A stretch of 33,116 nucleotides of DNA from NCBI GenBank assembly GCA_031271165.1, contig JAISWF010000245.1:1-33116 (forward strand), given 5' to 3'. The notes beneath the pieces were generated by a model. It searched no databases. It saw only the letters and a list, made by a program, of their open reading frames with translations, and had not been told where the DNA came from. Within the stretch, counting starts at the first letter, position 1. Every line of letters begins with the position of its first letter. A program made the translations under genes and the position numbers. Source of the DNA: Deltaproteobacteria bacterium. Lineage in GTDB: Bacteria > Desulfobacterota > Desulfarculia > Adiutricales > Adiutricaceae. This document shows positions 1 to 33,116 of the stretch, piece after piece.

Positions 1-268
1 ACGTTTGGACTGTTGAATGACTTTTGCTCAGGCTTCACCGGCAGCGGCTTTCAAGGTATGTTTATTTAAACTTGTCCCTTCTATTTTATCATTTATATAA
101 ACCCGGTGAACGCGTACCTCGGCAATGTGGAAGACCAGCCTCACCTTCCAGCCCGATTCATCCTGGCTATCGCTTGACCTGGTCAACTTATGTTTTGACA
201 AGACCCTTAGCTTTAGCTAAGGGGTAGTTGACCAGTGGGACTGTATCTCCTGAAAAATTGAGGGTTTT
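1..268. other. Gene-free window start with a nested inverted repeat
   Basis: I see no supported gene here. The notable structure lies just downstream of the exbD stop: an outer 8-bp inverted repeat GGTCAACT (181-188) / AGTTGACC (226-233) encloses a second perfect arm pair CCCTTAGCT (204-212) / AGCTAAGGG (215-223) with a 2-nt loop. No T-tract follows on either strand, so it is not a classical intrinsic terminator. It could be a transcript-stabilising 3' structure of the exbBD mRNA or the end of a lost element. Confidence 0.4.
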
Positions 269-835
269 CTATTGGGCCACCGGGGCGCTTGCGGAAGAGT
301 CTGAAAAGCTGGGAGTGGGGCTGGCGCCCGTATCAGATAAAGAGGCCGGGGCAGCGGCGGCCTCAGAACCGTTGACTCCGCTTCCGGCTATATGGTCTTG
401 GTCGGGGGCGGTCGAACCTTGTTGGACGTTGGTAACCAAAGTCACCCTGAAGCCGGCCTGACCCAACTGACTCATTAGATCCATGACGATGGCGTATTTG
501 ACCTCTCCGTCGCCCCTGAGGTAAACTTCGCCGGATTCCGATTCCAAAGCCAAGGCCCGGAAACGCTCGGCCATGTCCGGGGGGGTGATAAGTTCTTTGT
601 CGATAAAGACCCGGTTTTCTGAGTCTAAGCTTACGATCAAAGGACTGTCGGGTCTGGGCATGGGAGTTCCGGAGGTCCGGGGAAGGTTGACGGGGATCCC
701 GCCCATCATCAGTGGGGCGGTGACCATAAAAATAATCAAAAGTACCAGCATCACATCAATGAAGGGGGTGACGTTGATGTCGGAGATGGACTGGACATCA
801 TCTCCGCCGTGAATTAGTTCAGTACTCTGTTCCAT
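269..835 (-). CDS. exbD: ExbD/TolR-type biopolymer transport protein
   Basis: Subunit of the inner-membrane proton channel that energises TonB-dependent outer-membrane transport or a Tol-like system. The short N-terminal cytoplasmic tail is followed by the family signature SDINVTPFIDVMLVLLIIFMV, which forms the single membrane helix and carries the conserved membrane Asp. A periplasmic domain ending around GFRVTLVTN comes next. The last ~45 residues are an unusual Ser/Ala/Pro-rich tail. I chose the ATG at 835 (protein starts MEQSTEL) because a GAGG ribosome site lies just upstream; a TTG at 847 would add four residues. The start overlaps the end of exbB by 17 nt, so the two are translationally coupled. 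Context (cobalamin riboswitch upstream of exbB) suggests B12 uptake rather than Tol function; that is inference. Confidence 0.9.
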   Translation of the reverse strand: MEQSTELIHGGDDVQSISDINVTPFIDVMLVLLIIFMVTAPLMMGGIPVNLPRTSGTPMPRPDSPLIVSLDSENRVFIDKELITPPDMAERFRALALESESGEVYLRGDGEVKYAIVMDLMSQLGQAGFRVTLVTNVQQGSTAPDQDHIAGSGVNGSEAAAAPASLSDTGASPTPSFSDSSASAPVAQ

Positions 836-1523
836 GTTCAACCTCAAGCCGGGGACTGGCGGAAGTGTTGGTCGGGGGGGCGGAAAAGTGGATGCGGGCC
901 AGGGAGTTGCCCACCAAACCGATACCGGCCAGGGATTCTTTGATAATTTTTTTGATCGTTGAATTAATTTTGTTAAAGGCCACCACCGCCGGGATAGCAG
1001 CGATCAGCCCCATGGCCGTGGCGGCCAAGGCCTCGGCAATGCCCGGGGCGACGACGGCCAGAGTAGTCTCTCCAGATTGAGCGATACCGATAAAGCTGTG
1101 CATGATGCCCCAGACGGTCCCAAACAACCCGATAAAGGGGCTGGTGGATCCGACCGTTGCCAGTAAGGTCACCCTTGACTGGAGTCGGTCCAGACGGCCG
1201 GAGAGAAAGACCCGCATAGAACGTTCGACCCGTTCGCGATAGTCGCTTCTGGTTTCGCCCCCGGCCAGATCGTCGCTCTCTTTGAGCCCGGTTTCGACCA
1301 TCATGGAGGTAAATCCTGGAAAATCTTCAGGATTAACTTTGTTAGTCAGCTTTTGAGCAATTTTTTTAAACAACCAGATGTTGCGGCTGACTTTGTTGAG
1401 CAAAATGGTTTTTTCTATCACCACGACCCAAGAGGCTACAGAAGCCAGGACCAATAAAAGCATAACCCCTTGGACGATACTGTCGGCGCCTAAAAACATG
1501 TTAGTCAGTGAAAAACTGCCCAT
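819..1523 (-). CDS. exbB: ExbB/TolQ/MotA family proton channel protein
   Basis: Partner of ExbD in the proton-driven complex that powers TonB. The 234 residues show the usual three membrane segments: one near residues 15-40 (a hydrophobic run around VMLLLVLASVASWVVVIEK) and a pair in the C-terminal half. The family core TSPFIGLFGTVWGIMHSF is followed by GIAEALAATAMGLIAAIPAV. A cytoplasmic loop of about 80 residues rich in charged residues separates them, as is normal for the family. The ATG is preceded by an AGAGG ribosome site. It is the first gene after the cobalamin riboswitch and terminator, so expression is probably repressed when cobalamin is plentiful. No tonB gene is visible in the window. 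Confidence 0.92.
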   Translation of the reverse strand: MGSFSLTNMFLGADSIVQGVMLLLVLASVASWVVVIEKTILLNKVSRNIWLFKKIAQKLTNKVNPEDFPGFTSMMVETGLKESDDLAGGETRSDYRERVERSMRVFLSGRLDRLQSRVTLLATVGSTSPFIGLFGTVWGIMHSFIGIAQSGETTLAVVAPGIAEALAATAMGLIAAIPAVVAFNKINSTIKKIIKESLAGIGLVGNSLARIHFSAPPTNTSASPRLEVEHGTEY

Positions 1524-1580
1524 TTTTTACCTCTGATTTATGGTGTTTATAAAAATCATACTGTTTCCAGGCTTAGGGAT

Positions 1581-1616
1581 AAAAAAAACCCGAGCTCTTT
1601 ATAAAAAGAGTCCGGG
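1581..1616 (-). terminator. Intrinsic terminator between B12 riboswitch and exbB
   Basis: Read on the minus strand, a stem (CCCGGACTCTTT paired with AAAGAGCTCGGG around a short loop) is followed by eight T residues (1588-1581). It lies about 60 nt after the cobalamin riboswitch and about 60 nt before the exbB start, the expected place for a riboswitch expression platform or a leaky attenuator. Confidence 0.8.
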
Positions 1617-1673
1617 ACAACTTTCGGACAAAACCTAATCGCCCCGCTTATACCCCAAGCAAGGTTTCACCAA

Positions 1674-1842
1674 GATAACAGGCCGGTTTTCTGACTGTCC
1701 CAATCCTGCCACCTTCCCAACCTGGCTAGGTCAGTGGTCAAAAAAGCAGGATCGCCCCTTTAGGGGTACGGATTCACAGCGATGGGTTCGTCCCTGATTT
1801 TAACAGAGTTCCCGATTAAGCCAAAATTAAAGGCACCTGTAT
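1674..1842 (-). promoter_or_regulatory. Cobalamin (B12) riboswitch
   Basis: On the minus strand the conserved blocks of the cobalamin riboswitch occur in order: AGGTGCC, TTAAAATCAGGGA, GCTGTGAATCCGTACCC, then CCACTG, GGGAAGGTGGCAGG, and the B12 box CAGTCAGAAAACCGGCCTG close to the 3' end. It precedes a terminator and exbB-exbD. The natural reading is cobalamin-responsive control of the TonB-energising complex, consistent with a B12 uptake role. Matching was by eye against the known consensus. Confidence 0.88.
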
Positions 1843-2104
1843 CTACTATATTGACGAAAACCGATTTTACGGTTCTTTCGCATCCTACATGGAAAGCGGA
1901 CAATCGTTTTTCGTCTAAAGCGTCCTGGTGGCTCCGGGTGTAGCCAACCTGAGTTTTTTTGGTATCGACCGGACGCAAAAAAATCAAGATACCAAATGGA
2001 AAGTTAGATTATAGAGGCAGAGGGGAAAAAAATCAAGGAAAATGTGGGCATGGTGAGGGGGGCCAAATTGGTTGGGGGATAAACTGATGCGGAAACGACG
2101 GATT

Positions 2105-2143
2105 GGAGACGACGCAGTCCCGAAGGAGAACTGCGCCGTCTCC
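2105..2143 (-). terminator. Strong 14-bp hairpin downstream of flagellin
   Basis: Arms GGAGACGACGCAGT (2105-2118) and ACTGCGCCGTCTCC (2130-2143) pair with one non-Watson-Crick position around an 11-nt loop. It is about 130 nt past the flagellin stop. No T-run follows on the minus strand; on the plus strand a T8 run begins about 20 nt away. It probably stabilises or ends the flagellin mRNA, but a terminator role is not certain. Confidence 0.45.
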
Positions 2144-2275
2144 GTCATGAGTGTGGCGAAGACTTTTTTTTGGGCTCCATCCCGGAATTGGGTCTTGGTC
2201 CGGCCCGGGAGGAGGGAGGGTGGTGCGGTCCGGAATTTTCCGCCCCACCCCTCCGTCACGAATCTTCCGTCGTTA

Positions 2276-5200
2276 TTAACCGTTTAGGAGTGAAAGGGCC
2301 ATTTGAGGCAGCGAGTTAGCCTGGCTCAACATTGAGACAGCGGCCTGAGCCAGAACCTGGTTGCGTACAAACTCTGTCATTTCGGTGGCCACGTCCACGT
2401 CTGAGATCCGGCTTTCCGAGGCCTGCAGGGACTCAATTTGGATCTCAAGGTTGGTAATGGTGTTTTCCAACCGGTTCTGGAGGGCGCCGATGTCGGCCCG
2501 GACTTTATCTTTTCTTTCCATAGCGCCGTTAAGGGCTTCCAAGGCCTCCTGGGCCGAGGACTGGGTCCTGACTTCGGCTCCGGCCCAATCGCCGTCGGCG
2601 GCGTTTTGGATTTGGACAAAACTGTGGCGGTCAAGTCCGTTGATGATCCCGCCCGAAAGGCCTGGGGTGACCAGCTCATTTTCGCCGTCAGAGAGGGCGG
2701 CAATCCACAAATCCCTTTGGTTGCCAACGTCCCGACCGTGGAGGGTCAAGTTCCAAACTTCGTTGCCGTAGCCGGCTTTGGTTTGGATGGGCTTGAAGGT
2801 GCCCCAGTTTTGGCCGCCTAAGGAGAAGGAAGTACCGGATTCGTTGTGCCGGCCAGTTTCGAGATTTTCAAAACTGATGGCGTCTTTGGCGGCAATGGAG
2901 GTGGTTGCTCCGTCTGAGACGTCGCAAGCCAGTAAGCTGTTGAAATCTCCACCTTCTTTGACAAAGACGTAAACCATCTCGGCTGAGCCTCCGCCGCTGA
3001 TCGGGACCTCTTGGTACATGGCCCAGAACTGGCTGCGAGCGTTATTGTTGATGGCCGAGGCCAGAGCCCAGGCGCCAAAGTTGGAATGTCCATTAGTTTC
3101 AGGCGCAGTGTCGGCATCGGCTACTACGGTTGCGTATTTGGTACTGTCAACTGCACCTTTCTTTTCAATCGTTTGTTCCTCAGTCGGCGGTAGGACTGCG
3201 GCGGTGACCGCTGCGCCGGGTGCATCAAGATCGAGTAAAGAGCTCGGGGCAGGCGTGGGGCTTCCGGTAGTTTTATAGATATAACCAGGGCTGAGGCTGG
3301 CGGCTGCAGTCATGAGCTGGCCAACCTGAAAAGTAAGCGAACTATTAAGCAATGTGGATAGATAAGGAACGGTAGTGCTGGAGGGTGGAGCAGTCGAAAA
3401 ACCAGGGTCGGTCCCGGGCAAAGACGCAAATGGGTCGCCGTTATAGGAGGCGGTCACCACGAGAGGTGCGGTCGGGGACGCAGTTGTTTCGACCACCGTT
3501 GGGTTAAGCTGGCTAGCGTCCTGAAGTAGATAAGCCGGGTTAACCTGGCTGCCTTTGGTCAATTGAACAGAGTCAGGACTGTTGCTTAGAGCATCTATCG
3601 CCGTTTTTATAGCCGTACCAAGCCCGGCGGCCAAATCACCCAAGGTAATGTTGCTAACAAGGGCGGTGGTGTAGCCTGTATTGGTTAGTGTAGTCCCTCC
3701 ATATGCAGCCGTGACCGTCATTGGGTCAGTGGGGGTGGCGCCTGCGGTAAAAGTGTAGACTAGTTCTGAAAAATTAAAAGCTGAGGCGATCTGGGTATCG
3801 TAGGTGTAGTTACCGTTTGCGTCGATGAAGATCCCGGTGTTGACCGTGAGTGATCCAGAAGCAATAATCGTGCCGGACGATTTTAAGCTAGTGACATTGG
3901 TGCCCGAAATGGCGCTAGCTAAAACTGTCGCCAAGTCAACGGTGGTTACTCCGGTAGCTGTAGGGTCTCGGGTGGCGATAACCTCGGCCTTGGGGCCACC
4001 AAAAGCGTCATTAAGTTGACTTTGGGCGCTGGTCAGGATAAAGGCTTTACCCGCAGCCGAGCTAATGTTGGAAGTGCAGTTGGCGGTCACATTAACTGAG
4101 CTGACGGTAGAGAGGCCAGCGGCAGCCAAAAGGGCCGCAGTGGCGCCGCTGTAGACCAGGGCACTGTTGACGGAGCCTGCATTTATCACCGCATAGGGGC
4201 TGGTGTAAGTACCAGTGACCACAAATTCAGAAATATTAGGGTTTTCGAGTCGGTAGATGACCTCTTCCATGTTCAAAGCTTTGGCAATATCTTTGTTGTC
4301 AGTCCAATTGCCGTTGGCATCAGTGTAAACGCCGGTGTTTATGGTCAAGGTCTTGCCGTTCATGATGGCGCTGGTGACGGGATCGATTACGCCTTGACCG
4401 TTGGCGTTGACAATCGATTGTCCAGTGTTGATATTGCTGGTGGCGCCTGCAGCCAAAGCCAAGCCACTCATAGAACTCAGGCCAAGGGCGTTCCACTGGT
4501 TTTGGATTTTGGTCAACAAATCAGCCTTGGCCGCAGCTGAAGTGGTGCTGACGGCCGAGCCAGTGGCAGTAACGCTGGCGGACGTAAATCCAAGAGCGGT
4601 CAGATCAAATCCGGCGTCAGTTAAGGCCGTCGCCTGGGCAGCGGTTAGTTTGATATTGGTAGTGGAGTTAAAAAGGGCCCCGGTATAGGTGCCGGTGGCC
4701 TTAAAACCATCGCCGCCGGGGGAGGCGGGGACGTAATATTTCCCACCAGCTACGGCCGATGAGCCGAAAATATAAGCTTCGTCGCCGACGCAGACGGCCG
4801 CTGTGCCGCCGTTGATGACGGCTGAGGCCAGAGCGGAACTGTTGATTTGGATGCCAACCCGGCTCTGAGTGCCGCGGTTAACGCTGTCGATCAGATTCTG
4901 AAGGCTCCAGGACGAACCAACGGCATAACGACCGGCGAGGTACTTGCCGCTCAAAAGGTCGGCGTCGTCATCTTCCATCCAGTCCCAGTTATAGCCGTAG
5001 GCAAAAGTGTCGCCGCTGGTAAAACCGGCCACGCCGTCGAGAGAGTCGTAGCCGGCGGTGCAGCAGCCAGGTCCGGCCAGGCCAGTAGAACCGGCCGCCC
5101 CTTGACCCCAGATGTCGTTTTTGGCGTCGCCGCCGATTCGAAGACCGGTGGAGCTGGTGGCCCTAACGTCACCGGTGTTGATGAAGTAGTAGTCCTCGGA

Positions 5201-5683
5201 CTCTTTATTGCCCACGCCAAAGTGGATTTTCATACCCAATCCGCCGTGGAGGTTGGTGATCGAGCCGTCGAGGAGCTTGACACCGTTGAAGTTGTTGGCC
5301 GTGGCAATACGATCGATTTCAGCGGCCATGGCCTGATATTCGGAGTTGATGATTTCCCGCTGCAAGGTGGTGTAGGTACCGGTGGCGGCCTGTTCGGCCA
5401 GCTCCTTCATGCGGGTGAGTTTTTCGTCGATGACGGCCATACCACCGTCGGCGGTCTGGATCATGCTGATGGCGTCGGCGGCGTTGCGAACTCCCTGCTG
5501 CATCGTGGTGATGTCGGCTCGCATGAGTTCCCGGATTGCCAGTCCGGCAGCGTCGTCAGCGGCGGAGTTGATACGCAAACCTGAGGACAGTCTCGCGACG
5601 CTGTTTGATAACCGTCCATAGGTGTTGTTGAGGTTGCGGGCCGTATTCATGGCCATCATGTTGTGGTTGATAACGAGACTCAT
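2276..5683 (-). CDS. fliC: Flagellin with a very large duplicated central insert
   Basis: Structural subunit of the flagellar filament, secreted by the flagellar export apparatus. The N-terminal ~140 residues (SLVINHNMMAMNTARNL, then LSSGLRINSAADDAAGLAI) and the C-terminal ~110 residues (ESRISDVDVATEMTEFVRNQ, ending LPQMALSLLNG) are the conserved D0/D1 helices, closest in feel to Desulfovibrio-type flagellins. The 1135-residue length is far above the usual 270-500; the excess is a Thr/Ser/Ala/Gly-rich central region. That region holds a duplicated unit of about 160 residues: GTYTGALF near residue 330 against GTYTSPYA near 488, and LTINTGVYTDANGNW near 445 against LTVNTGIFIDANGNY near 610, with a degenerate third trace around VTASYNGD. 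An AAGGAG ribosome site lies at 5691-5696, and a sigma-28 promoter upstream implies late-class flagellar control. Confidence 0.96.
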   Translation of the reverse strand: MSLVINHNMMAMNTARNLNNTYGRLSNSVARLSSGLRINSAADDAAGLAIRELMRADITTMQQGVRNAADAISMIQTADGGMAVIDEKLTRMKELAEQAATGTYTTLQREIINSEYQAMAAEIDRIATANNFNGVKLLDGSITNLHGGLGMKIHFGVGNKESEDYYFINTGDVRATSSTGLRIGGDAKNDIWGQGAAGSTGLAGPGCCTAGYDSLDGVAGFTSGDTFAYGYNWDWMEDDDADLLSGKYLAGRYAVGSSWSLQNLIDSVNRGTQSRVGIQINSSALASAVINGGTAAVCVGDEAYIFGSSAVAGGKYYVPASPGGDGFKATGTYTGALFNSTTNIKLTAAQATALTDAGFDLTALGFTSASVTATGSAVSTTSAAAKADLLTKIQNQWNALGLSSMSGLALAAGATSNINTGQSIVNANGQGVIDPVTSAIMNGKTLTINTGVYTDANGNWTDNKDIAKALNMEEVIYRLENPNISEFVVTGTYTSPYAVINAGSVNSALVYSGATAALLAAAGLSTVSSVNVTANCTSNISSAAGKAFILTSAQSQLNDAFGGPKAEVIATRDPTATGVTTVDLATVLASAISGTNVTSLKSSGTIIASGSLTVNTGIFIDANGNYTYDTQIASAFNFSELVYTFTAGATPTDPMTVTAAYGGTTLTNTGYTTALVSNITLGDLAAGLGTAIKTAIDALSNSPDSVQLTKGSQVNPAYLLQDASQLNPTVVETTASPTAPLVVTASYNGDPFASLPGTDPGFSTAPPSSTTVPYLSTLLNSSLTFQVGQLMTAAASLSPGYIYKTTGSPTPAPSSLLDLDAPGAAVTAAVLPPTEEQTIEKKGAVDSTKYATVVADADTAPETNGHSNFGAWALASAINNNARSQFWAMYQEVPISGGGSAEMVYVFVKEGGDFNSLLACDVSDGATTSIAAKDAISFENLETGRHNESGTSFSLGGQNWGTFKPIQTKAGYGNEVWNLTLHGRDVGNQRDLWIAALSDGENELVTPGLSGGIINGLDRHSFVQIQNAADGDWAGAEVRTQSSAQEALEALNGAMERKDKVRADIGALQNRLENTITNLEIQIESLQASESRISDVDVATEMTEFVRNQVLAQAAVSMLSQANSLPQMALSLLNG

Positions 5684-5845
5684 GACGGATCTCCTTCCTT
5701 TTCTTGAACGCCTGTCCCTCCGGCGGGCGGCGTCTTCCCATTTCCTTCTGAATTTTCTTCCAACCGTAACCGGTCAGAGGTAAAGAGCCAGATAAACCTT
5801 TCCGGGGTCCTTCGTCCCAGTCGGGTCGAAGCTCTTTCACGTTTC

Positions 5846-5872
5846 TTATCGGGATTCTTGGAAATCACTTTA
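5846..5872 (-). promoter_or_regulatory. Sigma-28 (FliA) promoter of flagellin
   Basis: The minus strand reads TAAA, a spacer of exactly 15 nt, then CCCGATAA. This matches the FliA consensus TAAA-N15-GCCGATAA at all but one position. It lies about 165 nt upstream of the flagellin ATG, in the right orientation. Confidence 0.88.
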
Positions 5873-6130
5873 ATTTTTTTCGAAAAAATTTAAAAAAAAT
5901 TCGAAGCTCCCCTAAATAAGGTCGATTCAACTTTAATGACGCTAGGTATTGGGGTTGGTTTTATCGGTAGCCGGTGAGGTTAGTCAAACATTTTTCGAGG
6001 TTGCTTAGAAATATAGCTATTTTTTTTCGAAAAAGATAGCCAAAGCCTGGAAAGGTTAAGTTTGGGACTCTTTAAAGAATGGGAAAAAAAGGGGGACAAT
6101 AAAAAAAACTAGGTCAGCTGGGGTGGTCAG

Positions 6131-6162
6131 AAAAAAACTGGGCCGCCAGCTCGGCCGGCGGC
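6131..6162 (-). terminator. Intrinsic terminator of the binding-protein gene
   Basis: Stem GCCGCC (6142-6147) / GGCGGC (6157-6162). On the minus strand it is followed, after four bases, by a run of seven T (complement of 6131-6137). It sits about 90 nt past the stop of the gene ending at 6253. A short T4 on the plus side makes weak bidirectional use possible. Confidence 0.75.
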
Positions 6163-6252
6163 TTTTATTGAAGGCCGCAGGTCCTGGGGCTGGCGAGTAA
6201 AAGACCCAAGTGAGGATAGAAATGCAAGGAAAAGCCGCTCTGGGCGGCCTTG

Positions 6253-7269
6253 TTAATTTGGTAAAAAGGGACGGGTCGACAGAGGGCTGAGCGCTTGGCC
6301 TGGTGAGGGCGGCCCAAGAGCCCCAGGATAAAAGGCTTGGGCCAAAAGTTCGGCGGCTTCAGCTAGCCTTGGGCCAGGGCGGAGGTAGGTTTCATCCAAA
6401 AACAAAAATCGCTTTTCTTTGAGGGCCTCAAGACCGGAGAGGTTGGGATCGTTTCTGAGGCGACTGAGCTTATTGTAAGGCGACTCCTGCCCGTCGTTTA
6501 AGATGAGGATAAATTCAGGCTGGCGGGCAGCCGCTTCGATGGTGGTGGTCTTGGCTGGCCAGGCGAGATCGGCAAACACATTTAAGGCCCCGCCGAGCTT
6601 GAGAGTAGCTGAGCCAAATTCCTGGCCGCCTAAGGTGGTCAAAGAGCCGTTATTGATTTCTCTGACTACCAAAACTCTGATCGGCATCCGGTCGGAAAGG
6701 GTACGGGCCAAGGCCCGGAGTTTTTGCTCTTGAATTTGGAGGAAGGACTCGGCTTCGGGCTGGATCAGAAAGATTTCAGCCAAATTTCGGATTTCTTGGA
6801 AGTAATCGTCTTTATCGGCGGCCAAAGACTGGTAGCAAACCAGATATTTGAGGTCAAGCTCAGGGGCATTAGGTGCCAGGAGCCCATAAACAAAGTCCGG
6901 GCCCTGGGAGGCATCGGCTATAAATTTGAGCAGTTCGGAATCGAGAATCGGAATGGCGGCCAAGGCTTCGGAGTATTTGGGGTGAGGCAAAAGTTCTTGG
7001 TATTTTTGATAGCGGCCGACCAGAAGGTTGGCTAAGCCGAGCTCAATCATGAGTTCGGCCGGCCCCAGTCCGGATACCAGTACTCTTTCGGGCCGCTTTT
7101 TAACCGTAATTAACCGCCGTCCATTCTGAAAGGCCATGGGATAGCCTTGCCGCTCAAGCTTGACCAACTGCTGCGGCTGGGCTAAAAGGGGTATTGTATC
7201 GGTGACCAAGGCGACCGAAAGGGTCAACAGGACGGCTAGGACGGTTTTGGTGGGGTGATTGATTTTCAT
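6253..7269 (-). CDS. ABC-transporter periplasmic substrate-binding protein (BtuF/FecB-like)
   Basis: Likely captures a metal chelate (cobalamin, siderophore or haem) in the periplasm for an ABC importer. Residues 1-30 form a signal peptide (basic MKINHPTK, hydrophobic run, cleavage near LLAQPQ). The mature part follows the class-III binding-protein plan: an N-lobe beginning KKRPERVLVSGLGPAELMIELG (residues ~56-78), a long linking helix with many charged residues, then a C-lobe with RVLVVREINNGSLTTLGG and the late motif QPEFILIL. The C-terminus is a proline-rich tail. Length (338) fits the family. No permease or ATPase gene is adjacent, so it works with components encoded elsewhere or is an orphan. 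The cobalamin riboswitch upstream of exbBD 4 kb away makes cobalamin attractive as ligand, but the sequence does not decide this. Confidence 0.78.
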   Translation of the reverse strand: MKINHPTKTVLAVLLTLSVALVTDTIPLLAQPQQLVKLERQGYPMAFQNGRRLITVKKRPERVLVSGLGPAELMIELGLANLLVGRYQKYQELLPHPKYSEALAAIPILDSELLKFIADASQGPDFVYGLLAPNAPELDLKYLVCYQSLAADKDDYFQEIRNLAEIFLIQPEAESFLQIQEQKLRALARTLSDRMPIRVLVVREINNGSLTTLGGQEFGSATLKLGGALNVFADLAWPAKTTTIEAAARQPEFILILNDGQESPYNKLSRLRNDPNLSGLEALKEKRFLFLDETYLRPGPRLAEAAELLAQAFYPGALGPPSPGQALSPLSTRPFLPN

Positions 7270-7590
7270 GCGGGCACCGGTGGTTAACAGTCGGAGTCGC
7301 TGGGAATGAAAAATCAGGGCCGGAAAATTAAAAGGCCCTAATTAAAAGAATTTTACTAGTAAATCAACTAAATTACAAGTCTTGACAATTTAGCCGGATT
7401 GGGCTAAAGTCTATAGGTTTTCGGCGCCTGAAATGGCGGTTAAAGTCAGTCCGGTTGGGTTGGAACCCCCTTTTTTGGGTTAAAAAAACAAATCAAAAGC
7501 TGAAAAAAAACTGTTAATTTTTTAAGATTTATAAAAAACAGCTCAGAGTAAGTTTCGGAAATCCGATTACGAAAGCTTGACTAAGGAAAC
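7270..7590. other. Intergenic region with an orphan promoter-like sequence
   Basis: No protein gene is visible. On the plus strand TTGACA (7381-7386), 17 nt, TAAAGT (7404-7409) resembles a sigma-70 promoter. About 45-60 nt further on, GGTT/AACC (7453-7467) with T6 (7471-7476) makes a weak terminator-like element. The pair could delimit a very short RNA or be chance. Confidence 0.3.
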
Positions 7591-7618
7591 TTGATTTAGG
7601 TAGCCCGGTTACTATTAT
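7591..7618 (+). promoter_or_regulatory. Candidate sigma-70 promoter of the SRP RNA gene
   Basis: TTGATT (7591-7596), 16-nt spacer, TATTAT (7613-7618), ending 7 nt before the inferred 5' end of the RNA at about 7626. Position and spacing fit; the elements are imperfect. Confidence 0.6.
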
Positions 7619-7625
7619 ATCAAAA

Positions 7626-7752
7626 CCTCAATTGGAGCCCCTCGGCTTTGCGTGACGTTTGACTGCTAACCCCGTCAGGTCCGAAAGGAAGCAGCGGTCC
7701 GCAGACCCAGCGTGTCGTGAAACCCCGGGGGGTTCCAATTGGGGTTTTTTTT
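7626..7752 (+). ncRNA. ffs: Bacterial signal recognition particle RNA (4.5S type)
   Basis: The conserved Ffh-binding apical domain is present: GTCAGGTCCGAAAGGAAGCAGC (around 7675-7695), with the GGAA tetraloop and the asymmetric loop on its 3' side. The ends pair as a long stem: CCTCAATTGG (7626-7635) with CCAATTGGGG (7735-7744), continued by GAGCCCCTCGG against CCGGGGGGTT. The 3' stem runs straight into eight T residues (7745-7752), so the RNA's own terminal stem acts as its terminator. It guides Ffh-dependent co-translational membrane targeting. This is the only intact plus-strand gene in the first 11 kb. Confidence 0.95.
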
Positions 7753-8190
7753 ATCCGGCCTCTGAGGGGGCTCGTGTTCAATTTGCTCCAAATTAGACTA
7801 AATTGCTCAAAAAAAGGACATCTCGGCCTAGATTTTGGGTCAATGTTGTGGACAAGCCGACTTTGCAGCTGGTGCTCATCTGATTATCGGAGTGATTATC
7901 GGAGCAGCTGGCTCTAGGGCCATAGGCTTCCCCGTGACCCTCAGGCTTTCCAGAAGCCAAAAGAAGCCTCATCGCTTCCGGCGAACTTGGACGGCGGCCA
8001 GCTGGTCTTTGGGTTGAAATTACTAAATAAATTCTATGCCCAGCTTAGGCATAATTTTATCTTAAATAAAGGCTGCTTTTTGAGTGCCAAGCTGGGACCA
8101 AACTGCGGTCTATCGAAATAAACCTAAGCGTTTGAAAGGCCGGGCACCGGGGCAATCCCTGAGATTAATCATCGGTTCCGGCTGAAATTA
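7753..8190. other. Intergenic region between ffs and the glgP terminator
   Basis: No gene is supported. The only regular feature I see is a short direct repeat of GATTATCGGAG near 7880-7903. The rest appears unstructured. Confidence 0.5.
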
Positions 8191-8236
8191 AAAAAACCGC
8201 ACGATCAGTTTTGGCCCTGACCGTGCGGTTTTTTTT
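8191..8236 (-). terminator. Bidirectional intrinsic terminator after glgP
   Basis: AACCGCACG (8195-8203) pairs with CGTGCGGTT (8222-8230), and the stem extends inward with one mismatch (ATCAG/CTGAC). T-runs lie outside both arms (seven or more on the minus strand, eight on the plus strand). It lies about 50 nt past the glgP stop and probably insulates glgP from the ffs side. Confidence 0.88.
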
Positions 8237-8287
8237 ACCTAAATCCAGCCCCGCCTGTCTGACCAGGACGGCTGGACCAATAGTCCT

Positions 8288-10825
8288 TTAAGCCCAGGCC
8301 ACCAAGCCCAAGACGAAGGGGTTGCCCAATTTCTCCCGGCTGGGGGTAACCCGGACGGTGTAGCCGAAACGACCGGGTCGTTTGCAGCTGATCTGCCCCT
8401 GAAAGACGAAGGTGCTTGGTTGGCTCTCCGAGACTTTGGTCATGGGAAGAGTCAACCGGTCAAGAAATTCGCCTTGGTGGTCCATGTTGCCATAGTAGGC
8501 TTCCACCGACACGTCGTCGGGCCGAAGCTGGCCGAGGCGAACGTTGGCTGTGACGGTGACCTCATCGCCGACAGTTTTAAGGCCGGCTCCGTCGCCTTTA
8601 AGCTCAAGAATTTGGACGTCGTTCCAGCTGGTCATCAACTTGTTACACCAGGCGGCCTGCTCGGTCGCCAGTTTAAAGTTTTGCCGGCTGAGGCTATTGT
8701 AGCGTTCGGAGGACTGCCGATAGAACCGCTCATAATAATCGGTGACCATCCGGTGGGAACTGAAGCGGGGCACCAGATCCTTAATACTGTTGCGCATCAT
8801 GTCGCACCAGACTACGGGGATGCCGTCTGAGGTTCGGGTATAGAAGTTAGGGGCCACCTGGTGCTCCAGGAGGTTGTAGAGGGCCTGGCTTTCGGTCAGA
8901 TCCTGCAATTCCTGGTTGGAGTCGACTTCGCCGCTGCCGATGGCCCAGCCATATTGGGGCGCATACCCCTCATCCCACCAGCCGTCGAGAACCGACAGGT
9001 TCAACACGCCGTTGGCCAGCGCTTTCATCCCGCTGGTGCCACAGGCTTCCAGCGGCCGGCGGGGGTTGTTGAGCCAAACATCGCAGCCAGCGGTCAAAAG
9101 AGAGGCCAAGTGGATGTTGTAGTTTTCCAAAAACATAATCCGGTTTTGAAAGCGTTCTTCGCGGGAATAGTGGATAATGCTTTTGATAAAGGCCTTGCCT
9201 TCGTTGTCCTGGGGGTGGGCTTTTCCGGCGATAATGATCTGGATAGGCCGCTGGGGATTGTTAAGGATTTTATCAAGGCGATCGGGATCAGAGAAAAGAA
9301 GGGTGGCCCTCTTATAAGTCGCAAAACGTCTGGCAAATCCGATGGTCAGGGTATCGGGGCTAAATAGTTCCATGGCCTTTTGTAAAACGTCAGCCGTGGC
9401 CCCCTGCTTTTTAAGCTGCCGGAACTGGCTGCGCCGGGCAAAGGCGATCAGTCTCTCCCGGCAGTGACAATGGGCCCGCCAGAGTTCAGAGAGGGGGATT
9501 TGGCTGACTGACTCCCAAATGCGCTCGGGATCGGGGTCTTCCTTCCAGTTCTGGCCGAGATAACGGGTAAATAGGCGGGCGATTTCCCTCGATGCCCAGG
9601 TCGAAACGTGGACGCCGTTGGTGACCGAATCAATGGGCGTATCCTGGACCGGAGTCCGGGGCCAGATGTTCTGCCACATGCTGCGGCTGACCAGACCGTG
9701 GAGTTTACTGACTCCGTTGGCATGGGCACTGAACCTCAGTGATAGCGGAGTGACCCCAAAAGGCTCGCTTTCGTCGCGGGGGTTGACCCGGCAGTAACCC
9801 AGAAGGACCGGCCAGCTGATGCCCAGCTCTTTGGCGTATTCCTCAAAATAGCTGCGGGCCAGATCGGGCGAGAAGGTGTCGTTGCCAGCCGGAACCGGAG
9901 TGTGGGTAGTAAAGACGGTGGAAGAACGGACCACTTCTCTGGCCGCATCAAAACTTAGGCCATGATCTTTTCTGAGGATGTTGATGCGCTCTAAAGCTGA
10001 AAAGGCGCTGTGACCTTCGTTCATGTGGATGACCGTAGGAGTAATGCCCATGGCTTTCAGGGCTCTGACTCCGCCTACGCCCAGGACGATTTCCTGGCGA
10101 ATGCGCATTTCGCGGTCGCCGCCGTAAAGCTGGTCCGTGGTCGCCCGAATGTCGGGGGGGTTTTCGTCAAGATCAGTATCCAAAAGGTACAGCGGTACAC
10201 GGCCGACTTGGGCCTTCCAGACAGCGATGGCGGCCTGGCGGTCTTTAAACCTGACCGAGACCTTAACTGGCTGGCCGCTGGCATCGACGATCTGGGTGAG
10301 GGGAAGGGTATCAAAGGAGTTGGTCGGATACCTTTCCATCTGCCAGCCGTCGTTGTTGAGGTACTGCTGAAAATAGCCCTCCTGGTACAAAAGGCCAACG
10401 GCAATAAGCGGGATATTGACGTCCGAGGCCGATTTGAGATGGTCGCCGGCCAAGATCCCCAAGCCGCCCGAGTAGATGGGCAGGCAGCTGGTCAGGCCGA
10501 ACTCAGCCGAGAAATAAGCCACGCAGGTTTTATCGACTTCCTTGGGTGGGGTTTTGACGTAAAGGTCAAAACGGTGAGCGATCTCCTCAAGCTGAGAGGT
10601 AAAGCCGGTGTCATTTTCCAGCTCGTCGAGACGCTGCTGATCCACCAGGCCAAGCAGAAGAACCGGGTTATTGCCGGTGTCGGCCCAGAGTTTGGGATCG
10701 ATGCGTTGGAAAATGTCCCTGATCTCGCTGTGCCAGCTGAACATGACGTTGTAGGCCATACGTTTGAGATGGGCCAGACGCTCCGGGATCCGAGGCTGGA
10801 CTTTGAATTCCTGTTTGGCTTTCAT
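8288..10825 (-). CDS. glgP: Alpha-glucan (glycogen/maltodextrin) phosphorylase, GT35
   Basis: Cytosolic PLP enzyme that releases glucose-1-phosphate from the non-reducing end of alpha-1,4-glucans. It belongs to the divergent phosphorylase subfamily that begins RIPERLAHLKRMAYNVMFSW (residues ~13-32), not the E. coli MalP type. Landmarks in order: AYFSAEFGL and YSGGLGILAGDHLKSASD in the N-domain, HMNEGHSAF and TTHTPVPAGND in the middle, and the PLP site EACGTSGMKALANGVLNLS with the cofactor lysine at residue 601, followed by VLDGWWDEGY. A C-terminal beta-rich extension (~residues 735-845) is also typical of this subfamily. Length 845 is normal. The ATG at 10825 has an AGGAG site 12 nt upstream. 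It is monocistronic with its own terminator; no glgB, glgC or glgA is adjacent. Confidence 0.95.
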   Translation of the reverse strand: MKAKQEFKVQPRIPERLAHLKRMAYNVMFSWHSEIRDIFQRIDPKLWADTGNNPVLLLGLVDQQRLDELENDTGFTSQLEEIAHRFDLYVKTPPKEVDKTCVAYFSAEFGLTSCLPIYSGGLGILAGDHLKSASDVNIPLIAVGLLYQEGYFQQYLNNDGWQMERYPTNSFDTLPLTQIVDASGQPVKVSVRFKDRQAAIAVWKAQVGRVPLYLLDTDLDENPPDIRATTDQLYGGDREMRIRQEIVLGVGGVRALKAMGITPTVIHMNEGHSAFSALERINILRKDHGLSFDAAREVVRSSTVFTTHTPVPAGNDTFSPDLARSYFEEYAKELGISWPVLLGYCRVNPRDESEPFGVTPLSLRFSAHANGVSKLHGLVSRSMWQNIWPRTPVQDTPIDSVTNGVHVSTWASREIARLFTRYLGQNWKEDPDPERIWESVSQIPLSELWRAHCHCRERLIAFARRSQFRQLKKQGATADVLQKAMELFSPDTLTIGFARRFATYKRATLLFSDPDRLDKILNNPQRPIQIIIAGKAHPQDNEGKAFIKSIIHYSREERFQNRIMFLENYNIHLASLLTAGCDVWLNNPRRPLEACGTSGMKALANGVLNLSVLDGWWDEGYAPQYGWAIGSGEVDSNQELQDLTESQALYNLLEHQVAPNFYTRTSDGIPVVWCDMMRNSIKDLVPRFSSHRMVTDYYERFYRQSSERYNSLSRQNFKLATEQAAWCNKLMTSWNDVQILELKGDGAGLKTVGDEVTVTANVRLGQLRPDDVSVEAYYGNMDHQGEFLDRLTLPMTKVSESQPSTFVFQGQISCKRPGRFGYTVRVTPSREKLGNPFVLGLVAWA

Positions 10826-11243
10826 AAAGGTTTTTGGCTCCTGTAGGATAAATTTAGAACTAAAGAGAGATGTTGGAAAATTAAGAGATGTAAAATAATT
10901 TTTGTAAAAATATTAAAATTTCAATTTCTAAGTCAGATAGCAGGATGTTTGAAGTCAGATTTGTTGGTCAAGTCGGGCATCCCCGATAGGCTAAAACCAA
11001 GTTATTATACCAAATTCTAACATTTTTCCCTCTTAACCGTCAATAGCCAGCCCATAACTGTCGGCGTAAACCGCTGAGCCAAGGATAGCTCTGGCCATTT
11101 ACGCCAATCACCGGCTTGGGGGCTAATTGGGGATAATAAGGGGTCCACTTTTCAACGAAATTTTTGGAATACTTAACCCCTACATTGTTGGTTGAGATAC
11201 TCACCTGATAACTTTGGAAAACAAAACAGATTCTCTGGTCAGC
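10826..11243. other. glgP leader and junction to the accessory island
   Basis: Holds the AT-rich glgP upstream region (10840-10960, promoter not clearly resolved). Base composition and character then change toward the island. Short open frames here have no ribosome sites or recognisable content; I treat them as noise. Confidence 0.4.
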
Positions 11244-11279
11244 AGCAACCTTGGAGGTCATGGAGGTAACGAAATGGCT
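11244..11279 (+). repeat. 36-bp direct repeat, left copy (island border candidate)
   Basis: It begins AGCAACCTTG and ends GAAATGGCT, and matches 33081-33116 at 33 of 36 positions in the same orientation. Each copy contains GGAGGTAAC followed by ATGGCT, that is, a ribosome site and start codon. In this copy the reading frame stops at the next codon (ATG GCT TGA), so it looks like the 5' stub of a lost gene or insertion-sequence gene. Confidence 0.7.
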
Positions 11280-11953
11280 TGAGCCTATGGTCTAAAGTCT
11301 CTTGCAAGAGAGGCGGTGAGCGTAGAGGCGGGTAATATGTGTCAATATTGAGCAGGTCTCGAAATGTTTATTGCGGATGCCGACCCGCCTGGAAAAAGGG
11401 TAAGGCTGAGGGCTTTGCGTAATATCAGGCCAGGTCAACCACCGGTAACTGAAAACGGCTTGAAGTATCCAGCGTATCACATCGTTTCCGGCGGGGTAAT
11501 GGCAACGACTTGTACGTCAATTGGTGAATATGGCAGTTCAGTAAGCCCTTGAGGTTCCCTCAGACGATGAAAGTAGACTGAGGTAAAACCAGCAGAGCGG
11601 ATAATTCGGAAGGCCTGGGCCGAAAAGGGTGGCGGCTTGGTCCATAGTACTGAAATAGACATCGGTGGTCCGGTTACCGAAAAGACGGCTGTCCGATAGA
11701 TACCAGGTAATGCTGGCCGAAAGAATGGGTGTCGAATGAATGGGCCCTCAGTTTTACATGGGTAACTTAGTGAGGACGAAAACATCAAAACCCAATCCTA
11801 AGGGAGATAGGCCAGAATCAGCATCGAAAAAAAGAGGGTTGATTTTTAAAAAACTAAAACTTCGTCCGTATACCTTAGTGAGGACAAGAAACAGTCAACA
11901 ACAAACCGTAAGGACAAACCCTAAGGAGACAGGCCAAACCATCTTAGTCAAAT
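11280..11953. other. Decayed gene-free spacer at the start of the island
   Basis: No coding region is supported; the open frames lack ribosome sites and recognisable domains. From about 11,766 it carries the imperfect direct repeat annotated separately. The texture is that of degraded accessory DNA. Confidence 0.45.
11766..11936 (+). repeat. Two imperfect direct repeats upstream of the NYN gene
   Basis: Copy 1 (11766-11814) and copy 2 (11874-11936) both start CTTAGTGAGGAC and both end in CCTAAGG, GAGA, AGGCCA, about 108 bp apart. The middles diverge. CCTAAGGAG occurs again just before the small gene at 12,711, so the repeats may be decayed copies of a gene leader. Confidence 0.5.
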
Positions 11954-11980
11954 TTGATGGTGGAGTTTAAAATTTATAAT
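11954..11980 (+). promoter_or_regulatory. Candidate promoter of the ubiquitin-like operon
   Basis: A perfect TATAAT (11975-11980) is preceded by TTGATG (11954-11959) with a 15-nt spacer (or TTTGAT with 16). It lies immediately upstream of the first gene. The spacing is slightly short, so the -35 is uncertain. Confidence 0.5.
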
Positions 11981-12057
11981 TTCACCTGAATACTTACTTC
12001 ATGGCGAGAAAAGACGAAACCAACTTTAATTCTAAACAAAAAAAGGAGTCAAAAAAA

Positions 12058-12633
12058 GTGGAAAAAATGCTCATCTTTCAAGACGCTGCCAACATTGAAG
12101 CAGCCTACCGTACTTTTAGTACTCATTGGCATGGTCCACGAAAACCACTTGACCATCGGGACTTGCTGAACTATCTATCGGAATCCCGTTATTTGGTTGA
12201 TGCGTTTTGTTACCTGCCCATTGATCCCCGTCGGCCCATGGAGCGAAGCGGTGTCATTGAGCACTACTGGGAAAGCGGATGGCACGTTCAGGAAAAAATG
12301 GGCAAAATCGCCGGCGACAGTTATAAGTGCAACGTGGATGTTGAAATGGCCTTGGACATTATAGACCTTTGCCGAGATATACGTCCTGACACGGTAGTGA
12401 TCTGTTCTGGTGATGAAGATTTTCTGCCTCTAGTTTCGCGTCTTCGCCGCCTTGGTATTCGAGTTGAGATAGCATCTTTTTCAGGTTCAACTGCCAGAGC
12501 CTTATGTCGTCAAGCATCTGGTTTCGTTAACCTTGATATCTATGCCCAAGAATGGCTAACTCACCAAACGGAGCTGGAAGGCTTTGAGGCCAATTATGAT
12601 GATCCAACCGGCTTTAATGAGGATGAGGGATAG
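12058..12633 (+). CDS. NYN (PIN-like) domain ribonuclease, LabA/DUF88 type
   Basis: Predicted metal-dependent endoribonuclease. The NYN fold is recognisable by MLIFQDAANIEAAYR (first acidic Asp with Asn), KCNVDVEMALDIIDLC, VVICSGDEDFLPLVSRLRRLGIRVEI, and a final VNLDIYAQEW strand-helix; the spaced Asp residues form the usual active site. I prefer the GTG at 12058 because AGGAG (12044-12048) is 9 nt upstream. An in-frame ATG at 12001 would add 19 Lys-rich residues and lacks a ribosome site. It is the first gene of the cluster with the ubiquitin-like/E2 and JAB/E1 fusions, so it may be the RNA-cutting effector or a regulator of that system; this is inference from context. Confidence 0.85.
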   Translation: MEKMLIFQDAANIEAAYRTFSTHWHGPRKPLDHRDLLNYLSESRYLVDAFCYLPIDPRRPMERSGVIEHYWESGWHVQEKMGKIAGDSYKCNVDVEMALDIIDLCRDIRPDTVVICSGDEDFLPLVSRLRRLGIRVEIASFSGSTARALCRQASGFVNLDIYAQEWLTHQTELEGFEANYDDPTGFNEDEG

Positions 12634-12710
12634 CCGGACGACAACATCAGAGGCTTGGCCTAAACCTATAACCGGCCAATTTTAACTAATTAATATCCTA
12701 AGGAGCTTGT

Positions 12711-13037
12711 ATGAAAATTCCTCACGCCAACCACTACGAGAGTAACTGTTATCGGGAAGATTGTACGTTTGAAATCCAGAGCCCTTTGTCTACATCCACT
12801 TCCCTGCAGCTTGAAAGTCAGCCCAATGAGCTGGGAAATTTGATGAAAATTCCTCACGCCAATAACTACGAAAAATACTGTCATAAGGAAGATTGGTTTA
12901 TTGAAAACAGTTCTTCTCAGTTTGTTCCTAACCCGCAGCCGCCAGAAAATGAGACTGAATCTAAAAAATCGGCGGCCTCCATACTATTGATTGGTGCTGG
13001 TCTCTTAGCGGCTCTTTACGCAATATTCAGTGATTAG
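12711..13037 (+). CDS. Small membrane protein with an internally duplicated 44-residue unit
   Basis: I do not recognise a known family. The 108 residues consist of two related units starting MKIPHANHYESNCYREDC (residue 1) and MKIPHANNYEKYCHKEDW (residue 45), spaced by exactly 132 bp. A linker and one C-terminal hydrophobic helix (SAASILLIGAGLLAALYAIF) follow. AAGGAG lies 8 nt before the ATG; the internal ATG at 12843 heads the second unit and could be a second start. After the TAG the same frame stays open for 47 more codons to a TAA at 13179, with coding-like content (GDGHWSYNSNKGQITIYARS), so the gene may be a shortened form of a longer one. It lies between the NYN gene and the Ub/E2 gene. 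Confidence 0.65.
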   Translation: MKIPHANHYESNCYREDCTFEIQSPLSTSTSLQLESQPNELGNLMKIPHANNYEKYCHKEDWFIENSSSQFVPNPQPPENETESKKSAASILLIGAGLLAALYAIFSD

Positions 13038-13269
13038 TTTTTGCAACAAAAGACAGGAAGCCAAGGAGATGGCCATTGGAGCTACAACAGTAATAAAGGA
13101 CAAATCACCATCTACGCCAGAAGCATGCCCTGGGAGCAATGCCGGAAAACTGAACTAAACCAACCAGCCGGTGGCGAATAATATAAGCGGCGACCAGAAA
13201 GGTACCAGGGATATGGAACCAAACCATTGCCACTCGCAACATCATCTATTGTCAGCCTTGTCAGTTGAA

Positions 13270-13345
13270 AGGAGCTTGAATAAAAATTCCTCTAATAGGG
13301 GCTGGCCTGTTAGTTCTTAGGGCAGTTATTGAATATTATTTATCA
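13270..13345 (+). pseudogene. Degenerate third copy of the small membrane protein gene
   Basis: AGGAGCTTG followed by TAAAAATTCCTC copies the leader and first codons of the gene at 12711, where AGGAGCTTGT precedes ATGAAAATTCCTCACGCC, but the ATG is lost. The sequence then jumps to a copy of the membrane helix (LIGAGLLVL). The middle of the unit is deleted. The frame remains open into the next gene. Confidence 0.55.
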
Positions 13346-13350
13346 AAATT

Positions 13351-13393
13351 CTACCACCAACACCAACACCACCACCACCAACAACAACAACAG
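13351..13393 (+). repeat. CAC/CAA trinucleotide repeat before the Ub/E2 start
   Basis: A run of CCA/ACA units (read as alternating CAC and CAA codons) ends directly in the AGGAG ribosome site of the next gene. In that gene's frame it would encode a His/Gln tract. Such tracts are prone to slippage and could vary in length between strains. Confidence 0.7.
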
Positions 13394-13405
13394 GAGACGA
13401 ATGAC

Positions 13406-14110
13406 ATGGGCAACTTGCACAACAACAACCAAGGGCAAACTATCGTTATTAATGGTCGGCGTATACCCATAGGCAATGGCCTACACGGGCATCAACTTAA
13501 CCAGGCAGCCGGTGCCAAGCGGGGACGACGCACGGTAATGGTCGATGGAATAAAGGTACAAACCGTTGAACACCATCATTTTTATCATCCACATGAATTA
13601 GTCGGTCGCAATGGAAAACCGATAAAGGTCAATTCCATTCCAGATCGTACCAAAGGAGGGTTATTCGACGAAAAACGTGACCAAGCATCCAAAGACCTGA
13701 TCCGGCGCCAAATTTACGACCTGGCTGCTAATTTCGCCCATGGCGGTTTGGATTTCGACGAAGACAATTCTAACTGGGTGATCTTTCCGCACTTTAAAAT
13801 GCCGGAAGCTTGGGGCGTTAGTACTTCGGCCCTTATGGTGATTTTTCCTGATGATTACCCCAGGATACCACCGATCGGATTTTACCTTCCCAGCAAACTT
13901 AGCTCCCCGTACGGGCACTTCTTTAACCAAACCTACCATGAGGCCAGTGGCGCGCCAATTAAGGAGGGTTGGAACTGGTATTGCTGTTACATCTCTGGTG
14001 TCTGGCGTCCGGCCCCAGATGATGGACGTAATGGTTGGAAATTTGGCGATAACCTCTGGACTTATCTGACTTTGATCAATGAGGTATTAACGTCAGGCCC
14101 TACCGAATAA
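13406..14110 (+). CDS. Ubiquitin-like domain fused to a prokaryotic E2 (UBC-fold) domain
   Basis: Predicted to combine a ubiquitin-like protein and its conjugating enzyme. Residues ~12-90 (QTIVINGRRIPIG, GHQLNQAAGAKRG, HELVGRNGKPIKVNSIP) follow the pattern of multiubiquitin-type beta-grasp domains. Residues ~95-234 resemble prokaryotic E2 families: FPHFKMPEAWG, the beta-strand LMVIFPDDYPRIPPIGFYLP, and the C-terminal WNWYCCYISGVWRPAPDDG with LWTYLTLINEVL. The adjacent Cys193-Cys194 are the best candidates for the thioester residue. The Ub-like domain is not followed by a free Gly-Gly C-terminus. AGGAG lies 9 nt before the ATG. The same frame is open upstream through the His/Gln repeat to 13280, but without a usual start codon. 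The next gene supplies E1 and JAB activities. Confidence 0.8.
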   Translation: MGNLHNNNQGQTIVINGRRIPIGNGLHGHQLNQAAGAKRGRRTVMVDGIKVQTVEHHHFYHPHELVGRNGKPIKVNSIPDRTKGGLFDEKRDQASKDLIRRQIYDLAANFAHGGLDFDEDNSNWVIFPHFKMPEAWGVSTSALMVIFPDDYPRIPPIGFYLPSKLSSPYGHFFNQTYHEASGAPIKEGWNWYCCYISGVWRPAPDDGRNGWKFGDNLWTYLTLINEVLTSGPTE

Positions 14111-14205
14111 GCCTGAAGCGAAGTCATAGTCACTGGCCGGGTACTATTATGCACCGGCCAGTAGTCGAAATTATCACTCATCCGAATTGGCCAAGGGGAT
14201 AGGTA

Positions 14206-15570
14206 ATGAAAAAGCCTGAATGTATCATCCGTTTCCCTCAAGGTAAACTGTTAGAACTTCGCCGGGAACTGTTAAAAGATTCTAGCCGAGAAGCCTTCGC
14301 CGTCCTGATCGGCAAAAAGCGAGAAATCGGTGAACACTGTATAATTGTAGTTGGAGATGTCTATTATCCTCAACCAAGTGAATACATTAATCAATCCCGT
14401 ACTCAGCTACGCATGAAAAAGAGCTTCATATACAGGGTCATGGCCGAGGCCCAAACTCGTCCTAATGTAGATACAATCATAGATGTGCATACGCACCCGT
14501 TCACTGACAGGGCGTGGTTTTCTCAGCAAGATGATGTCGATGAAATTAATTATTTCCAGTTCTTAGACAGCGAGGAACTTCCTTTTAGCTACGGTAGTAT
14601 CGTTCTTTCCCAAAAAACTGGCCAAGCCCGCATGTGGTATATGAATAATTTGCGTCCAGAGTATAAAGTTGCCGCCATCAAAACCCAGACGGCCTTAGAA
14701 GCCTTACCAACGACTGAAAACGAGAGCGACATTTTAGATGACGAACAAAAATCCAGAACCTTGTTGAGTCTTGGTGTGGATACCATGCGCCGAATAATTG
14801 CCGACCAATGCATAGTTTTAGCTGGTGTAGGCGGCCTTGGTTCGGTAATGGCTGAAAACTTGGTGCACCAAGGTTTTGAGCATTTAGTTTTGATTGATAA
14901 CGATATTCTTGATCATTCAAGTCTAAATCGCTTCGTTGGTGGTACCTTTGATGATGCAGAAAAAAAAAGACCCAAGGTAGAAGTCGTGGCCTCTCACCTA
15001 CAAGCTATTAATCCTCAAGCCAATGTAGAGACGGTGTTCAAACAGGTTGATTCGTTGGAAGCTGAGGAAAAAATGGCTTTGGCTGATTGGATTTTACTAT
15101 CCACCGACAACCACACAAGTCGCTATCAAGTTCAAAAGGCAGCATTGACCTATGGTGTGCCTTTGATCTCAGCCGGTGTTAACATAACCGTTAGGCATGA
15201 AAACGGTCGTCATGTCATAGTTGACCGAAGTGGAGAGGTTATCGTGGTCAGACTTGGCGACCACTTCTGCTTGAATTGTCTTGGACGCATAAATCTTGCC
15301 CTTTTGTCTGCTGAAAGCCATCCCGACCCAGAAGTCAGAGCTAAAACTATCTCTCGCGGCTATGTTTTAGGAGCCGAAGTTAAAGAGCCAGCGGTAAAAA
15401 CTCTTAATTCTGTCATAGGGGCGATGGCCATCGAAAGTTTGACAAACCAATATAAGGAAGATATGATCCATGAACCTATACTAGTGTACGAAAGTCATCA
15501 CGGGCTCTGTATGTATCCCGATCGAAGTACTTTTTCTCTTTTAGAAACTGGCTGCGCTAGTTGTCACTGA
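14206..15570 (+). CDS. JAB/JAMM peptidase fused to an E1 (ThiF-type) activating enzyme
   Basis: A two-enzyme fusion: deconjugating metalloprotease plus Ub-like activating enzyme. Residues 1-165 are the JAB domain, with Glu29 (SSREAFAVLIG) and the complete motif His95-x-His97-x8-Ser106-x2-Asp109. From ~residue 185 comes the E1/ThiF Rossmann domain: nucleotide loop AGVGGLGS (206-213), LVLIDNDILDHSSLNR with the catalytic Asn/Arg, Lys in KKRPKVE, and LSTDNHTSRYQV. Two CxxC pairs, Cys355/Cys358 and Cys450/Cys453, are placed like the zinc ligands of MoeB/ThiF. It probably activates the Ub-like domain of the upstream protein and can trim or reverse its conjugates. AAGGGGA precedes the ATG. A terminator follows at about 15,664. 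Confidence 0.9.
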   Translation: MKKPECIIRFPQGKLLELRRELLKDSSREAFAVLIGKKREIGEHCIIVVGDVYYPQPSEYINQSRTQLRMKKSFIYRVMAEAQTRPNVDTIIDVHTHPFTDRAWFSQQDDVDEINYFQFLDSEELPFSYGSIVLSQKTGQARMWYMNNLRPEYKVAAIKTQTALEALPTTENESDILDDEQKSRTLLSLGVDTMRRIIADQCIVLAGVGGLGSVMAENLVHQGFEHLVLIDNDILDHSSLNRFVGGTFDDAEKKRPKVEVVASHLQAINPQANVETVFKQVDSLEAEEKMALADWILLSTDNHTSRYQVQKAALTYGVPLISAGVNITVRHENGRHVIVDRSGEVIVVRLGDHFCLNCLGRINLALLSAESHPDPEVRAKTISRGYVLGAEVKEPAVKTLNSVIGAMAIESLTNQYKEDMIHEPILVYESHHGLCMYPDRSTFSLLETGCASCH

Positions 15571-15663
15571 AGACCTGATAAGCTTTCATCGGTCGGGGCG
15601 GAGGAAAATAGCCACCACCACCCCATGAGAGGTTAACTGGGGATGGAAAACCCCTAATACAGG

Positions 15664-15697
15664 GGGGCAGATTGCGAGAGTTGCCCCACATTTTTTT
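15664..15697 (+). terminator. Intrinsic terminator after the JAB-E1 gene
   Basis: GGGGCA (15664-15669) and TGCCCC (15682-15687) pair perfectly around a 12-nt loop. Three bases later comes T7 (15691-15697). It is about 95 nt past the stop of the fusion gene and ends the Ub-like operon. Confidence 0.75.
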
Positions 15698-16170
15698 GGT
15701 TGAAAGCTCGCAGGCAATCCAGATCATAAAAGCAGTTTGGTTCCATATTTCCACGTGGCTACGGGGTCGTACTGAGCTTGATGATGATTATACTTTCCAC
15801 TTGATGCGGCATTAAAAATCACAACAATAAAAAGTCCCTTCAGCGGAGCTTAAGGGGCGGTCACCGCAACTATTGGGTCACCTCAATCTTTATTTTGCGA
15901 CCGGTAAGGAGTCGTTTTTTTGTTTTTGTAATGGTTAACATCTTAATATTGCAGGCAAAATATTTAAAAATTTAAGTTTTGATGGTTTTGTCCGCTGATT
16001 TTTCTTTGTTTATACGAAATTTTGGTTCGAATCCCATACCGGAAATCTCTAAAATGCCGGAATTTGAGTTGTTGGGCAGGCTCCAAAACGAGCAATGAAA
16101 TACCAGGCTTGGGCACCAGTGGATAGCCCTGAAAAACGACGATGAGGCCGTAAACGCAATCGACAGAGAG

Positions 16171-16467
16171 TTGAAGGCGATTTTGGATGATGAAATCATT
16201 GGCGGTATTAAGATTAGCTTGATGGCCGCAACGGATGTGTCCAGTGATTTCTCCCAGTTTCTAACAGATCCTGGCCCATCATTTTTAGCTCTCAGGAGCA
16301 AAGGTTGCCAGGCCCAAATCGCCGAGACAATCGTTATAAGCTGCGTTCCAGAGAGCAAAAATCAGTTCCTCAATCTCATCGCCGACGTCTTGGCCGAGTG
16401 GCCGGCCAATTCTGAGACTTTCATACTGGTTGTTGACCAGCTGGTGGAAAACGACCTTAAACCTTAA
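16171..16467 (+). CDS. Hypothetical small ORF, possibly a 5'-truncated gene
   Basis: I do not recognise it. The frame is open from 16099 with coding-like composition (HQWIALKNDDEAVNAIDRELKAI before the listed TTG, then SLMAATDVSSDFSQFL, and VPESKNQFLNLIADVLAEW near the end). There is no ATG and no convincing ribosome site near the TTG at 16171. The amphipathic helical texture and acidic composition suggest a real protein tail whose start was lost, consistent with the decayed surroundings. It could also be chance. Confidence 0.3.
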   Translation: MKAILDDEIIGGIKISLMAATDVSSDFSQFLTDPGPSFLALRSKGCQAQIAETIVISCVPESKNQFLNLIADVLAEWPANSETFILVVDQLVENDLKP

Positions 16468-17072
16468 GAGCTACTCGCCGATACTTCATAAGGTGGGCAG
16501 GATAATTATGACTAAGTGGCGGCCACGGGTATCAAACATGTGACTTCGGTATCAGGTCAGGAGGGCTCTCCCAAAGCGGCCGTGGAAGCGAGTCAAACAT
16601 CAAAAAAATTCAGGCTGCCTCATTTACTTAATAAATAAATTTGTAGCTGCAGCCTTCCCATTGGAGCCTGAGTTGGACCTAGGCGAGACTTTTAAGCCAA
16701 TAAGGGTATCCGATTTTGAACTAGACCAAGATGGCGAAAGCAAAGACTGCCCGAGATTAATCAACCAGTCAACATCATCAAAAAATGGCGGTAACAGGCG
16801 GTTATATTTGTCTCACCGAATTTGATCAAGTTGTTCCAGAAAAAATAGCTGTCCGGTAACAGTGGTTAAGAAGCAGGTTTGGCGGGGCTACTGGAAAACA
16901 GGGTTAGACTCCTCCGGACACCGGGCCTTGGAGAAGACAGTTTTTTGGCCAGAATTGGCTGGAAACGGTTGTGTGTCCGAGGCCTCAAGCAGTCAGGTTG
17001 AAAGTTATACTTAAGATCTTAGGTCTAAATATAAGAGAGTTTTTGCTCTTTAAAAGAATTTAAACGAAATAT

Positions 17073-17150
17073 AATATATTTTAATATATTAACCATAAAT
17101 ATTTTCTATTTAAATAATAAAAAATCTTATATTAATAATTGCGAATTATT
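17073..17150. promoter_or_regulatory. AT-rich inverted repeats upstream of the sigma-like gene
   Basis: Two inverted repeats lie in an almost pure A/T block: AATATATT (17073-17080) / AATATATT (17083-17090), and the 17-bp near-palindrome AATAATTGCGAATTATT (17134-17150). They sit about 190-260 bp upstream of the first gene of the sigma/MazF-like/Lon-like trio and could be a promoter with operators. No clear -35/-10 pair can be fixed. Confidence 0.35.
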
Positions 17151-17337
17151 GATAATTAAAATCAATTAGCCTGGTAGTCTGAGGTTAGACTCCAATATTG
17201 ATCGTCTGGTCGCTGCCCATCGGCGTTGACGGAGTGGTTTTTTCAGTTTGATCCGATAATAAGGCTTAAACTTTTAACAAACTAAAGGTTAATTTTGGAC
17301 CTCGCCTTGACCAAGAAAAATGGTGTGAAGGGACTCA

Positions 17338-18393
17338 GTGGCCGGAGAACGTTTACCAAGGCCTGGAAATGTTATGGGTGAAGAGTCTACAATTTTTGAA
17401 TTATTGAGACTTAATGGCTGGATTGAGCACTTAGATGGCTGGCGTAAAGCTGCAGTTCGAAAGCTGCGATCTTTAAGAATTTCTTCTAAGTATGACGATC
17501 AAGACATCAATTCGGCTTTGAATCAAGCATTTGAAGACGATAAACTCCTTGAATCTTTGAAAAAAAATGATGCTGGTTTGTTTCGCTATATCTGGAAAAC
17601 TAAAGCCCACAGTATTTTGTCCGATAAATTTCGAAACCATCAATACCGAGCTATAAGGGACAATGTAAAAAAACTCCATGATCAGGGATACTTATTTTAT
17701 CTGCCTGGAAAAAGGATGTCCAGTAACCCCTATAGCTATTTCGCTGCGGGACAAAAGGCTGATTTACCGAAGTTTATAGGGCAGTACCTGTCGGAAACTC
17801 CAAGATTTGACGAACTGGAGGCTCCAAAAATAGACGGCATAGATAAGTCAACTGAGTTTGTGAGAATTGCTGCCAAGTCTTTATGGTCTCAATATGCAAC
17901 AATAATTCCGCCTCCAGCTTATCTGTCTCTAAAGGAATTTCAGGTTTTTATAAATCATAAATTTAACATATCGGTTATAACAAAATATTTGCCAGCTAAT
18001 GTTCGATCTGTTGAATTAAAATTAAATCAATCTGAACAATGTAGTTATTTTGGCAGTCATGAATTAGATGAAACTGAAATCAGTAATCGTTTTGCACAAA
18101 TAGAGACATTAATTGATAGTTTATTTAGTCTTTTTAGTCAAAAAAGTCTGATAATTTTTTGCTTGGTAACTTCAAATTTAACTTTAGAGGAAATTGCCAA
18201 ATACGTTGATTTGAACAGTCCAGCCTCGGTTAGTTACCATTACAATAAGGCCTTAAAAATAGTTAAAGACTTTTGTAGCCGTCAACCAATGCTGGCCGAC
18301 ACCGATTGTGATCCAAAAATGCGAGAGGTCTTTACTCAAGCTTTGTGCAAGCAATGCGAAGCGGTTGCTTCTGAGATTAAACAAGGGAGGTAA
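17338..18393 (+). CDS. Sigma-70-like transcription factor (CalpS-like position)
   Basis: Predicted RNA polymerase sigma factor or sigma-derived regulator. The N-terminal third (around DDQDINSALNQAFEDDKLLESLKKNDAGLFRYIWKT, residues ~53-88) has the helical texture of a sigma region 2. The C-terminal part ends in a sigma region 4-like helix-turn-helix, LTLEEIAKYVDLNSPASVSYHYNKA (residues ~281-305), preceded by the helical pair RFAQIETLIDSLFSLF. The central ~140 residues are unassigned. The 351-residue length exceeds an ECF sigma. The GTG at 17338 has AAGGGA upstream; an in-frame ATG at 17374 is the alternative. It is the first gene of a three-gene operon with a MazF-like protein and a Lon-like protease, which suggests a sigma factor held inactive and freed by proteolysis. 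Assignment is by pattern only. Confidence 0.62.
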   Translation: MAGERLPRPGNVMGEESTIFELLRLNGWIEHLDGWRKAAVRKLRSLRISSKYDDQDINSALNQAFEDDKLLESLKKNDAGLFRYIWKTKAHSILSDKFRNHQYRAIRDNVKKLHDQGYLFYLPGKRMSSNPYSYFAAGQKADLPKFIGQYLSETPRFDELEAPKIDGIDKSTEFVRIAAKSLWSQYATIIPPPAYLSLKEFQVFINHKFNISVITKYLPANVRSVELKLNQSEQCSYFGSHELDETEISNRFAQIETLIDSLFSLFSQKSLIIFCLVTSNLTLEEIAKYVDLNSPASVSYHYNKALKIVKDFCSRQPMLADTDCDPKMREVFTQALCKQCEAVASEIKQGR

Positions 18394-18398
18394 GGAAA

Positions 18399-19352
18399 GT
18401 GCAGCTCAACTTTTTTAGTAATAATCCTACTATTGAGCCTCAAGGGGAGTTATTAGAAACTTGGCAAGCTCATTACGCCTGGCGTACAGCGCCTCCCGCT
18501 GGACCTGAGGTCCTTAAGCTTCTGACGAAGTCACTTCCTGAGTCTTTCTCAGCCCCGGCACCTGGTCAGCTCTGGCTTTTAAAAAATGAGCTTGACGGCC
18601 CAGACGAAGATGGTCTTTACCTGAACATGCCCATGGTGCTAATCATTTCTGCCTCTAATTTAAAATTCGAAGTAATGCAAACTGCGCCTTTTTCTGACTT
18701 AATGGGTCCCACTGATATCTATCTTAGCGACGACGACGGCTTTGTCGAGCCCTGGAATCGATTCACCTTGCCTCCTAAAGCTCTTAAGGAGTACCGAGGC
18801 AAGCTTGAACCTGGACTTTTGGAACGCATAAAAACTGCCAACCCTTGGCGTCCGATTTCATCTGGTTTAGATTGGGAGGAAGCCTTTTGGCGCTTGGAAC
18901 GCCAAGTGGCGGAGGCTGCTCGCCAGCGGGCTGCGGTGTGGCAATATGCTTCAGCCTCCTCGCCAAGTAAAATTGAAACAATTTGGAATAATCCTAGACA
19001 ATTAGCTGTAGAACTAATCCCGCCATCAACTACCTGGAGACTTCCTTTAGCTGCGGCTTCCAAAGAAAGCGTGGGCATCTCTTTCAGAACCCCAGATGGC
19101 TGGAAACTTGGAGTGGCCAATATCACTGGAGTCATTGAAGAAAATGGTTGGGTTACCCTCAAAGGCGAACTGAAAGCTCCAGGCAATTATTCGATGGACG
19201 CTTTCTTCGCTTTGGTTAAACAAGAGGGAGGAGAAGCAAATCTACCTGAGAAAATCCAGTTTACCCCGCCCTTCTTTGAGCTTGAATTTGCATCTGTTGA
19301 ATCGTTTAACCCTAATCAGTTGCAACTTTTGGTTATAAGCTATGGTGCCTAG
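18399..19352 (+). CDS. MazF/PemK-like N-domain protein, putative anti-sigma (CalpT-like)
   Basis: Residues ~53-130 have the layout of the MazF/PemK SH3-like barrel: APGQLWLLKN, then PMVLIISASN, MQTAPFSDLMGPTDIYL, and the typical end EPWNRFTLPPKAL. A helical linker (~145-185, QVAEAARQRAAVW) and a beta-rich C-terminal domain (~200-317, including GISFRTPDGWKLGVANITG) follow. Toxin activity is doubtful; in the Calp system a MazF-like protein serves as the cleavable inhibitor of a sigma factor. The GTG start has GGGAGG 8 nt upstream and lies only 5 nt after the sigma-like gene. Its end overlaps the Lon-like gene by 11 nt, so the three are co-translated. I infer the role of protease substrate holding the sigma-like protein; the sequence alone does not show it. 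Confidence 0.6.
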   Translation: MQLNFFSNNPTIEPQGELLETWQAHYAWRTAPPAGPEVLKLLTKSLPESFSAPAPGQLWLLKNELDGPDEDGLYLNMPMVLIISASNLKFEVMQTAPFSDLMGPTDIYLSDDDGFVEPWNRFTLPPKALKEYRGKLEPGLLERIKTANPWRPISSGLDWEEAFWRLERQVAEAARQRAAVWQYASASSPSKIETIWNNPRQLAVELIPPSTTWRLPLAAASKESVGISFRTPDGWKLGVANITGVIEENGWVTLKGELKAPGNYSMDAFFALVKQEGGEANLPEKIQFTPPFFELEFASVESFNPNQLQLLVISYGA

Positions 19353-21435
19353 ACGGCCGGTGACCATTGAAATGGCCGAAATGACGGCCCAGGCGGGCTG
19401 CGGTACACTTGCAGATTATCTTCACCATTGGCTGCAAAAATCCTGCCTTCCTCTGATTGGCCCCTTAACCAAAGCTGAACTTACCAATCTTCTCCAAAGC
19501 GCTGGCGAATATGCCAAACCTTTGGCCTTGCGCCTGGCGGCCAGTGCTTTGTTGAGTAGAGAGATTGCTCAAGATGCCGTGAAGCTATTGGAGGAACACC
19601 TTGATGTCCCTTTGACAGATTGGTCTCGGGCTTATTGGCTTCAACTGGAAATTCCCTGTTTCAATAGTGAAAGTTCCTCTTTGGTTCCCGTTTTAGTTGG
19701 ACATACCATCTCAAAGCTTACAGATTCTTCCCTAATTGGCTTTCTGCCTGACAGCTGCCAAGCCATAAGATTGGCCTTGAAGCTAGCTGAGGAAAAATGG
19801 GGTGGTCAGGGATTGATATGGAATTGGAGCGGTACTGGCATTACGGGAGAATCTTTGGGATTACCGCTGTATTTAGGCCTTTGCAGTGCCGCTAATGGTA
19901 GGACCCAGCCTGACACATTAGCTAGCGGACGGCTTTTGTCTGATGGCCGAATTGCTGAAGTCGAAGGTCTAGAAAAAAAAGTTGCTTTAGCTGGTTGCCG
20001 AGGATTCATCATTCCAGAAGCAAATTTAACTTCAGAATTATCAGCCTTACCTCAGATTATACCAGTTGCTAACATTGACGATGCCTTGGAGTTGTGGTTC
20101 GATTGCGGTTCCGGATCCTCTCCTATGGCGGTTATTGAATTGCGCAGGGCTTTGAAAGAGCCCGAAAAACTTTTTTCTCGTCTTTTAAGTCTGACCGATG
20201 CAGATTGGCAGTATGTCGATCGCCCCTGTCATCGGCAACAAATTTACCAAGCGGTTCTCAATAATCCTATAGAGGCTAATAGTCTCAACTATATCTTTAG
20301 AGAGATACGTGGGCCTAAAAACAAAAATCGGCAGAAGGCCCGTGATTTTTTAACTCTGTTTGACTTCGACCTTATCCGGAGCATTGGTGAAAAGTCGCCA
20401 GTTCTAGCTTGGCGACTGGCCATATTGTGTGGTGGGGAATCCAACCATAATGGTCGGATCGATGATGCCGGTCAATATTTTGATCTGGCGGCTACCTTTG
20501 AGAGTTCTATTGAAGCTGATGAAGAACCAGAAGAGCTAATCGCCGGTGTCATCTCAAAATTAATGTTCAAGCATAACAAATATAATTTTCTCGGTGAGCC
20601 TCTCGAACTAATTGGTCCCCGCCTTTGGGGGTTGTTTGAAGATAAGAGGCGCTCTCAAAGCTATCGCCTTAAGGAGGGGAAAAAACCAGCCGACAAAGCT
20701 TTGGGTGATTTTTTCGGAGCTTGTGGCCAGCATTTGGCCTTTCAAGGGAAATGGACGCAAGCAGAGAGACGATTCAGCCAAGCCTTAGAATGTTTTACCT
20801 CCGATGATGACCGTATTCAAACCTTTGGCTATCAATTGTTTAATCATCTGGAAGCGGGCGAACTTCCTCAAGCTCGAGCCAAGCTTGTGGCTATTTGGAA
20901 AGGCCCTGATTTATCGTATGACAGAGCATCCAAACTCTCAAGCCATATCCGTCCCTGGGCCTTGTTTGCCCTTGCTCGTTATCAGGCAGAGGCTGGTGAC
21001 GCCGGAGCTGAGGCCCAGTGTTTATTAGAAAAACTGGCTCAGGAACTTTCTGATAATAATACAGCTTTTGGTGAACGCGTCCTCCAGGACAGCAGGCACC
21101 TGCATCCGTGGCAATTAATTATTTACAATCTAGGCCTAGCCATAGACAACGAGCTGGTTAAAAGAACTCTCTGGAGTCGCTGTCTGGACCTCTGTCTTGA
21201 CGCCAATGATAGACCAACAATAAAAGCCATGGCCTTTTTACCATTGTCAGCCTTACACCATTATGGTCTAGATAGTACTCTTCAGAATCAGACCTTAAAT
21301 ACGATTTTCAGCTATATTGATGAGGTACTCTATCGCCCGCATTTTCAAATACTTTTCCAGGCCGCCAGCTTTACTGAAGCCATGGAGCTAACATTTTGTC
21401 GGCGAAAAGAACTTTTCCCGTTCAATTATCGGTGA
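19342..21435 (+). CDS. Lon-type (S16) protease domain with helical repeat C-terminal region
   Basis: A stand-alone Lon proteolytic domain without an AAA+ motor. Residues ~105-250 align with the Lon core: VPVLVGHT, the serine loop TGESLGLPLYLGLCSA with Ser171, LASGRLLSDGRIAEVEGLEKKVALAG with Lys213, GFIIPEANL, and IPVANIDDALELWF. The Ser-Lys spacing (42) is nearly that of E. coli Lon (43). Residues ~255-697 are helical with TPR-like units (QHLAFQGKWTQAERRFSQAL), the motif HPWQLIIY (from residue 588), and the exact C-terminus PFNYR. Both motifs recur in the 909-residue protein downstream. The start overlaps the MazF-like gene. I expect a regulated protease whose C-terminal region senses a signal, with the MazF-like neighbour as likely substrate. 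No SAVED domain is apparent. Confidence 0.8.
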   Translation: MVPRRPVTIEMAEMTAQAGCGTLADYLHHWLQKSCLPLIGPLTKAELTNLLQSAGEYAKPLALRLAASALLSREIAQDAVKLLEEHLDVPLTDWSRAYWLQLEIPCFNSESSSLVPVLVGHTISKLTDSSLIGFLPDSCQAIRLALKLAEEKWGGQGLIWNWSGTGITGESLGLPLYLGLCSAANGRTQPDTLASGRLLSDGRIAEVEGLEKKVALAGCRGFIIPEANLTSELSALPQIIPVANIDDALELWFDCGSGSSPMAVIELRRALKEPEKLFSRLLSLTDADWQYVDRPCHRQQIYQAVLNNPIEANSLNYIFREIRGPKNKNRQKARDFLTLFDFDLIRSIGEKSPVLAWRLAILCGGESNHNGRIDDAGQYFDLAATFESSIEADEEPEELIAGVISKLMFKHNKYNFLGEPLELIGPRLWGLFEDKRRSQSYRLKEGKKPADKALGDFFGACGQHLAFQGKWTQAERRFSQALECFTSDDDRIQTFGYQLFNHLEAGELPQARAKLVAIWKGPDLSYDRASKLSSHIRPWALFALARYQAEAGDAGAEAQCLLEKLAQELSDNNTAFGERVLQDSRHLHPWQLIIYNLGLAIDNELVKRTLWSRCLDLCLDANDRPTIKAMAFLPLSALHHYGLDSTLQNQTLNTIFSYIDEVLYRPHFQILFQAASFTEAMELTFCRRKELFPFNYR

Positions 21436-21772
21436 AACGAGAAATTATTAGCCCCAAGGCCTGGGTAGGCGAGCCAAGTTGACCAAAATCGGCCAGCCAG
21501 TCGGTAAAAGGGGATGAAAAGTCAGGCCTTCCTGAGGTGGCAAAAGGCTCGGATAAAGGGAGCGAGCTTTAAGACTGTCAGCTTTCTGGGCTCTTGACCT
21601 GGACCAGTCATGGGCAGGGGACTCTGATGGTGCCAGAAATTTTGTCCGCTGGTAAGCGGTATTCCACGTAGCCATGGCCTGCAATTAACCGGTAATGACA
21701 AAGGCCATGATTTGGAGGGGACTCAAAAAAGAAGCCCTTCCGCCTCCAAATGTTTGGTTTTTTAGGACATAG

Positions 21773-22882
21773 TCAAGCGATTAACTGTGGATACAGAGGG
21801 GTCAGTTTGAATCTGGCCTCCTCCGGTTGCGAGCTGCCAATTGATTTTTTTACGGGCTCATTTCTTGTTTTGGCCCAAGCCTTGGTTTCGTCATCACAAT
21901 ACGTTGGTACTGCGCAAGCTCAACGGCGATTTTTCAAGACCTTGAGCTTGAGCTCGGCCAGGTTCAGCCATGCTTAGGGCTATGATGGAACTCCAGCTTA
22001 TGTAATATTCTCCTGACCCTCTTCTGGAGGAAAAGTCTCATCATGTAGCGCCGCCGGACGGTGGGCGCTAAGGCCTTCGCCGACCAGTTTAATTCTCTCA
22101 ACATTGGGGAAGTCCACGTCAACCAGTTTTTGGATTTTTGAGCTCACTCCACCCAAGTGCGTCTTTGAGATCACGTCGACTCATCGCCCGCCATCATGTG
22201 GGGCCGAAAAAATGAGCCAAGTCACGAGTTCCGATACGTTTATACTCATGGCCAAATTCTTCGGTCGAGCCAGGTCTTCCCGGCCAACGCAGCTCAAGCT
22301 TTTCAAGCAACTGTTTTGGGCATTCATCCATGCAGACCAAGGGGTTATCAGGGTCTGGCGGTTGCATGTCCCCCTCCAGGACATCCTCCATAGTCGCCAC
22401 GAAGTCGGCATAGCCTTAGTTGGTATAGACCTCTCTTTTTGCGACAAAGGCTTAAGGGTGGACTTGAGCCAAGTCTTTCGAATGGTCTCCGGCGAGACAT
22501 GCTCTCCTTTTCGGTGGAAACAAAATTTCGGGTCAACTTTCGGAGTGACCAATGATTGGCCCCGTCTTCCCTCTCATCGCTGGCCAATTTTATCAAAAGG
22601 GCAACGCTTTCGCCGGGCATGATTGGGGCTGGTTGGGCTCTAGGAATGCCTAAAGCAAGCCTCAAAACCCGCCTAAGCGAAGCACTTTCTAATATCCTCA
22701 ATCAAGCGACGAGGCCTTAAAAAGAGAGTCAGCGATTCGCTGATTGGTTTTGGTATTGTCGCGGCCATGTAAGAGAGCTAAAGCTTTTTTAAGTTTAGAA
22801 GTTGATGAGTTTCCACGCCATGCGAACTATTCAAACTCTTCCAAGGCGGCCCTTTCGTCGGGAGATAACCAGATTGTATGTT
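21773..22882 (-). pseudogene. Degenerate IS630-family transposase
   Basis: Read on the minus strand, pieces of an IS630 DDE transposase occur in order but in different frames with stops between: LSPDERAALEEFE and KKALALLHGRDN (N-terminal helices), NHWSLRKLTRNFV, SPETIRKTWLKSTLKPLSQ, then VCMDECPKQLLEKLEL and PGSTEEFGHEYKRIGTRDL, then WVDWAHKIKKLVDVDFPNVERI, AWLNLAELKLKVL, and finally LTPLYPQLIA. The first catalytic Asp (VCMDE) is kept, but the expected second (VMDN) reads VGEG, so it is inactive. Frameshifts and nonsense codons show long decay. I could not fix terminal inverted repeats. It marks past transposition between the two gene groups of the island. Confidence 0.85.
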
Positions 22883-23264
22883 TAGGGCTAATATTTTTTC
22901 TTTTAATGAATAATATTAGTAAATACATGTAATTTATTAAATTTGATCTACCTGTCGGAATTTGTTATAATCGGTTAAATTCGAGTTTTATCCCCTTGGG
23001 TTGGTCATGGCCCAATTTTCTTAAATCACAGTTAACCGCTGGCCTATGGACCAGGCTAAACAAATTTTAGGTTTTGTTGTCGCCAATAGTGACCCCCCCT
23101 GGCGTAGTCAGTGGGGTCCCCTGATAGTCTGCCAACCAAGAGGTGCTCTACCAGACGTCTATTAGCTCTAATCGGCTTAGGCAGCCGTGAGATAAGCGCC
23201 AAAGAGCCTCAAGATTCAGGGAGCACTAGCGAAGCATAAGTTTTTAGCTTCTTTAAGTGTCTCA

Positions 23265-23402
23265 ATGGCCAAATGGGGATTGCCCGCTTTCATGGTAGTT
23301 GTAGGTTTGGCTATAAGCGGTGGCCAAAGTTTAGTAGCTGTAACCTCCTTCGGTTTAGCTGAGCTCATCGACAGAGCTCATCGACAGTCTAGGGAGGGCT
23401 GA
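23265..23402 (+). pseudogene. Remnant ORF with one membrane helix
   Basis: The frame is open from 23196 to a TGA at 23400-23402. The region from the ATG at 23265 reads MAKWGLPAFMVVVGLAISGG and onward, ending in a charged tail with a tandem DNA repeat. One hydrophobic helix is evident. No ribosome site is present, and upstream the frame is broken, so it is probably the tail of a lost gene. It may also be an unrecognised short membrane protein. Confidence 0.25.
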
Positions 23403-23446
23403 GTGGCTACGCTCCATGGCAATTAATACATATTTTTAAGTCAATT

Positions 23447-26176
23447 ATGGGCAGTATTAGTAAATGTATGGACAATGATTACTTAAAAACAAAACAAATC
23501 GAAGCTGCTGAACTAGCTAAAGATTGGATTATAGCTGTAGTCTCAGGCAACAAGGAAAAAAGTAAAATACTGTCTGACAGAATTAGAAATTCTCACGACT
23601 CCCACCTGATGATCATATCTGCTATTAGCAGATTAATTGGAATTACTGGACAAAGTTTCAGTTCTCTGATTAGCGGCTTTACTGATCAAGGCAGTGAAAT
23701 AAATTTTTATTCGGACAATGTGGCTGAATGGCAGCCGATTGCCAATTCCCCAGCTGTCCCAATTTCACAATCCTTTCAAGAGAAAGACTACAAGTCACTA
23801 CTCTTAGATTTTCAAAAAAAGGTTAGTTGGGACTCCCCTGAAAATGAAATATCTCAGTTGAAAAGTCAGATTCTCCAATTCAAAATTGAAAAATCAAAAG
23901 CTCAAAAAGAAGAAGATATTAAGCTCGCTGAAAAACGGGGACTATCTTTCAAGGTTCAGGAACAAAAATTTAATAAGGCCTTGAAAAAGGGACCTCTTTC
24001 AGACTGCGTCCTTAGCGCTTACCAAACGGCAGAAGAATTCTACAAAAAGAAGGCCGAGAAAAACTTGACTAACTCTCTAATGCTAACCGCAAACCGCTTG
24101 GTGGGAGATGCGGAGAGATTTGATAGTTTTATCCAACAAGCGACCGAACGTTATCCATTTGCCGCCGAATCACTTGCGATAAAAAAAGGGGAATTCGCAT
24201 CGAGCCTGATTAAATTAAAAAATGATAACTATCAATCGAAAACTATAGATGTTTATTCAGGTGCTGAACACAGAATTAATTTTTTGAATTATAGTTCATC
24301 TTGGACAACATATATTGATGAGACAGGTTTATGTTTTAACCCAGCTAATGTTGATGAAGTCGATGGAAAAGTGGTAGCAATTGTTGTTCCAGACTCCTTG
24401 AGACTACCACAAATCGATCCCCAATTCCACGCAACGACAAGTTTACCTAATGTCGTTCTAAGCAAACTTAATTCGTTACTAAGCCATAGTGTTGGTATTT
24501 TGGGGTTTACCGCCCGCTCCCTCCATGTTATGAATAGTGACGATTGGTTCCAAAACATACGAGCACTTCTCGGCTGGATCTGGCGGTTGTTACCTTTGCC
24601 TGGAGAAAACGCAGCTAAAGTTGTTCTGAACGTGATCATTGAAAACCGAAGAAATTACACTCCTGACATAAATATGGAGCCTATGGCTTGGGCAATAAAC
24701 CAAGACTGGGACAAAGAAAATCACGAACGCCATAAATATGTCACATTGGGGAATCTTGGCCTAGCCCCCAAAGGCATACAACCCGGTCTGGCTTGGGCTG
24801 ACGTAACAGCCTATTTATGGGGCTCGTCTAAAACAGAAATAAAAAAAGGATTAAAACAAAGCGGACTTGTTGGTACCTGTTTATTTGATTTAAAACGTGA
24901 TTTACTAGCTCTTTGTGTCAAAGCGTTGATCGGCTGCGACCTGCTGACCGGGCCAGAGTGGCAGCGTTTGATGGAAGAAAATGATGCCGATCGCCAAGGT
25001 AGCTTGGTCCAATTGGCGCTTGAATCTACTATGCGGTTTTGTCTCCAGTCACATGATCAAACAAGGATTTATATAGAGGCGTTACGCCAATATCTTGATA
25101 CCAAAAAATATGACCTGAAAATTCTCAATCGACAAATTAAATGGCTTAGTCAGGTCAATGCTGAAACAATCGCTCCAGATTTACGTTTTTATTGGGAATC
25201 CGCCAAACTGGCTCATCATAATCATTTAGGTGATTTTTCATCTGAGTCAGTTTTAGCAACGAGAAAGAAACTACAGGAGCTGATACCAGGTATAGGACAA
25301 AAAGACCCTCAGTCCGCTATTGAAGCCCGTCTCCGATTTGCCGTCATGTCTTTCAATGCCTTCGACTTCTCTAGCGCTAAAAATGAATTGGCCCCATATG
25401 ATGAAACTCAAGGCGGGCGGCTCCCAGAAGATGGTTTGTCCGCTGGCAAAGTTCTTAGCTGTCTCGGCCAGCTCGAAGCTTTTCTAGGTAATAATAGTCA
25501 AGCCTTAGAGTTGTTCGATCGAGCGGCTGAAGCTTTTTCAAGATTGGTACATCATCCTGAAGAAGTAACCAAGCAATTTGAGCAGACTAATATATACGCT
25601 GCCATTGCAGCTATGGATGACTTTTCAGTAACCAATGATGAGAAACGCCGCCGCATTGAAGTGGCGATTGGCAAAACGGTAGTGGAAGCCAGTCATAAGT
25701 TCAGTCAAAGTGACACTCTAAACGAGACCCGCTACCTACATCACTTACTTACTCGTTATTTGGTAAATTTAGGGCATAAAAGTGAAAAAGCTGCTTATCT
25801 TTTAAATTCATCTAAGTGGTTGATACCTGGCCTTGGTTTCATCAATGGTCACCCATGGTACCTAATTCAATATTACCGTTGGTTGATGCTCACTGAAGCT
25901 CAACCAGAGCAACAAAAACGAAACCACCAAATTCGGGAGAGCATTTTTGAGGATTGTATGCCAGCTTCTCCTGGACTAACAATTGATTTTATAGGCCTTG
26001 CTTTGGAAGTAGTCTCAGGACGCATATCTCAATTAGAAACCAAATTTAAACATAATTTAGTTCGGCTTCAAGAAAAAATACCCAAGGCAGAACCGTGGCT
26101 AAAAGCTTTGGAAAATATTTCTGCCGAAAGTGGACATCAATCGTTGACATCAATATTGCCATTCAATTACCGATAA
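23447..26176 (+). CDS. DUF3800-like (RNase H fold) protein with the shared HPW/PFNYR C-terminal region
   Basis: Residues ~1-260 are helical and charged (coiled-coil-like around QLKSQILQFKIEKSKAQKEED). The middle resembles DUF3800/RNase H-fold proteins: strand and acidic pair TYIDETGLCF (Asp291, Glu292), KVVAIVVPDS, VVLNVIIENR, and the late GLAPKGIQPGLAWADVTAYLWG with Asp452. This suggests a metal-dependent nuclease or a derived binding domain. Residues ~550-909 are helical TPR-like repeats (GQLEAFLGNNSQALELFDRA) with HPWYLIQY at 802 and the C-terminus PFNYR, both shared with the Lon-like protease at 19342-21435. The ATG lacks a strong ribosome site (ATG at 23468 is an alternative). The STAND gene starts 28 nt after its stop, so they are co-transcribed. 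Catalytic activity is inferred, not shown. Confidence 0.65.
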   Translation: MGSISKCMDNDYLKTKQIEAAELAKDWIIAVVSGNKEKSKILSDRIRNSHDSHLMIISAISRLIGITGQSFSSLISGFTDQGSEINFYSDNVAEWQPIANSPAVPISQSFQEKDYKSLLLDFQKKVSWDSPENEISQLKSQILQFKIEKSKAQKEEDIKLAEKRGLSFKVQEQKFNKALKKGPLSDCVLSAYQTAEEFYKKKAEKNLTNSLMLTANRLVGDAERFDSFIQQATERYPFAAESLAIKKGEFASSLIKLKNDNYQSKTIDVYSGAEHRINFLNYSSSWTTYIDETGLCFNPANVDEVDGKVVAIVVPDSLRLPQIDPQFHATTSLPNVVLSKLNSLLSHSVGILGFTARSLHVMNSDDWFQNIRALLGWIWRLLPLPGENAAKVVLNVIIENRRNYTPDINMEPMAWAINQDWDKENHERHKYVTLGNLGLAPKGIQPGLAWADVTAYLWGSSKTEIKKGLKQSGLVGTCLFDLKRDLLALCVKALIGCDLLTGPEWQRLMEENDADRQGSLVQLALESTMRFCLQSHDQTRIYIEALRQYLDTKKYDLKILNRQIKWLSQVNAETIAPDLRFYWESAKLAHHNHLGDFSSESVLATRKKLQELIPGIGQKDPQSAIEARLRFAVMSFNAFDFSSAKNELAPYDETQGGRLPEDGLSAGKVLSCLGQLEAFLGNNSQALELFDRAAEAFSRLVHHPEEVTKQFEQTNIYAAIAAMDDFSVTNDEKRRRIEVAIGKTVVEASHKFSQSDTLNETRYLHHLLTRYLVNLGHKSEKAAYLLNSSKWLIPGLGFINGHPWYLIQYYRWLMLTEAQPEQQKRNHQIRESIFEDCMPASPGLTIDFIGLALEVVSGRISQLETKFKHNLVRLQEKIPKAEPWLKALENISAESGHQSLTSILPFNYR

Positions 26177-26204
26177 AAATATTATTCTTTAGGAGCGATA
26201 TGCT

Positions 26205-29200
26205 ATGCCGATTGATGCAATAGATTTTAAAGAAGATGTTTCTGAAGGTGATGTAGTTACTTTACTAGAAGATGATGGTGTTCAATGGATAGGAACAATT
26301 GTCGCTATAAGAAATTCAAGTGTTAAATTACTGCCTTTGGACGACCCAACCGGCACTCCTGTAACTATCCTTTATGAAAGCGTCAAACGATACCGTCCTG
26401 GCCGGACTAATTTGACTCTTAAATCTGGAACCACGACCACGACCTCTGAAGCGGCATTGACATCATCTAACACTGTTGTCAATAGTGTAGCACAAAATAA
26501 TGCTGTCCAGGCCAAGCTTGATCTTTTATTAGAACGTTTTAAATCGTCTTTAGAGCGACCGCTTTTGGATGAGGTAAAGCCCGATTTTTTTCGAAGCCAA
26601 GCTGATTCATTATCATATACTAGTAAAGTTGATATTGAAAAAGAAATTAATAAGTCTAAAAATATATATGATACAGCATATAATCGTAAAGAGTTGGCGA
26701 GATTAAACAATGCAATAGGTAATTTAGGAAAATCTATCACTCGTTACCCTAGAGAAGCAGTTTTTTATTCATTAAAAGGTATTTTTTTGTTTAATCTTAA
26801 TAAAAAAGATGAGGCAATTGAATATCTAATGATTGCCGCTGGCTTATCAAATACAAATAGCGATTGGCTTAATTTAGCGCTCCTTACACCCTATTACCCA
26901 CTTAAGGCCCTGGCATTTCGCAATTATTTTGTCGTTTCAAGCTCTGTAATTGAAAATAAATATTGGTATGCATTTGTAAATGCATCATGTGAATCATCTT
27001 CTTTTTCAAGTCTTAGCCGTTTAATTAATAAATATATTCAAAACAATAAAAATAGTGGGCAATTAGAGTTAATAGCTAATACTATTGTATTTTTGTTTGA
27101 TAAATTGGGCTCTAAAGATGATGCTCTAGCTGCCATAATTGAATTGGAAAAGAAATCTGATTTGCTATCAACAGTACAGAAATTATATCTAACTTTACAA
27201 TCTTTAGTTGAAGGTAGAACTGAAGCAGCTTTACTTGAGGCTGAAAAAAAACTCAACACTTTAATTAATTCCCTGCCATCAGCTCAAACTCAACCATTGT
27301 CTGAATCATTGTCCACGCATGCTTCTTTTCACAGAATGCCAGGCATTGGAGCTGGTAAATTTTATTCTGGCTATGTTACTAGCTTTAGAAAAAATTCTAA
27401 TGACTCAAAGAGTTTTTTTTGGGAGGGATATATAGAAATTGATGGAAATAAAAAAGTTTATTACAGGTATTACGATAATTATATACCTGATAAAATACTG
27501 CACGATTGTTTATCGCGGGAAGATTTTACGCAACCTATATGTTTTAATATGATTAATAATTCTTTCGGGCAAAAACAAGCTATAAATTTATGCATAAAAC
27601 CGATTAATAAACTACAAAATGACGCAAATAAAGACAAATTAAGCCAACAAAAAGAATTTGATCTGATAAAGACGCCACATACCATTGAGCGAACTGGCGG
27701 GACAACTCTTTTGGCAAGAGCTAATTCTGCCATCCAAGCAGGAGATCGTGAACAAGCCGTGATTAGGCTATCAAATGGAGTCAAACAATTTCCGGATGAT
27801 GAACGTATCTTACTACTTTTAGCCCAGCAACTATCAGCACTTAATAAGTTTTCCGAGGCTTCTGATATATATTCAAGTCTTATTAATGTTGAAAAAAAAT
27901 TAAATCGTCCAAAGGCATTAAAAAATGCAGAAATACAATATGTTTTGCTTTCTATTAAATCAGGACGTATTGATACTGCCAAGATAAAATTGAAAAAACT
28001 AGTAGAAAAATACCCAAACGACGAATATTTAAAGCAATTAAATGAAAAAGCATCGACTGAGTTAATAATAGATTTAAATGATGAATCAAAGCTCGTTTGG
28101 GAGTCTTTAGATGAATTAGAGTCAGATATTTCCCCCTTTTTAAAAAGAGAACTTGAATCAGCCGGTTTTTATGATCGAATAATCTCAGAAAAGGGCGATA
28201 AACCTTCTCCTGAAGATGCCAAACGTTTGATGGCTGCAGCTATCAACTCGACAGCTAATGACCAGCATCCATTATTTCTTGAGGCGGCCAAAGCTTACAG
28301 TCTTCTCCCGCCCGGGAGTTTTGATCTTGATGAATACCACCTTTGTCTTTCAAGGTATGCCATGCAAAAGGCCAAGGTGCTGGTTGACCGAATGCTGTTC
28401 CTTTCAACGTCAGCCACATCAATAGAAAAAAATGCTGAAATACTCATGCAGCTTCGCGATAGTGCCACGAGTTACTATATTGAAGCCCTTTCTTGGCTTA
28501 AGCCTGAAAATGTTAAAGATGTCGGGTCATCAGTTATTAACTATTTTTTTAAAAGCTTATTAATTGGTTTTTTTGCCGAGTCACCGCATAATTTTTCCAA
28601 GGATATGCTATCTACCGAATTTAAAAAAGTTTTCAGAGAGGCGTTGACATCAAAAAATGAAGAATTATTTTACTTAGCGTGCAATGCAGTTCTAATATGG
28701 GGTAGTTACCCTCAAATTTGGAATATATTAGTAAACATACCTGATGGACCTGGGGCTGTGACCTGGTTAATGATGAAAGGTTCTTTTAAAAATCGGGTAG
28801 GTGAATTTTTTTCAAAACTTACCGGACAAAATATTCAAAATATTCAATTTATGTATCCTAGAGATATATTGCGCCAAGCATTTGAACATAGGCGCAAAGA
28901 GCGTGGTGATATGCATGCTTTTTGCAGAAATTTATTGATATCTCGTAATTTAAAGTCTTCAGAGTATTTTAGAGAGTTAAAATATTGTTTAACAAAGTTT
29001 CCTCGGGCTAACGGTTCGCTTTTTTCATCAGATATAATAATGTTTGAGCGCCTTAATGATATAATACAAGAAATGACGCCTTATAAGAATGCATCTTATG
29101 AGGAGCGTGGTGATATGCTTGTTAGAACACGTCTTAAGCTTTCGAATAACAAACAAAATTTAGGACTTTTAGAACATATCAACCAATCCCCAACTTATTG

Positions 29201-30875
29201 GCAAGTAGTCGGCTGTGAAGCTGTGATTATTCAATGCCTTAAGACGATTGAAACTATTGAAGACAAGCGGATGGAAGACCGCAAACCAAAACTCTCTTTT
29301 TCCTTGGAACCAGCTAGCTTTACTAAAAGCGGGACTGAATTTTACACATCCTTACATACCAAAAACGAAGGGCATGCTACAGCCAATAATGTTAAAATTG
29401 AGCTTATTGTTCGAAATATATCGCAGCCTCATGAACCTATATATTCATATAGTTTTGAAATCGAACGTATTGAACGAAATACAGATCATACCTCATCTCA
29501 AATAACTTTACCAGAAGATTGCTTTGATGAGTCACAAGGAGAGATTGAGTTATTTATTAGCGCTAAATACCTTGAAGGTCTCAAAGAGCCGCAGGCCTTT
29601 ACTATTGAAAAAGACCTGGGTAACTCTTTTTCCAGTGAAGAAATCCCTTGGAACCCCCAAACAGTGGCAAAAGATGAGATATTCAAAGGACGTTTAAATC
29701 TTTTGAGCGAATTAAAAGAAAGCTTAAACAGACACGGCCGCTCATATACACATATGTTGTGGGGTGTGACCAGAAGCGGAAAAACATCGATCCTTCATTC
29801 TTTTCGAACTAAAGAAACCGGGGCTCCTTTACCAGATGACGAGTTAAATAGGACTATAGTTTGTATTGACTGGTTGTTCAACAAAGCCGAGCTAGTTAAT
29901 TCTCCAGAGACTTTATGGACATTTCTTTTGGAAGCCTGCCGGCAAGATGTGGAAAAGTTTACGAATGAACGAAATATCGACTTAAATAGGGTCTTGAAAA
30001 GCTCAGCTACAGCTCAGGCTCATGACTTTATCTCTTTGGTGAGTTACCTAAAATCGGCAGGATTGTATCCAATTTTTTTAATAGATGAGTTTTCCTATAT
30101 TCGCTCAATGTTTGATAAAAAATTAATCGACGCTTCTTTTTTGTCGACGATGCGTGAGATGGCCTTAAACGATCAGGCTACATTTATAGCCGCCGGCACC
30201 TATGATGTAAAGGAATTGCTCACGGATCATCGTTATGGCATAACAGGACAATTTGTTAATTTAAAATTACATTTTGTTACTAGTATTGAACCGGAGCCAG
30301 CAAAAGAAATTATTACCATATTTGAACCAAAATTACGCTTTACAGAAAGTGCTGTCAATTATATAATACAACAATCTGATTGTCGACCATACCTTATTCA
30401 AACTATAGCTTATCATTGTGCTCAATATGCCTTAAACCGTCATCGCAGTATTTTAGGCCGACCTGAGGTTGAAGAAGTAGTTTTAGCATTGGCTGGTCTA
30501 AAACCTCTTGAAGATTTTTCGGCCTTAGAATGGACTCATTTTCAAGATAATTTGATTTTTTTCCGGGCAAAACAAGATGATTCAACCTTGGACCCATCCT
30601 CAAGAAAACAAGGAGCAATCTACTCTGCGATAACCACTTTTATTAGTCATGAAGTCTCAACAACCTATAACCACCTGCAAACAAAATGGAAAGAGGAAAA
30701 ATTGCCTCCTGACTGGCTGGCCGATGGCTTGAAACAGTTGAAAGATCGTGAAGTTATAACAGAGAAAATAGATGAAGGTGTTATAATGTATAGTATTAAA
30801 GTCGGTTTATTTCATCTATGGTGGAAGCGAGCTAATAATGATGTGGAACTTGAGTTTGATACGCTAAAAGTATGA
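26205..30875 (+). CDS. Giant STAND-type ATPase with small-barrel N-terminus and TPR-like repeats
   Basis: A 1556-residue multidomain protein. Residues ~10-70 (EGDVVTLLEDDGVQWIGTIVAI, ILYESVKRYRPG) look like a Tudor/LSM-like small barrel. TPR-like helical units follow (LARLNNAIGNLGKSITRYPREAVFYSLKG). A beta-rich OB-like segment starts near residue 380 (GKFYSGYVTSFRKN, WEGYIEIDGNKKVYYRYYDNY). More TPR-like units come next (ALNKFSEASDIYSSLI). A beta-sandwich (~1025-1140, LSFSLEPASFTKSGTEFY) precedes the ATPase: P-loop GVTRSGKT (1187-1194), Walker B PIFLIDEF (Asp1294, Glu1295), and a C-terminal winged-helix-like end. No N-terminal nuclease is recognised, so it may be a sensor/switch for the co-transcribed DUF3800-like protein. 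AGGAG lies 9 nt before the ATG. Its codon use is much more AT-rich than that of genes before 11 kb. Confidence 0.75.
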   Translation: MPIDAIDFKEDVSEGDVVTLLEDDGVQWIGTIVAIRNSSVKLLPLDDPTGTPVTILYESVKRYRPGRTNLTLKSGTTTTTSEAALTSSNTVVNSVAQNNAVQAKLDLLLERFKSSLERPLLDEVKPDFFRSQADSLSYTSKVDIEKEINKSKNIYDTAYNRKELARLNNAIGNLGKSITRYPREAVFYSLKGIFLFNLNKKDEAIEYLMIAAGLSNTNSDWLNLALLTPYYPLKALAFRNYFVVSSSVIENKYWYAFVNASCESSSFSSLSRLINKYIQNNKNSGQLELIANTIVFLFDKLGSKDDALAAIIELEKKSDLLSTVQKLYLTLQSLVEGRTEAALLEAEKKLNTLINSLPSAQTQPLSESLSTHASFHRMPGIGAGKFYSGYVTSFRKNSNDSKSFFWEGYIEIDGNKKVYYRYYDNYIPDKILHDCLSREDFTQPICFNMINNSFGQKQAINLCIKPINKLQNDANKDKLSQQKEFDLIKTPHTIERTGGTTLLARANSAIQAGDREQAVIRLSNGVKQFPDDERILLLLAQQLSALNKFSEASDIYSSLINVEKKLNRPKALKNAEIQYVLLSIKSGRIDTAKIKLKKLVEKYPNDEYLKQLNEKASTELIIDLNDESKLVWESLDELESDISPFLKRELESAGFYDRIISEKGDKPSPEDAKRLMAAAINSTANDQHPLFLEAAKAYSLLPPGSFDLDEYHLCLSRYAMQKAKVLVDRMLFLSTSATSIEKNAEILMQLRDSATSYYIEALSWLKPENVKDVGSSVINYFFKSLLIGFFAESPHNFSKDMLSTEFKKVFREALTSKNEELFYLACNAVLIWGSYPQIWNILVNIPDGPGAVTWLMMKGSFKNRVGEFFSKLTGQNIQNIQFMYPRDILRQAFEHRRKERGDMHAFCRNLLISRNLKSSEYFRELKYCLTKFPRANGSLFSSDIIMFERLNDIIQEMTPYKNASYEERGDMLVRTRLKLSNNKQNLGLLEHINQSPTYWQVVGCEAVIIQCLKTIETIEDKRMEDRKPKLSFSLEPASFTKSGTEFYTSLHTKNEGHATANNVKIELIVRNISQPHEPIYSYSFEIERIERNTDHTSSQITLPEDCFDESQGEIELFISAKYLEGLKEPQAFTIEKDLGNSFSSEEIPWNPQTVAKDEIFKGRLNLLSELKESLNRHGRSYTHMLWGVTRSGKTSILHSFRTKETGAPLPDDELNRTIVCIDWLFNKAELVNSPETLWTFLLEACRQDVEKFTNERNIDLNRVLKSSATAQAHDFISLVSYLKSAGLYPIFLIDEFSYIRSMFDKKLIDASFLSTMREMALNDQATFIAAGTYDVKELLTDHRYGITGQFVNLKLHFVTSIEPEPAKEIITIFEPKLRFTESAVNYIIQQSDCRPYLIQTIAYHCAQYALNRHRSILGRPEVEEVVLALAGLKPLEDFSALEWTHFQDNLIFFRAKQDDSTLDPSSRKQGAIYSAITTFISHEVSTTYNHLQTKWKEEKLPPDWLADGLKQLKDREVITEKIDEGVIMYSIKVGLFHLWWKRANNDVELEFDTLKV

Positions 30876-31110
30876 AATATATAGATACAAGAGATGGTTT
30901 ATAGTAGTAAATTGTAGTGGTAGTAGTAGTATATAAATGCGAGCAATATTAAAATTTTATTCATATAAATATGTTTAATGGGCGTAACGCTTGGGTGGGA
31001 GTCAAACTTATTTATTTTTAAAACAATATGATATCTTTTTTATCGTAATGTTTAATTTAATTAGCTAATTTTCTTTTTTAGTTAATATTTACTTAGCGGA
31101 GTTGGAGAAT
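30876..31110. other. AT-rich gap between the two STAND genes
   Basis: It is 235 bp and strongly A/T-rich, with TAG/TAGTAG-type repeats near 30,900-30,935. No terminator or clear promoter can be fixed. The gap suggests the last gene has its own transcription start. Confidence 0.4.
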
Positions 31111-32931
31111 ATGAATGCATTTTCCCCAAGTAGCTGTGTGAGCGATCCCCAAAAACTTTTTGGATGGAACAATAAGGGTGGTCTTCTGGAGCGAGCCACT
31201 GAAATGATACTTTCTGGTGTGTCCTTTCAAATAAAGGCGGAACGAAGAGCTGGCAAAACTTCTATGGTCAACTGTCTTATGGCCAAATGCAATGAAAATC
31301 GCCATAAATCGCTTCATGCCCCCTTACCTGTCAATATCCCCTTCTATGAAAGAAAACCAAAAGGTACTGAAGAGGGATATAGATTTGCATTATATAAAAT
31401 AATTAAATCATTGCATAAAGCTAAACAAGATGGTGAAAATTGGATAGACTTTTTGCTAACATTAGGACATCGAAATATTAATCTTCATGATCCGTTAGCT
31501 CAATTAACTGAAATGAATCAAGCTTATTTGATGGAATTACTTGATGAATTAAAAACTTTTTTAACTTATAAAAAACAAAGCATGCTTTTATTTTTCGATG
31601 AATATGAATATATGGAAGAAGTTTTTAATGATAACCCAAAAAATTTCTTTTCAGCTTTTAGAGGATGTCAACAAGACTATGAACCGACCAAAGGAGGAAT
31701 ATTTTGTGTTCTAGCTGGTGCTGAAAATAGAAGTGATTTTGCTAGCCGCATAGGTTCATCCCATTTTAATGCTTTTACTGGTACTCCGATTTATTTAACT
31801 CCCCTCCAATTTGATGATTTTAGAAAAATGTGGGATGACTGTTTGGTACAAAGTTCAGATGATATACGTAAAAATGTTTTGAACAGAGCCAAGAACATTA
31901 AGAAAATTTATGAAATGTGCGGTGGTATACCTAGTTATGGCAAGATTCTGGGCCAACATTTTGGTTTTAATGAAGAATCTGACTTTCCATCACAACTGCA
32001 AGAATGGTTTAAAGAAATATTTAACCGTCAAACTGAAAAAGGTAAGTTAATACTTCTAACTGTTGCCGAAGATAGTCCATTATCTAGTATAAAATCAAAT
32101 GTTGAAGATGAAGAAAAATTATTACGCTCAAATTTAATTTCTTTTAATGAAAGTGATATTGGTGGGTATCACATACATGGTGGGTTGTGGAAGCGCTATC
32201 TTGACAAGCTAAATGCTAGACAGAATAAATCCTATGAAATAAGCCATGCTGGCGATCTGGCCAGGTTAATTATTAGAGAAAAGAAATTGCCGAAGTTACT
32301 GGAATTAGTTAAAGGAAATGAAAATGACTGGCTCGAATTTAAGGCGACCTTGATTCGTTCGGGCGCGTACAAAGAAGATTCCAAAGAGGGCGATACTAAT
32401 GATGATTATATTTGGCATGTTCTTAAAGCAATAATTGCGATGGCCAATACTCGTGGTGGCTGCGTCATTATCGGAGTATCTGATGAAGGTCATGTTATTG
32501 GTATAGATAAAGATAACTATATCAAAAATCAAGAATCAGACTATCTTAGAAAATATATCATTCAACATCTTGGAAGGTCAAATTTAGTTATAGATGAGAG
32601 GCGGCGACCATACACTCCTGTGACTGCTTTATGTAAAATTGAAAAGCCAAATGTATCAGCTCATGTAGTGCCGATCGGAGATGAATATGTCGTTGCACTA
32701 GTCGTTTCGCCAAACGAGGATTCCCAATGGCAAACTATTGAATATGAACTTGAAGAAAGGAAACTGAATCGAAAAGAACCTCCGCAACAAAAAGCTTATT
32801 TTTTATGTAGAAGTTCTAATACTGCGGAAAATATAAAATTATACGACGATGTTCAAATTTCTGACCATCGAAATAAACGATTAAGCTGGTTTAAGGATGG
32901 ACTTGAAGAAATTTGGCTTAAATTAATATAG
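31111..32931 (+). CDS. STAND-type ATPase fused to a Schlafen AlbA_2 domain
   Basis: N-terminal ATPase: LFGWNNKGGLLERATEMI, P-loop AERRAGKTS with Lys49, Walker B MLLFFDEYEYM with Asp163, and a winged-helix-like segment to ~residue 375. From ~400 comes the AlbA_2/Schlafen domain: NDWLEFKATLIRS with Glu409, AIIAMANTRGGCVIIGVSDEG, and IGIDKDNY. In eukaryotic and some bacterial relatives this fold binds or cuts RNA/tRNA. The layout (sensor ATPase plus nucleic-acid effector) is typical of conflict or anti-phage proteins. I chose the ATG at 31111 because GGAG (31098-31101) is 9 nt upstream; the TTG at 31102 would add three residues. No dedicated partner gene follows within the window. Confidence 0.85.
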   Translation: MNAFSPSSCVSDPQKLFGWNNKGGLLERATEMILSGVSFQIKAERRAGKTSMVNCLMAKCNENRHKSLHAPLPVNIPFYERKPKGTEEGYRFALYKIIKSLHKAKQDGENWIDFLLTLGHRNINLHDPLAQLTEMNQAYLMELLDELKTFLTYKKQSMLLFFDEYEYMEEVFNDNPKNFFSAFRGCQQDYEPTKGGIFCVLAGAENRSDFASRIGSSHFNAFTGTPIYLTPLQFDDFRKMWDDCLVQSSDDIRKNVLNRAKNIKKIYEMCGGIPSYGKILGQHFGFNEESDFPSQLQEWFKEIFNRQTEKGKLILLTVAEDSPLSSIKSNVEDEEKLLRSNLISFNESDIGGYHIHGGLWKRYLDKLNARQNKSYEISHAGDLARLIIREKKLPKLLELVKGNENDWLEFKATLIRSGAYKEDSKEGDTNDDYIWHVLKAIIAMANTRGGCVIIGVSDEGHVIGIDKDNYIKNQESDYLRKYIIQHLGRSNLVIDERRRPYTPVTALCKIEKPNVSAHVVPIGDEYVVALVVSPNEDSQWQTIEYELEERKLNRKEPPQQKAYFLCRSSNTAENIKLYDDVQISDHRNKRLSWFKDGLEEIWLKLI

Positions 32932-33080
32932 TTACGTATTAAAGCTTGATGGTTTATGTTGTTTTTTGCTTAAAAAGACAGATTATCTTATATTAAGAAT
33001 ATTTTTAGTGCGCCGTGGAAAGGCGCATATACCTAGCGGTGTTGAAATACCCGCCCGGCAACTTAACTGCTCCAGCCGGT
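32932..33080. other. Gene-free end of the island
   Basis: It is AT-rich to about 33,005. It then holds a short perfect hairpin GCGCC/GGCGC (about 33,010-33,027) without a T-run, and GC-richer sequence leading into the right copy of the 36-bp repeat. No gene is supported. Confidence 0.45.
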
Positions 33081-33116
33081 AGCAACCTTGAGGGTCATGG
33101 AGGTAACAAAATGGCT
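33081..33116 (+). repeat. 36-bp direct repeat, right copy (cut by window end)
   Basis: Matches 11244-11279 at 33 of 36 positions in the same orientation, including GGAGGTAAC and ATGGCT. Here the context (GGAGG, 8 nt, ATG GCT) could be a true gene start continuing past the window. The match may extend further. Confidence 0.7.

Follow-up and report, generated by a model that had tools for sequence, protein, structure and literature searches.

A Lon protease, MazF-like protein, and sigma factor cassette with a helical TPR-like module in Desulfobacterota and its link to type III CRISPR

A three-gene operon encoding a sigma-like protein, a protein with a MazF fold, and a Lon-type protease belongs to a conserved family of the phylum Desulfobacterota that is associated with type III CRISPR. 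It is best read as a variant of the Calp cascade, linked to type III CRISPR, in which a helical TPR-like module takes the place of the SAVED sensor of CalpL. We consider it reasonably probable that the operon is a Calp-type proteolytic sigma factor switch and that the family assists type III CRISPR in an ancillary role. The stretch of DNA analyzed (here called the window) comprises all 33,116 bases of contig C229, from a draft genome that is 82% complete and consists of 283 contigs.

The three open reading frames all lie on the plus strand and have the tight spacing described in the original prediction. The gene for the sigma-like protein (351 amino acids [aa]; positions 17338 to 18393) is followed after a 5-nt gap by that for the MazF-fold putative anti-sigma protein (317 aa; positions 18399 to 19352), which overlaps by 11 nt the gene for the Lon-type protease (697 aa; positions 19342 to 21435). 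A single-sequence Pfam search returned nothing above the cutoff for any of the three, as the window proteins are too divergent to be annotated in this way. Leave-one-out profiles built from relatives retrieve all of them, with E values of 6e-78 for Lon, 7e-16 for the sigma-like protein, and 1e-20 for the MazF-like protein.

Elsewhere on the contig, a row of genes at positions 12001 to 15570 encodes an NYN domain protein, a protein of 108 aa that contains an internal repeat (MKIPHANxYE), an E2-family-E protein, and a ThiF-JAB protein; this group is a cluster of the bacterial ubiquitin-like pathway type and probably serves in defense. A 609-aa protein with an AlbA_2/Schlafen domain is encoded at positions 31102 to 32931, with a P-loop NTPase part discernible upstream by eye, and a 1,135-aa flagellin with a very long central region is encoded on the minus strand at positions 2276 to 5683.

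Relatives were collected by way of the window Lon, which led to two distant homologs in the same phylum; at both of these loci, a sigma-like gene and a relative of the gene for the 317-aa protein lie upstream of lon. A three-row profile searched against 395 genomes of Desulfobacterota yielded about 20 Lon members, from which ordinary Lon and ComM-like proteins are clearly separated, matching in the catalytic region only. The neighborhoods of the members were scanned in six frames. The MazF-like family is present in 18 of the 395 genomes, and nearly all of its matches fall within Lon cassettes that include a sigma gene. The conserved co-occurrence of the trio, on which the original prediction partly turned, was therefore found.

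A fourth gene, encoding about 150 aa, was confidently matched in 14 of the 395 genomes and is always immediately upstream of the sigma gene. Its product contains conserved cysteines (an HP...CPC...GC pattern and a C-terminal C), as seen at L035, L004, L036, and eleven other loci. Searches of its family profile against the PDB and of single members against Pfam gave no match. A resemblance to MazF/PemK noted by eye was not borne out by these searches or by a profile comparison, in which the MazF-like family was not matched. The protein is a candidate for a functional counterpart of Csx31 of type III-E. The window has no remnant of this gene in any frame.

The Lon protein has a stand-alone Lon domain with an intact Ser171/Lys213 pair, in agreement with what had been proposed from the window. 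Both residues are invariant in the alignment of Lon relatives (20 of 20), Pfam Lon_C is matched in 7 of these 20, and the family profile matches solved Lon proteases (E value, 3e-16) and CalpL (5e-4) in the PDB. The AlphaFold model of the window protein (pLDDT 75) likewise gives a Foldseek match to the Lon domain (E value, 6e-5). Lon, TPR, and ChlI are the sole Pfam families matched among the relatives; no match to an AAA+ ATPase domain, which marks the ATP-dependent Lon proteases (LonA/LonB), was obtained in any of the 20, and the model has only some 90 to 130 residues ahead of the Lon fold.

The C-terminal part of the Lon protein, from about residue 260 to residue 690, is modeled as all helical and closes with a near-invariant FPFxYR motif (FPFNYR in the window). 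Neither a SAVED nor a CARF domain was matched in the protein, so the proposed replacement of SAVED by a long helical-repeat region is upheld. The window Lon resembles the CARF-Lon and SAVED-Lon effectors of PADLOC through weak profile matches in its Lon part (E values, 9e-4 to 0.06). In the Lon tree, it is placed among CRISPR-linked members, and its end branch of 2.08 marks it as a divergent copy; labeling the tree by proximity to CRISPR revealed no significant clustering.

The 317-aa protein consists of a degenerate N terminus, a MazF-like fold at about residues 55 to 146, a helix at residues 159 to 186, and a C-terminal beta domain. Its AlphaFold model is weak overall (pLDDT 58) and better in the MazF part (about 53 to 83), and the best PDB matches of the model in Foldseek are MazF toxins (E value, 3e-4; probability, 1.00), as expected from the MazF/PemK-like domain first read in the sequence. 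Whereas a MazEF module pairs a stand-alone MazF RNase with a MazE gene, the MazF fold here is embedded in a larger protein of a sigma/Lon operon. Most relatives carry an N-terminal HxxxCxxC motif (16 of 18 aligned MazF-like proteins) preceded by CPP and resembling zinc anti-sigma domains. The motif is absent from the window protein, which has lost it. With the fourth gene missing as well, the function of the window copy may be altered or weakened; a plain pseudogene is disfavored by its intact frames and its retained Ser/Lys pair.

The MazF fold would also suit an abortive toxin, in which cleavage by Lon sets the MazF-like domain free for RNase activity, with the sigma-like protein serving only as antitoxin or regulator. 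We regard this as quite unlikely, since the conserved residues of the MazF-like family show no evident counterpart of the Arg and Thr positions that we take to be catalytic in MazF and the zinc anti-sigma-type motif is found with an adjacent sigma gene in nearly all relatives. A toxin role was indeed the first to be proposed for CRISPR-T (PMC9704534), but in more recent work CalpT is regarded as an anti-sigma factor (PMC11417357).

The 351-aa protein of the window has no Pfam sigma match of its own, and its predicted sigma-4-like helix-turn-helix was confirmed through relatives. Sigma70_r4 is matched in 6 of 14 of these, the family profile matches region 4 of FliA in the PDB (E value, 6e-4), and the leave-one-out profile match covers residues 67 to 341 of the window protein. 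The protein is thus laid out as a region-2-like N-terminal part, a long insert, and the region 4 helix-turn-helix. Region 2 was read by eye, with one weak Sigma70_r2 Pfam match in the counterpart from genome G176. The sigma factor of the Calp operon is of the ECF type; of the sigma regions, the family described here shows region 4 by profile and region 2 weakly. Sigma-70-like TTGAC/TATA stretches were also seen by eye in the upstream regions of a few relatives.

Gene neighborhoods and genome content both tie the family to type III CRISPR. CRISPR arrays lie inside the fetched neighborhoods of about nine family loci, including L035, where an array with eleven copies of a 42-nt repeat starts about 200 nt after lon, and L048, with 23 copies. 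Neighboring genes include six for Cas1, six or seven with Csx1/CARF-HEPN matches, and three for CARF-adenosine deaminases (CARF-ADA). In ten genomes, Cas10 is encoded on the same contig as the cassette at a distance of about 8 to 35 kb. Cas10 is present in 16 of the 18 genomes with the TPR-type Lon, compared with 119 of all 395 genomes (P = 2e-7 by Fisher test, which somewhat overstates the evidence because kinship among genomes limits their independence). The fetched Cas10 proteins near cassettes have an intact GGDD motif, and cyclic oligoadenylates should therefore be available.

The original prediction held that no CRISPR genes are present and that the cassette is independent of CRISPR. The first statement is correct for the 33-kb window, in which no CRISPR array was found and the window proteins scanned with Pfam or PADLOC gave no cas family other than the weak CRISPR-Lon matches of Lon itself. 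It does not extend to the family or to the genome, where another contig (C179) encodes a complete type III-A system comprising Csx1, Cas6, Cas10 with GGDD, Csm3, Csm4, Cas4-Cas1, and an array. Because of this locus and the CRISPR neighbors of the relatives, the absence of CRISPR is a property of the contig rather than of the organism or family. That the window cassette acts without CRISPR, with another stress or phage signal received through the helical module, is therefore unlikely, even though the contig is free of cas genes and has other defense-like genes nearby (NYN, E2, ThiF-JAB, AlbA_2); the enrichment of Cas10 with the TPR-type family and the arrays that often adjoin its members speak against it, and the claim of independence is not supported.

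A sister form of the cassette also bears on this question. In genomes G049, G047, and G061, the helical region of the Lon C terminus is retained in its first part alone, and in G049 and G047, the remaining cassette is present, including the fourth gene. No strong Cas10 was found in these three genomes, which are too few for statistics and of which G061 is only 71% complete; weak matches in G047 and G061 (E value of about 1e-6, in frames of about 400 aa) were dismissed as ordinary nucleotide-cyclase-type domains. G049, a single-contig genome that is 98% complete, yielded neither Cas1 nor Cas10, which would favor a CRISPR-independent cascade, but its different C terminus limits what it says about the window. 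The sister form is the better candidate for a possible CRISPR-free cascade than the form in the window, and G049 offers a natural case for asking whether the cascade runs without CRISPR. Lon genes at L052 (positions 8464 to 10584), L054 (positions 9604 to 11736), and L117, from genomes without detectable Cas10, share the N-terminal half and have an unrelated C terminus with the conserved stretches YVFYRTE, SLNAV, and LGLIRAA.

The association with CRISPR could in principle reflect mere clustering in genomic islands, with the cassette controlling a housekeeping stress-response sigma regulon that has no part in defense. The distribution of the cassette, patchy yet widespread in one phylum, and the position of the window copy away from cas genes are compatible with such a role, which we nevertheless consider very improbable: arrays and type III effectors are repeatedly adjacent in divergent families, and the cassette is rare and is absent from the only other genome available for its genus and from those members of the family that were searched. 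An origin from a phage or plasmid is not supported either, since the viral contigs and plasmids searched contained no relatives.

The helical module is shared with a second enzyme of the window. A 909-aa open reading frame (positions 23447 to 26176, plus strand) combines DUF3800 with a C-terminal helical module that ends in LPFNYR, so that both window proteins end in PFNYR. Its DUF3800 motif and FNY terminus align with those of L005, L037, and L053, and a profile comparison of DUF3800-type with Lon-type C termini gives an E value of 2e-21. DUF3800 proteins with the module adjoin the cassette in G134 and G346. In G176, one is separated from a Cas10 by about 5 kb, and another, at L053 (G370, contig C138), immediately precedes a RAMP (Cmr1-like) gene, which suggests that DUF3800-TPR proteins are ancillary to type III systems in their own right. 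The occurrence of the module in two enzymes at the same loci would fit a common input domain, and the 909-aa protein is likely to be a partner or parallel effector of the Lon cassette.

A 1,556-aa protein is encoded from 28 nt after the DUF3800 gene (positions 26205 to 30875, plus strand), with a TPR-like N-terminal part and a P-loop ATPase motif near the C terminus, both read by eye. It had no match in a PADLOC search, and its membership in the cassette/module system is uncertain. The interval that separates the DUF3800 gene from the cassette contains, on the minus strand at positions 22100 to 22700, overlapping broken frames (PLVCMDECPKQLLEKLE) that resemble by eye a decayed IS630-type transposase.

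We know of two systems that join a CRISPR-associated protease to a sigma factor, Calp and Craspase. Calp reads a nucleotide, cA4, through the C-terminal SAVED domain of CalpL, and Craspase (CASP; type III-E, comprising Cas7-11, the TPR-CHAT protein Csx29, Csx30, CASP-sigma, and Csx31) has as its trigger the binding of target RNA to Cas7-11. In the Calp system, CalpL cleaves the anti-sigma factor CalpT to act on CalpS (PMC11417357), and a 23-kDa fragment of CalpT is MazF-like (PMC11417357, PMC9704534). The family described here has the same gene set, with a Lon domain lacking AAA+, a MazF-fold partner, and a sigma factor, and shares the link to type III CRISPR; the Calp logic first proposed thus stands in its composition but not in its independence from CRISPR. 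Unlike Calp, the family has an all-helical TPR-like C terminus in place of SAVED, and most relatives have the extra Cys-rich fourth gene and the zinc motif. The window copy also lies outside a cas locus, at least over 33 kb, whereas many relatives lie inside or near type III loci.

In Craspase, a protease is joined to a TPR-type region, the substrate inhibits a sigma factor, and a further conserved gene is present (PMC10028731). The family parallels each of these features, with a substrate that putatively holds the sigma factor, but its protease is Lon rather than CHAT and it accompanies Cas10-containing III-A/III-B systems, with GGDD in Cas10, rather than Cas7-11. Csx29 and Csx30 are absent among the PDB matches of the family profiles. 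The literature searched contained no description of a sigma cassette with a TPR-Lon protein.

By analogy with Calp, the MazF-fold protein would at rest keep the sigma factor inactive, in most relatives by means of the zinc anti-sigma-like N terminus. On infection, the helical module of Lon would take up a signal, the ATPase-free Lon domain would then cleave the MazF-fold protein, and the sigma factor would be freed to transcribe defense genes. Because SAVED is absent, the sensing step must differ from that of Calp, and the module is proposed to sense a partner protein or the effector complex of CRISPR, not cyclic oligoadenylate via SAVED or CARF. Our preferred guess is that the CRISPR complex triggers the module by direct contact, in the way that Cas7-11 is contacted by TPR-CHAT (PMC10028731, PMC9729208). 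A cyclic nucleotide sensed by an unrecognized site or by a partner may serve instead. More tentatively, the protease/anti-sigma/sigma cassette could be one with a swappable sensor, of which the form with the FPFNYR module shared with the DUF3800 protein is switched by contact with the Cas10 complex instead of a cyclic nucleotide, while the sister form, with its other C terminus, runs the same cascade in genomes that lack type III CRISPR.

The cassette probably acts as an alarm circuit by which genes are switched on when a virus attacks, with its trigger read in a manner not described before. The family joins a Calp-type Lon/MazF/sigma output to a TPR-like input, and the input domain appears to be exchangeable. 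It would represent a third, testable route by which type III immunity reprograms transcription.

Follow-up and report, generated by a model that had tools for sequence, protein, structure and literature searches.

The locus described here raises the question of which protein, if any, acts as the effector of a large STAND-type ATPase. The stretch of DNA analysed (hereafter the window) is 33,116 nt long and makes up all of contig 229 in a draft genome 3.7 Mb in size. The ATPase, P0001, is encoded at positions 26205 to 30875 of the forward strand, between a gene for a DUF3800-like protein and a gene for a second ATPase.

Domain organisation of P0001

The frame is intact over 1556 codons and, on reading of the ORF, a Shine-Dalgarno-like AGGAG lies ahead of the ATG. 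From the N-terminus, and all on the forward strand, P0001 comprises a small LSm/Hfq-like barrel (residues 12-66; 26238-26402), a helical/TPR block (residues 100-375; 26502-27329), a cold-shock-like OB domain (residues 385-470; 27357-27614), a second TPR block (residues 500-612; 27702-28040), an Ig-like beta-sandwich (residues 1027-1135; 29283-29609) and a STAND-type ATPase with a C-terminal winged-helix-like region (residues 1154-1540; 29664-30824). Walker A (GVTRSGKT, residues 1187-1194; 29763-29786, forward) and Walker B (IFLIDE, residues 1290-1295; 30072-30089, forward) both fall within a P-loop domain of STAND/ORC-like type, which by sequence argues for the assignment of P0001 to the STAND ATPases. 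The GxP region reads CRPYLIQ in P0001 (residues 1393-1399) and AGSPFYIQ in the relative of the same architecture described below; the proline is retained and the first glycine is missing from P0001.

When P0001 was compared with Pfam on its own, only the TPRs exceeded the cut-off (TPR_19, 3.6e-8, for the second block). The barrel gave a sub-threshold KOW/PUA-like signal and the C-terminus gave sub-threshold matches to ATPase_2, TniB and AAA_22. Single-sequence AlphaFold2 models were too poor for use (pLDDT 39 and 36), and the beta-sandwich appeared as a strand-rich model of low confidence (pLDDT 53-63). The barrel and the beta-sandwich are putative assignments, made solely from position and predicted strands, the barrel being position-matched to those of two relatives.

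A first-pass annotation of the same DNA had described a 1556-residue ATPase with a clear P-loop and Walker B, an OB-like module and no known effector domain, and each of these points is borne out: the motifs lie in an intact frame, the OB-like module corresponds to a region that Pfam recognises as a cold-shock domain in the relative (CSD, 1.5e-6, over the cut-off), and Pfam recognised no catalytic N-terminal domain in either P0001 or that relative. Its Tudor/LSM-like barrel has been narrowed. An archaeal relative of the N-terminal half has a weak Pfam match to Hfq (0.004), and LSM-like is therefore a better label than Tudor. The beta-sandwich that it proposed is kept on predicted strands and position only, the shuffle test giving z = -0.2 against the relative of the same architecture and 2.6 against an Acinetobacter protein. 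The arrangement of the TPRs in two blocks and the presence of a second ATPase downstream went beyond that annotation.

STAND ATPases usually, if not universally, carry an N-terminal effector and C-terminal sensor repeats. This order is reversed in P0001, where the TPRs and modules of RNA-binding type are N-terminal and the ATPase is C-terminal.

Relatives of P0001

No close relative of P0001 was found in plasmids, phages or IMG/VR by direct homology searches, in IMG/VR when searched with a two-row alignment, or in a GTDB exact-peptide scan, and the full-length protein gave no match at E 1e-5 in 395 genomes of its phylum. A search at a looser limit that used only residues 1020-1556 matched a 1585-codon frame in genome G269. 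The single relative of the same architecture, at locus L078 (10566-15272), is a predicted protein of 1568 amino acids that is 24% identical to P0001 nearly end to end and has the same order of modules: LSm/Hfq-like barrel, TPR, cold-shock domain, TPR, beta-sandwich and STAND ATPase. Its ATPase matched ATPase_2 (2.6e-5) and nSTAND1 (1.4e-4), both under the Pfam cut-off. Shuffle tests between the two proteins yielded z = 16.8 for the STAND module (12.9 against the Acinetobacter protein; hhalign E 8.6e-13), 13.7 for the first helical/TPR block (hhalign E 1.9e-5), 5.7 for the middle helical part, 5.2 for the cold-shock domain, 3.0 for the second TPR block and a weak 1.8 for the barrel.

Other relatives share one part or the other. 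A plasmid of the archaeon Methanomethylovorans hollandica encodes the LSm/Hfq-TPR-cold-shock half without STAND, upstream of a UvrD-PDDEXK helicase. Plasmids of Acinetobacter ursingii (locus L085) encode a fusion protein in which an N6-methylase and a specificity domain precede the STAND module, with a local alignment that begins at P0001 residue 1072, inside the beta-sandwich. Matches in Rhodococcus are stand-alone STAND proteins of 392 amino acids, adjoined on the opposite strand by a phospholipase-D-family gene.

The downstream ATPase gene

A gene for a 609-residue protein (31102-32931, forward strand) follows P0001 after 226 nt, with no overlap. Its Pfam matches, composition and position, which is that of the partner gene at L078, make it a putative partner of P0001 that combines an AAA_35-like ATPase with a C-terminal Schlafen AlbA_2 domain (SLFN_AlbA_2, 3.3e-12; AAA_35, 0.02, or 0.0086 on residues 1-400). 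The P-loop is AERRAGKT (residues 46-53) and Walker B is LLFFDE (residues 162-167). Pfam and motif reading place the AlbA_2 domain at 32320-32727 (forward strand), where E407, E412 and D461, the second spacing being 49, have a Schlafen-like arrangement that we take to be the residue pattern of Schlafen RNases; an RNase role is putative. Schlafen RNases act as antiphage effectors that cleave tRNA (PMC12839542).

At L078 there is an overlap of 22 nt between the STAND gene and the next gene, the product of which is a second ATPase with HEPN_Swt1 as its C-terminal domain (Pfam 1.7e-7, over the cut-off). This domain is intact and contains the motif RTPLAH, of the HEPN RNase type; RNase-type residues are thus present in two of the partner proteins. 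In A. ursingii the overlap is 8 nt, and the product of the next gene is an ATPase homologous to the L078 partner (E 1.2e-7). A STAND gene followed by a second ATPase was accordingly observed in three independent settings, that is, in the window and in two other lineages.

The ATPase part of the 609-residue protein showed no detectable homology to the other two partner ATPases (z = 1.3 and 2.7; hhalign probability 3%), and the three have only weak AAA_35 matches in common. As homology to the other partners is not demonstrable, the pairing with P0001 rests on position, architecture and composition. P0001 (GC 36%, GC3 28%) and the 609-residue protein gene (GC 35%, GC3 26%) are alike in composition and unlike the upstream 909-residue protein gene (GC 41%, GC3 35%) and a Lon-like gene further upstream (GC 47%, GC3 42%). 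Peptide-pattern scans of viral contigs for the 909-residue, Lon-like and 609-residue proteins gave no match.

The upstream DUF3800-like gene and alternative explanations

The gene directly upstream (23447-26176, forward strand) encodes a 909-residue DUF3800-like protein with TPRs and a C-terminal PFNYR tail. P0001 starts 28 nt past its end, the spacing reported in the first-pass annotation, which had proposed a two-protein switch formed by these two genes. Control of the DUF3800 protein, of RNase H fold, by P0001 would fit two genes on one strand with no convincing promoter or terminator in between, and the 28-nt gap means that they could be co-transcribed. The DUF3800 domain has acidic positions conserved across its relatives (D291, E292 and D452); two of these relatives begin with a clear YxDESG motif and one has a full-length, sub-threshold DUF3800 match. 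RNase H domains are also often associated with TOTE-type systems (PMC12458937). Against this reading, the pair is conserved in neither direction in the sample searched, a result that the first-pass annotation had itself named as refuting, and the two genes differ in base composition. The sole full-length relative of P0001 has no DUF3800 neighbour and is followed instead by the ATPase-HEPN gene, and no P0001-like STAND gene occurs near the DUF3800-TPR relatives in five other genomes of the phylum (two contigs being short or cut). Where the contig shows their surroundings, the genes of these relatives either belong to a type III cas operon or adjoin a Lon-TPR gene; a GTDB scan for DUF3800-TPR proteins returned three loci only, apparently ones already found. 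The C-terminal 400 residues of the 909-residue protein are homologous to those of the Lon-like protein of the window (19342-21435), with a shuffle z of 5.0 that drops to 3.3 when the tail is left out, and the PFNYR tail is common to both (26159-26176 and 21418-21435). In 60 genomes the terminal PFNYR DNA pattern occurred twice, both times in the window. PF[STAN]YR ends 15/15 Lon-TPR proteins, and DUF3800-TPR proteins end in LPFNY[RC] or FTFNY[RHY]; such tails were observed in the window and at L029-L042, L048 and L053. Because the C-terminal TPR region and tail are common with Lon, and the relatives are at type III CRISPR loci without a STAND gene, the 909-residue protein is judged from these sequence comparisons to belong to a separate system, and its control by P0001 is considered improbable. 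Of the switch first proposed, a separately encoded effector is probably correct and the upstream partner is not supported; the predicted RNA-cutting partner is most likely the downstream gene.

The same evidence bears on the suggestion that P0001 serves a type III CRISPR signalling pair, formed by the Lon-TPR and DUF3800-TPR proteins, as their docking platform or sensor. All three are encoded in one island, and another contig of the genome carries an array and a type III-A locus whose Cas10 looks active. Yet a P0001-like gene was found at 0/14 other Lon-TPR loci and at no cas-operon DUF3800-TPR locus in the stretches fetched, and the PFNYR tail is missing from P0001, making this explanation a very unlikely one. 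It is also rather unlikely that P0001 acts alone, or as a regulator without a dedicated partner, amid neighbours that are unrelated island cargo. The island genes do vary in composition and include remnants, such as a decayed 2-kb stretch between the Lon and 909-residue protein genes, and unrelated systems, and the partner ATPases of the three settings are not demonstrably homologous; the independent recurrence of a second ATPase after the STAND gene in all three argues against it.

A proposed two-gene unit

The reading preferred here, to which we would give about an even chance on the sequence evidence, is that P0001 serves as both sensor and switch in an antiviral unit of two genes, with the 609-residue ATPase-RNase as its partner. 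For this unit we infer that P0001 senses RNA and activates its partner, that the partner cuts RNA and that the unit acts in defence, probably by abortive infection. The LSm-like barrel and the cold-shock domain would probably bind RNA or another nucleic-acid cue, with the TPR blocks as scaffold. Binding of the cue would cause the STAND ATPase to switch state and activate the second ATPase, encoded at 31102-32931, the Schlafen AlbA_2 domain of which would then cut RNA, tRNA or rRNA being plausible targets. The partner of the Desulfobacca-type relative has a HEPN RNase where the 609-residue protein has the Schlafen domain.

A broader proposal is put forward more tentatively, as a possibility that we would not yet favour: an immune switch of two ATPases that is modular and whose ends can be exchanged. 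A common STAND module would be driven either by an RNA sensor of LSm, TPR and cold-shock modules, as in the sulfate reducers, or by DNA-methylase and specificity modules, as in Acinetobacter, and the toxic tail of the second ATPase would be either a HEPN or a Schlafen RNase.

Comparison with known systems

In a survey of 2013, Npun_F6454, MED222_16016 and Desac_1927 appear among HEPN (Swt1) proteins linked to "STAND-ATPase, TPR, S1" (PMC3710099, Table 1). The L078 locus may be Desac_1927 of Desulfobacca acetoxidans, as it lies at approximately 2.15 Mb, near the expected place of gene 1927 of 2,969. The window locus resembles that group in its STAND, TPR and OB-type RNA-binding domains and linked RNase-type domain, but its partner has a Schlafen AlbA_2 domain, not HEPN, on a separate second ATPase. 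Linkage to a HEPN RNase is present at L078, and in the window the partner has SLFN_AlbA_2 instead. The table row makes no mention of an LSm-like barrel or a beta-sandwich.

TOTE conflict systems consist of TPR, OB, TBP and Effector components (as cited in PMC12458937). With these the P0001 locus has in common TPRs, a cold-shock OB domain and a linked, predicted nuclease, and differs in its STAND ATPase. Membership was rejected because none of the main proteins of the window matched TBP in a Pfam scan. The Acinetobacter plasmid pair (WP_171265591, WP_171265589) has a homologous STAND module, a strand-rich region before it and then a second ATPase gene, but the front of its STAND protein is of DNA-methylase/specificity type whereas that of P0001 is LSm-TPR-cold-shock.

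The association of STAND, TPR and OB domains with an RNase was already known from one table row of 2013, and systems that combine TPR, OB and an effector go by the name TOTE. The papers available gave no description of the LSm-like barrel, of a STAND switch in common with a methylase-type sensor, or of the apparent HEPN/Schlafen swap. If the proposal is correct, a scattered observation becomes a defined two-gene unit, the effector of which is to be sought downstream and not upstream, and the idea that STAND proteins of bacteria can use LSm and cold-shock domains to sense RNA becomes open to a clean test. The proposal would also separate off an independent story, that of the TPR domain and C-terminal tail common to DUF3800 and Lon type III CRISPR effectors.

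Genomic context

The first 11 kb of the window contain ordinary genes of 53-57% GC, and from approximately 12 kb the genes are of 35-48% GC. This low-GC part reads as a defence island encoding an NYN-domain protein, E2-like and JAB-E1 proteins, a sigma-like/MazF-like/Lon-like cassette, the 909-residue protein, P0001 and the 609-residue protein. A 47-nt direct repeat, 83% identical (11233-11279 and 33070-33116), flanks the island, the second copy being at the contig end; it may reflect either a mobile element or a repeat that broke the assembly. Positions 12001-15570 constitute a ubiquitin-like defence module with an NYN nuclease, a 108-residue protein with an internal 73-nt repeat, an E2-like protein and a JAB-E1 fusion.

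The sigma-like/MazF-like/Lon-protease cassette (17338-21435) resembles CalpS/CalpT/CalpL of type III CRISPR. The Lon protein retains the Ser171/Lys213 dyad, but it carries a TPR domain at its C-terminus, and neither a CARF nor a SAVED sensor was recognised in it. Lon-TPR cassettes occur in approximately 5% of genomes of the phylum, several beside cas1, cas6, cas10 or a CARF-adenosine deaminase; at two loci (L038:14711-17529 and L041:5252-7961) the CARF-adenosine deaminase is accompanied by an adjacent Nudix-like gene of approximately 198 codons. At L035:3797-10273 sigma, anti-sigma-like, DUF3800-TPR and Lon-TPR genes form one run followed by cas6, the DUF3800-TPR gene being embedded in the Lon cassette. 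The common PF[STAN]YR-type tail looks like one that accessory effectors of type III CRISPR use for docking or regulation. TPR-DUF3800 proteins have been noted near Cas12a2, and VI-F and V-A2 loci are known to contain DUF3800 nucleases (PMC10910872, PMC12669027).

No CRISPR array was found in the window. Contig 179 of the same genome (L055) carries a type III-A CRISPR-Cas locus with a Csm6-like CARF-HEPN protein, Cas6, Cas10 with GGDD, RAMPs, a small subunit with an N-terminal cold-shock-like domain, a Cas4-Cas1 fusion, Cas2 and an array of approximately 31 repeats. The window also contains a cobalamin riboswitch (1664-1854, reverse strand) and a bacterial small SRP RNA (7639-7734, forward strand).
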